This document shows positions 1 to 64,000 of a stretch of DNA of 64,000 nt, in pieces. The stretch comes from Comamonadaceae bacterium 2PF (lineage in GTDB: Bacteria; Pseudomonadota; Gammaproteobacteria; Burkholderiales; Burkholderiaceae_C). The translations under genes and the position numbers were made by a program. The DNA lies in NCBI GenBank assembly GCA_005502875.1, contig SCMV01000018.1, positions 1-64,000 of the forward strand, in the 5' to 3' direction. The notes beneath the pieces are model-generated. The model worked only from the letters and a program-made list of their open reading frames with translations. It had not been told where the DNA came from and did no database searches. How positions within the stretch are numbered: position 1 is the first letter of the stretch; each line of letters starts with the position of its first letter.

Positions 1-453
1 CCCCTGCCCCCCTTCAGCCGCGAAGACGCGATCAAGAAGGTGCGCCTGGCCGAAGACGCCTGGAACACGCGCGACCCCCACCGCGTGGCAATGGCCTACA
101 CGCCTGACAGCCGCTGGCGCAACCGCGCGGAGTTCCCACAAGGCCGCGAACAGATCCAGGCCTTCCTGACCCGGAAGTGGCAGCGCGAGCACGACTACCG
201 GCTGATCAAGGAGATCTGGGCCTTTGACACCCACCGCATTGCCGTGCGCTTTGCCTACGAATGGCACGATGCCGCAGGGCAGTGGTTCCGCTCCTACGGC
301 AACGAGAACTGGGAGTTCGATGCCCAAGGCTTCATGGCCGTGCGCCACGCCAGCATCAACGACCTGCCCATCGCCGAGGCAGATCGCAAGTTTCACTGGC
401 CTGCAGGCCGCAGGCCGTCCGAGCACCCAGGGCTGAGTGAACTCGGACTGTGA
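1..453 (+). CDS. DUF1348 / NTF2-like protein, 5' partial
   Basis: The reading frame is open from the first base, and its residues before the internal GTG at 40 ([13 protein letters not shown]) fit the usual N-terminus of this family, so the true start lies outside the window. The visible 150 codons read as a small NTF2/SnoaL-like fold: an [10 protein letters not shown] helix, the DSRWRNR strand, a FLTRKWQRE helix and the SYGNENWEF strand, which are hallmarks of DUF1348. The biochemical role of the family is unknown to me. It ends 19 bases before the convergent PEP-CTERM gene at 473. Confidence 0.85.
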
Positions 454-472
454 CCGACCTGCATCGGTGTGC

Positions 473-1465
473 TCAACCGCGGCGACGGCGCGCAGCGACG
501 CCCAGGGCAGCCAGGCCAGCCACGAGCAGGCCGAACGTTTCGGGCTCGGGCACGGCGGGAGCCGGGGCGCTGAGCACGAACAGCGTGGAGGTGGCGTTCA
601 GGGGCGCACCGGCGTCCTGGGCCTGCTCGGCCACCACGTAGATCACGCCCTTCTCATCGACGGTCACGCCTTCGATGCCCTGGGTGGTCAGGCCGCTGAG
701 GTCCAGGCTGGAGACCAGCTGGCCGGTGCGGGTGACCTCGACCAGCTTGCGCGAGTCCAGGCTGAGGATCAGCAGGTTGTCCAGGTCGCTGCCCGACAGG
801 CTGTTCACGCCCGAGAGCACCTGCACGTCGGACAGGCTGTCCAGGCCCAGCAAGGTGGCGTCGAACAGGATCGGCAGGCTGGTGGTGCCCGTGCCCAGGC
901 CGAAGCTCAGCGAGCCGGCGCGCACTTCCTGCGGGCCGCGCGAGGGGCGCAGCGGGTCGTTGTCCTGCTTGACGGTCACGAAGCTGCCGTTGCGGGCGTC
1001 GTAGCTGATGCCTTCGATGCCGATGTTGCTGGCGCTGTAGTTGCTGATGGTGGCGTAGGGCGTGGTGCCCAGGGCCTGCGTGCCGCCGTTGGCGAAGGTG
1101 AAGCTGTAGGCGCGCTGCGGGCGCTCGTCGACCAGGGCGAGTTGGCCGTTGCCCATGTAGGTCAGGCCTTCGGCGTCGTTGTTGGTGCTGCCGGTGCCGG
1201 CCCAGTTCAGGGCCATGGTGCCCACCACGGTGCCGGTGCGGGTGATTTCGACCACGCCCTTGCCCTCGTCGCCGACGACGAACAGGGTGCCGCGGTCGGC
1301 GGCGTAGGTGACGGCGGAAGCCTCCAGGCCCATGCCGCCGAGGCTGTCGAGGCGGTCAATCTGGTGGGTGGCAGAGAGCTGGTAGCGCGACAGGTCCAGG
1401 CCAGCGGCTTGGGCGCCCAGGGTGCTCAGGGCCAGTGCGGCGCCCAGGATGAGGTTGAACTTCAT
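473..1465 (-). CDS. PEP-CTERM protein with SdiA-regulated (YjiK-like) propeller domain
   Basis: The 330-residue protein starts with a clear Sec signal peptide (about residues 1-20, cut after AQA). The middle has repeated blades of the type EASAVTYAADRGTLFVVGDE, NDAEGLTYMGNGQLALVDE and GIEGISYDARNG, matching the SdiA-regulated/YjiK beta-propeller family. The C-terminus (about 303-330) is a textbook PEP-CTERM sorting signal: VPEP, a hydrophobic helix, then RRRR. It is therefore probably exported and then processed by an exosortase. It lies 44 bases downstream of another PEP-CTERM gene on the same strand, so the two are likely co-transcribed. Ligand and function are unknown. Confidence 0.88.
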   Translation of the reverse strand: MKFNLILGAALALSTLGAQAAGLDLSRYQLSATHQIDRLDSLGGMGLEASAVTYAADRGTLFVVGDEGKGVVEITRTGTVVGTMALNWAGTGSTNNDAEGLTYMGNGQLALVDERPQRAYSFTFANGGTQALGTTPYATISNYSASNIGIEGISYDARNGSFVTVKQDNDPLRPSRGPQEVRAGSLSFGLGTGTTSLPILFDATLLGLDSLSDVQVLSGVNSLSGSDLDNLLILSLDSRKLVEVTRTGQLVSSLDLSGLTTQGIEGVTVDEKGVIYVVAEQAQDAGAPLNATSTLFVLSAPAPAVPEPETFGLLVAGLAALGVAARRRRG

Positions 1466-1509
1466 GTTGGATCTCGTTGTGGCGTTGTCTGATGGGGTTG
1501 CTCGGGCGA

Positions 1510-2175
1510 TCAGGCGCGACGGCGGGCGGCGGCGCCGACCACGGCGACACCGGCCAGCAGCAGGGCCACGCTGGTGGGCTCGGGCACAGCCGGGGCCAGG
1601 GCGAACACGCCGGGGTTGGCCACGAAGGTGCCGACCGTCGAGTTGATCGAGCCGAAGGCATCACCGGCGCTGGAGAGCACCCAGTTGGCCGAGGTGGCGT
1701 CGTTCAGTGCGGCCAGGCTGGCGGGGTTGCCGCTGATGTCCTGGGCGCGGATGCTGCCGGGCACGTAGGAGGAGTCGCCAAAGCGCAGCGAGTCCACCAC
1801 GGCGCCGCTGGCGTCGTAGATGTAGATCTGGTCGTTGCGGCCCAGGTTGTGGGTGTTGCCGCCGATCACCTTGACCGAGGAGGCCAGGTTCCAGAAGTTG
1901 CGGAAGTCGCTGGCCTCGTCTTCAGCCAGGATGACCGACTCGCCAGCGGCGACCATGCCGAAAGCCGACAGGCTCGTGCTGCCCGGGGTGTTGGACTCGT
2001 CGTCGAAGGACCAGCCGGTCATGTCCACGGCGGTGTTGCCCAGGTTGGTCAGCTCGATGAACTCGACGCCGTTGTACATCCACTCGGTGATGGCAACAGG
2101 GCTGGCGGCGTGGGCGGCGTGGCCCAGGCTCAAGGCGACGGCGGCGAGCACGGCGGGGCGGATCGAGGACTTCAT
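1510..2175 (-). CDS. PEP-CTERM protein with lamin-tail domain
   Basis: This 221-residue exoprotein has a signal peptide (about 1-23, AHA-A) and then a lamin-tail domain (LTD), recognised by ITEWMYNGVEFIELTNLG and VDMTGWSFDDES at residues 29-60. LTD modules in bacteria occur on secreted proteins, often beside nucleases, but no catalytic domain is visible here. The C-terminus carries VPEP, a hydrophobic segment and RRR, so it should be an exosortase substrate. It is probably the first gene of a two-gene unit with the propeller protein downstream. Confidence 0.88.
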   Translation of the reverse strand: MKSSIRPAVLAAVALSLGHAAHAASPVAITEWMYNGVEFIELTNLGNTAVDMTGWSFDDESNTPGSTSLSAFGMVAAGESVILAEDEASDFRNFWNLASSVKVIGGNTHNLGRNDQIYIYDASGAVVDSLRFGDSSYVPGSIRAQDISGNPASLAALNDATSANWVLSSAGDAFGSINSTVGTFVANPGVFALAPAVPEPTSVALLLAGVAVVGAAARRRA

Positions 2176-2310
2176 GGGACGGCTCCGAAAGGTGGATGCC
2201 CGCGAGTCTGGTCACCGCCGATGACATGGCTTTGTGGGCAGCTTGCGTCCGACCATGAGCCGAACGGATCACGCCAACACCGGTGGCGCACGAAAAGCCT
2301 GCATCGCCGG

Positions 2311-2339
2311 GAAAAAGTTCATACGATATGAACGTTTTC
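2311..2339. promoter_or_regulatory. Long near-perfect palindrome upstream of the KAP-rich protein
   Basis: The arms are GAAAAAGTTCATA (2311-2323) and TATGAACGTTTTC (2327-2339), separated by CGA. Twelve of 13 positions pair, and the central seven on each side are perfect. The element ends 21 bases before the ATG at 2360 and is AT-rich in a GC-rich background. An operator overlapping the promoter is the simplest reading. The binding protein is unknown; the ribbon-helix-helix-like product of the next gene is one candidate. Confidence 0.55.
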
Positions 2340-2359
2340 ACAAAGCTGTCACGCACACC

Positions 2360-2854
2360 ATGGCCACCCGAACCGCTCCGACCCAGAAGACCCCGACCCC
2401 CGCCAAGGCCCCTGCTCGCAAAGCGGCCAGCAAGGTGGCTCGCAAGACCGTGCGCAAAGCCGTTGCCCCCAAGGCCCCTGCAGCGCCCGCGAAGCCCACC
2501 ACGGCCAGCAAGCCCGCCGTGCCGCCCCAGGTCAAGACCGCTCAGGTGGCCAAGCCCGCCAAGCCCGTCAAAGCAGCCAAGCCGACCAAGGTCGCCAAGC
2601 CGCCCAAGCCCCTCAAGGCAGACAAGCCCGCCAAGGCCGACAAGGTCGTGCGCGACTCGTTCACCATGCCGCAGTCGGACTTCGACATCATCGACCGCAT
2701 CAAGCTGCGCGCCATCGAGTGGAAGCAGCACGTCAAGAAGAGCGAGGTGCTGCGCGCCGGGCTGCAGGCGCTCGAAGCGCTGAGCGATGCCAAGGTGCGC
2801 GCGCTGCTGACCGGTCTGGCGCCCATCAAGAAGGGCCGCCCCAAGGCCGATTGA
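2360..2854 (+). CDS. Lysine/alanine/proline-rich protein with RHH-like C-terminal domain
   Basis: The ATG at 2360 is chosen because the Lys/Ala/Pro-rich product begins there; upstream in-frame codons would run through the palindrome. The 164-residue product has two parts. Residues 1 to about 100 are a disordered, highly basic tail of KPAK, KAPA and KAAK repeats like histone H1-type bacterial proteins. Residues 100-164 are a compact domain: DSFTMPQSDFDIIDRIKLRA, then a helix with KKSEVLRAGLQAL. A beta strand followed by two helices is the ribbon-helix-helix pattern. A nucleoid-associated or DNA-binding role is inferred, not shown. Confidence 0.75.
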   Translation: MATRTAPTQKTPTPAKAPARKAASKVARKTVRKAVAPKAPAAPAKPTTASKPAVPPQVKTAQVAKPAKPVKAAKPTKVAKPPKPLKADKPAKADKVVRDSFTMPQSDFDIIDRIKLRAIEWKQHVKKSEVLRAGLQALEALSDAKVRALLTGLAPIKKGRPKAD

Positions 2855-2919
2855 ACCGGCCTCAGGCCCGCACCTGGCCAGCACAGGCCACGGTGCCATG
2901 GCCGGCACCCGCCATGAAA

Positions 2920-2943
2920 AACGCCTGGTCGGTGCCAGGCGTT
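2920..2943 (-). terminator. Rho-independent terminator for the PEP-CTERM gene at 3007
   Basis: A nine-base stem (AACGCCTGG with CCAGGCGTT) encloses a six-base loop. On the minus strand the stem is followed by a short T run (complement of AAAA at 2917-2920). It lies 64 bases past the stop of the minus-strand gene and 66 bases past the stop of the plus-strand KAP-rich gene, so it may also serve the latter. Confidence 0.6.
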
Positions 2944-3006
2944 GGGTGAGCGAGGGGGCCGCGCTGTTCGCGTGGCGCCCCCTTCAAACCTTGATCAAAG
3001 CCGCAA

Positions 3007-3594
3007 TCAGGCGGCCTTGCGACGGCGAGCGATCAAGCCCATCACGCCCAGGCCAGCGGCCATCAGGCCGTAGGTGGTGGGCTCGGGCACTGCCACGGTC
3101 ACCGAGAACTGCTGGCCGGCCTTCAGGCCGTCGAGGTTCAGCGTCCAGTTGGCTTCGCTGGCGGTGGCCAGCGGGTTGCCGATGTAGAACTCGCTGGTCA
3201 GCTCCGGCGAGAAGCGCGCCATCGCTTCGGTGGCCGACGAGGTCGTCGCGCTCACGGCCGAGAAGCCATCGGTGGTGATGGTGCCGGCCGGCGCCGCGAA
3301 GGTGATGCCCGACAGGGACACGCGCACGCCGTCAAAACCCAGACCGCTGAGGTTGCGCACCAGGGCGCTGAAGGTCATGGCGTCGCCGCTGAAGTCGGCC
3401 GACTCCAGGGTGAAGTTCAGCGTGATCGGGGCCTTGGAAGCCAGGTCCAGGTCGAAGCTCAGGGCCGAGCCGCTGGTGAACTCGGTGGCGACGTTGCCGC
3501 CAGCGCTGGTGGCGCCGTTGTAGACAGCAGCCTGGGCTTGCGTGGCGAAGGTGGCGGCCGCGATGGCGGCCAGGGCGAAGTGGTGCAGTTTCAT
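3007..3594 (-). CDS. PEP-CTERM sorting domain protein
   Basis: The 195-residue protein has a signal peptide (about 1-22, AQAA), a Ser/Thr/Gly-rich beta-type middle with no family I recognise, and a C-terminal PEP-CTERM signal (VPEPTTYGLMAAGL, then RRRK). It is predicted to be exported and exosortase-processed. It starts 46 bases downstream of the PhoX-like gene on the same strand and is followed by a good terminator, so the two probably form one transcript. Confidence 0.87.
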   Translation of the reverse strand: MKLHHFALAAIAAATFATQAQAAVYNGATSAGGNVATEFTSGSALSFDLDLASKAPITLNFTLESADFSGDAMTFSALVRNLSGLGFDGVRVSLSGITFAAPAGTITTDGFSAVSATTSSATEAMARFSPELTSEFYIGNPLATASEANWTLNLDGLKAGQQFSVTVAVPEPTTYGLMAAGLGVMGLIARRRKAA

Positions 3595-3640
3595 CTGAAT
3601 GCCTTTGGTGTAGCTGGTTGATCCGAGGTACGGCGGGGGA

Positions 3641-5125
3641 TCAGAGCGAGCCCTTGGCCCACGGACCGGTGATCGCGAAGGTCACGCCCGGGGTCTGGAT
3701 GTTGACGAACAGGTAGCGGCCCGTCGGGTCGAAGCAGGCGCCGCAGAACTCGTTGTCGCGGTGGTCGTCGGCCAGCGAAGCCAGCTTGCCGGCGGCCGTC
3801 AGCTGAGCGGCCGTCACGTTGATGTTGTTCTTGGCGAAGATGGAGACCTTGCCATCGTCGTGCAGCGACATCAGGCGCAGGCCCATGCCGAACTCGTCGA
3901 CCACGGCCGAGCCGTCTTCGCAGATCAGGATGCCGCCGCGCGGGCTCACGGTGATGTTGTCACCCATGGTGCCGACGTTGGCGCTGGGCGAGGCGTAGAT
4001 GCACTTCATCACCTGCGTGGCCAGGTCCAGCTCCCAGATGGTGCCTTGCGAGACGGGGCCACCCGAGGTGTCCATCACGTACAGCTTGCCCTCGAAGTAC
4101 CACACGCCTTCGCCACGGTTCATGCGCAGCGCGCCTTGTGCCCAGCCCTGGCGGAAGGGGCCAGCCGTGTTCGAGATGGTGTTGGTGCCGCCCACGCCCG
4201 TGGCGGTGCCACGGTTGGCGTCCGGGTCGGCGATGTTGACCCACTCCAGCGCGTGCGTGTCGCCCACCAGGGCGCCGATCACGCTGACGTTGTTCTGGCC
4301 GACGACCTTGGCCATCTGCAACGTGCCACCTTGCGCCAGCGAGCCCGGTGCGCCGGTCGGGTTGACGGGCACGTAGCGGTAGAAGCCGGACTTGCCGCCG
4401 CTGTCTTCCGTCAGGTAGACGATGCCGGTGGCGGGGTCGACGCCAGCGGCTTCGTGCGCGAAGCGGCCCATGCCGACGATGGGCTGGCCGGTGGTCTGCA
4501 GCGGGTCGGCCGTGACCTCGAAGACGTAGCCGTGCTTCTTGCCGCCAGCGCTGACGCTGTCGGAGCCGACTTCTTCGCAGCTCAGCCAGGTGCCCCAGGG
4601 CGTGACGCCGCCAGCGCAGTTGGTGCGGGTGCCGCCCAGGCTGGGTTCGGTCTTGATCCAGTTGCCGTCGCGGAAGGTCAGGTTGGTGTTGCCGCCACCG
4701 GAGTAGCTGCTGCCGCCAGCCGTGCTGAGTGCGTTGTCGTAGACGCCAGGGGCGCCAAAAAAGGTGGCGTCGCTGCCGGTGCCCACTTCGTGGTTGCGCA
4801 CCAGCACGAATTCGGTGCTGCGGCCCAGCTTGCGGGTGGCGATCACGCCCATGCCATCGTGCTTGGCAGGGGTGGGCTTGCTGTTGGCCATCAGGTCACC
4901 CGTCCAGCCGTAGGACTTGTAGGTGAAGCCGGCGGGCAGCTGCAGCAGGGGCAGGCCGGTGGTCAGGTCGTTGACCGGGGCGATGGGGCCGTAGGGGCTG
5001 GCCACGCGGGTGGTGGTGGTGCCGGCGGCCAGGGCCTCGCGGGCGTGCAGGGCGGCCAGGGCGCCCACGAAAGGCAGGGTGCCCATGCCCTTGATGAGGC
5101 TGCGGCGGTGGGTGTTGATGGACAT
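3641..5125 (-). CDS. PhoX/DUF839 family phosphatase-like protein, Tat-exported
   Basis: I place the start at the ATG at 5125: a GGAG lies just upstream and the protein then begins MSINTHRRSLIKG, a Tat signal (RRSLIKG) followed by a hydrophobic stretch and AREALAAG. Translation from the upstream frame would bury the signal. The 494-residue body has DUF839/PhoX features: HDGMG, LVRNHEVG, NCAGGVTPWGTWLSCEE, RFAHEAAGVDP, YLTEDS and DNITVSPRGGILICEDG. PhoX-type enzymes are periplasmic, cofactor-bound alkaline phosphatases or phosphodiesterases. Substrate and phosphate control are not evident; a nearby Pho-box-like sequence is poor. Confidence 0.88.
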   Translation of the reverse strand: MSINTHRRSLIKGMGTLPFVGALAALHAREALAAGTTTTRVASPYGPIAPVNDLTTGLPLLQLPAGFTYKSYGWTGDLMANSKPTPAKHDGMGVIATRKLGRSTEFVLVRNHEVGTGSDATFFGAPGVYDNALSTAGGSSYSGGGNTNLTFRDGNWIKTEPSLGGTRTNCAGGVTPWGTWLSCEEVGSDSVSAGGKKHGYVFEVTADPLQTTGQPIVGMGRFAHEAAGVDPATGIVYLTEDSGGKSGFYRYVPVNPTGAPGSLAQGGTLQMAKVVGQNNVSVIGALVGDTHALEWVNIADPDANRGTATGVGGTNTISNTAGPFRQGWAQGALRMNRGEGVWYFEGKLYVMDTSGGPVSQGTIWELDLATQVMKCIYASPSANVGTMGDNITVSPRGGILICEDGSAVVDEFGMGLRLMSLHDDGKVSIFAKNNINVTAAQLTAAGKLASLADDHRDNEFCGACFDPTGRYLFVNIQTPGVTFAITGPWAKGSL

Positions 5126-5430
5126 GAACGAGCTCCGTGGTTGGACCAGAGGTGGGGTGAAGCGAAGGCAAAAGCGAATGCGAACGACTCTAGTTACGGG
5201 GTGTGACAAAGGGGTCGGGCACGTCGCGCCATGGCCTGAGCCGCTTGGTTCATCGGGAATGCGGACGCGGGGCGAGCGGGTGTGGCGTTTGATGAACCCT
5301 GGGGCCACCAAAGCGCGCTCGGGTGGCGAGGGGCACCCTTTGGAGGGGGAGGATTCCGTTACGCTTGGACACGCCGGAACGAGCCTCGCAAGAAGGACGC
5401 ATCAGCCCGGCGCACAAGGGAGCAGTTGAG
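5126..5430. other. Intergenic region between divergent phoX-like gene and defence island
   Basis: This 305-base stretch separates two divergent genes. It holds the minus-strand ribosome site of the PhoX-like gene and, at the right end, AAGGGAGCAG leading to the TTG at 5431. I see no tRNA, attachment repeat, transposon end or convincing palindrome. Promoters for both genes must be here, but no clear -35/-10 pair stands out. Confidence 0.5.
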
Positions 5431-7917
5431 TTGATCGTCTACCAGGCCAGCAAGCGCCAGTTCATCCAGCACACGTTTCACGACGACATCGAGCAGGTGT
5501 TGTCGGACCAGTACTTGCGCACCACCGGCCGCCACCCTGCACCCGCTGAGTTCAGGGCCTGGCAGAACTCGCTGTTCGAAGTGGGCGAGGTCCTGAAAGA
5601 CGAGGCCATCCCCGACGACATGGGCGTGGCGCTGGAATACACCGTTCCGCAAACCTCCAAGCGCATCGACGTGCTGCTGACGGGGGAAGACGAGGCGGGC
5701 ACGCCCAAGCTGGTCATCATCGAACTCAAGCAGTGGTCAGAGGCCCGCTTCAGCGAGAAGGACGGCATCGTCTGGGCCCGCCGTGGCGGCAAAGCCGGCG
5801 AAACCGAAGGCCCCCACCCCAGCTACCAGGCCTGGTCGTACGCCGCGCTGCTGAGCGACTTCAACACCGCCGTGTACGAAGGTGGCGTGGCCCTGCAGCC
5901 CTGTGCCTACCTGCACAACTACCCCAAGCGCGACGGCGTCATCGACCACCCGGCCTACGCGCCGCACATGCAGCGCGCGCCGCTCTTCCTCAAAAAAGAA
6001 GCAGACCAGCTCAAGGCCTTCATCAGGCAGCACGTGCGCCACGGTGACAAGCGCAACCTGCTTTACCTGATTGAGCACGGCAAGATCAGGCCGTCGAAGA
6101 TGCTGGCCGACAGCGTGGCCGGCCTGCTGCAGGGCAAGCAAGAGTTCGTGCTGGTGGACGACCAGAAGCTGGTGTTCGAAACCGCGCTGCAGGCCGACGC
6201 CAAGGCCCACAAGCCAACGCATCAGGGCCTGGACCAGGGCAAGCAACCGCGCAAGCAAGTGGTGATCGTGCAAGGCGGCCCCGGCACCGGCAAAACCGTG
6301 GTGGCCGTGAACCTGCTGGCCGCGCTGCTGCAACGCCAGCGCAATGCGCGCTACGTGTCCAAGAACGCGGCGCCGCGCAGCGTGTACGCCGCCAAGCTGA
6401 CGGGCACCTTCAAGAAAACGCACATCCACAACCTGTTCAGCGGCTCGGGCTCGTTCGTGGACTGCCCGGCCAACACCTTCGACACCCTGCTGGTGGACGA
6501 GGCCCACCGCCTGAACGAGAAGTCGGGCCTGTACGGCAACCTGGGCGAGAACCAGGTGAAGGAAGTGATCAACGCCGCGCGCTGCACCGTGTTCTTCGTG
6601 GACGACGACCAGCGCGTGACCCTGGCCGACGTGGGCCACAGCGACGAGCTGCGCAAGTGGGCGCGCGAGCTGGGCGCCGACGTGACCGAGCTGACGCTGG
6701 CCTCACAGTTCAGGTGCAGCGGCAGCGACGGCTACCTGGCCTGGTTGGACGACGTGCTGGGCATCCGCCCCACGGCCAACACCGAGCTGGAGCCCCGCGA
6801 GTACGACTTCCAGGTGCTGAGCAGCCCCACCGAGCTGCACGCCCTGATTGAAGAGAAGAACCGCGCCAGCAACAAGGCCCGCGTGGTGGCCGGCTACTGC
6901 TGGGGTTGGCCCAGCAAGACCGACCCAAGCGCCTTCGACATCGAGATGCCCGAGCACGGCTACCGCAGCCAGTGGAACCTCACGCAGGACGGCAGCCTGT
7001 GGATCATGGCCGACGAGTCGGTGGCGCAGGTGGGATGCATCCACACCTGCCAGGGCCTGGAGGTGGACCACGTGGGCGTGATCATCGGCCCCGACCTGGT
7101 CTACCGAGACGGCCGCATCCAGACCGACCCGAAGGCCCGCGCCAAGTCAGACAAGAGCATCAAGGGCCTGGGTGTGATGATGAAGCGTGACCCCCAGGCC
7201 GCGCAGGAGCTGGCCGACCGCATCATCAAGAACACCTACCGAACGCTGATGACGCGGGGCATGAAGGGCTGCTATGTGTACTGCTGCGACCCGGCGTTGG
7301 CCGAGTACCTGCGTGGGCGGCTGGGGCAGCGGCCTGCTGCCCATGAAGTCACCGAGGTGGCTGAGGTTGCGGTGCGTCTGCCCATCAAGCCTGCCCCGTT
7401 GACGCCGACGGGCGCCAAGGTGCTGCCGCTGCGGCGGGTGAGCGAGGCAGAGCGCGCAAAGGGCGTGCCCGCCGTGCCGGTGGTGAGCCTGAAGTTTGCG
7501 GCAGGTGCCTTCAGCGACCCGCAAGCGCTGGAAGAAGGCGCTGAAGAGTGGGTGGAGCTGCCCGAGTGGGTGAAGCCTCAGCCCGGCTTGTTCGTGGCCC
7601 AGGTGGTGGGCGAGTCGATGAACAAGCGCATCCCCAACGGCGCGTGGTGCCTGTTCAGGGCCAACCCGCAAGGCACGCGCAACGGCAAGATCGTGGTGGT
7701 GCAGCACCGCAGCATCAGCGACCCGGAGACGGGGGGCAGTTACACCGTCAAGCGGTATCGGAGTGAGAAGGTGGTGGATGCGGATGGGTCTTGGCGGCAC
7801 GAGAGGATTGAGTTGGTGCCGGAGAGTGATGGGGTGGGGTTTGGGGTGATCTCACTCAAGCCGCGTGATGCGAGCGAAGTTGCGGTGGTAGCCGAATGGC
7901 TGACGTCGTTCGACTGA
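5431..7917 (+). CDS. PD-(D/E)xK-like / DUF2075 helicase / S24 peptidase fusion
   Basis: The TTG at 5431 is preferred because GGGAG sits at a good distance upstream and the protein then starts MIVYQASKRQF; the frame is open further upstream. Residues about 40-130 contain D80 and E98-L-K100 (RIDVLL then VIIELKQW), the spacing of a restriction-like nuclease core. Residues 282-289 (GGPGTGKT) are Walker A and LLVDEAHRL near 354 is Walker B of the DUF2075 (Schlafen group 3-like) SF1 helicase. The C-terminus is LexA/S24-like, with GESM serine 729 and VKRY lysine 774 as the expected dyad. The 828-residue fusion could sense damage or invading DNA and act as a nuclease-helicase. Its codon use is host-like, and it ends 43 bases before the ssp-type operon, so membership of that operon is uncertain. 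Confidence 0.8.
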   Translation: MIVYQASKRQFIQHTFHDDIEQVLSDQYLRTTGRHPAPAEFRAWQNSLFEVGEVLKDEAIPDDMGVALEYTVPQTSKRIDVLLTGEDEAGTPKLVIIELKQWSEARFSEKDGIVWARRGGKAGETEGPHPSYQAWSYAALLSDFNTAVYEGGVALQPCAYLHNYPKRDGVIDHPAYAPHMQRAPLFLKKEADQLKAFIRQHVRHGDKRNLLYLIEHGKIRPSKMLADSVAGLLQGKQEFVLVDDQKLVFETALQADAKAHKPTHQGLDQGKQPRKQVVIVQGGPGTGKTVVAVNLLAALLQRQRNARYVSKNAAPRSVYAAKLTGTFKKTHIHNLFSGSGSFVDCPANTFDTLLVDEAHRLNEKSGLYGNLGENQVKEVINAARCTVFFVDDDQRVTLADVGHSDELRKWARELGADVTELTLASQFRCSGSDGYLAWLDDVLGIRPTANTELEPREYDFQVLSSPTELHALIEEKNRASNKARVVAGYCWGWPSKTDPSAFDIEMPEHGYRSQWNLTQDGSLWIMADESVAQVGCIHTCQGLEVDHVGVIIGPDLVYRDGRIQTDPKARAKSDKSIKGLGVMMKRDPQAAQELADRIIKNTYRTLMTRGMKGCYVYCCDPALAEYLRGRLGQRPAAHEVTEVAEVAVRLPIKPAPLTPTGAKVLPLRRVSEAERAKGVPAVPVVSLKFAAGAFSDPQALEEGAEEWVELPEWVKPQPGLFVAQVVGESMNKRIPNGAWCLFRANPQGTRNGKIVVVQHRSISDPETGGSYTVKRYRSEKVVDADGSWRHERIELVPESDGVGFGVISLKPRDASEVAVVAEWLTSFD

Positions 7918-7960
7918 CGATGCCGGTGAGTAACAATTGCCCAAAAATGGGAGCAAGAAC

Positions 7961-9859
7961 TTGACGACAAACGCAGAGGCGCAGTACGCCGACATGCCCA
8001 GCCTTGTCTGGGTCAAATTTCTACGCAGCTACGGTCCGACCGCAAACAACTTGACCATGTTCGATGAATATGTGTCGAATGCTTTGGGCCGCGCTAACGT
8101 CCAGCCGGTCCAGCTGTCCGCGCCCATGCTTGATGACATGGTGGCTCACATTGAGTCTCGCGCGCCTGGCTCACTCTTGATTGCAGGTACAGCAGGTGAT
8201 GGCAAGACGTACCACTGCCGATCTCTTTGGACTCGCATCGGTGGGGATCCCAAAGTTTGGGCTGCTAAAGGCAACGTGAAAGAGCTCACTTTGACGGATG
8301 GCCGTTTGGCGGTGTTCATCAAAGACCTCTCCGAATTCAATGGACAGGAAAGCGATCAGCCTTTACTGAGGCTAGAAAAGTCGGTTCTTGAGGGGGACGA
8401 TTCTGAAGTTGTCGTCCTTGCAGCCAATCACGGGCAAATTCTTGATCGCCTGCGCGATCTTGGTAAACGGCAAGATCGCGTTCATCCGCTCCGTAAGCCT
8501 CTGCAGGATTGTTTTTTGCAGGCAGACGCCGCTCCCCAACGTCTTGCAGTTTTTGATCTCAGCCGATCAACCAGCCGCAAGACCATTGAAGAGGTGGCTA
8601 AGGCAGTTGCTGGCCACGCGGAGTGGGACCAATGTATGCGTTGTACCTTCAGCGCAAGTGGAAAGGTTTGCCCAATCAACGAAAACCGACTCCGCTTGCT
8701 TGGCGAGGCTGATGACGGTCAGCTGGCACGTCGTCTAGGCGATTTGGTTGAAATCGCGAGTCTCAATGGGCTGCATTTGCCCGTGCGTGATCTATTGGCT
8801 CTCTGCGCCAACATGGTTTTGGGCTATGCCGACGGCAAGCTGGTCAAAGAGAACTTGATGACTTGCGCGGATGTGCCAAAGATCCAAGAAATCAATCAAC
8901 TTGGCAAAGCCAGTATTTACGCGAACGCGTTTGGCGCGAACTTGCCTAGGCGCAGGGCCTCAGATCGCCCTGTCTTTAGGGCTCTTGGTAGCTTTGGCAT
9001 TGGGGAAGAGACCACCAACTCAGCCGATGGCTTGCTGGTTTATGGGAAGGACGATTCCCGCATGCAAGCAGACTTTGATCGGTTGGTTGCTTCCGACCCA
9101 ATTTATGGTGCCACTGCAGAGTTTCGCGCCGCGCAGGATGCCTACCTTGAGGGCGCCGAGGGGGCTCGCTTGGAAGATGGCTCTTCTGCCTTCTTGCAAC
9201 TGCTTGAGGCGCAACGTCGCAGGCTCTTTTTCACACTTCCTGACGCGGATGTTGAGTATCCCAGGTGGTCGATGACCGCATTCCGGTATGCCGGTGAATA
9301 CATGGAGGCCTATGAGTCACTCAAGGCCAAGAAGCCCGTAAGCGAAGTGGTACGCGGACGAGTCACACTCGGCCTTAATCGAGTCTTGACGGGGCTGCTC
9401 TTGGAGAACGTGGATCGCATCTTCATTGCCAGCTCCGGTGGGTTCACACAAAGCCGCGTGAGCGTGCTGTGCGATCGTGAAGTCCCCTCGCGTCGTCAAG
9501 GTGGTGTGGGTATGGCCATCAAGCTCGATGAAGTAGCTGGTCGGCCGCAGCTTGAGGTGTCACTCGCGCCCGGCCGTGGCAATTCAGTCTTCTTTGACCT
9601 CACGCCCATTCGCTATGAGTTTTTATCTCGCGTGGCAGAGGGATCCTTGCCAGCTAGCTTTTCCAATGAGTGCCTTGAGGACTTGTTGGCCTTCAAGGCC
9701 AAGCTGTTGCGCAAAGCCGAAATCGTCAGGAATGCAAACCAGGAAGGCGATGACGATGAGGTAAGCGGAGAGGCGTCCGAGCTGACTCTGAACTTCATCG
9801 AAATCGAGTCCCGCGGAGGCGGATTCACGCGCCCGGTGACTGTGAGGGCTTCGGAATGA
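7961..9859 (+). CDS. sspF: SspF/DptF-like ATPase, phosphorothioation-linked restriction
   Basis: The TTG at 7961 follows GGGAG by seven bases, which favours it over the in-frame TTG at 7937. The 632-residue protein has a Walker A motif GTAGDGKT near residue 76 and a Cys-rich finger-like segment (CMRC, then KVC) near residue 227. By size, position and P-loop it matches the F subunit of DndFGH/SspFGH restriction modules, which work with a G subunit and a large FtsK/HerA-type H subunit to damage DNA lacking phosphorothioate. It overlaps the next gene by four bases (ATGA), implying coupled translation. The assignment rests on architecture, not on an alignment. Codon use is visibly less GC-biased than in the flanks. 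Confidence 0.7.
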   Translation: MTTNAEAQYADMPSLVWVKFLRSYGPTANNLTMFDEYVSNALGRANVQPVQLSAPMLDDMVAHIESRAPGSLLIAGTAGDGKTYHCRSLWTRIGGDPKVWAAKGNVKELTLTDGRLAVFIKDLSEFNGQESDQPLLRLEKSVLEGDDSEVVVLAANHGQILDRLRDLGKRQDRVHPLRKPLQDCFLQADAAPQRLAVFDLSRSTSRKTIEEVAKAVAGHAEWDQCMRCTFSASGKVCPINENRLRLLGEADDGQLARRLGDLVEIASLNGLHLPVRDLLALCANMVLGYADGKLVKENLMTCADVPKIQEINQLGKASIYANAFGANLPRRRASDRPVFRALGSFGIGEETTNSADGLLVYGKDDSRMQADFDRLVASDPIYGATAEFRAAQDAYLEGAEGARLEDGSSAFLQLLEAQRRRLFFTLPDADVEYPRWSMTAFRYAGEYMEAYESLKAKKPVSEVVRGRVTLGLNRVLTGLLLENVDRIFIASSGGFTQSRVSVLCDREVPSRRQGGVGMAIKLDEVAGRPQLEVSLAPGRGNSVFFDLTPIRYEFLSRVAEGSLPASFSNECLEDLLAFKAKLLRKAEIVRNANQEGDDDEVSGEASELTLNFIEIESRGGGFTRPVTVRASE

Positions 9860-11415
9860 CCGATATTTTTAAGCGCCCAGAGATCAAGAGTGTTGACTTC
9901 TGCGTCGACGAGAACATTTGGGGTCACCGTCTTTATGACGAGCAGTTGCCGCATTTGACGGTGCTTGAGTTCCTGGGTGCGCTGGGCTCGAACTTGGACA
10001 ATCCACTGCGCCCTCACGGCGGTCTTGGTGGCGCATTCAGGTTCCAACCACAGCGCCAGATCCGACTGCGTGGCCTTCTGTTCAACAACCCCTATGTCGA
10101 ATCCATTTCGGAGAGCAAACTCTCCGATGAAGAGAAGTGGCGGCAGTGGTTGGATCGCTTTTGCCAGGGAGCGACAGGAAATGGCGATAGCGTCAACGAC
10201 ATGGCGTATCTTCGCCAAGCCTTTTCCAGCTTCGACGATTTCGCCAGGGCCGTGGAACTGCTGCGGTCGTCGTCCTTCGAGTCGCGGAGCAACAAACGAT
10301 GGAGCTCCAAGTTCGTCTTCCCCTTTGGCCCCGACGCGCTCTACGAGGACTTGGCGATTGACGCCAAAGGCAAGATGAGTAACGACCGGCGCTTCTTTGC
10401 ACGAACTGGCGAGCTGCTCTACATGATGCTGACGCGAGCCAAGCGTGGTGCTGATCTTGGCGACCAATTGGCCAACCGGCTTTTCGACCGCGAGGCGCCG
10501 ATGAATCGCCTTGCTCGGGCGATGCAAGGTCCTCCACAACGTGCGGATGACTCGCGTCTATCGGGGTACCTACCCGAGGCCACCAATGCACGCTTTGATC
10601 AGCTCTGCGAAGATTGGCTCGCTATCCTCGCCAAAGACATGCCGATCTACGATGCCTTGGAGCACTTGATCGCCATCTCCGGTTTGAACATGCTTCTCTA
10701 CTTCCTCGAGCGCGCGAAGCACGTTGCAGGAGACGACGACCCTGTTGAGCTCGTTTGTGAGATTGTCTCGAAGGAACGCACAAAGGTTCGGGCGCTTTCT
10801 GGTGATAGCTACCAATACAACCAAGGCTTGCCCGCGAAAGCCGTGCGGGCGCACGTTGAGTCAATACGACAAGATGCAGCCTGGGTCGACGCCGCTGCAA
10901 GCGAGTTCCCCGACGCTCAACGGGTGAAGCTCATGCGAGAGCGGTTCCAGTGGCCATCAACGGATGGATCCGATGACGAGGACTATTCGGGTGACAGCCC
11001 TGACGCTTTGGTTGACAGGTTGGTTGATCTTGCTCTGGCCAGGCACGCACAACACGTCGGAAAGATCCACGCGTCGTGGTCACGGGCGATTGGTCTCAGC
11101 TCGCGCCGCCTCTCACGCCGCACCCGCTACGCGCCCAATGATCGGCTGTTGAAGTCCATCGTGGTCACCATCGTCAACGATCGAATGCAGCTTGACGAAT
11201 TCTTGGCAGAAGCCAAAAGACGCTATGGCTTGATTCTTGGCGACGCAGAGGGTTTGCGAATGATCGACGCCAAGCTTGTCGATCAAGACGAGCTCAGCGA
11301 GAACCGCAGCAACCTCGAAGCGCGGCTCGTCAGCTTAGGCCTTGTGCGAAGACTTTCTGATTCCTGCTCATTTGTTGAAAACCCCTTCGCGTACACGGGA
11401 GAGGCTGCATGCTGA
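9856..11415 (+). CDS. sspG: SspG/DptG-like restriction subunit
   Basis: This 519-residue protein lies between the ATPase and the giant translocase, with a four-base overlap at its start and a seven-base overlap at its end. I see no catalytic motif, signal peptide or membrane helix; it looks soluble, mainly helical and charged. Gene order and size fit the G subunit of DndFGH/SspFGH systems, whose individual role is poorly understood. The call depends on its neighbours. Confidence 0.62.
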   Translation: MTDIFKRPEIKSVDFCVDENIWGHRLYDEQLPHLTVLEFLGALGSNLDNPLRPHGGLGGAFRFQPQRQIRLRGLLFNNPYVESISESKLSDEEKWRQWLDRFCQGATGNGDSVNDMAYLRQAFSSFDDFARAVELLRSSSFESRSNKRWSSKFVFPFGPDALYEDLAIDAKGKMSNDRRFFARTGELLYMMLTRAKRGADLGDQLANRLFDREAPMNRLARAMQGPPQRADDSRLSGYLPEATNARFDQLCEDWLAILAKDMPIYDALEHLIAISGLNMLLYFLERAKHVAGDDDPVELVCEIVSKERTKVRALSGDSYQYNQGLPAKAVRAHVESIRQDAAWVDAAASEFPDAQRVKLMRERFQWPSTDGSDDEDYSGDSPDALVDRLVDLALARHAQHVGKIHASWSRAIGLSSRRLSRRTRYAPNDRLLKSIVVTIVNDRMQLDEFLAEAKRRYGLILGDAEGLRMIDAKLVDQDELSENRSNLEARLVSLGLVRRLSDSCSFVENPFAYTGEAAC

Positions 11416-14400
11416 CCGACCGCATCATTGGGCGCGTCGGCGCTGACATCCTTGCCAAACGCATCGCTGGTCCTGGTCAACCCGGCGACTCAGTCGCGCT
11501 CTTCAGGCTCGACAAGCTGTCCTCCAACCAAATCGTGGCAGTTGCTCGCGCCATCCTAGCCAACCCCGACCTGTATGCACGGTTGGACCTCATGATCCCT
11601 GAGGCCCTTGTTGCTGGGCAAGGATTGCCGCCCGAAATCCTGATCGCTCACAACGCTGGTTACGTCCGCAACAACGCCACCACCGACAAGTCTGCCATCC
11701 TGACCGCCAATGGCAACGAGCACAACTTGGCCGACACATTGGGCCATGTGATGGCCATTGGGGCGAAGGAATTGCGCGAGGATCCAGCGCCGTGGGTTGA
11801 GGCAGCCTTGCATGCTGGGGGGCTATCTCCAGTGCCAGATGATCGCGCTGTGTTCCACGCCGCCCTGGGTGGACTTTTGGCGTCCTCTGAACTCTCCTTG
11901 GTTCAGCTTGGGGATTTCTGTACCGAGATCATTGAGGCCATGTCGACGCGTGGGTTCGCCATCCGCGATGCCGTGGGCTTTGCCATGCCGCGTGCTGGAT
12001 TGCCTCGCGACAGCGGATTCTTCTCCAATGCCAAGACTTTTGGCACCCAGCACAAGCCTTGGCAGAAGGCCTTCGCGAAGCTCTACACCCAGCGCGCACC
12101 GCTGCTGAAAAAGCTCCGCCAGAACGGTCAACCCCTCGACCCAGAAGAGTTGGCAGAGCGCATTCAAACCAACTCAAGCGACATCGCCGAAGCGGCACGA
12201 TTGGCCCTCGAAGCCTTCGCGATGGCGCCGGCAGGAGATCAGGATGCAGCGGCAGCCCTCGCACAATTTGAGTGGGAAGCCGATGGCGTCTACCTGGCCT
12301 TTGACAAGCCCAAGGAAAAGCAACTGGGCCTGGTGGATGCGACCATCCGGTTCTTTGATCACGACTGCGACCAAGAGAATTCGCTCGACGCCGAAGACCG
12401 CAAGCATTTGGAAGATCTGAAGTCACGCGAACGTCGGTCGGACTTCACCGAGGAAGACGAAGAGTTCTTCGTTAAGCACCGGCGTCTGCTTGAACAAGAT
12501 GCAAAGTTATGTGCCCGGTGGGAGAAGGCGCTTTATGGCAAGCCCATTGAGTGCACGGACTTCCTGGACGGCTTCGCTCGTGTGGTGAACAGTCTTCACG
12601 CAGGTCTTCGTGACAGCGAAGGCGAGCGGATCTTGCGCTTCACCGTGACCAAAGGCCGTAAGGAGTGGCGCGAGCGCTTCAACTACGACGTTGGCAGCTA
12701 CTTCTCAGCCATGTATCGTGGATTGAAGGAGCTCATGGGCTCCAAGGCCGATTGGAAGGTTGAGCGTTTGCGCAACGCCAGTTTGCCCGATCCGCTTTTC
12801 CAGTATGAGGCGTTCTTCGCAAAGGAAAAGGAACTCCGTAACGACACGAGGAACAAGATCCGCCCCAACGCTTCGTTGGCACGCGCGGCCTTGCAAATCA
12901 AGTTTGACGTGGCTCTGATCCAAGTCTCTAGAGACACAGAGACTGTCCTGGCCAAGACCCAGCTCTTGTGGAGCTACAAGCCCACATCGATCGGCTTGTC
13001 GATGGTCGCAGACATGCGCCGCCTCTTGGAGAAGGGGGCCATCGGCTGCACGGAGGTGCCACGCCGGCTGGTGAGCAAGAAAGGCGGCGTGCAGAACGTC
13101 TCGCTGCTCGACACTGGAACCTTGGAGGCCACTTACTCGACCGACGCGGGCTCGCTTGTTCCCGCTGCCAACAAGCTGCGCAGCCTGCGCCATGAGATCA
13201 AGAGCCGAATCAAAGAGCTCGCTGATGAAGGCCGTTTGACGCCCAGTCAACGCGATGAAGTCCGAGAGGCATGGGACAGGTTTGAGGCTGACTACATCAA
13301 AGCCATGGAGGACTTCGTTGATTTCGGGCTGCACGGTGAGGCGGTCATGCGTCAAGCCGAGTCCTTTGGCGCTTTGATGGCCATCCTCATGGCTCACGCC
13401 CGTGGCGACGTCTGTCGCTCGCGTTTGGTCACCGAAGTGCTTTCGGTGGGTACCGCCCGCGTCGCCGGTGATAACCCAGCGTTGATCATTCCGCCGTGGC
13501 ACCCGGAGCGGATGAAAGCACTGGCGGTCAAACTGCGTCGAGTGGCCGGATTCGCTACCCACCTGCTATCGAGCCAAAGCATTCTCTATGGAGATCGTGA
13601 GATCTTCATGCGTGAGCTTTCAGACGAGATTGCCCACCCGTTCTATCCCGAGATTGCCGTTCTCAACCGAACGGGCGCACCCACGCTGGTGTCCGAGAGC
13701 AGCACGGTCAATGGCTACAGCCTGTTGGAATCACCCACACGTGGCGCCGAAGATGCCATGACCGACGTTGATCCAGCCGCAGCCGCGAAGCAAGCGCGCG
13801 AGCTGCTAGAGCGCTACGTTGGCCTTCAACCTCACGAAGCATCGAATCTCAGCGTCGTACTCTACAACGCCGATGCTGCGGACCTGCCCCTGGCGACCGT
13901 CCGTGAGTTGTCGTCTATCCAAGAAGACGGCAAGCTGCAATGCAGCGTGTCAGTCCGTCACTCAGATCCAGCGAAGCTGCGCCGTGTCTACGGTGAGCTG
14001 GTCAACAAGGCGGGCGACGATCCCGATCTGCCGGTGGTCAGCGAGACCAGCGACAACTTCATCTCGAAGCTGCGCATTTCGGTAACACCCTTTTCAGCCA
14101 CGCCTACAGAAAGCGCCCTGGGCTTCAAGCCATTCGACGTGGCTTTCCTCCATGACGTTGTCGCGCGGGCCGCTCAATCTGAATGGTTGCCCGTGCCTTG
14201 GTCAAACGATCGACCCAGCCTTGAACACGCGCCATCACGCTGGTCGTACCGCAGCGTTTCAGGCGAGCATGAGCTGAAATCCACTACCTACCTGGCCTGC
14301 CCATGGCAGACGGCCTCGGGTTGGGCGTATGTGTCTGCGGTTGCGGCCGTTTGTCGTCAGACTGATGCTTTGCCTGAAGAACGCTACCTGCCCGCACGAC

Positions 14401-16838
14401 GGATCTCGCTCCAGAGCCCAGCTCTGGTGGACATGATCAAAGACGCGCACGACCTCGCCGAATGGGTTGCCACCTACGACGAGTTGCTCGACAAGCGGCA
14501 GTTGCAGCACAACAAGATCACTGTCGTTCGCTATCGCCGTGGTTCCACCAACGGCCGCAACATGATTGTTAGCTCAACGTCTGAGCTGCGTTTGTTAAGC
14601 GTGTTGGTGCGCCGTCGCCTGGATGAACTGAACTTGCAGCTCACCACAGCCGAGCTTCAAGCCATGGCCGAGAAGGCCAAGCATGACGCGCTTTCGATCT
14701 CTGGCGACATCGTTCTGCGCGCAGCCAAGCGCGGCGTGTCTGCCGGCGAGATGCTCGGACTCGTCTTGAGCCGCTATTTGCTGGACGAGGAGTTCAAGGC
14801 TGCTGCGGGCAAGGGCCAGGTCCTGACGGCTTACTTCCTGCTGGACGACTACGCGCGCTGGCTTTCGCAGCCAGAGAGCCGCATCGCCGACATTCTGGCA
14901 ATCAATGTCGAAGAGCAGGACGAGACCGTGCGCGTGGTCATTTCGATCGTTGAATCGAAATACGTTGCTGCTGATGGCTTGTCCAAGGCACGTCGGGACT
15001 CCAAGGATCAACTGCTTGCAACCCTCGGCATGTTCCGAGAGGCGCTTTTCGGTGCCCCCGGGCGCCTTGACCGGGATGTTTGGCTGGCGCGCCTGGCTGA
15101 CATGCTGATTGACGCAGACATCCCGCCGGGCATGACGGCCTTGATGGAACGCGCGCGCTCGAAGCTCCGTGAGGGCGATGTAGAGATTTCGCTGCGAGGG
15201 TATTCCCATGTCTATGTGCACACATCTGATGCCGGTGCGCCATCTGCTTCGGAGCAGGAGCTTTTGGAGGATGCTGACGGCTTCAAGGCTTGGCAGGAGG
15301 TCTTTGGCAGGGCTGACTTGCGAAGGCTTGCCGAGGCCTATGCCAAGGACACCCGTGGGCTCGATGCTCGTGCGGGATTGGGGCCATATCAGCCTTGGGA
15401 TGGGCACAGCTTCAAGAAGCCTGCTGCGCGGGTGCCCTGGTTGGCAGCGATGGGTCAACTGGCAAGCGGAGAGGTTGATGTTGCGGCTGAAGATTCGACC
15501 ATGGGCGCACAGCTCGCCGCGCGTGTTCCTGTCGTCAGCCCAGTAGATGATTCTTTGTCTCTAACACCAGGTCCTGAGGACGTGCTCGCTCCGCCTTCAG
15601 AGGGGACTTCGAGCCCTGCGAAGCAAGCGACTTCCAACCAAAATTCGGCGCTCTCAAAGTTGGTCGCATCCAAGTTTGCCGGTGGAGCGCAGTCCGACGC
15701 TGAGCGTGAAGAATGGGCTCAGGATGTCACCAAGAAGCTCAAGGCCGCGCTCAACAGCTATGGGCTGCAAGCAGCCATCCTGGGCACCCGGTTAACGCCT
15801 AATGGCTGCTTGGTTCGCCTTGCCGGGTCGGATCGACTGCGCGTTGAAGACATCGAGAACAAGCGTACCCAGCTGCTCACCACGCATGCGATCAACCTGG
15901 TCACGGTACAGCCCAAGCCGGGTGAGATCGTGGTCACTGTGGCGGGCACCAAGCGCCAAGCTGTTTCGCTTTGGGAGCTTTGGTCTCGCCGAGAGTTCAA
16001 CCGCAACGTCGCCGGCATCAATACGTCTTTCCTCTTGGGCCTGCAAGAGATCAACGGCTCGCTGCTGTATCTGAACCTAGGTGCGGAGTTCGGCGGGCTC
16101 TCGTCTCACGAGCCGCATTCGCTGGTGGCCGGCGCGACCGGCAGCGGCAAGTCGGTACTGATCCAAGCTTTGATTTTGGACATCGCCGCGACGAACTCTA
16201 AAGATCTGGCGCAGCTCATCTTGATCGATCCGAAGATGGGTGTCGATTACGCACCACTGGCAGATTTGCCGCACATGCGCGACGAGATCGTCACCACCAA
16301 AGAGAAAGCGGCCGAAGTGCTCGAAGCCTTGGTGCAAGAGATGGAAGACCGCTATCGCGCCTTTGCCAAAGCGCGCGCGCGCGATCTGCCAACTTACAAC
16401 TCTAAAGTCTCGGCCGAAGAACGCCTGCCCATGGTCTTCCTGGTTCACGACGAGTTCGCCGATTGGATGCTTGATGACGCCTACAAGGGCGCGGTCGGGG
16501 CTGCGGTGCAGCGGCTGGGCGTAAAGGCGCGCGCGGCTGGCATCCATCTGATCTTTGCAGCGCAGCGCCCTGATAAGGACGTGATGCCCATGCAGCTTCG
16601 CGAAAACCTGGGTAACCGGTTGATCCTTAAGGTCTCCAGCGAGGCAACTTCTAAGATTGCGCTGGATCGGCCGGGCGCTGAGCTGCTGCTAGGCCGTGGG
16701 CATCTGGCCGCGAAGCTCAACGGCGAGCAGGGCCTGGTGTTTGCACAAGCGCCGTTTCTTTCCGACGATGAAATTGCAGAAGCTGTGATGGCGATTTCGC
16801 TCGACAACTCTTTAGGAGCAGCTCATGGCTCCTCCTGA
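11409..16838 (+). CDS. sspH: SspH/DptH-like giant protein with FtsK/HerA-type translocase domain
   Basis: At 1809 residues this is the largest gene in the window. The long N-terminal two thirds carry no motif I recognise. The C-terminal domain (about 1480-1809) is FtsK/HerA-like: GATGSGKSVL Walker A near 1577, LILIDPKMG Walker B near 1602, HDEFADWM near 1678, AAQRPDKDVMP sensor-like segment near 1715 and a GAELLLGRGHL tail. This fits DptH/SspH, the motor of phosphorothioation-linked restriction. A linker near 1360-1420, rich in Ser, Pro and Gly, separates the N-terminal part from the motor. It overlaps the downstream helicase-like gene by 14 bases, so that gene is translationally tied to it. 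Confidence 0.78.
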   Translation: MLTDRIIGRVGADILAKRIAGPGQPGDSVALFRLDKLSSNQIVAVARAILANPDLYARLDLMIPEALVAGQGLPPEILIAHNAGYVRNNATTDKSAILTANGNEHNLADTLGHVMAIGAKELREDPAPWVEAALHAGGLSPVPDDRAVFHAALGGLLASSELSLVQLGDFCTEIIEAMSTRGFAIRDAVGFAMPRAGLPRDSGFFSNAKTFGTQHKPWQKAFAKLYTQRAPLLKKLRQNGQPLDPEELAERIQTNSSDIAEAARLALEAFAMAPAGDQDAAAALAQFEWEADGVYLAFDKPKEKQLGLVDATIRFFDHDCDQENSLDAEDRKHLEDLKSRERRSDFTEEDEEFFVKHRRLLEQDAKLCARWEKALYGKPIECTDFLDGFARVVNSLHAGLRDSEGERILRFTVTKGRKEWRERFNYDVGSYFSAMYRGLKELMGSKADWKVERLRNASLPDPLFQYEAFFAKEKELRNDTRNKIRPNASLARAALQIKFDVALIQVSRDTETVLAKTQLLWSYKPTSIGLSMVADMRRLLEKGAIGCTEVPRRLVSKKGGVQNVSLLDTGTLEATYSTDAGSLVPAANKLRSLRHEIKSRIKELADEGRLTPSQRDEVREAWDRFEADYIKAMEDFVDFGLHGEAVMRQAESFGALMAILMAHARGDVCRSRLVTEVLSVGTARVAGDNPALIIPPWHPERMKALAVKLRRVAGFATHLLSSQSILYGDREIFMRELSDEIAHPFYPEIAVLNRTGAPTLVSESSTVNGYSLLESPTRGAEDAMTDVDPAAAAKQARELLERYVGLQPHEASNLSVVLYNADAADLPLATVRELSSIQEDGKLQCSVSVRHSDPAKLRRVYGELVNKAGDDPDLPVVSETSDNFISKLRISVTPFSATPTESALGFKPFDVAFLHDVVARAAQSEWLPVPWSNDRPSLEHAPSRWSYRSVSGEHELKSTTYLACPWQTASGWAYVSAVAAVCRQTDALPEERYLPARRISLQSPALVDMIKDAHDLAEWVATYDELLDKRQLQHNKITVVRYRRGSTNGRNMIVSSTSELRLLSVLVRRRLDELNLQLTTAELQAMAEKAKHDALSISGDIVLRAAKRGVSAGEMLGLVLSRYLLDEEFKAAAGKGQVLTAYFLLDDYARWLSQPESRIADILAINVEEQDETVRVVISIVESKYVAADGLSKARRDSKDQLLATLGMFREALFGAPGRLDRDVWLARLADMLIDADIPPGMTALMERARSKLREGDVEISLRGYSHVYVHTSDAGAPSASEQELLEDADGFKAWQEVFGRADLRRLAEAYAKDTRGLDARAGLGPYQPWDGHSFKKPAARVPWLAAMGQLASGEVDVAAEDSTMGAQLAARVPVVSPVDDSLSLTPGPEDVLAPPSEGTSSPAKQATSNQNSALSKLVASKFAGGAQSDAEREEWAQDVTKKLKAALNSYGLQAAILGTRLTPNGCLVRLAGSDRLRVEDIENKRTQLLTTHAINLVTVQPKPGEIVVTVAGTKRQAVSLWELWSRREFNRNVAGINTSFLLGLQEINGSLLYLNLGAEFGGLSSHEPHSLVAGATGSGKSVLIQALILDIAATNSKDLAQLILIDPKMGVDYAPLADLPHMRDEIVTTKEKAAEVLEALVQEMEDRYRAFAKARARDLPTYNSKVSAEERLPMVFLVHDEFADWMLDDAYKGAVGAAVQRLGVKARAAGIHLIFAAQRPDKDVMPMQLRENLGNRLILKVSSEATSKIALDRPGAELLLGRGHLAAKLNGEQGLVFAQAPFLSDDEIAEAVMAISLDNSLGAAHGSS

Positions 16839-18480
16839 CGCTCTGGAAAGCTCCGAGACGGGAGAGGCGCTGAATGTGGGCAAGGTGACGCGACTCGCCA
16901 CGCATCTCGCGAGAAGCGACACCGCTGCGCTCAGTGAGCTGCTTGGCCCCTCAATCATGGAACTGATTAGTAGGTTGGGAGCAGACGCGACCAGCCAATT
17001 GGGCTTGGCCTATTTCGTTGTGAACGTGTACGGCGAACGCGAAGTTTTGCGTCGACAGGAGGTTCGCTCCCTCTTGCTCTCCGAGCTTGAAGCTCCCGAG
17101 GCGGCGGAGCTGTGCGCGCTTCTACAGTTGCCAGTTATCACACCGCTGCGAACCCTCAGGGCCATCGACTTCAATGCCGCACCGCAATATTTCGAACCTC
17201 TGGATCGTTGGTATGGGGTAGAGGTTGTTGGATCTCAAGAGGAGGCCCCGCCCTCCGAGGGGTCTCAACGAGCCCTCGCCTCTCATAGGCTGCATAACCA
17301 TCAACTGCAGGCATTTCGCGAGCTTCGTCGAACCATAGCGCGCGCGCCCGCGTCGGTTCTGGTTCACATGCCATTTGGCGCTGGGAAGCTTCGGCTTGTC
17401 GCTACGGCCGCACTCGATCTCTATCGGTCAGAACCTGATGACAGGTCGATTGTTTGGTTTGCACCAGGTACAGCGTTGTGTGACGATGCATTCTCGGAGT
17501 TGCAGGAGGTTTGGCACCAGCTGGGATCGCGTGACATTACGATCCACCAGCTCTATGGTGATCATCCAACGCGTGATCTGGACCAGCTCGGCGGATCGAT
17601 AGCTGTCATCGACATTCTCCGCGTCAGAAGGGATACCCCCGCGCTCGCAAAGCTTGGTTCGTTTACATCGGTCGTCATCCTTGCCGATGCCGAGAATCGA
17701 GTTCACCCTGTGGGCAAGGAAATCGTCGAAAGGATGTCAGCCGGTGGAGCATTTAGCGTGGTCGGTCTGCTCGCTACGCCCGGAGTTGCCGTCCCTGAGG
17801 GGCCGTTGCGGACCTCTTTGAAGCAAGCTTTTTCTGACGCATACATCACTGTCGATCCTAGGTGCGACCTGGAGCTGCTCCGCATCACCGGAGATTTCAG
17901 GGCAATCGACGGCTCAGTCGTGAACTTGATGCGTCCATCGGCAACTAGCGTTCCTGAATGCGCCCCGACTGCGCTAACCGATGACAGCGCTTTTGACTTA
18001 GATCCCGCCTATGCATGCGAGCTCGCCGACAACGTGGAACGCAACGAGCGCTTGCTGGAAATCTTGGAACGGGAGGGCAACGGCCCAGGGCACGTTGTCT
18101 TCTATGCAACAACGGCCAAGCAAGCAAGGCTGTTTGCCGGTCTACTGCTTGTCCATGGCGTGAAAGCAATAGCGATCACGTCAGAAGACTCTGCTGCGGC
18201 CCGGGACCTAGCGTTACAAAGGTTCGTCGGGCGATATGGAAAGGTCTTGTGCCTCCATGGATTTCAACTTGTTGGAAGCGCGAACAAGCACATCTCAGTT
18301 TCAGCCTGTGTGATGGCCGCGCCGACAAAGTCACGCGCAGCAATGATCTCTACGATTGGAAGGCTCGTTCAGGGCCGTGCCCACAGCCTGCCGCCCCTCA
18401 AACTGATCGTGACAGCTGACTCACAAGCCGATGCGGGATGGGTGGGGGCTCTGAACACATGGTCGACTTTGAACACGTAA
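16825..18480 (+). CDS. Degenerate SF2 helicase-like protein in the ssp operon
   Basis: The ATG at 16825 has AGGAG six bases upstream, inside the end of sspH. The 551-residue protein keeps the SF2 frame: Walker A-like PFGAGKL (K188), a Walker B position, LLATPG as motif III, and GRLVQGR (R513, R518) as motif VI. The DExH box reads ADAE at 287-290, and the final Thr/Ser of Walker A is Leu 189. Both changes predict weak or no ATP hydrolysis, although the motif VI arginines remain. It could be a structural or DNA-binding subunit of the SspH machine. I do not know a named family for it. Confidence 0.65.
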   Translation: MAPPDALESSETGEALNVGKVTRLATHLARSDTAALSELLGPSIMELISRLGADATSQLGLAYFVVNVYGEREVLRRQEVRSLLLSELEAPEAAELCALLQLPVITPLRTLRAIDFNAAPQYFEPLDRWYGVEVVGSQEEAPPSEGSQRALASHRLHNHQLQAFRELRRTIARAPASVLVHMPFGAGKLRLVATAALDLYRSEPDDRSIVWFAPGTALCDDAFSELQEVWHQLGSRDITIHQLYGDHPTRDLDQLGGSIAVIDILRVRRDTPALAKLGSFTSVVILADAENRVHPVGKEIVERMSAGGAFSVVGLLATPGVAVPEGPLRTSLKQAFSDAYITVDPRCDLELLRITGDFRAIDGSVVNLMRPSATSVPECAPTALTDDSAFDLDPAYACELADNVERNERLLEILEREGNGPGHVVFYATTAKQARLFAGLLLVHGVKAIAITSEDSAAARDLALQRFVGRYGKVLCLHGFQLVGSANKHISVSACVMAAPTKSRAAMISTIGRLVQGRAHSLPPLKLIVTADSQADAGWVGALNTWSTLNT

Positions 18481-18487
18481 GACGCCA

Positions 18488-20254
18488 ATGACTTTCCCAA
18501 TCATTCCTCAGAACCTATCCATCTCGGCAATGCGAAGCTCTGGCTATCGCGACACGGCACACGCGCTGGCGGAGCTAATCGACAACGCGATCCAAGCGGG
18601 GGAGGAAACCTCAATTCGAACTGAGGTCGAGGTTATCTGCATCGAGGAGGCTTCGACTAAAGGGCGTCGACAAATCTCGCGTATAGCGGTCTATGACAAC
18701 GCTTGTGGGATGAGTGGGAGCTCGCTTAGGAAGGCGCTTCAATTTGGCAACGGATCGCGCCTAGATAAGGCTAACCAGAAGGGCATTGGCAAGTTTGGTA
18801 TGGGGCTCCCCAATTCCTCGATATCCCAGTGCAAAAGAGTGGATGTCTGGACTTGGCAGGGCGGAGAAGTCCATCATGCCTACTTGGACGTGGAGAAGAT
18901 TCAGGCGGGCGCCTTGGTTGATGTTCCGGAGCCCCAGTTGTCCGAGATCCCAAAAGAGTGGCTAACGCTGATCGCAGGCGATGTCCAAGAGCATGGCACC
19001 TTGGTCGTCTGGAGTGAGCTGGACCGTATCTCCTGGAAGCAGAGTACGACCTTGCTTAGACACACCGAGTTCATCAGTGGTCGGGTTTACCGACACTTCC
19101 TGAACGACGAATCCGTTCGAATCCGCCTCGCCGCGTACGAGAGCAAGACGAACTCGACCATCTATCAAAGCTACGTCCGGCAGAACGATCCGCTCTACCT
19201 CATGTCTGGTACGAATGCGCCTGAACCGTTTAATCAGAACCCCGCCTTTGTGCCCTTTGGCCAGCCAATTGTTTTGAATGTGGCATACGGTGGTGCCGAG
19301 CATCCTGTGACCATCGTCGCTTCGATCTGCAAACCGGAGACGAGACGGGAAGGTGGTAGTAAAGCCATCGGGCAGCATGCGCACAGGAATCAAGGCGTAT
19401 CCGTCGTGAGGGCTAGACGCGAACTAGAGCTTAACCTCAGCTTCACGAACTCCTATGACACCCGTGAAAGGTGGTGGGGAGTCGAGGTTCAATTTGAGCC
19501 AGGTCTAGACGACGTTTTCGGCGTCACCAACAACAAACAAACGGCCACAGGATTCACACGTTTGAGCTTAGAGGATGACGCCTTTGAGGAGGGCCTGAGC
19601 GTCAAGGAGTACCAAGAGCGGCTTGAGCAGGACCGTGATCCGCGGCTTGCCATGTATCGCATCACTCTTGAGATCGACAAGATCCTGAAGTCGATGCGTA
19701 CGCTAGTAGCGACTATGCGAGAGGGCGAGCGCCTCCACACGAAGGCGGAGCGCCCCGAGAACAGAGCTGAGAAGGCGGCTACTGACTCGCTGGCGAGGCG
19801 CCGAGAGCGGGTCGGCGATACCGGCAGAAGTGATAGAGAGGAACACGCACCTCCAAGCGACCGCGCATCGGCACTGACCGCGGGCATCGTTCAGGACGGC
19901 GTTGATGAGGCAAAAGCGCAAGCAATCGCCGTAGATTACGTTAGCAAGAACATCAAGTTCCGTTTTCGGCATGCCGATTTGCCCGGCTCTCTGATCTTCG
20001 ACGTCTCTACGGTTGGTGGCGTCATCCTAATCACACTTAACACCCGTCACCCGGTTCACGCCAGGCTCTTCGAGGCCCTGAGGGCAGAAGAAGATGGGCC
20101 TGAAGGGAAGTACGCGAGAGAGGTTCTCTCTCTTCTGGCGGCCTGGGCCCGCATGGAAGATGAAGCAGGCAGTGACAAGCAACTGCGAGTCCTTGAAGAC
20201 AGCCGCAATCAGTGGGGTCGGATGGCGATGGACTTTTTCGATGTGGAGACCTAG
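18488..20254 (+). CDS. GHKL (HSP90/MORC-like) ATPase in the ssp operon
   Basis: The 588-residue protein carries the full GHKL ATP-binding set: ALAELIDNA (E29, N33), VYDNACGM (D70, G74) and GIGKFGMG (99-106), as in MutL, HSP90 and MORC/paraMORC proteins. Residues about 400-465 are charged and coiled-coil-like (REGERLHTKAE, SLARRRERVGD). The last 120 residues form a separate, unrecognised domain. Bacterial paraMORC-type ATPases are known beside restriction and helicase genes, where ATP-driven dimerisation is thought to clamp DNA. The gene starts seven bases after the helicase-like gene and ends two bases before the nuclease-like gene, so the three form one unit with sspFGH. Confidence 0.78.
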   Translation: MTFPIIPQNLSISAMRSSGYRDTAHALAELIDNAIQAGEETSIRTEVEVICIEEASTKGRRQISRIAVYDNACGMSGSSLRKALQFGNGSRLDKANQKGIGKFGMGLPNSSISQCKRVDVWTWQGGEVHHAYLDVEKIQAGALVDVPEPQLSEIPKEWLTLIAGDVQEHGTLVVWSELDRISWKQSTTLLRHTEFISGRVYRHFLNDESVRIRLAAYESKTNSTIYQSYVRQNDPLYLMSGTNAPEPFNQNPAFVPFGQPIVLNVAYGGAEHPVTIVASICKPETRREGGSKAIGQHAHRNQGVSVVRARRELELNLSFTNSYDTRERWWGVEVQFEPGLDDVFGVTNNKQTATGFTRLSLEDDAFEEGLSVKEYQERLEQDRDPRLAMYRITLEIDKILKSMRTLVATMREGERLHTKAERPENRAEKAATDSLARRRERVGDTGRSDREEHAPPSDRASALTAGIVQDGVDEAKAQAIAVDYVSKNIKFRFRHADLPGSLIFDVSTVGGVILITLNTRHPVHARLFEALRAEEDGPEGKYAREVLSLLAAWARMEDEAGSDKQLRVLEDSRNQWGRMAMDFFDVET

Positions 20255-20256
20255 CC

Positions 20257-21342
20257 ATGAGTGGACGAGAAGCCATTCGCGGTTTTGCCGTGCAGACACT
20301 CATATGTCTGCTCGACTCCTTGTGGACGGACACAACTTGGTCAGCCGTCACACTTGAACCTGACTCGGACAACGACAAAGTCGATATTAGATGGGAGTAC
20401 GCCGACGGATCCAGCTGCGCTCAGCAAGTCAAATCGTCTAAGAACCAAATTGGCAAGGCAGAAGTCGCCGCTTGGTGCAAAGAACTCAAAGAGTCCGACC
20501 CCCCAGCGGACAAGTACCAGCTTCTCTTGGCAGGGCCGATCGCTGCTACTGTTCAGTCGGAGGCGCCGTTTGACGGCGTCGAGATTCCCACTCCCACTTC
20601 GATGGACACGTTGGCTTTGCTCGACCAAGCCATCACGAAGGTCGATCGTTACTTGACGGCGAAGTCCATCGAGCCGCTTCCACTAACCCTCCGCGAGTCA
20701 CTGATTTACGAGCTCGTCGCTCGCCTTCTGCAGGCCGCAATACATGGACGGCGAATGACTAAAGAAGAGTTTGATGGATGGCTGCTGACCGGAGTTACAG
20801 CATCCTATCCGCATGCGGTCAGTCAACGCCTGACGGCAAACTGCGCTGTGCTGTGGAGCGTTTTGGATCTCGCAGGACCAGTAGTCGCTTCTGACCGAGC
20901 TTTCGAGCTAGTACTGCCGCTCACCGTCGTCAACGGCGGATCGTCTACAGCCGTAGTGGAAATGTTTCTTCTGCGTGTTTGGTCGCCTACAAGGGAGATG
21001 CGGTATCGACCGAATCTGGTTCTTCCTGATCTGCCTGGACAACCGCATGCGAAGCGCCGTCAGTTGGGCCGCCCGTTCGGAGACTTCGCGATTGCACCTC
21101 AATCTTCTGTGGAGCAGGCCGTACTGTTTGTCCCAGTACACGGACCGACATACCAAGCAGACGAGTGGCCGCGAGGTGACTACGAGGCGGAACTTTTCGT
21201 CAAATACGTGGCGCAGCCGGCGATTTGTTCTGTCAAGAGGGTGACTATCACAATCCGGATGGACGAGTTTTCTGTCTTGACGTCCGGCGAGACTAGGTCA
21301 ATCGCAGTATCCAATATGGATAAATATCTGAACCTGCTGTGA
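20257..21342 (+). CDS. Cap4/DUF4297-like nuclease candidate
   Basis: The ATG at 20257 lies two bases after the previous stop; an upstream in-frame start would overlap it. The 361-residue protein opens with a helix (GREAIRGFAVQTLICLLDSL), then DKVDIRWEYADG and AQQVKSS. D43 and Q57-V58-K59 give the D...(E/Q)xK core of Holliday-resolvase-type nucleases found in Cap4/DUF4297 effectors. The remainder (about 100-361) shows no family I recognise. Nuclease activity is inferred from this motif only. It closes the operon and faces the sspBCD operon tail to tail. Confidence 0.6.
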   Translation: MSGREAIRGFAVQTLICLLDSLWTDTTWSAVTLEPDSDNDKVDIRWEYADGSSCAQQVKSSKNQIGKAEVAAWCKELKESDPPADKYQLLLAGPIAATVQSEAPFDGVEIPTPTSMDTLALLDQAITKVDRYLTAKSIEPLPLTLRESLIYELVARLLQAAIHGRRMTKEEFDGWLLTGVTASYPHAVSQRLTANCAVLWSVLDLAGPVVASDRAFELVLPLTVVNGGSSTAVVEMFLLRVWSPTREMRYRPNLVLPDLPGQPHAKRRQLGRPFGDFAIAPQSSVEQAVLFVPVHGPTYQADEWPRGDYEAELFVKYVAQPAICSVKRVTITIRMDEFSVLTSGETRSIAVSNMDKYLNLL

Positions 21343-21353
21343 CCTTTGTACCT

Positions 21354-21373
21354 CGTGCCATGGAATTGGCACG
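21354..21373. terminator. Hairpin between convergent operons
   Basis: A seven-base perfect stem (CGTGCCA with TGGCACG) closes a six-base loop in the 99-base gap between the two defence operons. No strong T run follows on either strand, so it is only a possible bidirectional terminator. Confidence 0.35.
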
Positions 21374-21441
21374 TAGCCTTATTTGGGGCACTCAAACGTA
21401 GTAGCAGCCTTGTCATCAAGAAAGTTGCCGCCGCCACTGCG

Positions 21442-22284
21442 TTATTTGTGGCAGACGGCGCAAGAGCCGTTGCCCTCGTCGACCCCGTAGATATCGTCAA
21501 TGTCGTCGGGGCAAGTCTTCACGGGCCGCAGCGGATTGATGGGGATACTTTTGAGCATGCGGGCCCGGCGGATGCCGTATTCAGCTTGGATCTCCGCGAT
21601 GCGCTCAGGCTGTTCCATGTCCGAGAGCGACTCGCCTTTGGACCAGGTGAAGGGCGAGCCGTGCTCCAGCGCGTCCTTCTCCAGGGCCTTGGCGGCCTCG
21701 TAAGCGTCGGGGTGCTTCTCGCGCAGGCGCACCCACTCGATCTTCTGCTGAAAGAAGCAGAAGGTGCAGCCGCTGCGTGAGCGCCATTCGTAATACTTTG
21801 GATAGCCGACGCCGGAGTTCTCCAAGATGTCGATGACGCCTGCCTTGTCAATGCCAGCCTCACGGAAGGGCAGCTTCACGAAGAGGTTTTCAGCCTTGGC
21901 CGCATAGCCCTCGCGATAGTCCTCGTCGGCGCGAATGGCCACATACGACGTGACCTTGTGGCCAGCAGCCAGCATGGGCCGGACCCATTCTTCGAACGGG
22001 GCAAGCTTCAACTTCCGAGTGCACCAGCGCGAATTGGGATTGGGCAAAAAGTGATTGTATTGGCGCAGCCAAAACTTGAAGTCGCGATTGGGATTCAGCC
22101 GCAGGATGGGCTTGTGCAGCTTGCCTTCGAGCTTAGCGAGAAACTCGTAGACCTCTGGCAGCTCTTCGCCGGTGTCGGTGTAGAAGTATTCGATGTCGAG
22201 ATCAGGGTGCTTGGTGGCCATGTAGACGGCCAGCGCGGCGGAGTCCTTGCCCCCCGAAATCCCCAAAACGTGGCGTTCAGCCAT
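21442..22284 (-). CDS. sspD: SspD-like PAPS-reductase-family sulfurtransferase
   Basis: The 280-residue protein has the PP-loop SGGKDS at 10-15, a TDTGEE strand end at 37-41, and cysteines 88, 173, 176, 258, 275 and 278 (WCTR, CTFC, TCPD, CAVC) that could hold an iron-sulfur cluster. This is the DndC/SspD type of PAPS-reductase-like enzyme that activates the DNA backbone with ATP for sulfur insertion. It overlaps sspC by eight bases. A general PAPS reductase is less likely because of the DUF4007 and ATPase partners. Confidence 0.8.
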   Translation of the reverse strand: MAERHVLGISGGKDSAALAVYMATKHPDLDIEYFYTDTGEELPEVYEFLAKLEGKLHKPILRLNPNRDFKFWLRQYNHFLPNPNSRWCTRKLKLAPFEEWVRPMLAAGHKVTSYVAIRADEDYREGYAAKAENLFVKLPFREAGIDKAGVIDILENSGVGYPKYYEWRSRSGCTFCFFQQKIEWVRLREKHPDAYEAAKALEKDALEHGSPFTWSKGESLSDMEQPERIAEIQAEYGIRRARMLKSIPINPLRPVKTCPDDIDDIYGVDEGNGSCAVCHK

Positions 22285-25200
22285 TGGATGTCTCCTTGTC
22301 GATCGAAGCCAGCTTCATCCCGGCTTTGGCCAGGATCGCCAGCAATACATCCGTCCCCAGGCCTTGGCCCTCCAGCATCGATGTGAGCTCGTCGGCCTTG
22401 GCCTCTACGGTCGCCCGATGGCGATCTGGGATCGCGAACGATCGCGAGATCGTCTTGGTGTCCGCGCCCGCGCCGATGACTACCGCGATCGCTTCGCTAT
22501 GCGCTGCGCGGCCTTGCACGCCTGCGAAGGCTTCGGACTCGCGGAAGCGCCGGGCGAACTTCGCTAGCTCCAAGACGGCAGCGTCGATGTGCCGATCCAC
22601 CCAATCGCGAGGAGGCCTTTCGGCGGCCATGCTCAGGATGCCTTCGAGGGCAGAACGCGAGCCGTCGTAGTTAGCCAGGCGCGTGGCGAAGCCATCGATC
22701 TGGTAGTCGCCCGAAATACCGGAAACGGCTTTCGCCCGTTCGCGCAGGGCATCCAGGTCGTCGCGGCTGGCATCAAGAGCGGCCAGCATCTTGGCCTCCA
22801 CATCCGCAAGCATCTTGGCGTACGCACGGGCGAGCTCGTGCAGCGGACCGCGAAGCGCCTTCACGTAAGCCTTGCCATCTGCTGCGCCCAATAACGAAGC
22901 CAAGTCAACAAACAGCACCTTGTGCGGATCGCTGGCTTTCAAGAGCATGTCGCGCATGTCTCTGGCCGACTGGCTCAGATGCGCTGTACGACGGGCCCAT
23001 TCCGGCAGGTTGAAGACCATGGCCACCAACCCACGCGCCGCTTCAAGCGGATCAGATGCACTTGCGTTCTCGCCAATCTCTGCCAGTAGCTTGGCAATGC
23101 CTTGCAGGATCTGGTTCTTGTCTTCGTCAATCGTGACCCAGCGCAAGGAGAAGCGGTCAGGGTCTTGCAGGCACTCGTCGATGTCAAAGTCGGTGAGCCT
23201 AGGCACGAACATCCCGTCTTTGTAGACGGCAATGTTGGCTTTGTGAGCCAACAGGAACGCCGTGAAGATCACAGGCTGGATGCCTCGCTTCATACCAAAC
23301 GGCACATCACTCCACCGCGCGTAAATCTCGTGGGCGCCAACTCGAGCGCTCGCATCAGCGAAGAGGTCTCGCGTCGCCGTCCAGAGTGGAACAAAGCCTG
23401 CGGCATGGCCGTCGTCAGGCGCCATGAACCGCCAAACCCCTGATGCATCTTGGCGATGAAGCTCAGTGCTTCTGAGCAAGGTCTCATACAGCCCCCGTTC
23501 TGCAGGGTAGCCCTCAAAGCCGAGAACCTCTTGGCACTCAGCATTGATCATCGCGTGCAGCAGGTCGCGGCGTGCCTTCACGCTGTTGCTGGACACACTG
23601 TCGCGGTTGACCAGCTCACTCCAAACAGGGGGCGTGTCGGTAAACAGATCGTCCGCCAGTTGCGAGGCCTCTGGCGAGAGCTTCGCGCCGGGTTCAATGA
23701 TTTGGTTGTCGCCCTTGTGCCATTTGGCCAAAGTCAAAGCCGCCTGGAGCTGGTCTTCAAGGTCTGCGCGTGTTGCTGCCAACCGCGCATAGACTTCTCG
23801 CCGAGCAACGGCGTCGCCTGACAACTCGTGCCGATCTTTCACTTGCTCCAGGGCCACCAGCTCTGCGGACAGCTCTGAAATTCGCGCATGGTTGGTCGGA
23901 ATACCCACGATCACGGGCCAAGGCTTGAGCTTAGCGCAAGCCTGCGCACGAACACTCGCTGCTCTGAGGCTCATCCCCTTGCTTGGCAAGGCAAGGATGA
24001 AGATCCCGAACTCACCCTTCTTGGGTTGGAAGCCAGCCGCGACTTTCTCTGCCTGCTCGATGCTGCAAAGCAGGAGCTCCATCCAGCGCATGGATCCTGT
24101 CTCGTGGTAGTGCCGCTTGGCCACCACCGGATGTAAGCCCATGAGCTGAGCCAAACGCCCGTAGTCGATCCCAGGTGAAGCCGCCAGCGTTTGCGCAATG
24201 GCGCCGTCTATGTCGAAATCGCTGCCTTCAAACACCGACCATGCGCCGGTGTAGCTCTTGAAGAGGGCGACCTTCAGTGCAGCCAGCTTGTTGAGCGCCG
24301 CCGCAAGCTCATCCTTTTTGCGGTCAAAGAAGAGCGCGCCGAGAACGGCCTCGTCGGCAGCCAGGCCCGAGCCGTTTCGGAACAAGTCAATGATCGCGAT
24401 GTTCTTGATCAACGCAACGAGCAGGGCATCGCCGGTCTTGACCTCTGCGCGTTCAACAGCTTCCACCGCTTGTGACCACCTGTGACCATCAGGCGAGGCC
24501 AGGATGGCGGGCTCCAAATTAGAGCGCAAGTAATCCCAATAGTCGCTCGGGCGATACCAAGTCGCCTCGCTCTTGAGCGTCGAGTTCAGGTAGGCGCGGA
24601 AGCCATTGGGCTCCACCGATGACAGAAAACCGAAGGTGCTGCGCTCGTTCTGACCAAACTGCCTCTTGGAAATGGGCCCCAGCAAAGCGGCCATGGCCGG
24701 GTGCAAGGGCCAACAGCGTTCCAGCGCCGAAGCAAAGCTTTGGCCTACAGCAGGCCGGCGCGATCGAATCGCCTCGGCAATGGTCTCCGATGCGTCACGC
24801 ATCCATGGAGGCCGCTCTTTGGCTTCAATGGCTCGGCCGATGAGTTCGACGACTTCGTCGCTCGCTGCAACGAAGGGCATGTCGACATAGCGCCCTTGGA
24901 CCTTGGTCCAATCATCACGGGTGTCAATGCCCAAGCGCGCCGCGTACTGCGCGAACGATTGGTGCAACACACCGACCACAACCAAGCGGCCCTCGGAGCG
25001 CGCAGCCGCTTCAGCGAGCTCCTGGAAGAAGTAGACATCGTCTCCTGATCCAAGTGCCGAGGCCTCGAGGAACTTGCCCATCTCATCGATGATGACGAGC
25101 ACACCATCATGTGGTCGGATCTTCGCCTCGTCGAGGAGCTCCGCAATCAGCGATTGAGCATTGGGCTTGCTGCGGCCGTCGACATTGCGCCCTTGGGCTT

Positions 25201-25612
25201 GACGGAGTGACGCATGAAGCTCCGCAATGACGCTGCCGCGCCTACCCACAGCCGGTACAAGCAACCACCCCTTGCGGACCGGGAAAGCAGTATCAAAATC
25301 GAGTTTGGCATCCAAGTGCAAGACCTCGCGCGCTTTGACTCGCAATGTCTTGTTTGGATGCAGCGCGCTTGCCAATGCAACGGCCAGTGAGCTCTTGCCG
25401 CCGCCAAACGGCCCGGTCCAGGTGAAGCACCGTTGGTTGGTGCTTGAGAGCTGCTTGGACATGCCGTCGACCACAGCTGCTGCTGTGGCATGGCAGATGT
25501 AGCCGGACAAAGCATCGGCCCGACCAATGTCGGCATCGACGCGGATGGATCGCTGATATTGACGCGAGATTTGGACGATGTCCGACAGCGCGGTTTGTGT
25601 CTTGTCACTCAT
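22277..25612 (-). CDS. sspC: SspC-like large P-loop ATPase
   Basis: The 1111-residue ATPase has Walker A GPFGGGKSS at 67-75 and Walker B VLVIIDE at 171-177, followed by a long helical body with no other recognised domain. In SspABCD systems the C subunit is the ATPase of the modification complex that places phosphorothioate on one strand. Start and end overlap sspB and sspD by eight bases each, so the three subunits are translationally coupled. Confidence 0.75.
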   Translation of the reverse strand: MSDKTQTALSDIVQISRQYQRSIRVDADIGRADALSGYICHATAAAVVDGMSKQLSSTNQRCFTWTGPFGGGKSSLAVALASALHPNKTLRVKAREVLHLDAKLDFDTAFPVRKGWLLVPAVGRRGSVIAELHASLRQAQGRNVDGRSKPNAQSLIAELLDEAKIRPHDGVLVIIDEMGKFLEASALGSGDDVYFFQELAEAAARSEGRLVVVGVLHQSFAQYAARLGIDTRDDWTKVQGRYVDMPFVAASDEVVELIGRAIEAKERPPWMRDASETIAEAIRSRRPAVGQSFASALERCWPLHPAMAALLGPISKRQFGQNERSTFGFLSSVEPNGFRAYLNSTLKSEATWYRPSDYWDYLRSNLEPAILASPDGHRWSQAVEAVERAEVKTGDALLVALIKNIAIIDLFRNGSGLAADEAVLGALFFDRKKDELAAALNKLAALKVALFKSYTGAWSVFEGSDFDIDGAIAQTLAASPGIDYGRLAQLMGLHPVVAKRHYHETGSMRWMELLLCSIEQAEKVAAGFQPKKGEFGIFILALPSKGMSLRAASVRAQACAKLKPWPVIVGIPTNHARISELSAELVALEQVKDRHELSGDAVARREVYARLAATRADLEDQLQAALTLAKWHKGDNQIIEPGAKLSPEASQLADDLFTDTPPVWSELVNRDSVSSNSVKARRDLLHAMINAECQEVLGFEGYPAERGLYETLLRSTELHRQDASGVWRFMAPDDGHAAGFVPLWTATRDLFADASARVGAHEIYARWSDVPFGMKRGIQPVIFTAFLLAHKANIAVYKDGMFVPRLTDFDIDECLQDPDRFSLRWVTIDEDKNQILQGIAKLLAEIGENASASDPLEAARGLVAMVFNLPEWARRTAHLSQSARDMRDMLLKASDPHKVLFVDLASLLGAADGKAYVKALRGPLHELARAYAKMLADVEAKMLAALDASRDDLDALRERAKAVSGISGDYQIDGFATRLANYDGSRSALEGILSMAAERPPRDWVDRHIDAAVLELAKFARRFRESEAFAGVQGRAAHSEAIAVVIGAGADTKTISRSFAIPDRHRATVEAKADELTSMLEGQGLGTDVLLAILAKAGMKLASIDKETSNG

Positions 25613-26522
25613 AAGCGCGCCTGATCATGTTCTTAATTGCTTCTTTTGAGAGGTCCTTGCGATGGACCTGTCGAAGACCCGCGGAGTCTGTCCACTCAAG
25701 CTTGCGGCCCGTCAAGTCGGACAAGGCCATCAGCCGTTGCGCGATCGACTCTTCATCGAGCTTGAAGACTCGGCCCGGCGATCCTTCGGCATAAGCCACG
25801 GCTTCGAATGCCAATGAGCTTTGACCCTTGGCCGTGCGATTCCAAAAGTCGATCAGTGCGTAGGCAAAGATGCCGTCGTGCAAGGACGCCTTGGGGCCAC
25901 GGCGGAAGGCGTATTGCCCCTTGTGAACCTCTTGAAGCAAGCCCAACTCCCCGAGCAAAGGTTCAGCAAAGTCTTCCGGCGAACCGCCCGCTGCACGAGG
26001 GGCATAGCTTCGCAAGCAGGTCTCTAGGTCACGCGAAATTGTCGAGGCCGAAAGCCGATGCTTTGGGTCAAGATCGCGGGCGTAGCGAGCCAAGGGTTCT
26101 TCGAGCTCTTGGCGCGTAAAAGTGGGGGCCGTGACATGGTTGAACAGCCAATGCCACGTGGTCGAGCGAAAGCAGTGCCCGGCAAGTTGCCAATGGGCGA
26201 GCCACGCCGTCGATGGGCTTTCAGCGTAGGGGTCTAGCCCATCATCACTGAGGATTTCGCTGGCGAGACTGCCCACTCGAAACCCTTCGTCAGTCTCGCG
26301 TATGACGCCACATGCCAAGGCCCAATGCCTGATGGACGCCACCATGTTCTTGCCAACGCCGAAAGCGGCGATTGCTGTTTTATTGGAGAAGGTTTGCTTG
26401 GGGATTAGGCTGCCATCCGCTTGATTGAACGCCTTCTTGAGCCACATCTGACGCAGAGGAAAGGTCTCATGCCCTGAAAAATGGGCGGGAGGCCATTCAT
26501 TTGTTTTCGTTGTGGAGTTCAT
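25605..26522 (-). CDS. sspB: SspB-like DUF4007 protein
   Basis: The 305-residue protein begins with the DUF4007 hallmark HFSGHETFPLRQMWLKKAF at residues 14-32. From memory, DUF4007 proteins recur in phosphorothioation gene neighbourhoods, and SspB of that family is reported to nick DNA so that sulfur can be inserted. FGVGKNMVASIRHWALACGV (about 55-74) looks like a helix-turn-helix segment. It is the first gene of the minus-strand operon, with two sets of inverted repeats in the 130 bases upstream. Confidence 0.78.
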   Translation of the reverse strand: MNSTTKTNEWPPAHFSGHETFPLRQMWLKKAFNQADGSLIPKQTFSNKTAIAAFGVGKNMVASIRHWALACGVIRETDEGFRVGSLASEILSDDGLDPYAESPSTAWLAHWQLAGHCFRSTTWHWLFNHVTAPTFTRQELEEPLARYARDLDPKHRLSASTISRDLETCLRSYAPRAAGGSPEDFAEPLLGELGLLQEVHKGQYAFRRGPKASLHDGIFAYALIDFWNRTAKGQSSLAFEAVAYAEGSPGRVFKLDEESIAQRLMALSDLTGRKLEWTDSAGLRQVHRKDLSKEAIKNMIRRAYE

Positions 26523-26538
26523 GAACGCATTCTAGGGT

Positions 26539-26561
26539 CAACTGGTGGGCGTCACCAGTTG
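26539..26561. promoter_or_regulatory. Perfect 9-bp inverted repeat upstream of sspB
   Basis: The arms are CAACTGGTG (26539-26547) and CACCAGTTG (26553-26561) with a five-base spacer, lying 16 bases upstream of the sspB start. Its position in the untranslated leader or at the promoter suggests an operator. A leader hairpin that controls translation is the alternative. Confidence 0.5.
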
Positions 26562-26604
26562 GAATGAGACGCTGCACCGGGATGGGCGTTTTGGGCTTTA
26601 TGCT

Positions 26605-26634
26605 CCACAGAATACTGTGGAAAAACACAGTTTC
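26605..26634. promoter_or_regulatory. CCACAG/CTGTGG repeat cluster upstream of the ssp operon
   Basis: CCACAG and CTGTGG form a palindrome with AATA between them (26605-26620). A third half-site, CACAG, follows at 26626-26630 after an A run, making a second possible pairing with CTGTG. The cluster is 83 bases upstream of sspB and 18 bases past the end of the NYN gene. An operator or a terminator of the upstream gene are both possible. Confidence 0.4.
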
Positions 26635-26652
26635 GAGTCTGGGATACGGAGC

Positions 26653-27417
26653 TTAGCCGGCGGTTGCTTTAATGGGTTCAGCAGCTGGCTTCAAGCTCAC
26701 CCACCACCCATTGCCCTGCCCCTGTGTCACCGCCAACTCCGGATAACACCGCACCATGTCCGACAAGGTGCTGTGCCCATACACCTTCGGCGCAAAGCTC
26801 GGGTTGGTGCGCTTCATGTACTGCCCCAGCGCCCCCAGCCCCACCTTGCCGTCGCCGGTGCTCTCGGCCATCAACGCCACCGCATCCAGCAAGGCCTTGG
26901 GCCGCCGCTTTTTCACGGGCGCTGGCACTTGCGCTGCAGCAGGCTTGGCCTCCGCCCCGCCATCGCCCGCCGGTACCACCTCGGCCGCCTGCCACATGAA
27001 GAACTGATCGCTCGCGTTCTGCAGCGCATCGGGCGTTTTGGCCTCGCCCACGATCAGCACCGTCGCGCCGCGCTCGCGCAGCTTGCGGCACAGGTAGGCG
27101 AAGTCCGAGTCGCTGGTGACCAGGCAGAAGGTGTCTGCGCGCTCGTCGAACAGCGCCTCTTGCGCGTCCAGCGCCAGCGCAATGTCTGACGTGTTTTTGC
27201 CCGACGCGTACTGGTATTGCAGGCAGGGCGTGAAGGCCATGCGAACCAGGGCCTCCTGCCATTTGTTGGCCAGCGTCTGGTGGTTGCCGTAGCCGCGGCG
27301 CATGACCACGCGCCCGAATTGCGCCACCACCTGCAGCGCGTAAGCCAGCACCTCAGGCGAGGTGTTGTCGCAATCGACCAGCACGGCCACCCGGCCGTTG
27401 TCTCCATGGTCTGCCAT
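26653..27417 (-). CDS. NYN-domain ribonuclease-like protein with LOTUS/OST-HTH domain
   Basis: Residues 9-145 form a NYN (PIN-like) domain: VAVLVDCDNTS, GKNTSDIALALDAQEAL and FCLVTSDSDFAYL supply the acidic residues (D15, D17, D78, D102, D104 region) expected to bind metal. After an Ala/Pro linker, residues about 170-240 (LLDAVALMAES to WWVSLKP) match the OST-HTH/LOTUS domain, which binds RNA. The 254-residue combination is known in many bacteria and is taken to be an RNA-degrading or RNA-regulating protein. It lies directly upstream of the ssp operon on the same strand, but 130 bases away and with host-like codon use. Confidence 0.85.
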   Translation of the reverse strand: MADHGDNGRVAVLVDCDNTSPEVLAYALQVVAQFGRVVMRRGYGNHQTLANKWQEALVRMAFTPCLQYQYASGKNTSDIALALDAQEALFDERADTFCLVTSDSDFAYLCRKLRERGATVLIVGEAKTPDALQNASDQFFMWQAAEVVPAGDGGAEAKPAAAQVPAPVKKRRPKALLDAVALMAESTGDGKVGLGALGQYMKRTNPSFAPKVYGHSTLSDMVRCYPELAVTQGQGNGWWVSLKPAAEPIKATAG

Positions 27418-27501
27418 GGCGCCTCCCTTTTGTTTCTACGAACATGGTGGCGCCCATTTTTCCATGCCTGGCGGCAGGCAATTGAAGTACCCCGTCAGGG
27501 A

Positions 27502-28470
27502 TCAAAAAAACTCCAACTCCCCCGCATCCACCAACTCCTCCGTCGACACCTGCACCTCCTTGAAGTCCTCAGGCGACCAGCTCAAATTGAACACCAGCCG
27601 CTGAAAGATCTCCACCGGCGGCGAGCTCTGGTCGTCCAGGTCGGTCAGCGTGTACTTGAAGCACAGCTGCGGCGTGCTGCTGCCAAACGAGATGTTCTTT
27701 TCTTCGAGCATCACCAGCATCGGCACCTGCGTTTGCGACATCAGCACCCGGTACTCGTCGACCACGTAGCGCGACTTGAACGAGCCCCACACCATGTTGG
27801 TGATCTCGCCCAGCACGTCCGAGATGCGGTGGGCCTTGGGCTTGACATAGGGGTCGTGCGAGCTGCCGTCGAGCTTGAGCGTGCGGTTCTCGCACTGCAG
27901 CATCATGTAGCCGCGACACCAGCGGCTCTCCAGCGGCACCAGCGTGAACACCTCGCCGCACACGATCGAGTCCTTGACGATGTAGGGCGTCTCGCAGCTC
28001 AGGCTGAAGTGCCTGAAGTAGGTGAGCATGGCGTCTTCGGTGATGCGCTGAATGCCGCGCACCATCGCATTCGGGAAGTAGTAGCTGAAGATGAAGTCGC
28101 GCAGGCTGTGCTTGAGCGCGTCCATGTCGTCGACGTGGTAGGCCGCGCAGAAGCAGTCTTGCGCGCGCTTGGGCAGGTCTTCGAGCGAGCTGCTTTTGGC
28201 GCGGCGCAGGAAGATGGGCAGCTCGGGCCGGATCTTGTGCAGCTTGATCGCCAGGTCGACGCCGCCGTGCGGTGAGCCGTTGTAGCTCTCGGACATCAGG
28301 ATGCCGCCCAGGTCCACGTTGGACTTGAGCACGCTCATGACGTTGTTGGAGTGGGTCTTGAGGCCAATGAGGTGGTTCTCGGCGCAGAACTGCTTGATCA
28401 GCTCCAGCGTGTCGGCGTTGCCGTCGTCGATGATCAAGACTTTGGCGACGACGTCTTCGGTGGCATCCAT
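27502..28470 (-). CDS. Atypical receiver fused to a CheX-like phosphatase domain
   Basis: The ATG at 28470 follows a GGGAG site. Residues 10-125 look like a response-regulator receiver with the acidic pair D15-D16, but the phospho-acceptor position reads ILMSESYNG (S60, E61) instead of Asp. Residues about 165-322 resemble CheX/CheC: GEVFTLVPL and GEITNMVWGSF, with the ExxN pattern of CheY-P phosphatases. The 322-residue protein may bind or dephosphorylate a receiver elsewhere. No chemotaxis genes are nearby. Confidence 0.72.
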   Translation of the reverse strand: MDATEDVVAKVLIIDDGNADTLELIKQFCAENHLIGLKTHSNNVMSVLKSNVDLGGILMSESYNGSPHGGVDLAIKLHKIRPELPIFLRRAKSSSLEDLPKRAQDCFCAAYHVDDMDALKHSLRDFIFSYYFPNAMVRGIQRITEDAMLTYFRHFSLSCETPYIVKDSIVCGEVFTLVPLESRWCRGYMMLQCENRTLKLDGSSHDPYVKPKAHRISDVLGEITNMVWGSFKSRYVVDEYRVLMSQTQVPMLVMLEEKNISFGSSTPQLCFKYTLTDLDDQSSPPVEIFQRLVFNLSWSPEDFKEVQVSTEELVDAGELEFF

Positions 28471-28679
28471 GTTCTCTCCCTTTCGTGCCCGAATCCGCAG
28501 CCGCGTCCGAACGCGCGGTGGCGCAGGCGCCAGCGCTGCGGTGCTCTGGCGTCTTGGATCGGACAGGTGAGATGGTAGGAACGAGGCCCCACCCGGCGCA
28601 ATGGGGAGCGGCGCAATCACTGGCCCAGAGCGCTCGGATTTCGCAGATTTGCTGGGCTGTGGTGGCCGCCCCGCGCTCC

Positions 28680-28693
28680 CCGACCAAAGTCGT
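28680..28693 (+). promoter_or_regulatory. CCGACCAAAGTCG box upstream of the OmpA-like lipoprotein
   Basis: This is one of several copies of a CCGACCAAAGT box in the window. It begins 73 bases before the ATG and 60 bases before a possible -10 (AACACT), nearly the same geometry as the copy upstream of the receiver gene at 50539. Confidence 0.4.
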
Positions 28694-28752
28694 GGCCCGC
28701 CCCCCACCCCGGTTGGGTGCGCAACCCAGCCGCGCTGGCAACACTGCTCGCC

Positions 28753-29367
28753 ATGAGCACCCCCTTCGACACCCACCTGCCCCTGGCCCAGACCCGCTGG
28801 GCTCGCCTGCTGGCTTTCCTGCTGTTCCTGGCCCTGGTTTCCTGCCTGGGCGCCTGCACCACCGCGCCCGAGGCCAAGCCCCCGGTCAAGCTGGCGCTGG
28901 GCCAGGTCGACCGAGGTGTCGTCATCTGGCTGCCCGACAACGTGCTGTTCGATTTCGGCTCTCACACCCTGTCGCCCGAGGCCGATGAGCACCTGCGCGA
29001 GGTCGCGCGCCTGGCGACGGACAAGACCCAGGCGCAGCTCTCGCTGGAGGGCCACACCGACAACGTCGGCAGCGAGGCCTTCAACCAGGCGCTCTCTGCC
29101 CGCCGCGCCGAAGCCGTGGCCGCTGCGCTCAAGCGCCTGGGCGTGCCCGAGGCGCGCCTCAAGACCGTGGGGCATGGCCTGAGCCAGCCCATCGCGCCGA
29201 ACGACAGCGACATCGGCCGGCGCCTGAACCGCCGCGTCGAGATCGTCGTGCTCAACGAGACCGTGGCGCACCTCACCGAGGGCGAGCCGGCCAACCGCTT
29301 TGAAGACGCCTTCGCGCGCCTGAAGGCCGAGCTGGGCGAGCGCATCGAAGCCCAGGGCTTTCGCTGA
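28753..29367 (+). CDS. OmpA-family outer-membrane lipoprotein
   Basis: The protein (204 residues from the ATG at 28753) has a long lipoprotein signal ending in SCLGACTT, giving a lipobox Cys near residue 36. Residues about 60-165 are an OmpA-like peptidoglycan-binding domain: LFDFGSHTLSPEADEHL, LEGHTDNVGSEAFNQALSARRAEAV and NRRVEIVVL. It should anchor the outer membrane to the cell wall. A CCGACCAAAGT box lies upstream. The patatin-like gene follows 24 bases downstream and may share its transcript. Confidence 0.9.
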   Translation: MSTPFDTHLPLAQTRWARLLAFLLFLALVSCLGACTTAPEAKPPVKLALGQVDRGVVIWLPDNVLFDFGSHTLSPEADEHLREVARLATDKTQAQLSLEGHTDNVGSEAFNQALSARRAEAVAAALKRLGVPEARLKTVGHGLSQPIAPNDSDIGRRLNRRVEIVVLNETVAHLTEGEPANRFEDAFARLKAELGERIEAQGFR

Positions 29368-29391
29368 CCTGACCTGATCGCAAGCATCACC

Positions 29392-30291
29392 ATGGACCGC
29401 AGGCAACTCCTCTCCACCCTGGCCGGGGTCTCGGCCCTGGCCACGCCCGGCATCGGCGCAGCCGCCCCGCAACCGGCCTTGCGCGCCCTCAAACCCCGCG
29501 CGGCAGACGCCCGGCTGGCCATCGTGCTGGGCGGTGGCTCGGCCCGGGGCTTTGCGCACATCGGCGTCATCAAGGCGCTGGACGAGGCCAACATCAAGCC
29601 GCACCTCATCGTCGGCTGCAGCGCGGGTGCGTTGGTCGGCGCCTTCTGGGCCGCAGGCTACTCGGGCCGCGAGATGGAGGCCCTGGCCTACGACGTCAGC
29701 GACAACTCGGTGGTCGACCTCATCGCGCCGGGCACCGAAAAGCGCCGGGGCCTGGTCAGCGGCCGCACGCTGGAGACCTTTGTCAACCGTGGGGTTCGCG
29801 GGCGCAGCCTCAGCGGCCTGATGACGCCGTTGGTGACGGTGGCCACGCAGTTCCCGTCGGGGCAGTTGCGCACCTTCACCACGGGCGACGTGGGCTTTGC
29901 GGTGCGCGCGTCGTGCAGCATCCCCGGCATCTTTTTGCCGGCCGAGGCCAATGGCCAGGAGTACCTCGACGGCGGGCTGGTCAGCCCGATCCCCGTGCAG
30001 ACGGCGCGCTCGATGGGCGCCACGCAGGTGGTGGCCGTGGACGTGGGCGCCGAAGACCCGAGCGTGTACGCGCAGCGCCCGGCCTCGGGGCTGTACGAGG
30101 TCATCCTGCGCTCGTTCGAGATCATGGGCAAGTCGCTGCGCGACTTCGAGAGCCGCCAGGCAGACATGATCATCCGCCCCGAGGTGGGCCGCATCGTCAG
30201 CACCGACTTCACGGCGCGGCGCGCCCTCATCGAAGCGGGTTACAAAGCCGGGCAGCGCCTGGCGCCGGTCATCGCGCAGCGTTTGCTGTGA
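29392..30291 (+). CDS. Patatin-like phospholipase, exported
   Basis: The 299-residue protein has an N-terminal signal (MDRRQLLSTLAGVSALATPG, possibly Tat-like). The patatin fold follows: oxyanion GGGSARGFAHIG near 46-57, nucleophile elbow VGCSAGALVG (about 82-91) and DGG near 200, giving the Ser-Asp dyad. It should hydrolyse acyl lipids at the cell envelope. Its last 23 bases overlap the convergent TAXI gene. Confidence 0.9.
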   Translation: MDRRQLLSTLAGVSALATPGIGAAAPQPALRALKPRAADARLAIVLGGGSARGFAHIGVIKALDEANIKPHLIVGCSAGALVGAFWAAGYSGREMEALAYDVSDNSVVDLIAPGTEKRRGLVSGRTLETFVNRGVRGRSLSGLMTPLVTVATQFPSGQLRTFTTGDVGFAVRASCSIPGIFLPAEANGQEYLDGGLVSPIPVQTARSMGATQVVAVDVGAEDPSVYAQRPASGLYEVILRSFEIMGKSLRDFESRQADMIIRPEVGRIVSTDFTARRALIEAGYKAGQRLAPVIAQRLL

Positions 30292-31705
30292 GCGTTGGCG
30301 CTGGCGCCTGAGCGGGCCGCGCCAGCAGGCGCCGACGCGTCTTCTCGATGTTGTTGCGCAGGGCGTAGAGCTCGTCGGCGTGGGCCAGCGGCACGGAGAT
30401 CTGGCTGGCCACGCGGTCGAGTTCATCGAGCTCGTTGAGCAGCTCGGTGGTGTCGCCCTCGCCGTCTTCCATGCGCGCCTCGACCTCGCGCAGCCGCGCG
30501 TACCAACGGAAAACGCGCTGCCGCACGCGGTAGGTGTAGAGCGGCGGCACCACGCGCGAGATGGGCAGCAGCAGCACGATCAAGCCGCCGATGACCAGCC
30601 ACATGCGCTCGAGCAGGTTGCTGGCCCAAAAGGGCAGGTAGCGCTGCCAGAAGGGCGGGGTGCCGTTGATGGCGCGGTCGCCTTCGGGGCTGACGGGCAG
30701 CTCGCTGGTGCGGGTGTTGGGGAAGTCGCGCGCGCCGTTGAACCAGCCCGCGCCGCCGTGGATCTGCTGCGCGGCCTGAGCGAACAGCTGGCGCAGCGCG
30801 GGGTGGGTGTCTTCGTGGGTGAGCAAGGCGGTGGTGGCGGCCAGCATGCCGACGTCGTCCGGCGGCAGGTCGCGAGCCAAGTCGACCATGCCGCGCGGCA
30901 GCGTCACCGTCTGCAGGAAGGGGAAGCGGCGCGAGAGCGCATCGGCCTGCGGCACCTCGGCCAGCGCGACGCCGGGCTGCAGCAGCAGGCGCTGCACGGT
31001 GGGCGACTCGGGCGCCGTCATCAGCACCATGGCGTCGATGCGACCGGCCATGAGCGCCTCGGCCGCTTCATGGGGCGGCAGCTCGCTGGCGATGAAGGCG
31101 GTGGGGCCCAGGCCGTTGGCCAGCAGCAGGCGGCGCATCAGCTCGGGCACGCCGCTGCCGGCTTCGTCGAGGTTGATGCGCAGGCCTTGCAACTGGTTGA
31201 GCGAGCGCAGCACGGCGGCTGGCGGGGCCGGCTCTTTTTTGGGCGGGCCTTTGCCGGGGCGGCTGGCGTCCGTGGCCCCTGCCAGGGCTGCGGGGCGGTA
31301 AAAGACCCACAGCGGCTCGTAGAACAAGGCCCCCAGCGAGACGACGCCTTCGTTGGGGTCTTCGTCCTCGTCGAGGTCGCTTTCGGGGCCGTTGTCGGTG
31401 CCGCCGCGCACGAAGGCGACGTTGGCGCGGCCTTCGCGCAGGGCCTGCAGGCTGGCCTCGGGGCCCTCGGTTTCGAGCAGCTGCACGCGGATGTTGTCTT
31501 TGGCCAGGGCCTGGACGTAGCGCTGGCCGAACTCGGCGTAGGCGCTGCCAGCCGGGCCCGTGGCCAGCACGACGGTGCGCGGTGGCTGCGGATCCAGCCA
31601 CCAGTAGGCGCCGCCCAGCAGGGCGATGGCGAACAGCAGCACGGGGCCCACCGAAGCGAGCATGTCGCGCAGCGAAAGCAGCGCTTGGGAAACGTGACGG
31701 GTCAT
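30269..31705 (-). CDS. Membrane-tethered TAXI-family solute-binding protein
   Basis: The 478-residue protein has an N-terminal membrane helix (about 18-37) and then a TAXI-type binding domain: VLATGPAGSAYAEFGQRY at 45-62, ALREGRANVAFVRGG and DEAGSGVPELMRRLL. Unlike classical soluble TRAP-TAXI receptors it has a second membrane helix (about 367-392) and a charged, coiled-coil-like cytoplasmic tail. No TRAP permease gene is near. It may be a sensor or an orphan receptor; the ligand is unknown. Confidence 0.82.
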   Translation of the reverse strand: MTRHVSQALLSLRDMLASVGPVLLFAIALLGGAYWWLDPQPPRTVVLATGPAGSAYAEFGQRYVQALAKDNIRVQLLETEGPEASLQALREGRANVAFVRGGTDNGPESDLDEDEDPNEGVVSLGALFYEPLWVFYRPAALAGATDASRPGKGPPKKEPAPPAAVLRSLNQLQGLRINLDEAGSGVPELMRRLLLANGLGPTAFIASELPPHEAAEALMAGRIDAMVLMTAPESPTVQRLLLQPGVALAEVPQADALSRRFPFLQTVTLPRGMVDLARDLPPDDVGMLAATTALLTHEDTHPALRQLFAQAAQQIHGGAGWFNGARDFPNTRTSELPVSPEGDRAINGTPPFWQRYLPFWASNLLERMWLVIGGLIVLLLPISRVVPPLYTYRVRQRVFRWYARLREVEARMEDGEGDTTELLNELDELDRVASQISVPLAHADELYALRNNIEKTRRRLLARPAQAPAPTLTANAAR

Positions 31706-31761
31706 GGCGGAAAACTATAGCGGGCCCGCGCGGCGCATGCCCCATCCCTCGGCAGGTTGCG

Positions 31762-31780
31762 TATACTCCCCCCCACTATC
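31762..31780. promoter_or_regulatory. Candidate FrmR operator
   Basis: TATACTCCCCCCCACTATC has a seven-base C run flanked by TACT and ACTAT, like the G/C-tract operators of the CsoR/RcnR/FrmR family. It ends 12 bases before the frmR start, so it could give autorepression that is relieved by formaldehyde. Confidence 0.55.
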
Positions 31781-31792
31781 AGCCTTCGCGCC

Positions 31793-33251
<1,459 letters not shown>

Positions 33252-33264
33252 TCGGAGCTGCGCC

Positions 33265-34110
33265 ATGCAACGCGTCGAGCAACACGCCAGCTTCGGTGGC
33301 AGCCAGGAGGTCTGGCAGTTCGCCTCGCCCACGCTGGGCTGCGACACGAAGGTCGCCGTCTACCTGCCGCCCGCAGCGCTTCGCGGCGAGGCCTGCCCCG
33401 TGCTGTACTGGCTCTCGGGCCTGACCTGCACCGAGCAGAACTTCATCACCAAGTCGGGCTTTCAGCAGCACGCGGCCGAGCACGGCCTGATCGTGGTGGC
33501 GCCCGACACCAGCCCGCGTGGCGAAGCTGTGGCCAACGACCCGGGCTACGACCTGGGCCAGGGCGCGGGCTTTTACGTCAACGCCACGCAAGCGCCTTGG
33601 GCCGCGCACTACCGCATGCAGGACCACGTGGCAGTGGAGCTGCCTGCGCTGGTGGAGAAACACTTCCCGGCCAACGGCCAGCGCGGCATCTTCGGCCACT
33701 CGATGGGTGGGCATGGCGCGCTGATCACGGCCCTGCGCCACCCGGGGCGCTACCGCAGCGTGTCGGCGTTCTCGCCCATCGTGGCGCCCTCGCAGGTGCC
33801 TTGGGGACTGAAGGCGCTGGGGGCTTACCTGGGGCCGGATCCGGCGGCTTGGGCCGAGTGGGACGCCGTGGCGCTGATCACCTCGCTGCCTGCGGGCGCC
33901 GAGCGCCTGCCCCTGTTGGTGGACCAGGGTGAAGCCGACGAGTTCCTGGCCGGCCAACTCAAGCCTGAGCTGCTGGCCGAGGCCTGCGAGCGCACGGGCC
34001 ACCCGCTGACGCTGCGTCGGCACGCCGGGTACGACCACAGCTACTACTTCATCGCCAGCTTCATTGGCGAGCACTTCGCGCACCACGCGCAGGCGCTCAA
34101 AAGAGGCTGA
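33265..34110 (+). CDS. frmB: S-formylglutathione hydrolase
   Basis: The 281-residue esterase-D-family protein has the nucleophile motif GHSMGGHG, the LSGLTCTEQNF oxyanion region and a HAGYDHSYYFIASFI end carrying the catalytic His. It hydrolyses S-formylglutathione to formate and glutathione, completing formaldehyde detoxification. It begins 13 bases after frmA. Confidence 0.97.
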   Translation: MQRVEQHASFGGSQEVWQFASPTLGCDTKVAVYLPPAALRGEACPVLYWLSGLTCTEQNFITKSGFQQHAAEHGLIVVAPDTSPRGEAVANDPGYDLGQGAGFYVNATQAPWAAHYRMQDHVAVELPALVEKHFPANGQRGIFGHSMGGHGALITALRHPGRYRSVSAFSPIVAPSQVPWGLKALGAYLGPDPAAWAEWDAVALITSLPAGAERLPLLVDQGEADEFLAGQLKPELLAEACERTGHPLTLRRHAGYDHSYYFIASFIGEHFAHHAQALKRG

Positions 34111-34175
34111 GAGAGCGGTTGAGTGGGCGCGGCGGTGCCGTGTTCAAGCGAGCTGCTTCGGCGCTACCGGCGCGA

Positions 34176-35303
34176 TCAACCCGGCCAGGCCTCGAACACC
34201 TCGGCCGCGGGTTTCACCAGCCCGCAGGCGTCGAGCCGGTAGCCTGACAGCCCTTCGAGCGCGAGCTGGAAAGCCTGGCTGCGCAAAGCCTCCAGCGTGC
34301 GTTGCACCGGTGCGGCCTGCAAGCCCTCGGACGACACCAGCAGGCCGTAACGCTCGGTCTGCACGGGGATGAACTCCAGCCCGAAGCGGCGCGCCGAGGT
34401 CTCGACACCGAAGCCCGCGTCCGCCATGCCGCTGGCCACGTGGGCCGCGATCGCCGAGTGCGTGTGCTCGCCCGAAGCCCCATCGGCCAGCCGTGCCGGG
34501 TCGTGGCCGGCGCGGCGCAGCAAGGCTTCGAGCAGCAGGCGCGTGCCCGAGCCCGGCGCCCGAGCCACGAAACGCACTTCCGGTCGCAGCAGGTCGGCCA
34601 CGCCGTCAAGCTGCAGCGGGTTGCCCGGCCGCACCATCAGCCCCTGGCGACGGGTGACCAGGTGCACGTACAGCCAGTCAGGGCGCAGCCAGCGGGCGTG
34701 GGCGCGCAGCACCTCGGCTTGCAAGTCGCTGCGAGGTTCGCTGCCCGTGCCACCAGGTTGGCGTGTGGACCCCGCCTCCACCGGCAGGTGCAGGCTGGCC
34801 AGGTCGGCGTGCCCCGCGTGCAGCGCGGCCAGCGCCTGGCTGCTGTCGGTGTAGCGCCAGTCGAGCGGCTCGCCGGCCTCGCCCAGCAGGCGCTGCAAGG
34901 CCTCGATGGCAAAGCCGTGGCTGGCGCACACGCGCAGCGGGCGCTCGGTGCCGCTGAGCACGCGTTGCAGCTCGGCCTGCAGCTCGAAGGCCAGGCTGTC
35001 GAGTTGCGGGCGCAGGCGGGCTTCGACGCGACGCTGTGCCCACACCAGGGCCTCGCCCAGCGGCGTGAGCGTGGCGCCCTGGCCGCGCGCCATCTGCACC
35101 AGCGGCGCGCCCAGGGCGGCTTCGGCCTCGCGCAGCAGCGCCCAGGCGTGGCGGTACGAGGCCCCCTGCGCCTGGCAGGCCGCCGACAGGCTGCCGTGCT
35201 GCGGGATGGCCAGCAGCCAGCCCATGACGCGGGGCGACAGCGCCTGGCCGCCCGGGCCGCTGACGTGCCAGAGCGGGTCGAGGTGAACGTGGACGGGTTT
35301 CAT
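34176..35303 (-). CDS. ModE-type HTH regulator with substrate-binding domain
   Basis: The ATG at 35303 gives 375 residues. The N-terminus is a ModE/LysR-like winged helix (GSLSAACQAQGASYRHAWALLREAEAALG, residues about 38-66). From about 115 the protein resembles a periplasmic binding-protein fold: LRVCASHGFAIEALQRLL, FVARAPGSGTRLLLEALL and HTHSAIAAHVASGMADAGFGVE. Such one-component regulators sense molybdate or a related oxyanion or cofactor. It is divergent from the molybdoenzyme and fdhD genes, which are its likely targets; the start-to-start gap is 99 bases. Confidence 0.82.
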   Translation of the reverse strand: MKPVHVHLDPLWHVSGPGGQALSPRVMGWLLAIPQHGSLSAACQAQGASYRHAWALLREAEAALGAPLVQMARGQGATLTPLGEALVWAQRRVEARLRPQLDSLAFELQAELQRVLSGTERPLRVCASHGFAIEALQRLLGEAGEPLDWRYTDSSQALAALHAGHADLASLHLPVEAGSTRQPGGTGSEPRSDLQAEVLRAHARWLRPDWLYVHLVTRRQGLMVRPGNPLQLDGVADLLRPEVRFVARAPGSGTRLLLEALLRRAGHDPARLADGASGEHTHSAIAAHVASGMADAGFGVETSARRFGLEFIPVQTERYGLLVSSEGLQAAPVQRTLEALRSQAFQLALEGLSGYRLDACGLVKPAAEVFEAWPG

Positions 35304-35402
35304 GTGCTGTTCAGAGCATAAATCATGCGCTGTCGGGCGCTTATTGCCAGCGCTCAAGGGCTTGCCTACAGTGCGGCACGGGCACTTCATGCCCGACAAC
35401 AC

Positions 35403-37750
<2,348 letters not shown>

Positions 37751-37754
<4 letters not shown>

Positions 37755-38641
37755 ACGCCCGTGTCAACGTGCCGATGGGTGAATCGACCGATGAAACCCC
37801 ACCGGGCCTGAGGCGCGTTCGGGTGCAGCGCCATGAAGGCGACACGCACCGAGCCGACCACGACTGGGTGATCGACGAGGCCCCCGTGGCCCTGGTCTAC
37901 AACGGCGTTTCGCACGTGGTGATGATGGCCACGCCGACGGCGCTGGAAGACTTCGCGGTCGGCTTCTCGCTCTCAGAAGGCTTGCTCGACGGCATCGGCG
38001 AGCTGCGTGACCTGAGGGTGGCGCACGCCGAAGCCGGTGTGAGCGTGCACCTCGAGGTCTCGCCCCGCGCCTTCGATCGCTTCAAGGACCGGCGCCGTCA
38101 GCTCGCGGGCCGCACCGGATGCGGCCTGTGCGGCATCGACAGCCTGCAGGCCTTTCAGGAGACCTTGCCCGAGCGCACGCTGGTGGCGTCGCCTGCCGAT
38201 GCAATGGACCCGAGCGCTGCGGTGCGGCGCGCCCTGCAGGCGCTGCCCCGAAGCCAGGCCTTGCAGGCCCGAAGCGGCGGCTGTCACGCAGCGGCCTGGG
38301 CCACGCCGGAGGGGCAGATCGCCTGCGTGCGCGAAGACGTTGGCCGCCACAACGCACTCGACAAGCTCATCGGTGCCCTCGCGCTGGCGGGGCGGTTGCC
38401 CGCTGCATCCACCGCCACGTCCACCACGACATCCATCGCCACATCGACCGAGCCGCCCAGCGGCCTGATCGTGGTCTCCAGCCGAGCCAGCCACGAGATG
38501 GTCAGCAAGTGCGTGCGCGTGGGCGTGGGCACCCTGGGCGCGATCTCGGCGCCCACCTCGCTGGCGATCGCGTTGGCCCAGCGCAGAGGCCTGCGCCTGT
38601 TTGGCTTTTGCCGGGGTGACGCGGTGGTGGCCTATGCCTGA
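37751..38641 (+). CDS. fdhD: FdhD sulfurtransferase
   Basis: The 296-residue protein has FdhD markers: VMMATPTALEDFAVGFSLSEG, the catalytic TGCGLCGI pair near 118-124, SGGCHAAAW and REDVGRHNALDKLIG. FdhD moves sulfur from IscS to the molybdenum cofactor to activate formate dehydrogenase-like enzymes. The four-base overlap (ATGA) with the YdeP-type gene supports them as a pair. A Thr/Ser-rich insert near 220-235 (STATSTTTSIATST) is unusual. Confidence 0.93.
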
Positions 38642-38700
38642 GGCGAGCCGTCGCTGACGGGGCTGGGTCGCTGCGCTCGCCGCCGCTCGGCGTGCCCAGC

Positions 38701-39879
38701 TCAGCCGCGCAGACCCTTCAAGAACCTGCCCAGTCGGTCCAGGCCTTCGCTCAGGTCCTCGCGCGACGCCGCGTAAGACAGCCGCACGAAGCGCCCCGCG
38801 CCGCTGACACCGAAGTCGTGGCCCGGCGTCAGCGCCACGTGAGCCCCCTGCAGGGCGCGCTCGCAAAACGCCATCGCGTCCAGCCCGGTGTCGGCCACGT
38901 CGATGTAGACGTAGAAGGCCCCATCGGGCAACACGGGCACAGTCAGCCCGATGTCGCGCAGGCCCTGCAGCACCAGCGCGCGCCGCTCGGCGAAGTCCCG
39001 CTTGCGCGCCTCGCACACCTCGATCGATTCGGGCGTGAAGCAAGCCAGCGCCGCCAGCTGCGCCGGCGTGGGCGCGCAGATGTAGTAGTTCTGCGCCAAG
39101 CGCTCCATGGCGGGCACCAGCTCGTCGGGCACCACGGCCCAGCCCAGGCGCCAGCCCGTCATGCCGAAGTACTTCGAGAAGCTGTTGATGACGCAGGCGC
39201 CCGGGTCGGCCGCCAGCACCGTGGGCGCGGGCGTGCCATCGGCTTGCGCGTCGCTGAGGTTCAGGTAGATCTCGTCGACGATGCGCCAGGCGCCGTGCGC
39301 GCGCGCCCACTCGCAGATGGCGACCAGCTCGGCCGGTGGCACCGAGGTGCCCGTGGGGTTGGACGGCGTGGCGATCATCAGGCCCTTCGTGCGCGCCGAC
39401 CAGTGGCGCTGCACGGCGGCCAGGTCGAGCTGAAAGCGCGACGACGCATCGGTGGGCACCAGGCGCACGTCGGCGCCGAAGCCGCTGAGGAACTGCCGGT
39501 TGCACGGGTAGGACGGGTCGCCCACCAGCACCTCGTCGCCCGGGTCGACCAGGGCGGCGGTGACCAGCAGCAGCGCGGCCGAAGCGCCCGCCGTGACGAC
39601 CACGCGATCGGGCGACAGCTTCAGGCCGTGGGCCCGCTCGTAAAACCCGGCGATGGCCTCGCGCAGCGCGGGCAGGCCCAGCGCGCCGGTGTAGGGCAGG
39701 GGGGCTTCACCGGCCACGCGTTGCAGCTCGGCGCGCACGGCGGGCGGCGCCCCGAAGTCCGGCTCACCCAGGTTGAGTCGGATGACCCGGTGGCCTTGGG
39801 CTTCGAGCGCGGCGGCGCGCTTGCCGAACTCCATGGCCAGGAAGGGGGTGATGGCTTGGGCGCGTTGGGAGACCTTCAT
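38701..39879 (-). CDS. PLP-dependent aminotransferase, fold type I
   Basis: From the ATG at 39879 the product is 392 residues. It has the class I/II aminotransferase layout: LNLGEPDFGAPP, YTGALGLPALREAIA, ATPSNPTGT, VDEIYLNLS and the PLP lysine in NSFSKYFGMTGWRLGW, with RLSYA near the end. Amino donor and acceptor cannot be read from sequence; aspartate or aromatic-type enzymes are nearest. It is divergent from the Mla-like operon, with 60 bases between them. Confidence 0.92.
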   Translation of the reverse strand: MKVSQRAQAITPFLAMEFGKRAAALEAQGHRVIRLNLGEPDFGAPPAVRAELQRVAGEAPLPYTGALGLPALREAIAGFYERAHGLKLSPDRVVVTAGASAALLLVTAALVDPGDEVLVGDPSYPCNRQFLSGFGADVRLVPTDASSRFQLDLAAVQRHWSARTKGLMIATPSNPTGTSVPPAELVAICEWARAHGAWRIVDEIYLNLSDAQADGTPAPTVLAADPGACVINSFSKYFGMTGWRLGWAVVPDELVPAMERLAQNYYICAPTPAQLAALACFTPESIEVCEARKRDFAERRALVLQGLRDIGLTVPVLPDGAFYVYIDVADTGLDAMAFCERALQGAHVALTPGHDFGVSGAGRFVRLSYAASREDLSEGLDRLGRFLKGLRG

Positions 39880-39939
39880 GGGCGGGCAGTTTAGTGCGCG
39901 CGCCCTGTAGGATGGGCGGCTCAGGAGGGATCGAACCAC

Positions 39940-40740
39940 ATGCTGCGTGCCTGGCTGCACGACGTCGGGGAAAGGGCGCAGGCTCGCTGGCAGGCCTGGG
40001 GTGAACCCATGGGCTTTGGCGGCGCCATGCTCATCACCCTTGGCTCGATGCTGCGCCACAAGCCTTTGCCCTCGATGGCGCAGTGGGGCCGGCTGGCCGC
40101 GCAGGCGAGCGTTCAGGCCCTGCCCATCGTGTGGGTGGTCAACGCGCTGGTGGGCGCCATCATGGCGTTCGTGGGGGCGGTGCAGCTGCAGAAGTTCGGC
40201 GCGGGCCTCTACGTGGCCGACCTGGTCGGCATCTCGGTCACCCGTGAAATGGCCGCCCTGATCACCGCCGTCGTCATGTCCGGGCGCACCGCTGCGGCCT
40301 TCGCCGCCGAGCTGGCCACCATGCGTGCGCAAGAAGAGATCGACGCCCTGCACGTGCTCGGCCTGGACCCGATGCGCGAGCTGGTCATGCCCCGCGTGCT
40401 GGTCTTGCTGGGCATGATGCCCTTGCTGTTTTTCCACGCCTGTGTGGCGGCCTTGCTGGGGGGCTTGCTCGTGGCTTCGCTGATGCTCGACCTCAACGCC
40501 GACACCTATGTCCAACGCCTGATGGTCGCCACCTCGGCGACGCACCTGTGGCTGGGCCTGGCCAAAGCGGTGGTGTTCGGTGGCTGGATCGCCCTGGCCG
40601 GCTGCTACGCCGGTTTGCACGCCGCGCGCAGCGCCGCCGGGGTGGGTGAAGCCGCCACGTTGGCCGTGGTGCGCGGCATCGTCGGCGTGATCGCCCTGGA
40701 CGCGGTCTTCGCCGTCGTCGCCAACGCCATGGGCTGGTGA
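39940..40740 (+). CDS. MlaE/YrbE-type ABC permease
   Basis: The 266-residue membrane protein has the MlaE pattern: VQALPIVWVVNALVGAIMAFVGAVQL, the VGISVTREMAALITAVVMSGRTAAAFAAELATM EQ-loop-like coupling region, and PRVLVLLGMMPLLFFHA. It is the permease of a lipid-transport ABC complex in the inner membrane. AGGAGG precedes the start and the ATPase gene begins nine bases downstream. Confidence 0.93.
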   Translation: MLRAWLHDVGERAQARWQAWGEPMGFGGAMLITLGSMLRHKPLPSMAQWGRLAAQASVQALPIVWVVNALVGAIMAFVGAVQLQKFGAGLYVADLVGISVTREMAALITAVVMSGRTAAAFAAELATMRAQEEIDALHVLGLDPMRELVMPRVLVLLGMMPLLFFHACVAALLGGLLVASLMLDLNADTYVQRLMVATSATHLWLGLAKAVVFGGWIALAGCYAGLHAARSAAGVGEAATLAVVRGIVGVIALDAVFAVVANAMGW

Positions 40741-40749
40741 GGAGCAGGC

Positions 40750-41508
40750 ATGGCCCACATCGACGTCCGAAACCTGCGCATGCAACACGGCGAGCGCCTC
40801 ATCCAGGAGCAGGTCAGCTTCAGCGTGGCACCGGGCTGCATCTTCGCCGTGATGGGTGGCAGCGGTTGCGGCAAGAGCACCTTGCTGCGCCACATGGTCG
40901 GCCTGCAGGAGCCCGCCGCTGGCGACGTGTTCGTGGACGGCCGGGGTTACTGGGGCGAGATGGACGCCGATGAAAAACAGGCCACGCGCCAGCGCTTTGG
41001 CATGCTGTTTCAAAAGGGCGCCTTGTGGTCGACCCTGACCGTGGCTCAGAACGTGCACGTGCCGCTGGAGCTGCACTGGCGCGATCGCGACGAGACCGAG
41101 CGCGCCCAGCGCGTGCGCGACGTGCTCGACTGGGTCGGCCTGGCAGAGTTGGCCGACGCGCCGGTGCACGGGCTCAGCGGCGGGCAGGTCAAGCGCGCGG
41201 GGCTGGCGCGGGCCATCGTGGCCGAGCCCGAGGTGATCTTCCTGGACGAGCCCTCGGCCGGCCTGGACCCGGTCACCTCGCTGCGCCTGGACGACCTGAT
41301 CCTGTCGGTGCGCGACCGCACGGGCGCCTCGGTGGTGCTGGTCAGCCACGAGCGCGACAGCCTTTTTCGCATCGCCGACGACGGCATCTTCCTGGACGCC
41401 GACTCGCGTCGCCCGCTGGCCCAGGGCCGGCCGTCCCGGATGCAACACGACGCGAGCCTGCCGCTGGCGGTGCGCAATTTCCTGCAACGAAAGGACGAGC
41501 AGGCATGA
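40750..41508 (+). CDS. MlaF-type ABC ATPase
   Basis: The 252-residue ATPase has Walker A GGSGCGKSTLLRHM, signature LSGGQVKRAGLARAI, Walker B VIFLDEPSAGLDP and the H-loop VSHER. It powers the MCE lipid transporter together with the permease upstream. It overlaps the MCE gene by four bases (ATGA). Confidence 0.95.
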   Translation: MAHIDVRNLRMQHGERLIQEQVSFSVAPGCIFAVMGGSGCGKSTLLRHMVGLQEPAAGDVFVDGRGYWGEMDADEKQATRQRFGMLFQKGALWSTLTVAQNVHVPLELHWRDRDETERAQRVRDVLDWVGLAELADAPVHGLSGGQVKRAGLARAIVAEPEVIFLDEPSAGLDPVTSLRLDDLILSVRDRTGASVVLVSHERDSLFRIADDGIFLDADSRRPLAQGRPSRMQHDASLPLAVRNFLQRKDEQA

Positions 41509-42479
41509 AAAGACGATCGGTGGCGCTGGGCGCCTTCGTGGTGATGGCCATGGTGCTGGCCGTGGTGCTGATCACGGCGCTGGGCAAAGGCCGCTTCTTC
41601 GGGGGCGGGCGCACGCAGGCGGTGGTGTGGTTCGACAAGAGCGTCAAGGGCCTGACCATCGGCTCGCCAGTGACGTTCCGGGGCGTGCCCATCGGTCAGG
41701 TCGAGGCCATCGGCGTCGAGCTCGACCCGCAGACCCTGCAGTCGCGCCAGCCCATCACGCTGGCGGTGTCGATGGAGGCCCTGTCGATCAAGGTGCGCGG
41801 GCGGCGGGCCCAGCGCGAGGCCCTGCAGTCGCTCATCGACCGCGGCCTGGTGGCGCAGATGGTCACGCAAAGCCTGGTCACGGGCCAGGCCATGATCGAC
41901 CTGACCATCGGGCCCGCCCCGGCCGCCGCCGTGGCCCAGTCCCAGGACGGCCCGCTGGTCATCCCGCACGTGGGTGGCAGCTTCGACCGCTTGCTCGAGC
42001 AGGTCTCCGAGCTGCCCCTCAAAGACACCGTGGCCGACGTGCGCGCCACCTTGCTGAGCGTGCGCCAGCTGGCCGACGAGGCGCGCACCAGCGTGGCCAA
42101 GGTGCAGGGCGACGTCGGGCTCGTGACCGGTCAGGCCACGAAGACCCTGCAGCGCGCGGGCGACGACTTCCACCAGGCCTCGCAGCAAACCACGGCCACG
42201 CTGCAGTCGCTGCAAAGCCTGGCCGATGGCAGCCAGCGCCTGTTGCTCGACGTGCAGCCCCGCGTGGTGGGCGCCATGGACGCGCTGCATGGCGCGGCCA
42301 ACGACGTGCGCACCGGCATGGGCGAGATCTCGGCCTGGGTGGCGCCTGGCTCGGCGGCCCGCACCGACCTCGATGGCGCCCTGCGCGACCTGGCCCGCTC
42401 GGCGCGCAGCTTCTCGGCGCTGGTCGAAGACATCGAAGAGCAACCCAACGTCCTCGTCTTCGGGAGACCCCATGAGTGA
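41505..42479 (+). CDS. MCE-domain (MlaD/PqiB-like) lipid-binding protein
   Basis: The 324-residue protein has one N-terminal membrane helix (about 8-28). An MCE domain follows at about 37-115: AVVWFDKSVKGLTIGSPVTFRGVPIGQVEAIGV. A long coiled-coil-like tail then contains LADEARTSVAKVQGDV. It is the periplasmic shuttle or tunnel part of the ABC complex. The long tail is more like yebT/pqiB-type or tail-bearing MCE proteins than the short MlaD. Confidence 0.92.
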   Translation: MKRRSVALGAFVVMAMVLAVVLITALGKGRFFGGGRTQAVVWFDKSVKGLTIGSPVTFRGVPIGQVEAIGVELDPQTLQSRQPITLAVSMEALSIKVRGRRAQREALQSLIDRGLVAQMVTQSLVTGQAMIDLTIGPAPAAAVAQSQDGPLVIPHVGGSFDRLLEQVSELPLKDTVADVRATLLSVRQLADEARTSVAKVQGDVGLVTGQATKTLQRAGDDFHQASQQTTATLQSLQSLADGSQRLLLDVQPRVVGAMDALHGAANDVRTGMGEISAWVAPGSAARTDLDGALRDLARSARSFSALVEDIEEQPNVLVFGRPHE

Positions 42480-43212
42480 AGCTTCTCGCGCCGCCTCTGG
42501 TGAGGTGAGCCAGCGCGTCCAAGGCAGCGTGACCTCCACCGGCCTGCCGGGCCGGGTCTTCGCGACCGTGGCGGCCCTGATGGCCATGATGACCCTGGTG
42601 TCCGGCTGTGCCAGCCCGCCGCCACGTGCGATGGTCATCATCCCGTCTGTGCCCGTGCAAGCGCCCGTTCATGCGTTCGTTCACGCGCCCGTGCCATCAA
42701 CGGCCGCGCCGGCCACATCGACCACAACCGCTCCAGCCGCCCCCGGCGACGCAAGCCGCGCGCCTGGCGTCTCGCTGGTGCCCTTGCGCCTGCCCGAGCA
42801 CTGGCAACGCCGCCAGGTGCTGCACCTGCGCCAGGACGCCGAGCTCGTGGCCTGGCCCAACGCCGTCTGGGCCGAGCGCGTGGAAACCGGCATGACGCGG
42901 CGCTTGTCACAGGCCCTCAGGCAGCGCTTGCCCGAGCAGGGATGGTGGACGGGTGAAGAGGCCCTGGGCACGCGCCGCCTGCTCGTCGAGGTGCAGCAAC
43001 TGGATGTGCACGCCGGCCGCAGCGAGGTGCTGGGCACGCTCAACTGGCGCCTGGTCGACCGCCAGGGCCGGGTGCTCGATGGTGGCAGCCTGACGCAGCG
43101 CGTGCAGGCGCCGGTGGGCGACGCCCAACAAGAAGCCGAAGCCCTGGCGAAGTGGATCGACGCCCAGGCCGAGGCGCTCGCGCCCAGGTTCAAGGGCGCG
43201 CCCCAACCTTGA
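42472..43212 (+). CDS. ABC-type transport auxiliary lipoprotein (PqiC-like)
   Basis: The ATG at 42472 lies eight bases inside the MCE gene end. The 246-residue product has a lipoprotein signal ending TLVSGCAS (Cys near 46), an Ala/Pro/Thr-rich linker, and a domain with LRQDAELVAWPNAVWAERVE and RRLLVEVQQLDV, typical of the PqiC/ABC_trans_aux family. It probably links the MCE transporter to the outer membrane. It is the last gene of the four-gene operon. Confidence 0.85.
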   Translation: MSEASRAASGEVSQRVQGSVTSTGLPGRVFATVAALMAMMTLVSGCASPPPRAMVIIPSVPVQAPVHAFVHAPVPSTAAPATSTTTAPAAPGDASRAPGVSLVPLRLPEHWQRRQVLHLRQDAELVAWPNAVWAERVETGMTRRLSQALRQRLPEQGWWTGEEALGTRRLLVEVQQLDVHAGRSEVLGTLNWRLVDRQGRVLDGGSLTQRVQAPVGDAQQEAEALAKWIDAQAEALAPRFKGAPQP

Positions 43213-43248
43213 GGCCGCTTCGCCAGGCTCGGCCGGTTCAGGCGTGTT

Positions 43249-43680
43249 TCAGCGCTTGAGCCAGCCTGCTGCCAGGTTGCCTAGCAGCGCAGTCAGGTCG
43301 CTGCCCTGGTCGGGCAAGGCGCCCTTGGGGCTGAGCTGGTCGATCAGGCCGGGCAGCACCTCGCTGAGCAACGAGGCCTGCTGATCCGGGGAGGTGCCGG
43401 CCTGGCGGGCCAGGTCACGCAGCGGGCCTTCACCCAGCACCGCCGCGATCTGGTTGGCGCTGATGGGCAGGTTGGCGCCGGTGCCCACCCACGAGGCGAT
43501 CACCTGGCCCAGGCCCTTGTCTTCAAAGGCCTTGACCAGGCCGGACAGCCCGCCCACCTGAGGGTGGTTGAGCACCTGCATGACCAGGCCGATGAGGTCG
43601 GTGGTGGCAGGGGTGCCCTGGCTGGCTTGGCCGGACAAGGAGCCCAGCACCTGGCTGGCGAGAGAGTCGAGCAATCCCAT
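43249..43680 (-). CDS. YidB/DUF937 family protein
   Basis: The 143-residue protein starts MGLLDSLASQVLGSLSG and has repeated helices with QVGGLSGLVKAFEDKGLGQVIASWVGTGANLPISANQIAAVLG, the pattern of YidB (DUF937). Its function is unknown. It is 12 bases downstream of the DUF3597 gene on the same strand. Confidence 0.9.
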   Translation of the reverse strand: MGLLDSLASQVLGSLSGQASQGTPATTDLIGLVMQVLNHPQVGGLSGLVKAFEDKGLGQVIASWVGTGANLPISANQIAAVLGEGPLRDLARQAGTSPDQQASLLSEVLPGLIDQLSPKGALPDQGSDLTALLGNLAAGWLKR

Positions 43681-43692
43681 GGTGGTGCCTCC

Positions 43693-44148
43693 TCAGTCCA
43701 ACAGCTCGGCGGGGACGTTGCCGCCATTTGCCGCCAGCTTCTGCAGCACGGTCTTGTGCAGCCAGGTGTTCATCTGCACCGAGTCGGCCATCTTGTCGGC
43801 CGGGCAGCCCAGCTCGACCGCCAGCGCCTTGCGGGCGTCCAGGGTGCTTTCGAGGTCCAGCAGCTTGAGCAGGTCGACGATGGAGGTGCGCCAGTTGAGC
43901 TTTTGCAGCTTGACCTGCGCGCGCGATTCGAGTTGCGCGACCACGTCCACCACGGCGATGGCGCGGGCGGCCGGGGCCGCCGAAGCCGTTGCAGGGGCTG
44001 CGGTGGCTTGACCGGCGGCGGGGGCGGCAGGCGACGACGCCGCTGGGGTGGGCGAGGCGGTGGGCGTCGCCGGGGCGGATGCGCCGCTCGCGCCTGCTGC
44101 CTGGTCGCCGAAACCCAGCTTGCTCAGGATCTTGCCGAAGAAACTCAT
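43693..44148 (-). CDS. DUF3597 domain protein
   Basis: The ATG at 44148 gives 151 residues. MSFFGKILSKLGFGD is followed by an Ala/Pro/Thr/Ser-rich linker and a C-terminal helical domain (about 68-151: VVDVVAQLESRAQVKLQKLNWRTS and MNTWLHKTVLQKLAANGG) that matches DUF3597. The fold has a LysM- or PG-related look in some annotations, but the function is unknown. It is likely co-transcribed with the YidB-like gene. Confidence 0.88.
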   Translation of the reverse strand: MSFFGKILSKLGFGDQAAGASGASAPATPTASPTPAASSPAAPAAGQATAAPATASAAPAARAIAVVDVVAQLESRAQVKLQKLNWRTSIVDLLKLLDLESTLDARKALAVELGCPADKMADSVQMNTWLHKTVLQKLAANGGNVPAELLD

Positions 44149-44234
44149 GTGTGCTCCATGCGATGAAAGGGGTGGCGCCGCCCGGTCACCCCAAGCGGCT
44201 GGGGCCATGCTACGCAGCCGGGTGGTGCCCGCAA

Positions 44235-44248
44235 CCGACCAAAGTATG
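44235..44248 (+). promoter_or_regulatory. CCGACCAAAGT box upstream of the PF10118 gene
   Basis: A further copy of the box, here 127 bases before the ATG at 44362. The second arm (GTCGG) is not kept, and no -10 lies at the spacing seen for the other copies, so this is the weakest member. Confidence 0.3.
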
Positions 44249-44361
44249 GGTGGCGGCCCTGTCGTCAGATCCCGCATGGCTGTCGCCCCATTCCTTCTGC
44301 TGCGCGGGGATCAGGACTACAGTGGCGCCCAGGCTGACACCGATCCACCAGGAGACACGAC

Positions 44362-45243
44362 ATGAGCGACCACCCTTTTCAAGCGCCGGACATCGTCCCC
44401 CGCGAGAAGCTGGACTTCGACCTCGGCGGCGACATCCCCAAGTACTGGTTCGGTGGCGATGCCTTCAAGTCGCGCTACTTCGACGCCATGTCGACCATCT
44501 TCCCGGAGGGCGAGCGCTACTTCATCTCCTGCGTGCGCGACTTCCGCGACCAGATCAGCGACCCCAAGCTGCTGGCCGACGTCAAGGACTTCATGCGCCA
44601 GGAAGGCCAGCACGGCATCGTGCACACCCAGTACAACGACCGCCTGCGCCAGCAGGGCATCGACGTGGACATGCTGGAGACCGTGCAGCGCAACATCTCC
44701 AACTGGGCGCGCAGCAAGTTCGCCCCGGTGGTGACACTGGCCGACACCGCCGCCGCCGAGCACCTGACCGCCACCATGGCCGAAGCCCTGTGCGAAGACC
44801 CGAAGGTGCTGGGCCAGGCCGACCACCGCATGCGCGCCATGTACGCCTGGCACGCCATGGAAGAGATGGAGCACAAGGCCGTGGCCTTCGATGTGCTGCA
44901 GAAGGTGGCCAAGGCCGGCTACCTGCGCCGCACCTTCGCGCTCGTCATGGTCACCTTCCTGTTCAACATCAACGTGGCGCTGACCACCCGCTACATGCTC
45001 AAGGTCGACGGCTTCAGCCGCTGGCAGCGCATCAAGATGTTCGCCAAGGGCGCTTGGTGGTTGTTCGGCATTGGCGGGCTCTACACCCGCATGATCCCCA
45101 GCTACCTGAGCTTTTTCAAACCCGGTTTCCACCCCTGGGACACCGGCGTCGTGCCCACGTACAAGGTCTGGCTCGACACCTTCAACCGCACGGGCGACCC
45201 GCTCAAGGCCGGCGAGGTCCTGTGGACCCGTCACCTGGCTTGA
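44362..45243 (+). CDS. PF10118 metal-dependent hydrolase-like (di-iron) protein
   Basis: The 293-residue protein matches the PF10118 family of predicted metal-dependent hydrolases. Likely di-iron ligands lie in EGERYFISCVRDF, FMRQEGQHGIVH and AMEEMEHKAVAFDV, the ExxH spacing of ferritin-like folds. YWFGGDAFKSRYFDAMS is a typical start. The substrate is unknown. AGGAG lies before the ATG, and a hairpin follows at 45279. Confidence 0.88.
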   Translation: MSDHPFQAPDIVPREKLDFDLGGDIPKYWFGGDAFKSRYFDAMSTIFPEGERYFISCVRDFRDQISDPKLLADVKDFMRQEGQHGIVHTQYNDRLRQQGIDVDMLETVQRNISNWARSKFAPVVTLADTAAAEHLTATMAEALCEDPKVLGQADHRMRAMYAWHAMEEMEHKAVAFDVLQKVAKAGYLRRTFALVMVTFLFNINVALTTRYMLKVDGFSRWQRIKMFAKGAWWLFGIGGLYTRMIPSYLSFFKPGFHPWDTGVVPTYKVWLDTFNRTGDPLKAGEVLWTRHLA

Positions 45244-45278
45244 GCTGGGCTGATCGCGCCAGGCTGACAAAGCGGCAG

Positions 45279-45297
45279 CGGGGGCGCAGGGCCCCCG
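45279..45297. terminator. GC-rich hairpin between convergent genes
   Basis: CGGGGGC and GCCCCCG pair around a five-base loop, 36 bases past the PF10118 stop and 29 bases before the convergent gene end. There is no T run, so only a tentative bidirectional terminator. Confidence 0.35.
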
Positions 45298-45325
45298 TCT
45301 GAATCACCGACTGAACAAGTTGGTC

Positions 45326-45832
45326 TCAGTTGACCAGCCGACCGCCCTTGCGTCCGCAGGGCGCCTGCTCGGGAGAGCGGGCGGCGCGCATCACGTCCTG
45401 GTCGGTCATGCCGATGCCGCGCAGGAACTCGTCGCGCAGGCGCAGCACGTCGTCGATGTTGTCGTCCGAGGCGTCGATGAGGTAGCCCTCGATGCGCTCG
45501 AGCTCCTCGATCTGGCTTTCGGTGAAGGTGGGGCGGGCCCAGTTGGGCAGGCGGGTGCAGTGGCTGAAACCCCAGGCCTGGGGCTGGCGGTGCACGTCCT
45601 GCGAGACCAGCACCTGGGTCAGGTCCTCCAGCTCGGTGCTGTCGAGGTCTTCCACCATGCCGTGTTCGATCACCTGGGCGGCGACCACGCGAGGTTCGGC
45701 CACGTCCAGCACCACCCGGCAGAGCACCGGTGAGGTGAATGGATTCCGCTGATGACGCCAGTGGCCGTGCATCAGGCAGGCCGCTGCGATGGGCTGATCG
45801 CAGTCTGACGAAACGTTGTCGAACCAATTCAT
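45326..45832 (-). CDS. Hypothetical protein of 168 residues
   Basis: The ATG at 45832 has CGGAGGA eight bases upstream and gives MNWFDNVSSDCDQPIAAACLMHGHWRHQRN. I do not recognise the family. The N-terminal half has several Cys and His residues (C11, C19, H22, H24, H27, C38). The C-terminal half is acidic and helical (ESQIEELERIEGYLIDASDDNIDDVLRLRDEFL) and ends with a basic tail. No signal or membrane helix is seen. The very long antisense frame running through the genes at 45832-49795 is a codon-bias shadow, not an extension of it. Confidence 0.7.
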   Translation of the reverse strand: MNWFDNVSSDCDQPIAAACLMHGHWRHQRNPFTSPVLCRVVLDVAEPRVVAAQVIEHGMVEDLDSTELEDLTQVLVSQDVHRQPQAWGFSHCTRLPNWARPTFTESQIEELERIEGYLIDASDDNIDDVLRLRDEFLRGIGMTDQDVMRAARSPEQAPCGRKGGRLVN

Positions 45833-45996
45833 GCGAGAGTCCTCCGGCGAAGTGGTTGAAGCGGGTCGCTTGATGCCCATCATGCAGAAACCGCGCCACT
45901 TTGGGTGGGCAGATTTGGCAGGAAACCCCGGGTTCGGCGTTTCGATGCAACGGGGCCCCACAAGGCCCCCAATCGCCCTTATGCTGGTGGGCTGCC

Positions 45997-46007
45997 CCGA
46001 CTTTCGG
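45997..46007 (+). promoter_or_regulatory. CCGACTTTCGG box upstream of mscS
   Basis: A palindromic variant of the CCGACCAAAGTCGG box. It starts 60 bases before TAGCAT (46057-46062), a reasonable -10, and 100 bases before the GTG start of the MscS gene. The spacing to the -10 equals that at 50467. Confidence 0.4.
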
Positions 46008-46096
46008 ATGGGTCCACCCCCCTCCTGTGCATGGGGCTTTGTCGCCCACGGCCTCCTAGCATCGGCTCCCAGTTCGATGCCCCACAGGAGCGACCC

Positions 46097-46921
46097 GTGA
46101 ACGATTACATCCAGCCCATCCAACAGTTCCTCACGACCACCGCCCTCGATGTCGGGCTCAAGATCCTGGCGGCCATCGCCTTCTGGATCGTCGGGCGCTG
46201 GGTCATCGGGCGCTCCATCTCGCTGATGCAGGCGGCGATGAACCGCAACCACGTCGACCCCACGCTGACCAAGTACCTGGGCTCGATCGTCGCCATCACG
46301 CTCAACATCGCCCTGGCGCTGGGCATCCTGGGTTATTTCGGCATCCAGACGACCTCGTTCGCCGCGCTGATCGCCGGTGCGGGCGTGGCCATCGGCGCCG
46401 CCTGGAGCGGCCTGCTGGGCAACTTCGCCGCGGGCGCCTTCATGCTGGTGCTGCGCCCCTTCAAGGTGGGCGACTTCGTGTCCATCGGCGGTGTCACCGG
46501 CACGGTGCACGAGTTGGGCCTGTTCGGCACCACGCTGATCACGCCGGACAACGTCATGACCATCGTCGGCAACGGGCGCATCTTCGGCGACACCATCCAG
46601 AACTTCTCGGCCCTGCCGGCGCGGCGCGTGGACCGCACGGCCCAGCTGGCCGCTGGCGTGGACGTGGCCGATGCCATCGTGCGCCTGCGCAAGGCGGTCT
46701 CGAAGATCCCCAACGTGCTCGACCTGCCGGTGCCCGAGGTCAGCGTGCTCGACATCAACCTGGTCGGGCCCGTCATCGCCGTGCGCCCGTATTGCCACAC
46801 CGTGGATTACTGGCAGGTGTACTTCGACACCAACGCCGCCATCTTGCGGGTGTGCCAGGAAGCCGGCTGGCCGGCGCCCACGCCCACCCACATCGCGAAA
46901 CTCCAGCAACTGGCTGCGTAA
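46097..46921 (+). CDS. mscS: Small-conductance mechanosensitive channel, MscS type
   Basis: The GTG at 46097 is preferred because AGGAG lies six bases upstream and the protein then starts MNDYIQPIQQFL; the upstream frame has no such signal. The 274-residue product has three membrane helices (about 16-36, 60-80 and 84-112) with the pore-lining AALIAGAGVAIGAAWSGLLGNFAAGAFML and the beta domain VGDFVSIGGVTGTVHELGLFGTTL. It opens under membrane tension to release osmolytes. Confidence 0.94.
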   Translation: MNDYIQPIQQFLTTTALDVGLKILAAIAFWIVGRWVIGRSISLMQAAMNRNHVDPTLTKYLGSIVAITLNIALALGILGYFGIQTTSFAALIAGAGVAIGAAWSGLLGNFAAGAFMLVLRPFKVGDFVSIGGVTGTVHELGLFGTTLITPDNVMTIVGNGRIFGDTIQNFSALPARRVDRTAQLAAGVDVADAIVRLRKAVSKIPNVLDLPVPEVSVLDINLVGPVIAVRPYCHTVDYWQVYFDTNAAILRVCQEAGWPAPTPTHIAKLQQLAA

Positions 46922-46975
46922 GATGGGTGCCTGGGTCCGCCATGGGGCGGGCGATGACGCGCAGGAGCTCGGCAC

Positions 46976-48193
46976 ATGGACATCCGCATGGAGGTGGAGC
47001 AGTTGATGGCAACCGAAGTGGGGCCGTTCGTGCCCCGACTGATGGCGGCTGCGGGCATCGTGCTGGTGGCCTGGGTGCTGTCGCGCCTGGTTCGCGCCAC
47101 CGTGAGCCGGCTGGCGCAGCGCACCGGCCTGGAGCGCCGCCTGCAGACCCCTGGCCTGGCCGGGGTGCTGGTGCAGGTGGCCACCGGCCTGGTCTGGCTG
47201 CTGGCCTTGCCGGCCTTGCTCGGCACGCTGCAGCTGCAGGCCTTGCTCGACCCGGTCAACGTGATGATGTCGCGTTTGATGGGCTACGTTCCGAGCCTGT
47301 TTGGCGCGGTCGTGATCCTCGGGGTGGGCTGGCTGGCGGCGCGCATCCTCAGGCAGATCGTCGAAGGCTTGCTGATCGCGGCGGGCTCCGAAAACCTGGC
47401 CGAGCGCCTGGGCCTGGGCTCGGCCCTTGGCGAGCGCAAGCTGGCCAGCCTGGCGGGCTCGGCCGTGTTCCTGCTGGTGATGCTGCCCACGCTGACGGCG
47501 GGGTTGCAGGCCCTGGGGCTGGAGGCGGTGGCCCGACCGGTCGGGCAGATGCTCGACGCGGTCGTGGCCCTGGTGCCTCGCCTGGTCTCTGCCGGCCTGA
47601 TCGTGGGCATCGGCGCCTTGTTGGGGCGGGTCGTGGCCGGGGTGGTGGTCACCGCGCTGGTGGGCGCCGGGGTCAACCGCTGGCCGGCGCGCATGGGCCT
47701 GCCCGACGGCTGGCGTTTTGCCGGCCGCGACCTGGCCGAGCTGGCCGGCTCTTTGGTGATGCTGGGCTTTGTCATGGCCGCCATCACGCAGGCCTGCCAG
47801 GTGCTGGGCTTCGAGGTGCTGACCGAAGTCGTCACCGTGCTGGGCTCGGTCATGGCGCGCCTTGTGACGGCTGCGCTGGTGCTGGCCATCGGCCTGTGGC
47901 TGGCGTCGGCGGCGGCGCAGGCCGTCGAGGCCAGCGGGCGCCACGAGGCCCTGGCCTGGGCCCGCGTGGCGCGCTGGACCATCCTGTTCTTCTCCACCGC
48001 GCTGGCCTTGCGCCAGTCGGGCCTGCCGGGCGACATCATCGTCATCGCGTTCGCGGCCGTGGTGGGCGCGATCGCGCTGGGCCTGGCGCTGGCGCTGGGC
48101 CTGGGCGGGCGAGAGGTGGCTGCTCGCCTGCTCGATGCGCTGGCGCGACGCTACACCCGCATCGATGAAGACCGTGGCAACCCACCTGCCTGA
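46976..48193 (+). CDS. Mechanosensitive channel-like protein with conserved TM-helix repeats
   Basis: The 405-residue, very hydrophobic protein has about ten predicted membrane helices built of repeats like LMAAAGIVLVAWVLSRLVRATVSRL and LFGAVVILGVGWLAARILRQIVEGLL, matching the TM-helix repeat (PF05552) of CmpX-like mechanosensitive channels. It starts 54 bases after mscS, so the two channel genes are probably co-transcribed with the sensor kinase. Confidence 0.83.
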   Translation: MDIRMEVEQLMATEVGPFVPRLMAAAGIVLVAWVLSRLVRATVSRLAQRTGLERRLQTPGLAGVLVQVATGLVWLLALPALLGTLQLQALLDPVNVMMSRLMGYVPSLFGAVVILGVGWLAARILRQIVEGLLIAAGSENLAERLGLGSALGERKLASLAGSAVFLLVMLPTLTAGLQALGLEAVARPVGQMLDAVVALVPRLVSAGLIVGIGALLGRVVAGVVVTALVGAGVNRWPARMGLPDGWRFAGRDLAELAGSLVMLGFVMAAITQACQVLGFEVLTEVVTVLGSVMARLVTAALVLAIGLWLASAAAQAVEASGRHEALAWARVARWTILFFSTALALRQSGLPGDIIVIAFAAVVGAIALGLALALGLGGREVAARLLDALARRYTRIDEDRGNPPA

Positions 48194-48202
48194 GGCCGCT
48201 CG

Positions 48203-49807
48203 GTGAGCATCGGCCTGCGGCACCTGCCGCGCCTCCTGCGGCGGCTTTTCAACGAGGGCAGCCTGCCCCAGCAGGTCGCGGGCATGGGCCTGCTGGCTTC
48301 GGCCGCGGCGCCCTTGGCGACGGCGGCATGGGGCTGGGGTGAGCCGCACACCTGGCTGGCCATGGCGCTGACCGGCCTGACCGCCACGGCGGCGGCCACC
48401 TGGGTGGCGTGGCGCGCCTCGGCGGCCTTGCTGCGGGTCTCGGACGCGGCCCAGTCTCTGCGCAGCGAACACCTGCGGGACGGCCTGGAGGTGCCCTTGC
48501 TCAACGCGACGGCCGAGCTCTTCGTGCTCTCGGCCCGCTTGCGCCGCCTGGTGCTGGCCGTGCGCCGCCACCGCAAGGAGCTGGAGGCGCTCAACCACGC
48601 GCTGGGCCAGCGCCTGCACGCGCGCACCCACGAGCTCAGCACCCTGCAGGAGCTGTCCATCGGCCTGGCCCAGCAGACCGACCTGCACCGCCTGGTCGAC
48701 GAGGCCCTGCAGGCCCTGGAGCGCACGCTGAGCTACAGCAGCGCCTCCTTGTGGGCGCGCGAGGACCTGCGCGCCGACGGACGGGTGGTGCTGATGGGCT
48801 ACCGCACCGGCGAGGGTCATGAGGGCCTCGATGGCGATGACCTCTCGGGCATGCGCCTGTCGCGGGGCAACCTGCGGCACTACGAGCGCATCGAGCGAGA
48901 GCGCCAGACGGTGGTCGACAACCAGGTGCAGCACAGCTTCCTGAGCTGGTTGATCGACCGGGTCACCGATGACGCGCGCACTTCCACGCTCTATCGCAAC
49001 AGCCGCTCCTGGGTGGCCCAGCCGCTGCAGTTCCGCGACGACGTGCTGGGCGTGATGCGGGTGGACCACGCCGAGCCTGGTTACTTCGACCCCGAGCGCG
49101 TGCGCCTGCTTCAGGCCGTCAGCAGCCAGGCGGCGCTGGCCATGCACCACGCGCAGCTGGCCGAGCAGGCCCGCGACCTGGCCGTCATGGCCGAGCGCAA
49201 CCGCATCGCCCGCGACCTGCACGACGCGGTGTCGCAGACGCTGTTCGCTGCGCACGTCATCGCCGGCACGCTGGGCAAGGCCTTGCAGGCCGGCCCCGAC
49301 GAGGCGCTCAGCCAGCAGGCGCAGTCGCTGGGCCGGCTCATCCAGGGGGCGTTGGCCGAGATGCGCATGCTCATGCTGGAGCTGCGCCCGGACGCGCTCG
49401 AGAAAATGACCTTTGGCGAGTTGCTCAAGCACGCCATCGATGCCCAGGCCAGCCGGGGTGGCACGCGCTTCGTGCGCCACGTCGCTTCGGCCGACCGGCT
49501 GTCGGCGCCGGTGCGCATGCAGCTCTACCGCATCGCCCAGGAGGCCTTGTCCAACGTCAGCCGTCACAGCGGCGCCACCGAGGCCGAGGTGCAATGGGTG
49601 GTGCAAGGCCCCCAGCGCGCCATGCTGCGCATCCGCGACAACGGTTGCGGCTTCGACACCGCCGCCGAACACCCCGGCCATTTCGGCCTGGAGAACATGC
49701 GCGCGCGCGCCGCAGAGATCGGCGCCGTGCTGACCGTGGTGAGCGCGCCGGGCCAAGGCACCGACCTCACCGTGCAATGGGGCGATGACCCCCACGATGC
49801 CAACTGA
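48203..49807 (+). CDS. NarX-like sensor histidine kinase with GAF domain
   Basis: The GTG at 48203 is nine bases after the channel gene. The 534-residue protein has two membrane helices (about 23-45 and 50-70), a HAMP-like linker, and a GAF-like domain (about 150-320, LAQQTDLHRLVDEAL to SSQAALAMHH). Next comes a HisKA_3 dimerisation domain with the phospho-His in RNRIARDLHDAVSQTLF, and an HATPase domain (IAQEALSNVSRHSGA, DNGCGFD, HFGLENMRARA). It phosphorylates the LuxR-type regulator encoded two bases downstream. The signal is unknown, but co-location with mechanosensitive channels hints at envelope or osmotic stress. Confidence 0.93.
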   Translation: MSIGLRHLPRLLRRLFNEGSLPQQVAGMGLLASAAAPLATAAWGWGEPHTWLAMALTGLTATAAATWVAWRASAALLRVSDAAQSLRSEHLRDGLEVPLLNATAELFVLSARLRRLVLAVRRHRKELEALNHALGQRLHARTHELSTLQELSIGLAQQTDLHRLVDEALQALERTLSYSSASLWAREDLRADGRVVLMGYRTGEGHEGLDGDDLSGMRLSRGNLRHYERIERERQTVVDNQVQHSFLSWLIDRVTDDARTSTLYRNSRSWVAQPLQFRDDVLGVMRVDHAEPGYFDPERVRLLQAVSSQAALAMHHAQLAEQARDLAVMAERNRIARDLHDAVSQTLFAAHVIAGTLGKALQAGPDEALSQQAQSLGRLIQGALAEMRMLMLELRPDALEKMTFGELLKHAIDAQASRGGTRFVRHVASADRLSAPVRMQLYRIAQEALSNVSRHSGATEAEVQWVVQGPQRAMLRIRDNGCGFDTAAEHPGHFGLENMRARAAEIGAVLTVVSAPGQGTDLTVQWGDDPHDAN

Positions 49808-49809
49808 CC

Positions 49810-50463
49810 ATGCCCACAGACACCCACACCCCCCCGATCCGCGTCTTCCTGGCCGACGACCACCCGATGGTGCGCGCGGGCCTGGCCGGCATGATCCAGG
49901 GCGAGAGCGGCCTGACGCTGGCGGGTGAAGCCGCCGATGGCCGCGAGGCCGTCAAGCTCATCCCCACGTTGCAGCCCGATGTGGTCTTGCTCGACATGGC
50001 CATGCCGCACCTCGATGGCGTGGGCGTCATCGAAGCCTTGCACGCCTCGTTGCCCGACACCCGCTTCGTCATCCTCAGCAGCCTGCTCGACCCGCTGCAG
50101 GTCGATCGCGCCGTGCGCGCCGGCGCGAGGGGCTACCTGCTCAAGACGGCCTCGGCGCAGGAGCTCGTGACCATGATCCGGCAGGTGCACGCCGGTCGCC
50201 GCGTGCTGGGCCCCGAGATCACCGATGCCATGATCGCCAACCAGCAGCGCGACGTGCCTGGCGCCGACCTCACCACCCGCGAGCGCCAGCTGCTGGCCCT
50301 GATGGTGCAGGGCATGAGCAACCAGGAGATCGCCGAGGCCATGGGCATCGCGCTGCCCACGGTCAAGTACCACGTCACCAACGTGCTGGGCAAGCTGCAG
50401 GTCGACAGCCGCACCGAGGCCGTGGTGCTGGCGCTCAAGCACAAGCTGGTGCCGCAGGGCTGA
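49810..50463 (+). CDS. NarL/LuxR-family response regulator
   Basis: The 217-residue regulator has a receiver domain (VFLADDHPMVRAGL, phospho-Asp in VVLLDMAMPH, LLKTASAQEL) and a LuxR-type HTH (TTRERQLLALMVQGMSNQEIAEAMGIALPTVKYHVTNVLGKL). It is the partner of the kinase encoded two bases upstream. A CCGAC-CAAA-GTCGG palindrome follows its stop and precedes the next gene, so it is a candidate for recognising that box. Confidence 0.96.
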   Translation: MPTDTHTPPIRVFLADDHPMVRAGLAGMIQGESGLTLAGEAADGREAVKLIPTLQPDVVLLDMAMPHLDGVGVIEALHASLPDTRFVILSSLLDPLQVDRAVRAGARGYLLKTASAQELVTMIRQVHAGRRVLGPEITDAMIANQQRDVPGADLTTRERQLLALMVQGMSNQEIAEAMGIALPTVKYHVTNVLGKLQVDSRTEAVVLALKHKLVPQG

Positions 50464-50466
50464 AGC

Positions 50467-50480
50467 CCGACCAAAGTCGG
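50467..50480. promoter_or_regulatory. CCGACCAAAGTCGG palindrome upstream of the lone receiver
   Basis: CCGAC and GTCGG form a perfect dyad around CAAA. The element starts 72 bases before the ATG at 50539 and 60 bases before TAAGCT (50527-50532), a possible -10. It is the best copy of a box seen upstream of several genes. Confidence 0.45.
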
Positions 50481-50538
50481 GGTTGGGGCCCGTCCGTGGA
50501 TGGGGGTGTTCAACCCGCCGGGTGCCTAAGCTGGGGTC

Positions 50539-51012
50539 ATGTTGTCGCCCAGCTTCACGCCCATGCCTGTCCCCATCCACGCCTTGTTCAAGCTGCCCCC
50601 CGCTTCGCCTCGCGTCCTGCTGGTGGAAGACGACGCCGTGCTGGCCCTGGTGGTCATGGAGCAGCTGCGCACACTGGGTTGCGAGGTCTCGCTGGTGGAA
50701 AACGGCTGGATGGCCGTGCAGGCCTGGGCGGGCACGGAGGTCAACGAGTCCTTTGACCTGGTGCTCATGGACCTGCAGATGCCGGTGATGAATGGCGTGC
50801 AGGCCATGCGCCGCATCCGCCGCCTGGAAGAGGATCAGCGGCATCGCGCCGCCCCGATCGTGGCCTTCAGCACCTGCAGCTTCGACGAGACGGGCATGCA
50901 CCTGCCGTCCTCGGGCTTCGACGATTTTTTGCCCAAACCCTGCGAGCTCAGGCAGCTGGCTGCCCTGCTGCGCCGCTGGGTGCCGCAGGCCCGCCTGCGC
51001 GCGGTGGCCTGA
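50539..51012 (+). CDS. Single-domain response regulator
   Basis: The 157-residue protein is a receiver without output domain: RVLLVEDDAVLALVVMEQL, phospho-Asp in DLVLMDLQMPVMNG, and FDDFLPKPCELRQL with the conserved Lys. It may act as a phosphate shuttle or by protein contact. It sits between the NarL-like regulator and an AraC regulator, and has its own promoter box upstream. Confidence 0.9.
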   Translation: MLSPSFTPMPVPIHALFKLPPASPRVLLVEDDAVLALVVMEQLRTLGCEVSLVENGWMAVQAWAGTEVNESFDLVLMDLQMPVMNGVQAMRRIRRLEEDQRHRAAPIVAFSTCSFDETGMHLPSSGFDDFLPKPCELRQLAALLRRWVPQARLRAVA

Positions 51013-52038
51013 TCAGCCGACCAGGCGGTTGCGGCTGGCCCAGGCGCGCGGCGAGCTGCCGCTCCAGCGCTGGAACGCCCGGTAAAAGGGGCTGAGTTCG
51101 GCAAAGCCCAGTTGCTGGGCCACTTCACGCACCGTGCGCTCGCCCCCCGCCAGCCACTGCAGTGCCAGCTCGCGCCGAGCCTCATCCAGCAAAGCGTTGT
51201 GGTGCGTGCCCCGCTCGCTGAGTCGGCGTGCCAAGGTGCGTTCACCCAGGCCGAAGGCGGTCGCCGCCTCGGCCCGGGTGGGCGCCGCCATGCGCGCGCC
51301 CGAAGCCATTTGTTCGCGCAACCAGTTGCGCACGGCCTCGTCCAGGCCTTGCTGCTGCGCCAGCGCCTGCAACTGGGCTGCGGCGTACTGCTCGTGCAGG
51401 CGCGCCAGCTGGGCGTTGGCCTGCGGCAAGGGCAGGTCGAGCACCCCGTTGTCGATCAACAGACCGCTGTAGGCCTGGCTGAACTCGACGGGGCAGCCGA
51501 ACACCTCCCGGTAACCGGCCAAAGGCCCCTCGGGCTCGTGGCTGAAGCGCACCAGGCTCGGCTTGAGCGGCTGAGGCGTGATCCAGCGCGAGGCGCTGAC
51601 CACGGCGGCCAGCACGGCCTCGATCTGGTGGGGGCTGAAGGCCAGGTCGCCCTGGCGCGGGTGGTAGACCAGCCAGCTGGCCTGGGGGCCGGCGAGCAGC
51701 TGAAAGCGCCCGCCATCGGAGATCAGCGACTGGTACTTCTGCACCACGGCCAGGGCCTGGCGCAACGTGGCGGCCGACTGCACGATGAAACCCACCACGT
51801 TGAAGCTGCCCGGGCCCACCACGGTGCCGGCTTTGAGGCCGAAGCCGGCGTCTTGGGTCAGGCGCGCGGCGGCACGCCACAGCCGGGTGATGTGGTCGAT
51901 GGGCCAGCGCTCGCGATCGAGCTCCTGCGGCGGGATGCCGGCGGCGCGCAGCAGGGTGGTTTCCTCGATTCCCTGGCGATGCGCTTCTGCCAACACTGTG
52001 CGCACCCAGCTCATCGACACCATGGCCTGTGAAGTCAA
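51013..52038 (-). CDS. AraC-family regulator (OruR-like)
   Basis: The 341-residue protein (or a start at the internal Met codon at 52023, slightly shorter) has an N-terminal arabinose-binding-type domain of the OruR/ArgR class (about 30-215, PQELDRERWPIDHITRLWRAAARLTQD) and a C-terminal AraC HTH (about 255-341, AATAFGLGERTLARRLSERG, VAQQLGFAELSPFYRAFQRWSGSSPRAW). It is divergent from the FAD dehydrogenase gene 85 bases away and probably controls it and the genes that follow. Confidence 0.9.
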   Translation of the reverse strand: MTSQAMVSMSWVRTVLAEAHRQGIEETTLLRAAGIPPQELDRERWPIDHITRLWRAAARLTQDAGFGLKAGTVVGPGSFNVVGFIVQSAATLRQALAVVQKYQSLISDGGRFQLLAGPQASWLVYHPRQGDLAFSPHQIEAVLAAVVSASRWITPQPLKPSLVRFSHEPEGPLAGYREVFGCPVEFSQAYSGLLIDNGVLDLPLPQANAQLARLHEQYAAAQLQALAQQQGLDEAVRNWLREQMASGARMAAPTRAEAATAFGLGERTLARRLSERGTHHNALLDEARRELALQWLAGGERTVREVAQQLGFAELSPFYRAFQRWSGSSPRAWASRNRLVG

Positions 52039-52123
52039 TCTCGCTGTCCTCCAAAGTCAATGGTTCGGGATCATAAGTCGATAAGGTCGCGGCCAGCGAC
52101 GTGTTGGAAGAAGGAAGCGATCG

Positions 52124-53749
52124 ATGGCTTCGGCTGTGCGGACAGACGTGGTGGTGGTGGGTGGGGGCCTGGCGGGCATCGTCACGGCCCTGGAATGCCT
52201 CAAGGCGGGCCGGCACGTGACCGTGGTCGACCGCGACACGCCCGAGCGCCTGGGCGGCCTGGCCTTGTGGGCCTTCGGGGGCATGGCCCTGGTCGACACC
52301 CCGCTGCAGCGCCGCATGAAGATCGCCGACTCGCCCGAGCGCGCCCTGCGCGACTGGTTGAGCTTTGGCGAGCTGGCCGAGGGCGACACCTGGCCCCGCC
52401 GCTGGGCCGAGTTTTACGTGCAGCACTCGCGCGAGCAGGTCCACGACTGGCTGGTCTCGCACGGCCTGAAGTTCTTCCCGGCTGTGAACTGGGTCGAGCG
52501 GGGTCGCTTTGGCGAGGGCAACAGCGTGCCGCGTTACCACGTGGTCTGGGGCACCTCGCGCGAGCTCACACGCCGCATGATCTCGGCCATGCGGGCCGCC
52601 GACACAGGTGGGCGCCTGCAGGTGCTCAGCGGCCACCGCGTCACCGCGCTGGAGCGCAGCGGTGGCGTGATGAGCGGCGTGCAGGCCGTGCACGAGCCCA
52701 GCGGTGCGCAGGTGCGCATCGAGGCGCCGGTGGTGGTGCTGGCCATGGGCGGCGTCAACGGCTCGACCGAGCAGTGCATCGCCAACTGGCCGGCGCACCG
52801 GCCGCGCCCGGCCACGCTGCTCAACGGCGCGCACCCCTTTGCCGATGGCGCCCTGCACCGCCTGGCCACCGATGAGCTCGGCGCGCAACTCACCCACGCG
52901 GGCGAGATGTGGAACTACGCCGCCGGCATCCCGCACCCGCAGGCGCATTTCCCGGGCCACGGCCTGTCGACCATCCCCTGCAAGTCGGCGCTGTGGCTGG
53001 ACCACGCCGGGCGGCGCATCGGCCCCGAGCCCCTGGTCACCGGCTTTGACACGCACGAGCTGTGTCGGCAGGTGGCCGCGCAGCCCAAGCCCTGGACCTG
53101 GCACCTGATGAACTGGCGCATCGCGGCCAAGGAGTTCGCCATCTCGGGTGCCGAGCACAACCAGCGCGTGCGCGACAAGCAGCTTGTTCACTTCCTGCTG
53201 GAGACGGCGCTGGGCAACCACCGCCTCGTCAAGCAGATGCAGCGCGAGAGCCCGCATTTCCTGGTCGCTGACACGCTGGCCGGGCTGGCGCAGAAGATGA
53301 ACGCGCTGACCCTGGCCGAACACGGCGAGCAGCACGTCGACCCGGCCGTGCTGCAGGCCACGGCCGATGCCTTTGACGCGAACTTCGCCAAGGGCCTGGA
53401 GCTGGCCAACGACGACCAGATCCGCCGCATCGTGCACGCACGACAGTGGGGGCCCGATCGCCTGCGCACCTGCAAGCCGGCGCCGCTGCAGCAACGCGGC
53501 GCCGGCCCCTACATTGCCATCCAGGTTCAGCTGATCACGCGCAAGAGCCTGGGGGGCTTGCAGACCGACCTGCAAAGCCGCGTGCTGCAGGCCGATGGCC
53601 AGGCGGTGTCGGGCCTGTACAGCGTGGGTGAGGCGGCCGGTTTTGGCGGGGGCGGGGCCAGCGGCAAGCGATCGCTCGAAGGCACCTTCCTGCCGGGCTG
53701 CATCCTCACGGCCCGCGCGGCGGCCCGCTCGATCAACACCGGGGCTTGA
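52124..53749 (+). CDS. FAD-dependent dehydrogenase, KstD/fumarate reductase type
   Basis: The 541-residue flavoprotein has the FAD Rossmann motif VVVVGGGLAGIVTALECLKAG at 9-29, FADxxRxG-like segments and a C-terminal GGGGASGKRSLEGTFLPGC that closes the flavin site. It belongs to the FAD_binding_2 dehydrogenases (3-ketosteroid dehydrogenase, fumarate reductase). The substrate is not evident. It is followed, 104 bases on, by a transporter and two enzymes for 2-hydroxy and 2-oxo acids. Confidence 0.88.
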   Translation: MASAVRTDVVVVGGGLAGIVTALECLKAGRHVTVVDRDTPERLGGLALWAFGGMALVDTPLQRRMKIADSPERALRDWLSFGELAEGDTWPRRWAEFYVQHSREQVHDWLVSHGLKFFPAVNWVERGRFGEGNSVPRYHVVWGTSRELTRRMISAMRAADTGGRLQVLSGHRVTALERSGGVMSGVQAVHEPSGAQVRIEAPVVVLAMGGVNGSTEQCIANWPAHRPRPATLLNGAHPFADGALHRLATDELGAQLTHAGEMWNYAAGIPHPQAHFPGHGLSTIPCKSALWLDHAGRRIGPEPLVTGFDTHELCRQVAAQPKPWTWHLMNWRIAAKEFAISGAEHNQRVRDKQLVHFLLETALGNHRLVKQMQRESPHFLVADTLAGLAQKMNALTLAEHGEQHVDPAVLQATADAFDANFAKGLELANDDQIRRIVHARQWGPDRLRTCKPAPLQQRGAGPYIAIQVQLITRKSLGGLQTDLQSRVLQADGQAVSGLYSVGEAAGFGGGGASGKRSLEGTFLPGCILTARAAARSINTGA

Positions 53750-53853
53750 GAGCATGCCGCATCGCCAGCACCGATCAGCCCCTATCAGCCCCCTGTGGCG
53801 CCGCCGCATGACCTCCGATTTGCCACCCCACCACCCCACCAAGAGGAGCCCCG

Positions 53854-54735
53854 ATGCAAGGTGACGTTGTTTCCATCGTGCTGCTGCCGCTGATCCTGGC
53901 CTTCATCATGTTCTCGCTCGGCCTGGGGCTGACGGTGGGGGACTTCCGGCGCATCCTCGTGCAGCCGCGCGCCTTGCTGGTGGGCGTCTTCAGCCACTTC
54001 GTGCTGCTGCCGCTGGTGTGCTTCGGCATGCTCAAGCTCGTGGGGTTGAGCGGGGCGTTCGCGGTGGGCTTCATGATCCTGGCGGCCTGCCCAACCGGTG
54101 CCACCTCCAACTTGCTGACCTACCTGGCGCGTGGCGACGTGGCCCTGGCCCTGGGCTTCACGGCCATCGCCAGCTTGCTGACCATCTTCACGCTGCCCAT
54201 CATCGTGACCGCAGCGCTGGGCCACTTCATGGGCGCCGAGCGCGCGGTGAACATGCCCGTCGGGTTGATGATGGGGCAGGTCGCGTTGGTGATGGGCCTG
54301 CCGGTCACGCTCGGCATGGTCGTGCGCCACCGCTGGGCGGCCTGGGCGCAGCGTTTCGAGCCGCGCGCCACGCGCATCGCCACGGGCCTGTTCGTGCTCA
54401 TCGTGGTGCTGGCCGTCATCAAGAACTGGCCGATGGTGCAGGCGCACTTCGCGGCCCTGGCGCCGCTGGCCCTGGTGCTCAACCTGACCATGCTGAGCCT
54501 GGGCTTTGCGGTGGCCTGGCTGGCGCGCCTGTCGCGCAGCCAGTCGATCACGCTGGGCATCGAGACGGCGGTGCAGAACGGCGCCTTGGCGCTGGTGATC
54601 GCCAGCACGGTGCTGCAGGACGGCACCATGGCCATCCCCGGGGCGCTGTATGGCGTGCTGATGTACGTGGGCGGGCTGCTGTTCGCGTGGGTGATGCGGC
54701 GGTACGTGGCGGAGCCCGCGTCGTCACAGGCCTGA
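53854..54735 (+). CDS. Bile acid:sodium symporter family (BASS) transporter
   Basis: The 293-residue protein has about nine to ten membrane helices. FILAACPTGATSNLLTYLARGDVALA (about 70-96) is the BASS core with the crossover motif. These carriers move organic anions with sodium in bacteria. Its place before a 2-hydroxyacid dehydrogenase suggests uptake of such an acid. The next gene begins 19 bases on. Confidence 0.92.
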   Translation: MQGDVVSIVLLPLILAFIMFSLGLGLTVGDFRRILVQPRALLVGVFSHFVLLPLVCFGMLKLVGLSGAFAVGFMILAACPTGATSNLLTYLARGDVALALGFTAIASLLTIFTLPIIVTAALGHFMGAERAVNMPVGLMMGQVALVMGLPVTLGMVVRHRWAAWAQRFEPRATRIATGLFVLIVVLAVIKNWPMVQAHFAALAPLALVLNLTMLSLGFAVAWLARLSRSQSITLGIETAVQNGALALVIASTVLQDGTMAIPGALYGVLMYVGGLLFAWVMRRYVAEPASSQA

Positions 54736-54754
54736 TGCCCGAGTGGAGGCCGAC

Positions 54755-55912
54755 ATGCCCGTGCACCTGCCCCTGCACCTGCCAGCCACCGCCGCCGACC
54801 TGCGCCTGAGGGCCCAGGCCCGCCTGCCCCGCTTCCTGTTCGACTACGTGGACGGCGGTGCCACCGACGAGCAGACCCTGCGCGCCAACGAGGCCGCCTG
54901 GTCTGGCGTGACCTTGCGTCAGCGCGTGTTGCGCAACGTCGATGGCGTCGACACCTCGACCACGCTGGCGGGCCAGCCCTGCCAGATGCCGCTCGCGTTG
55001 GCGCCCGTCGGCCTGGGGGGTTTGCTGGCGCGACGGGGTGAGGTCCAGGCCGCGCGCGCCGCCGAAGCCGCCGGCGTGCCGTTCACCTTGTCCACGGTGG
55101 GCATCTGCTCGCTGGGTGAGGTGCAAGCCGCCGTGCAACAGCCGATCTGGTTCCAGCTCTACATGCTGCGCGACCGGGGCATCGTGCAGGCCCTGCTGCA
55201 GCGGGCCTGGGCCGCTGGCTGCCGCACCCTGGTCTTCACGGTTGACCTGCCCACCTCGGGCATGCGCCACCGCGACACCCGCAACGGTTTGTCGGCCCCC
55301 GCTGGCCGTGCCGCCCTGATCAAGGCGGCGCACCTGGCCTGCCGCCCTGGCTGGATCTGGGACGTGGGCGTGCGCGGCAAACCCCATGGTTTTGGCAACC
55401 TGAACGAGCAGGTGCCGCTCGCGCAGGACATGGACGCCTTCAAGGCCTGGATCGACACGCAGTTCGACCCCACGGTGACCTGGTCCGACATCGACTGGGT
55501 GCGCAGCCAGTGGCCGGGCACCGTGCTGCTCAAGGGCATCCTCGACGAGGAGGACGCGCGCCAGGCCGTGCGCAGCGGCGTGCAGGGCCTGGTCGTGTCC
55601 AACCACGGCGGCCGGCAACTCGATGGCGTGGCCGCCACCGCCGCGAAACTGCCCGGCATCGCGCGTGCCGTCGATGGCGCCCTGGCCGTGCTGGTCGACG
55701 GCGGCGTGCGCAGCGGCGTGGACGTGTTCCGCGCGCTGGCGTTGGGCGCCCAAGGCGTGCTCATCGGCCGGCCCTGGGCCTGGGCGCTGGCCGCTGGGGG
55801 CCAGGCCGCGCTGACCGACTTGCTGCGCAGCTGGCAGCGAGAACTGCAGCTGGCCATGACCCTGGCCGGCGTGACAAGGGTGGCGGACATCGGCCCCGCT
55901 CACCTGGACTGA
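54755..55912 (+). CDS. FMN-dependent alpha-hydroxy-acid dehydrogenase
   Basis: The ATG at 54755 follows GGAGG by five bases. The 385-residue protein is an L-lactate/mandelate dehydrogenase-type FMN enzyme: FDYVDGGATDEQTLRAN, LALAPVGLGGLLARRGE, WFQLYMLRDRG, FTVDLPTSGMRHRDTRNG, LLKGILDEEDARQA, VSNHGGRQLDG (catalytic His) and VLVDGGVRSGVDVFRALALGA. It oxidises a 2-hydroxy acid to a 2-oxo acid. The substrate is inferred only from the ThDP decarboxylase downstream. Confidence 0.94.
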   Translation: MPVHLPLHLPATAADLRLRAQARLPRFLFDYVDGGATDEQTLRANEAAWSGVTLRQRVLRNVDGVDTSTTLAGQPCQMPLALAPVGLGGLLARRGEVQAARAAEAAGVPFTLSTVGICSLGEVQAAVQQPIWFQLYMLRDRGIVQALLQRAWAAGCRTLVFTVDLPTSGMRHRDTRNGLSAPAGRAALIKAAHLACRPGWIWDVGVRGKPHGFGNLNEQVPLAQDMDAFKAWIDTQFDPTVTWSDIDWVRSQWPGTVLLKGILDEEDARQAVRSGVQGLVVSNHGGRQLDGVAATAAKLPGIARAVDGALAVLVDGGVRSGVDVFRALALGAQGVLIGRPWAWALAAGGQAALTDLLRSWQRELQLAMTLAGVTRVADIGPAHLD

Positions 55913-55979
55913 CCGGCTTTTTGTCCCCCCCTTTGCGAACGCCATCGACCCCCACACCCGACCCGCAGGAGACAACAAC

Positions 55980-57644
55980 ATGAACGGCGCACAAGCCCTG
56001 ATGAAGACCCTCGCCGACGCCGGCGTGACCGTGTGCTTCAGCAACCCCGGCACCTCCGAGATGCACTTCGTGGCCGCGCTCGACCACGAGCCGCGCATGC
56101 GCGCCGTGCTCGCGCTGTTCGAAGGCGTGGCCACGGGCGCCGCCGACGGTTACGCCCGCATGGCCGGCAAGCCGGCCGCCACGCTGCTGCACCTGGGCTG
56201 CGGCCTGGGCAACGGCCTGGCCAACCTGCACAACGCACGCAAGGGCCGGGTGCCCATCGTCAACATCGTGGGCGACCACGCCACCCACCACGTCAAGTAC
56301 GACGCGCAACTGCAGTCCGACATCGAGACCGTGGCGCGCAACGTCTCGAAATGGGTGCGCACCTCGGCGTCCACCGCCGAGCTGGCCAGCGACGCCGCCG
56401 AAGCCGTGGCCACCGCGATGGGCACGCCTGCGCAAGTCACCACGCTGATCCTGCCGGCCGATGTGTCCTGGGGCGAAGGCGGCGTGCCCGCGGCCCTGCC
56501 CACGCTGGTGCTGCCGCCGGTGGCCGACGACGAGGTCATCGACACCATCGCACAAGCCATCCAGTCTGGTGAGAAGGTGGCGCTGCTGATGGGCGCGCGC
56601 GCCCTGCGCGAGCCGGGCCTGATGGCGGCTTCGCGCATCGCGGTCAAGGCCGGCGTCAAGCTCTTCGCCGAGGTCTTTCCCACGCGCATCGAGCGCGGCG
56701 CGGGCCTGCCCCACGTCGAGCGCATCGCCTACCTGGCCGAGCTGGCCTCGGTTCAACTGCACGGCCTGAAGCACCTGATCCTGGTCGACGCCAAGTCACC
56801 GGTGTCCTTCTTTGCCTACCCGGGCAAGGCCAGCGACCTGGTGCCCGAAGGCTGCACCGTGCACACCCTGGCTTCGCCCTCGCAGGATGCCGTGGGCGGC
56901 TTGTCCAAGCTGGCGCAAAAGCTCGGTGCCGACGCCGTGCAGCCCATGCTGCAGTCGGCCATGCGGCCCGAGCGCCCCAAGGGCAAGCTCACCGCCGAGA
57001 AGGTCTGCAAGGCCGTTGGCCACCTGCTGCCCGAGCGCGCCATCATCGTCGACGAGGCGCAAACCTCGGGCGTCATGCTGCCGCACTTCACCAAGGGTGC
57101 GCCGCGCCACGACGTCGTCACGCTCACGGGTGGTGCCATCGGCCAGGGCCTGCCCAACGCGGTGGGCGCGGCCATTGCCTGCCCCGACCGGCCGGTGCTG
57201 GCCCTGGTGGGCGACGGCTCGGCCATGTACACCATCCAGGCGCTGTGGACCATGGCGCGCGAGCGGCTCAACGTCACCACCGTCATCCTCAACAACAAGT
57301 CCTACGCCATCCTCAACGTGGAGCTGCAGCGCGTGGGCGCCACGGGCCAGGGTGGTGGCAACGGCGAGAAGGCCCGCTCGCAGCTCGATTTGTCCAACCC
57401 CGGGCTGGACTTCGTGCAGCTGGGTGCCAGCATGGGCGTGCATTCGGTGCGCGCCACCACGGCCGAAGAGTTCAACACCGCGCTCGAAAACGCCTTGAGT
57501 TCGCCAGGCCCTCACCTCATCGAGGCGCTCGTGCCCAACGCCTTCGCGGGTTTGAAGCTGCGCCTGCTGCCCCACGTGTTGAGCTCGCTGGCCAGCCTGC
57601 CGCAGCCGCTGGCCCAGCTCATCAAGCGCAAGGTGTCGCCGTGA
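55980..57644 (+). CDS. ThDP-dependent decarboxylase/synthase of the acetolactate synthase fold
   Basis: The 554-residue enzyme has the three ThDP domains. The Pyr domain (about 1-170) carries the catalytic Glu in LFEGVATGAADGYARMAG. A central domain follows, and the PP domain (about 370-540) has GDGSAMYTIQALWTMARERL and VILNNKSYAIL. Sequence and gene context resemble benzoylformate or 2-oxoacid decarboxylases that share this fold with acetolactate synthase. With the FMN enzyme just upstream it could turn a 2-oxo acid into an aldehyde. Confidence 0.88.
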   Translation: MNGAQALMKTLADAGVTVCFSNPGTSEMHFVAALDHEPRMRAVLALFEGVATGAADGYARMAGKPAATLLHLGCGLGNGLANLHNARKGRVPIVNIVGDHATHHVKYDAQLQSDIETVARNVSKWVRTSASTAELASDAAEAVATAMGTPAQVTTLILPADVSWGEGGVPAALPTLVLPPVADDEVIDTIAQAIQSGEKVALLMGARALREPGLMAASRIAVKAGVKLFAEVFPTRIERGAGLPHVERIAYLAELASVQLHGLKHLILVDAKSPVSFFAYPGKASDLVPEGCTVHTLASPSQDAVGGLSKLAQKLGADAVQPMLQSAMRPERPKGKLTAEKVCKAVGHLLPERAIIVDEAQTSGVMLPHFTKGAPRHDVVTLTGGAIGQGLPNAVGAAIACPDRPVLALVGDGSAMYTIQALWTMARERLNVTTVILNNKSYAILNVELQRVGATGQGGGNGEKARSQLDLSNPGLDFVQLGASMGVHSVRATTAEEFNTALENALSSPGPHLIEALVPNAFAGLKLRLLPHVLSSLASLPQPLAQLIKRKVSP

Positions 57645-57785
57645 CGCGACTGATCTGGCGCAAGCGCCTCTCGATCTGGCGCGCAGCCGCCCCGCCTCCC
57701 TAGGTTTCATGATGGGCAGGCGTGGGCCCGCTGGCTAGGATCCCTTTGACCGCTTCACAAGCCAACACAAGGGGAGACCGCACCC

Positions 57786-59993
57786 ATGCCCACCCGCCAG
57801 GCCACCATCGGCCAACGCACCGTTTCGCTCGACGCCCGCCCTGACCGGCTCGACCTGCGAGACCGCTCCTACACACCGCCCCTGGGCAACCTGCCCTCCG
57901 AGTGGCCACCCAAGGACTGGGTCGAAACCTACCTGCCCCAGTACGCGAAACAAAAGCTGGTGCTCGACCAAGGCTCCGAAGGCGCCTGCACCGGCTTCGG
58001 CCTGGCCGCCGTCGTCAACTACCTGGGCTTCGTCATCAGCCTGCAAAAGCCCGAGGTCCAGGCGCGCAAGGTCAGCCCCGCCATGCTCTACCAGCTCGCG
58101 CGCATGTACGACGAGTGGCCGGGTGAAGACTACGAAGGCTCGAGCTGCCGTGGCGCGCTCAAGGGCTGGCACCGCCACGGCGTGTGCCGAGAAGACCTGT
58201 GGCCCTACAAGCTCGACCGCAAGGGCCGCCGCGTGCACGTCGCGCCCCTTGAAGACCCCGACCTGCCCGACGACCCCGAGCACAACTGGGACGTTGACGC
58301 GCTTTCGCGCACGCTGGGCGTGTACTACCGCGTTGACGTGCGCTCGGTGGTCGACCTGCAGGCCGCCATCTTCCAGAACGGTGCGGTCTACGTCTCGGCC
58401 ACCGTGCACGAAGGCTGGGCCGTGCCCACGCGCAAGCAGCTGCGCGGCCACGCCGACCTGGTGCGCATCAAGCCCGTGGCCCAGCCCAAAGAGGCAGGTG
58501 GCCACGCCTTCGCGCTGGTCGGCTACAACGAGCAGGGCTTCGTGGTGCAGAACTCCTGGGGCCCCGGTTGGGGCTCGCACGGCTTCGCCTTGCTGCCCTA
58601 TGAAGACTGGGTGCAGCACGCCACCGACGCCTGGGTCTTCACCATGGGCGTGTCCTGCCAGCAACTGGGCCAAGGCGCGGCCATGGTGCGCAGCCAGGGC
58701 ACGGGCGCGGCGGCCAAGCTGGTGCGCTCGCCCCGTTTCCTCGTGCCCTTCAGCGGCAGCGCCATGGGCGCCGTGCCCGACCGCCCCAACGGCCTCATCG
58801 GTGCCGACGACGCCCTGGCGCGCCGCTACCGCAGCGTGCGCAAAGCCGAACACCGCCCGCTCGACGCAGACCAGGCCTACCGCCACACCATCGTGCTCGA
58901 CCGGGGCTTCCCGGTGCGCAACGACATCACCGCCGAGAGCCCGCAGGCCGCGCTCGACTCGGCCGTCTTGAGCCGCCCGGCCGCCTGGCTCAAGGCGCGG
59001 GGCAGCGTCAAGGTCATGGTCTACGCCCACGGCGGCCTCAACAGCGAAAGCGCCTCGGTGGGGCGCGTGCGCGTGATGGCGCCTTACGCCCTGGCCAACG
59101 GCATCTACCCCTTGTTCGTGACTTGGCGCTCGGGCCCGATGGAGACCGTCTCCGATCTGGTCGAAGAACTCGGCGCCAAGTTCGGCCTGACTGCGCGTGG
59201 TGGTTCGCCCGCGCGCGGCTGGCTCGACCGCATCGCCGAAGGCACCGACCGCATGCTCGAGCCGGTGCTGCGCGCACCCGGTGGCGCCATGTGGGGCCAG
59301 ATGAAGCTCAACGCCATCCGCGCCAGCGAAGACCCGCAAGGCGGTGTGCGCCTGGCGGTGGAGCGGCTGAAAAAACTCAAGGCCGAGGTGCCGGGCCTGG
59401 AGATCCACCTGGTGGGCCACTCGGCAGGCTCCATCGTGCTGGGCTCGATGCTCAAGCAGATGTCGGCCGCGGGCCTGAAGGCCGCCAGCACACGCCTGTT
59501 CGCGCCGGCCTGCACCACGCGCTTCGCGCTCGACCACTACGTGCCGGCGGTGCAAAAGGGCGTGCTGCCTGCCGAGCACTTCCACATCCACACCCTCTCC
59601 GACAAGAACGAACTCGATGACACCGTGGGGCCGTACCGCAAGTCGCTGCTCTACCTCGTGAGCCGCTCGTTCGAGGACGTGCACAAGATGCCGCTGCTGG
59701 GCATGGCCAAGAACTTCGACCCCGCCACCACCCAGCCCGATGCGGCCGACGACAGCTGGGCCCGCGACCGCGTGGCCGAGGTGCGCCGATGGCAGGACTT
59801 CTGGCGCGGCCTGCCCCATGGCGGCGCCAACCTGCACCTGCTCGACGCGCGCAGCATCTCCAACGGCTCTGGCAGCGAGCAGTCCACCCACGGCTGCTTC
59901 GACAACTCGGTGGACCTCGTCGGCCAAGCGCTGGGCTACATCGTCAACCCGGCCAAGCCGGTGCCCGTCAAGGTCGAGCGACTGGACTACTGA
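57786..59993 (+). CDS. Papain-family (C1) peptidase fused to an alpha/beta hydrolase
   Basis: The 735-residue protein has two catalytic parts. Residues about 40-295 are a C1 papain-type peptidase: C68 in DQGSEGACTGFGLA, H240 in GGHAFALVGYN and N256 in NSWGPGWGSHGF. Residues about 390-640 are an alpha/beta hydrolase: VMVYAHGGLNSESA, LFVTWRSGPME and the nucleophile elbow GHSAGS (S546), like a lipase or serine esterase. No signal peptide is seen, so it is cytoplasmic or leaves by a special route. The pair of hydrolases and the CHAP amidase encoded 23 bases downstream suggest an envelope- or target-cell-directed set. Confidence 0.85.
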   Translation: MPTRQATIGQRTVSLDARPDRLDLRDRSYTPPLGNLPSEWPPKDWVETYLPQYAKQKLVLDQGSEGACTGFGLAAVVNYLGFVISLQKPEVQARKVSPAMLYQLARMYDEWPGEDYEGSSCRGALKGWHRHGVCREDLWPYKLDRKGRRVHVAPLEDPDLPDDPEHNWDVDALSRTLGVYYRVDVRSVVDLQAAIFQNGAVYVSATVHEGWAVPTRKQLRGHADLVRIKPVAQPKEAGGHAFALVGYNEQGFVVQNSWGPGWGSHGFALLPYEDWVQHATDAWVFTMGVSCQQLGQGAAMVRSQGTGAAAKLVRSPRFLVPFSGSAMGAVPDRPNGLIGADDALARRYRSVRKAEHRPLDADQAYRHTIVLDRGFPVRNDITAESPQAALDSAVLSRPAAWLKARGSVKVMVYAHGGLNSESASVGRVRVMAPYALANGIYPLFVTWRSGPMETVSDLVEELGAKFGLTARGGSPARGWLDRIAEGTDRMLEPVLRAPGGAMWGQMKLNAIRASEDPQGGVRLAVERLKKLKAEVPGLEIHLVGHSAGSIVLGSMLKQMSAAGLKAASTRLFAPACTTRFALDHYVPAVQKGVLPAEHFHIHTLSDKNELDDTVGPYRKSLLYLVSRSFEDVHKMPLLGMAKNFDPATTQPDAADDSWARDRVAEVRRWQDFWRGLPHGGANLHLLDARSISNGSGSEQSTHGCFDNSVDLVGQALGYIVNPAKPVPVKVERLDY

Positions 59994-60016
59994 AACCCCG
60001 CAACAGGCAAACACCC

Positions 60017-60808
60017 ATGAAATACCCAGGTCGTGTCATCAAGTCGGGCGAAACCGATGCCCGCATCGTCAAGGCGCTCAAGACCGCGCTCAACCAGGCC
60101 CTGGCCCTGCGCGGCGACGAGGCCATCGTGCTCGACGCCGACAACCCGCTCTTTGGCCCGCGCATGAAGCAGGCCGTCAAACTCTTTCAGGCGCGCAACG
60201 TCGACAACCAGCTCCAGCCGCTGAAGGTCGATGGCGAGGTGGGCTCGCTGACCTGGGAGGCCTTGTTCGGCACCCAGCGCGTGCCCCAGGTCGAGGTCAA
60301 GCCCAAAGGCCTGGCCGCGCAGGTGCTGGCGCAGGCGGGGGCCGCGGCCGATGCCGGCGTGCGCGAGCAGCCCCGCAACAGCAACAGAGGCCCCGAGGTC
60401 GACGAGTACCTGCGCCGCGCCGGTGTGCCGCCGGGCCTGGCCTGGTGCTGTGCCTTCACCTACTGGTGCTTCGACGAAGCCGCCAAGGGCCTGGGCATCG
60501 ACAACCCCATGTACCGCACCGCGGGTTGCCTGGCCCACTGGAACAAGGCCGAGGCGCATGGCGGCACCCGCTTGCTGGCCAAGGATGCGGTCGCCGACCC
60601 GGGGCTCATCCAGCCCGGCATGGTCTTCATCATGGACTTTGGCGGGGGCATGGGCCACACCGGTTTCGTCGAGCGCGTCGAAGGTGGCTACCTCCACACC
60701 ATCGAGGGCAACACCGACGCATCTCAAACGCGCGAAGGCGGTGGCGTCTACCGCCTCAAGCGCAAGGTGGGCAGCATCAACAAGGGCTTCATCCGCTACA
60801 AGGGCTGA
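60017..60808 (+). CDS. Peptidoglycan-binding plus CHAP-type amidase
   Basis: The 263-residue protein has an N-terminal PG_binding_1-like domain (about 25-90, [23 protein letters not shown] and [16 protein letters not shown]). A CHAP/NlpC-like domain with C144-C145 in [24 protein letters not shown] and HTIEGNT should hydrolyse peptidoglycan peptides. No signal peptide is seen. Its short distance from the papain-lipase gene suggests joint expression. Confidence 0.88.
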
Positions 60809-60851
60809 CGCGCATCAGGGGGCGGCGAGGGCAGGGGCGTACCATTGCCGC

Positions 60852-61193
60852 ATGAGCACCCTGCCCCCTTGCCCCCAATGCGCCTCCGCCTACACCTACC
60901 AAGACGGCGCCAACCTCGTCTGCCCTGAGTGTGGCCATGAATGGAGCGCCAGCGCTGCCGCCGAGGCAGAGCCCGCCGCCAAGGTCTGGAAAGACGCCCA
61001 TGGCAACGTGCTGCAGGACGGCGACACCGTCACCCTCGTCAAGGACCTCAAGATCAAAGGCTCCTCGGCCGTCATCAAGGTCGGCACCAAGGTCAAGAAC
61101 ATCCGCCTGATCGAGGGCGACCACGACATCGACTGCAAGGTCGACGGTTTCGGGCCCATGCAACTCAAGTCCGAGTTCATCAAGAAGGCCTGA
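60852..61193 (+). CDS. phnA: PhnA/YjdM family zinc-ribbon protein
   Basis: The 113-residue protein has an N-terminal zinc ribbon (CPQC, then CPEC at residues 8-28) and the PhnA core [28 protein letters not shown], followed by [39 protein letters not shown]. Despite the name, these small proteins are not phosphonate hydrolases as a rule and the role is unclear. Confidence 0.93.
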
Positions 61194-61241
61194 GCCGGTG
61201 TGGGCCGGCCCTGGCCTGCATCGCTGTCCGGGCTGGCGGCG

Positions 61242-61270
61242 TTGACAAGTTAGGGGGGAGGGCTTGCATG
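61242..61270 (+). promoter_or_regulatory. Weak sigma-70 promoter candidate for the Hcp-like gene
   Basis: TTGACA at 61242-61247 is a perfect -35, but the best -10 at a 16-17 base spacing (TTGCAT at 61264-61269) is poor. The Hcp-like start is about 95 bases on. Confidence 0.3.
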
Positions 61271-61364
61271 CCGCAGGCTGGGCAAGCAGGCTCGTGGGTG
61301 GCCTTCGCAGTCCGCTCGTCAACGCTCGGAGGCCTTGTCGCCACCACCTGACGAGGGAGTCCCC

Positions 61365-62054
61365 ATGTCCAAGCTGTTCACCCGCCTGGCCGCCCTGGCC
61401 TTGATCGCCCCCCTGTCGCTGCCCGCATCGGCCGCGCTCGACACCTTCCTGAAAGTGCCCGGCGCGCCCGGCGAAAGCACCGACAAGGATCACGCCAAGG
61501 AAATCGAGCTCCTGTCCTGGTCCTGGGGCGCCACCAACCAGGGCAAGGACGGTGTGCTGCTCGCGCCCTTCACCTGGACGCAGCAGCTCGACAGCGCCTT
61601 CGTGCCCTTGTTCCTCGGTCTGGTCAACGACACCGAGTTCGACCCGGTGAAGCTCGCCGTGCGCCGCGTCGGTGAGCGCGTCTCCGCCGATTTTTTCGAG
61701 ATGACCTTCTCTGATGCCCACGTGCTCAGCCTGTCATCGTCGGGCACCGATGAAAGCGTCATCGTGACCGGCTCCATGAGCTACAGCGCCATCGCCATGA
61801 GCTACTGCCCGCAGGATGCCAAGGGCGGCCTGGGCGCATGCGTCAAGGGCTCGTTCAGGCCGACCAGCACCGGTGCCATGTCGTTCTCCGGGGACGCGCA
61901 AGTGCTGCGTGGCCTGGCCGAAGCTGGCGGCAAGGTGAACTTCGCCATCACCGCCGTGCCCGAGCCCTCTGCGGTGGCGGCGGCCCTGAGCGGCCTGGGC
62001 TTGCTGGGCGGCTTGGCGTGGCGTCGGCGCGAGGTGGCCCGCACCATCGGCTGA
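61365..62054 (+). CDS. Hcp-like protein with signal peptide and PEP-CTERM
   Basis: The ATG at 61365 follows GGGAG. The 229-residue protein has a signal peptide (about 1-24, ASA-A) and then a full Hcp-fold sequence: LDTFLKVPGAPGESTDKDHAKEIELLSWSWGATNQG, LAPFTWTQQLDSAFVPLFLG and the beta-barrel end GSMSYSAIAMSY. The C-terminus is VPEP, a hydrophobic helix and WRRRE (PEP-CTERM). Type VI tube Hcp is cytoplasmic and has neither signal. This is likely a surface protein that reuses the Hcp fold. Confidence 0.88.
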   Translation: MSKLFTRLAALALIAPLSLPASAALDTFLKVPGAPGESTDKDHAKEIELLSWSWGATNQGKDGVLLAPFTWTQQLDSAFVPLFLGLVNDTEFDPVKLAVRRVGERVSADFFEMTFSDAHVLSLSSSGTDESVIVTGSMSYSAIAMSYCPQDAKGGLGACVKGSFRPTSTGAMSFSGDAQVLRGLAEAGGKVNFAITAVPEPSAVAAALSGLGLLGGLAWRRREVARTIG

Positions 62055-62096
62055 ATGTGGGTGCGCGGCCCGGTGGCTCGCCTTAAGCTGCGAGCC

Positions 62097-62375
62097 ATGC
62101 CCGCTGTCGCCCTGCCCCGCATCGACGAGCCGCGCTGCACCGGTTGCGGCCGGTGCGTGGCGGCCTGCCCGCCCCAGGTGATCTGGCTGCAGGCCACCGG
62201 CCCCAGGGGCTGGGGCCCGAAGCGGGCCGAGGTGCACGACATGCCCGGGTGCACAGGGTGCGCGCGCTGTGCGCTGGCCTGCCCCTTCGGCGTGATCCGC
62301 ATGGAAAAAGTGGTCGCACCCGAGGCCTTGCCCGGCGAGCCGCTGGCGCCCAACGATCCCCCTCCGGTAAAATAG
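62097..62375 (+). CDS. Small 4Fe-4S ferredoxin, two clusters
   Basis: The 92-residue protein carries two bacterial ferredoxin motifs: CTGCGRCVAACP (residues 15-26) and CTGCARCALACPFG (about 53-66). It can hold two 4Fe-4S clusters and acts as an electron carrier. No redox partner gene is close. An operator-like palindrome overlaps its end. Confidence 0.9.
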   Translation: MPAVALPRIDEPRCTGCGRCVAACPPQVIWLQATGPRGWGPKRAEVHDMPGCTGCARCALACPFGVIRMEKVVAPEALPGEPLAPNDPPPVK

Positions 62376-62390
62376 TCCGTTTGGACCATT
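62371..62390. promoter_or_regulatory. Inverted repeat upstream of the DUF47-pit pair
   Basis: Arms AATAGTCC (62371-62378) and GGACCATT (62383-62390) pair at seven of eight positions around GTTT. TAAAAT at 62368-62373 could be a -10, so the repeat would sit at the transcription start. The element overlaps the ferredoxin stop and lies 82 bases before the PhoU-like start. The cognate regulator is unknown. Confidence 0.45.
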
Positions 62391-62472
62391 CGTGATGCCA
62401 TGCGGGTGTCATGAAAAGTCAACCAAGCCGTGCGGCGCGCCACCCCTGCGCCCGGAGAGAGAGACCCCCGCC

Positions 62473-63120
62473 ATGATCTTTGGAAAGCTGCTGCCCCGTG
62501 AGGGCAATTTTTTTGAGCTGTTCAACCAGCACGCCAACCACATCGTGACGGCCGCCCACGCCTTCGCTCAGCTGGTTCGCAACTACAACGACCCCAGCCT
62601 GCGCGAGAAGTACAACCGCGACGTGGACGCCGCCGAGGCCGCAGCCGACACCGTCAACCGCGAAGTCAACCGCCTGCTGCACACCACCTTCATCACCCCG
62701 ATCGACCGCGAGCAGATCTTCTCGCTGATCAACACGATGGACGACGTGGCCGACCTGATGCAGGACGCCGCCGAGACCATGGCCCTGTACGACGTGCGCC
62801 GCATGACCGACGAGATCGAGCGCCTGACCGACCTGTGCGTCAAGAGCGCCGAGCGCGTGAAAGACGCCGTCGCCCTGCTGCACGACATCGGTGACGCCAA
62901 GACCGCCGCCGCCGCGCTCAAGACCTGCGAAGAAATCGACCAGCTCGAAAGCGACGCCGACCGCGTCATGCGCGCCGCCATGAGCAAGCTGTTCCGCGAA
63001 GAGCCCGATGTGCGCGAGGTCATCAAGCTCAAGGCCATCTACGAACTGCTGGAAACCGTCACCGACAAGTGCGAAGACGTGGCCAAGCTCATCGAGGGCG
63101 TGATCCTCGAGAACTCCTGA
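62473..63120 (+). CDS. DUF47/PhoU-like phosphate-transport regulator
   Basis: The 215-residue all-helical protein starts MIFGKLLPREGNFFELFNQHANHIVTAAHAF, typical of DUF47 (PhoU-like) proteins that modulate Pit transporters. TPIDREQIFSLINTMDDVADLMQDAAE has the conserved acidic metal-site residues. It is 19 bases upstream of the pit gene and probably controls that carrier. Confidence 0.93.
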   Translation: MIFGKLLPREGNFFELFNQHANHIVTAAHAFAQLVRNYNDPSLREKYNRDVDAAEAAADTVNREVNRLLHTTFITPIDREQIFSLINTMDDVADLMQDAAETMALYDVRRMTDEIERLTDLCVKSAERVKDAVALLHDIGDAKTAAAALKTCEEIDQLESDADRVMRAAMSKLFREEPDVREVIKLKAIYELLETVTDKCEDVAKLIEGVILENS

Positions 63121-63139
63121 CCCGCCCTGGAGCCAAGAC

Positions 63140-64000
63140 ATGGAACCCATGCAAACGGCCCTTTGGGTCGTGATGGCGCTGGTGGTGCTGGCCCTGCTGT
63201 TCGACTTCATGAACGGCTTTCACGACGCGGCCAACTCGATCGCCACCGTCGTCTCGACCGGCGTGCTGCGCCCCAGCCAGGCGGTGCTGTTCGCGGCCTT
63301 CTTCAACTTCGTGGCCATCTTTGTCTTTCACCTCAGCGTGGCGGCGACGGTGGGCAAGGGCATCGCCGATGCGGGCGTCATCGACACCCACGTGGTCTTC
63401 GGGGCGCTGACCGGGGCCATCACCTGGAACGTGATCACCTGGTACTACGGCATCCCCAGCAGCTCGTCGCACGCGCTGATCGGCGGCATCGTCGGGGCGG
63501 TCATCGCCAAGGCAGGGGCCAGCGCCCTGATCGCCACCGGCATCATCCGCACCGTCACCTTCATCTTCGTCTCGCCGCTGCTGGGCTTCACGCTGGGCTC
63601 GCTGATGATGGTGCTGGTGGCCTGGATCTGCCGCCGCACGCCGCCCTCCAAGGTCGACCGCTGGTTCCGCCGCCTTCAGCTGGTCTCCGCCGGCGCCTAC
63701 AGCCTGGGCCACGGTGGCAACGACGCGCAAAAGACCATCGGCATCATCTGGATGCTGCTGATTTCCACCGGCTACGCCGCCGCAGGTGACAAGGCCCCGC
63801 CCACCTGGACCATCGTGGCGTGCTACGCCGCCATCGGCCTGGGCACCATGTTCGGTGGCTGGCGCATCGTGCGCACCATGGGCCAGAAGATCACCAAGCT
63901 CAAGCCCGTGGGCGGCTTCTGTGCCGAAACCGGTGGGGCGCTGACGCTGTTCATCGCCACCGGCCTGGGCGTGCCCGTCTCCACCACCCACACCATCACC
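63140..64000 (+). CDS. pit: Pit-type inorganic phosphate transporter, 3' partial
   Basis: The frame runs from the ATG at 63140 past the window end (287 codons seen). It has the two PD001131-like Pit signatures FDFMNGFHDAANSIATVVSTG and LVSAGAYSLGHGGNDAQKTIGII and the VPVSTTHTIT motif at the cut end, with about eight membrane helices. It moves phosphate as a metal complex with protons or sodium. Pairing with DUF47 is the classical arrangement. Confidence 0.95.
   Translation, partial: MEPMQTALWVVMALVVLALLFDFMNGFHDAANSIATVVSTGVLRPSQAVLFAAFFNFVAIFVFHLSVAATVGKGIADAGVIDTHVVFGALTGAITWNVITWYYGIPSSSSHALIGGIVGAVIAKAGASALIATGIIRTVTFIFVSPLLGFTLGSLMMVLVAWICRRTPPSKVDRWFRRLQLVSAGAYSLGHGGNDAQKTIGIIWMLLISTGYAAAGDKAPPTWTIVACYAAIGLGTMFGGWRIVRTMGQKITKLKPVGGFCAETGGALTLFIATGLGVPVSTTHTIT

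Follow-up and report, generated by a model that had tools for sequence, protein, structure and literature searches.

Why does a protein built like a nuclease and a helicase end in a peptidase domain of the LexA and UmuD type? The question is raised by an 828-residue protein that is encoded, from a TTG start, at positions 5431–7917 of the window, the whole 64-kb stretch of Comamonadaceae DNA analysed here (coordinates refer to the forward strand unless stated otherwise). Its start site is common to the homologues (MIVYQA...), and the gene is the single match of its kind across the genome, at one place. We propose, tentatively and at somewhat less than an even chance, that the protein is a stand-alone defence-type nuclease-helicase that bears its own LexA-like off-switch. 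The domains, fold, dyad, scissile site, distribution and SOS-box absence reported below were established by computation.

Domain organization of the 828-residue protein

The preliminary description had read a nuclease-like region, a DUF2075 helicase and an S24 peptidase in one chain, marked by D80/E98-x-K100, a Walker A motif at residues 282–289 and S729/K774, and had remarked on the lack of an N-terminal HTH. The ORF, Pfam and the alignments bear this out. All of these residues and all three parts, the nuclease part by motif, lie on the one 828-residue chain, and its N-terminus is made up of nuclease and helicase, with no HTH family returned by Pfam.

The nuclease assignment rests on the D...ExK motif, because no nuclease family exceeds the Pfam cut-off for the N-terminus; the match to NERD reaches 16.2 bits against a cut-off of 22.1. 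The PD-(D/E)XK-like motif (D80 ... E98-L-K100, positions 5668–5730) is invariant in all 66 rows of an enzyme-part alignment (A1), which comprises the 828-residue protein and 65 of the best 80 of 344 relatives and omits the 15 of those 80 loci that are cut, frameshifted, tail-truncated or near-duplicate. Likewise invariant in A1 (66/66) are G282-G287 and K288 of the Walker A motif (positions 6274–6297) and D356-E357 of the helicase. The SF1-type helicase domain of Schlafen group 3 spans residues 275–620 (positions 6253–7290) and matches SLFN-g3_helicase (PF09848, the old DUF2075) with an E-value of 1.8e-100 and 337 bits against a cut-off of 24. Human SLFN11 (7zel) is the top Foldseek match of the 828-residue model (E 1.1e-11), with a TM of 0.25, and the top row of VIA-align is UvrD (Z 20.6), SLFN11 scoring a Z of 18.4 at an rmsd of 12.9. 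The helicase is thus plainly SF1-like, and its Schlafen label comes mainly from Pfam.

The AlphaFold2 model of the protein has a mean pLDDT of 88 and one floppy stretch, a disordered linker with a pLDDT below 50 at residues 635–664 (positions 7333–7422), which forms the junction between the helicase and S24 domains. Upstream of the gene, a conserved leader, TTCCGTTACGCTTGGACAC, spans positions 5354–5372, and its core is common to four relatives: TTCCGTTAC.CTT occurs 5′ of the gene in L002, L003, L004 and L024 and is absent at L021 in the same comparison of loci. We infer that this leader may serve as a promoter or otherwise in the regulation of the gene; a promoter scan for the gene found no sigma-70-like site.

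Fold and predicted cleavage site of the S24 tail

The S24 tail occupies residues 676–828 (positions 7456–7914), and both Pfam and the predicted fold uphold the S24 identity claimed for it earlier. Peptidase_S24 (PF00717) matches residues 684–776 with an E-value of 2.6e-7 and a score of 30.8 bits, above the family threshold of 23.3. When the tail (676–828) is modelled alone, the Foldseek matches ranked 1–25 are all LexA, lambda repressor, UmuD or UmuD′, which identifies the LexA/CI/UmuD fold. The tail sequence profile matches LexA weakly (best E 0.0024 against the PDB).

The same domain order, for which the preliminary description had proposed a search, recurs among the relatives. An intact-looking S24 domain is found in 38 of the 41 long homologues from the best 80 of 344 relatives, the three others (L025, L027 and L029) having decayed tails, and by column 40 of the 41 retain Ser729 and 39 retain Lys774. 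A tail alignment of 35 rows and 153 columns (A2) omits these decayed tails as well as two truncated (L019 and L020), one near-duplicate (L009) and one frameshifted (L040) sequence. The catalytic Ser729 (G-E-S-M, positions 7615–7617) and Lys774 (T-V-K-R, positions 7750–7752) are invariant in 35/35 rows of A2. Together with Gly692, they are among the 21 invariant columns, a coincidence with a chance of 0.002 if all columns are taken as equal.

The S24 alignment, with A or C at P1 and G at P1′, predicts A691-G692 (positions 7501–7506) as a scissile dipeptide of the LexA/UmuD type. The preliminary description names neither this site nor the adjoining Ssp genes, the MazG partner and the related tails on other nucleases described below. 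Gly692 precedes Ser729 by 37 residues, and this spacing is 37 in 22 of the 35 rows of A2, 35 in 11 rows, and 34 and 38 in one row each. The site is Ala-Gly in proteobacterial members and Cys-Gly in Bacteroidota members; the scissile site of UmuD is Cys-Gly. The Ser, the Lys and the scissile [A/C]-G are kept across the tails of Pseudomonadota and Bacteroidota. The two lineages without S24 motifs (L029, and L025 with L027) have lost both the dyad and the scissile site along with much of the domain, and this joint loss is weak evidence for function because the whole domain decays in them.

A set of 68 tails, which covers several kinds of enzyme, omits L105, L106 and L107 and retains repeats (63 distinct cores), shows the same features. 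Ser and Lys are each found in 68/68 tails and a P1′ Gly in 66/68, L115 having Thr in its place and one further tail a gap; 56 tails carry Ala at P1 and 11 carry Cys. The N-terminal fragments predicted from these tails end in FAA (18), AAA (14), IAA (11), AAC (11), VAA (5), LAA (2), MAA (2) or another sequence (5), and that of the 828-residue protein ends in Phe-Ala-Ala.

Related tails on other enzymes

Is the tail confined to one kind of enzyme? Tail matches were obtained with A2 in 13/399 genomes of the order, 8/398 of the phylum and 18/395 of the Bacteroidota, and with a broader tail alignment (A3) in 11/229 and 19/237 genomes; the searches share some genomes, and ordinary free-standing S24 proteins account for some of the weak matches. 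The enzymes that bear these tails were assigned by Pfam or PADLOC on example loci. They include GIY-YIG enzymes with a Schlafen helicase (L146 and L142, the GIY-YIG of L142 being below cut-off), SauUSI-like PLD-helicase-DUF3427 enzymes (L135, L136 and L139; PADLOC type IV for L135, E 3e-245), HsdR-like type I enzymes (L133 and L195; PADLOC type I for L133, E 1e-37), a type III Res (L115; PADLOC type III, E 2e-143) and another ResIII-like enzyme (L141 and L092). A diverged S24 group is carried by an HNH enzyme (L150) and by PLD-helicase enzymes (L196–L198). By eye, its tails have Y-L-L-R, with an Arg-like residue at the Lys position, where Y-T-V-K-R is expected, so the dyad of this group may be incomplete.

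Several of these enzymes have recurrent neighbours. A SAM methyltransferase gene lies directly 5′ of three members of the diverged group (L150, L197 and L198). A NUDIX gene, called by Pfam for L135, L137, L138 and L139 and by near-identity for L136, lies directly 5′ of all five SauUSI-like S24 members (L135–L139), an arrangement that parallels the MazG gene before the Schlafen-type enzymes. MazG lies 5′ of 8 of the 9 GIY-YIG-Schlafen S24 members retrieved.

In plasmid records there was one match, on Halomonas PA16-9, and in phage records there was none. Viral contigs yielded one matching locus, L115; at this locus, whose contig is classed as viral, a type III Mod gene adjoins the Res gene with the tail, and A-T replaces A-G at the scissile site. 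No split S24 gene was detected by S24 profile near tail-less homologues across 81 loci (the window and the best 80 of 344 relatives), and the S24 rows of L040 and L020 stem from the one enzyme gene, read in a second frame or after a frameshift, and not from a separate S24 gene.

Gain and loss of the tail

The tail is an add-on module, since most tail-less homologues retain the same enzyme: 28 of the 66 homologues in A1 (from the best 80 of 344) lack it and have the same invariant catalytic residues. On the enzyme-part tree (66 rows, from the same best 80), the presence of the tail needs 8 changes against 22 in shuffles, and at least 7 of the 8 are forced by well-supported branches. Thus, the tail is inherited, yet it has been repeatedly lost or gained. 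The tail tree, which took in 30 of 36 non-window tails, requires 5 changes for 6 enzyme kinds, the minimum possible, and the kinds are nested among each other, which agrees better with a small number of transfers than with free mixing.

The Schlafen-type enzymes have probably acquired an S24 domain more than once. L200 is a GIY-YIG-Schlafen protein with a gene 5′ of it that is MazG-like by motif, and its S24 domain is distinct, with a Pfam S24 E-value of 8e-24, far above the tail scores. It groups with free-standing S24 proteins on a branch with support of 99/98, in a region where the tree tool warns of long branches. A second, independent acquisition is therefore likely, although not proved.

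Neighbouring genes

A gene for a MazG-like pyrophosphohydrolase, assigned as MazG-like by Pfam on two examples, lies directly 5′ of the enzyme gene in 62 of 81 loci (the window and the best 80 of 344). By tail state, the counts among these 81 loci are 32/39 for tailed, 27/35 for tail-less and 0/3 for decayed loci, with 2/3 for cut loci and 1/1 for the frameshifted one. MazG accompanies the enzyme with or without the tail and thus does not explain the tail. The gene lies 865 bp upstream in L024 and just downstream in L075 and L078. No MazG-like gene lies within the 64-kb window; one on the same contig at ~64.7 kb has 60–67% identity to partner MazG over ~100 residues (best 12 rows). The MazG position is taken in L025 and L027, the two loci of one decayed-tail lineage, by an ORF in which Pfam, applied to a part of the L025 product, finds an HNH_2 domain.

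On its other side, the gene adjoins a phosphorothioate-defence island. SspF (7937–9859, plus strand; PADLOC E 8e-250) begins 19 bp 3′ of the stop codon on the same strand and is followed by SspG (9856–11415, plus strand; E 2e-224) and SspH (11409–16838, plus strand; E 0), and the minus strand encodes SspD (21442–22284; E 6e-135), SspC (22277–25612; E 0) and SspB (25605–26522; E 2e-118). This close, co-directional placement would suit a functional component of the SspFGH/SspBCD system. However, linkage makes such a role very improbable, and the protein was rejected as an Ssp component on this ground. None of SspB, C, D, F, G and H is present at any of the 80 homologous loci (best 80 of 344), 53 of which extend more than 9.5 kb downstream, and none of four other SspF loci from 300 genomes of the order has a homologue in the ~7.5–8.4 kb upstream. 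Moreover, the SspF spot is taken by a different gene in the nearest relatives, L002, L003, L004 and L024. Thus, the nuclease-helicase-S24 gene is probably a unit apart from Ssp. The gene that follows it in these four relatives has 391–393 codons as called and encodes in L002 a NOV_C protein (PADLOC PDC-S36), and the first bases 3′ of the stop (CGATG) are common to the window, L002, L003 and L024. We read this junction as a probable exchange beside the fusion gene, in which one defence gene took the place of another.

The Ssp island has further features of its own. A perfect SOS-box-like sequence, CTGTGGAAAAACACAG, lies at 26615–26630, 93 bp 5′ of the SspB start on the minus strand; it is the sole perfect SOS-box match in the 64 kb, where ~1 is expected by chance, and Ssp modification might be under SOS control. 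Between SspH and the convergent SspDCB genes, three genes at 16825–21342 encode a ResIII-like helicase, a GHKL ATPase like MzaB and a PADLOC ‘Endonuclease’ effector match, a possible extra defence unit within the island. Adjoining SspB, positions 26653–27417 encode a protein with NYN and OST-HTH/LOTUS domains, of which L002 holds a partial relative (71% over residues 170–246).

SOS control at the DNA level

If the tail belongs to the LexA type, is the gene itself controlled by LexA? A scan that took in as much as 350 bp upstream, plus 20, found the perfect LexA box CTGTN8ACAG at 0/81 loci (the window and the best 80 of 344). One-mismatch boxes occur at three of them (L019, L024 and L078), and as a positive control the genome’s own lexA has a perfect box 43 bp before its start. 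SOS-box control was thus rejected as far as perfect boxes are concerned, and transcriptional SOS control appears unlikely in the Pseudomonadota members; the boxes of Bacteroidota may differ. With no perfect SOS box, any SOS input would be post-translational, through the S24 domain.

The proposed off-switch and its alternatives

What would the S24 tail do for the enzyme? A self-cleavage switch in the 828-residue protein, which the preliminary description had suggested to turn the enzyme on or off upon RecA activation, is a fair reading, because the S24 domain is real, has a LexA-type fold, keeps Ser, Lys and [A/C]-G and resides in a nuclease-helicase host that has no HTH. In the proposed mechanism, residues 1–620, a PD-(D/E)XK nuclease with a Schlafen-group-3 helicase, would act on foreign or aberrant nucleic acid, and the flexible linker would hold the C-terminal S24 domain to them. 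Upon accumulation of RecA-coated single-stranded DNA, RecA would stimulate the S24 domain to cut its own A691-G692 bond, as in LexA and UmuD. The cut enzyme would lose its tail, and its new Phe-Ala-Ala end would probably be recognized by ClpXP as a C-degron; removal of the enzyme by ClpXP during chromosome repair would constitute a built-in restriction alleviation. We infer that the protein is cleaved, that RecA is the trigger and that ClpXP follows; its role in defence is surmised from the company that it keeps. LexA’s own -VAA end is a ClpXP C-degron. In IrvR, self-cleavage between Ala and Gly uncovers a C-degron for ClpXP (PMC7101444), and ClpXP degrades HsdR after DNA damage as an established form of restriction alleviation (PMC12707154).

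Cleavage could also work in the opposite direction. The uncut tail would then inhibit the enzyme, and RecA-driven self-cleavage in response to phage- or damage-made single-stranded DNA would free the enzyme to act, so that the infection is cut short or the cell dies. The cut would leave nuclease and helicase whole, the Cys-Gly site of the Bacteroidota tails is like that of UmuD, and the scheme would follow the logic of UmuD and UmuD′, in which such a cut activates the protein (PMC9578287). However, we consider an ON switch rather unlikely and, by argument, OFF more likely than ON. The active parts lie N-terminal of the site, a domain order that is LexA-like and not UmuD-like, and the freed end would be Phe-Ala-Ala. 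Furthermore, the 28 of 66 tail-less homologues (A1, from the best 80 of 344) presumably work without a tail, and the restriction enzymes of types I, III and IV with related tails have to be active as soon as DNA enters, ahead of any damage. The S24 domain may instead self-cleave, or serve as a dimerisation or sensor domain, with RecA not being the trigger; the signal would come from a product of the phage, from a change in nucleotides on which MazG or NUDIX acts, or from dimerisation alone. IrvR, an S24 protein, cleaves without RecA, although the same source calls it the exception among characterised members (PMC7101444). A small nucleotide-hydrolase gene lies 5′ of most members, as with the MazG and NUDIX genes described above, yet MazG is not tied to the S24 domain, being as common before tail-less as before tailed enzymes. 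We regard such a RecA-independent role as unlikely.

Some of the evidence counts against the off-switch that we favour: the LexA profile match is weak, the HNH/PLD group has Arg-like residues, L115 has A-T at its site, UmuD cleavage activates and IrvR cleavage is RecA-independent. The 11 of 68 tails that would end in AAC count against both the degron and the switch. The degron is a guess, as the conserved [A/C]-G may merely reflect S24 specificity.

A broader reading, which we advance with more reserve as a possibility, takes in the Schlafen-type nuclease-helicases, the types I, III and IV restriction enzymes and the HNH/PLD relatives. The S24 tail would be a portable, post-translational SOS off-switch that has spread among unrelated defence nucleases and was gained at least twice by Schlafen-type enzymes. 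The tails described here suggest that some bacteria build a DNA-damage switch into anti-virus enzymes. If so, defence enzymes would sense host DNA damage directly, and the SOS response would be tied to defence without a transcription factor. Few systems, such as ClpXP acting on type I HsdR, explain in detail how cells survive their own nucleases during repair, and a self-cleaving module common to several classes of enzyme would offer a general protection that is encoded in the gene itself. It would also be a natural protein cassette to shut nucleases off upon DNA damage. The components are known, and the literature searched, with few subscription journals or preprints among it, gave no account of the combination or of S24-tailed restriction enzymes; an earlier description elsewhere is possible.

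Comparison with known systems

The tail shares with LexA, UmuD and lambda CI the fold, the Ser-Lys dyad, the scissile [A/C]-G and, by our count, the spacing of 34–38 residues from Gly to Ser (A2). It differs from them in that a nuclease-helicase of ~620 residues, and not a DNA-binding domain, precedes the S24 domain; the N-terminal HTH of LexA is lacking, and by the box scan the 828-residue gene is not LexA-regulated through an SOS box. With Schlafen group 3 helicases and human SLFN11, the protein has the helicase domain in common (Pfam, Foldseek). Unlike Schlafen proteins, it appears by motif to have a PD-(D/E)XK-like N-terminus in place of a Schlafen core RNase, and it additionally bears the S24 tail. 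The best partial PADLOC matches, PDC-S41 (E 3e-15), Nhi (E 1e-10) and AbiO (E 2e-10), cover the helicase part only, and no S24 part of those models was matched. SauUSI-like type IV enzymes have a different nuclease and helicase and carry a related S24 domain after DUF3427 in L135, L136 and L139 and a diverged one in or near DUF3427 in L196; in the available part of its description, SauUSI has no S24 domain (PMC3874153). The proposed outcome is like that of ClpXP-mediated restriction alleviation of type I enzymes, in which the nuclease is destroyed during damage (PMC12707154), whereas the trigger here would be a self-cleavage inside the enzyme.
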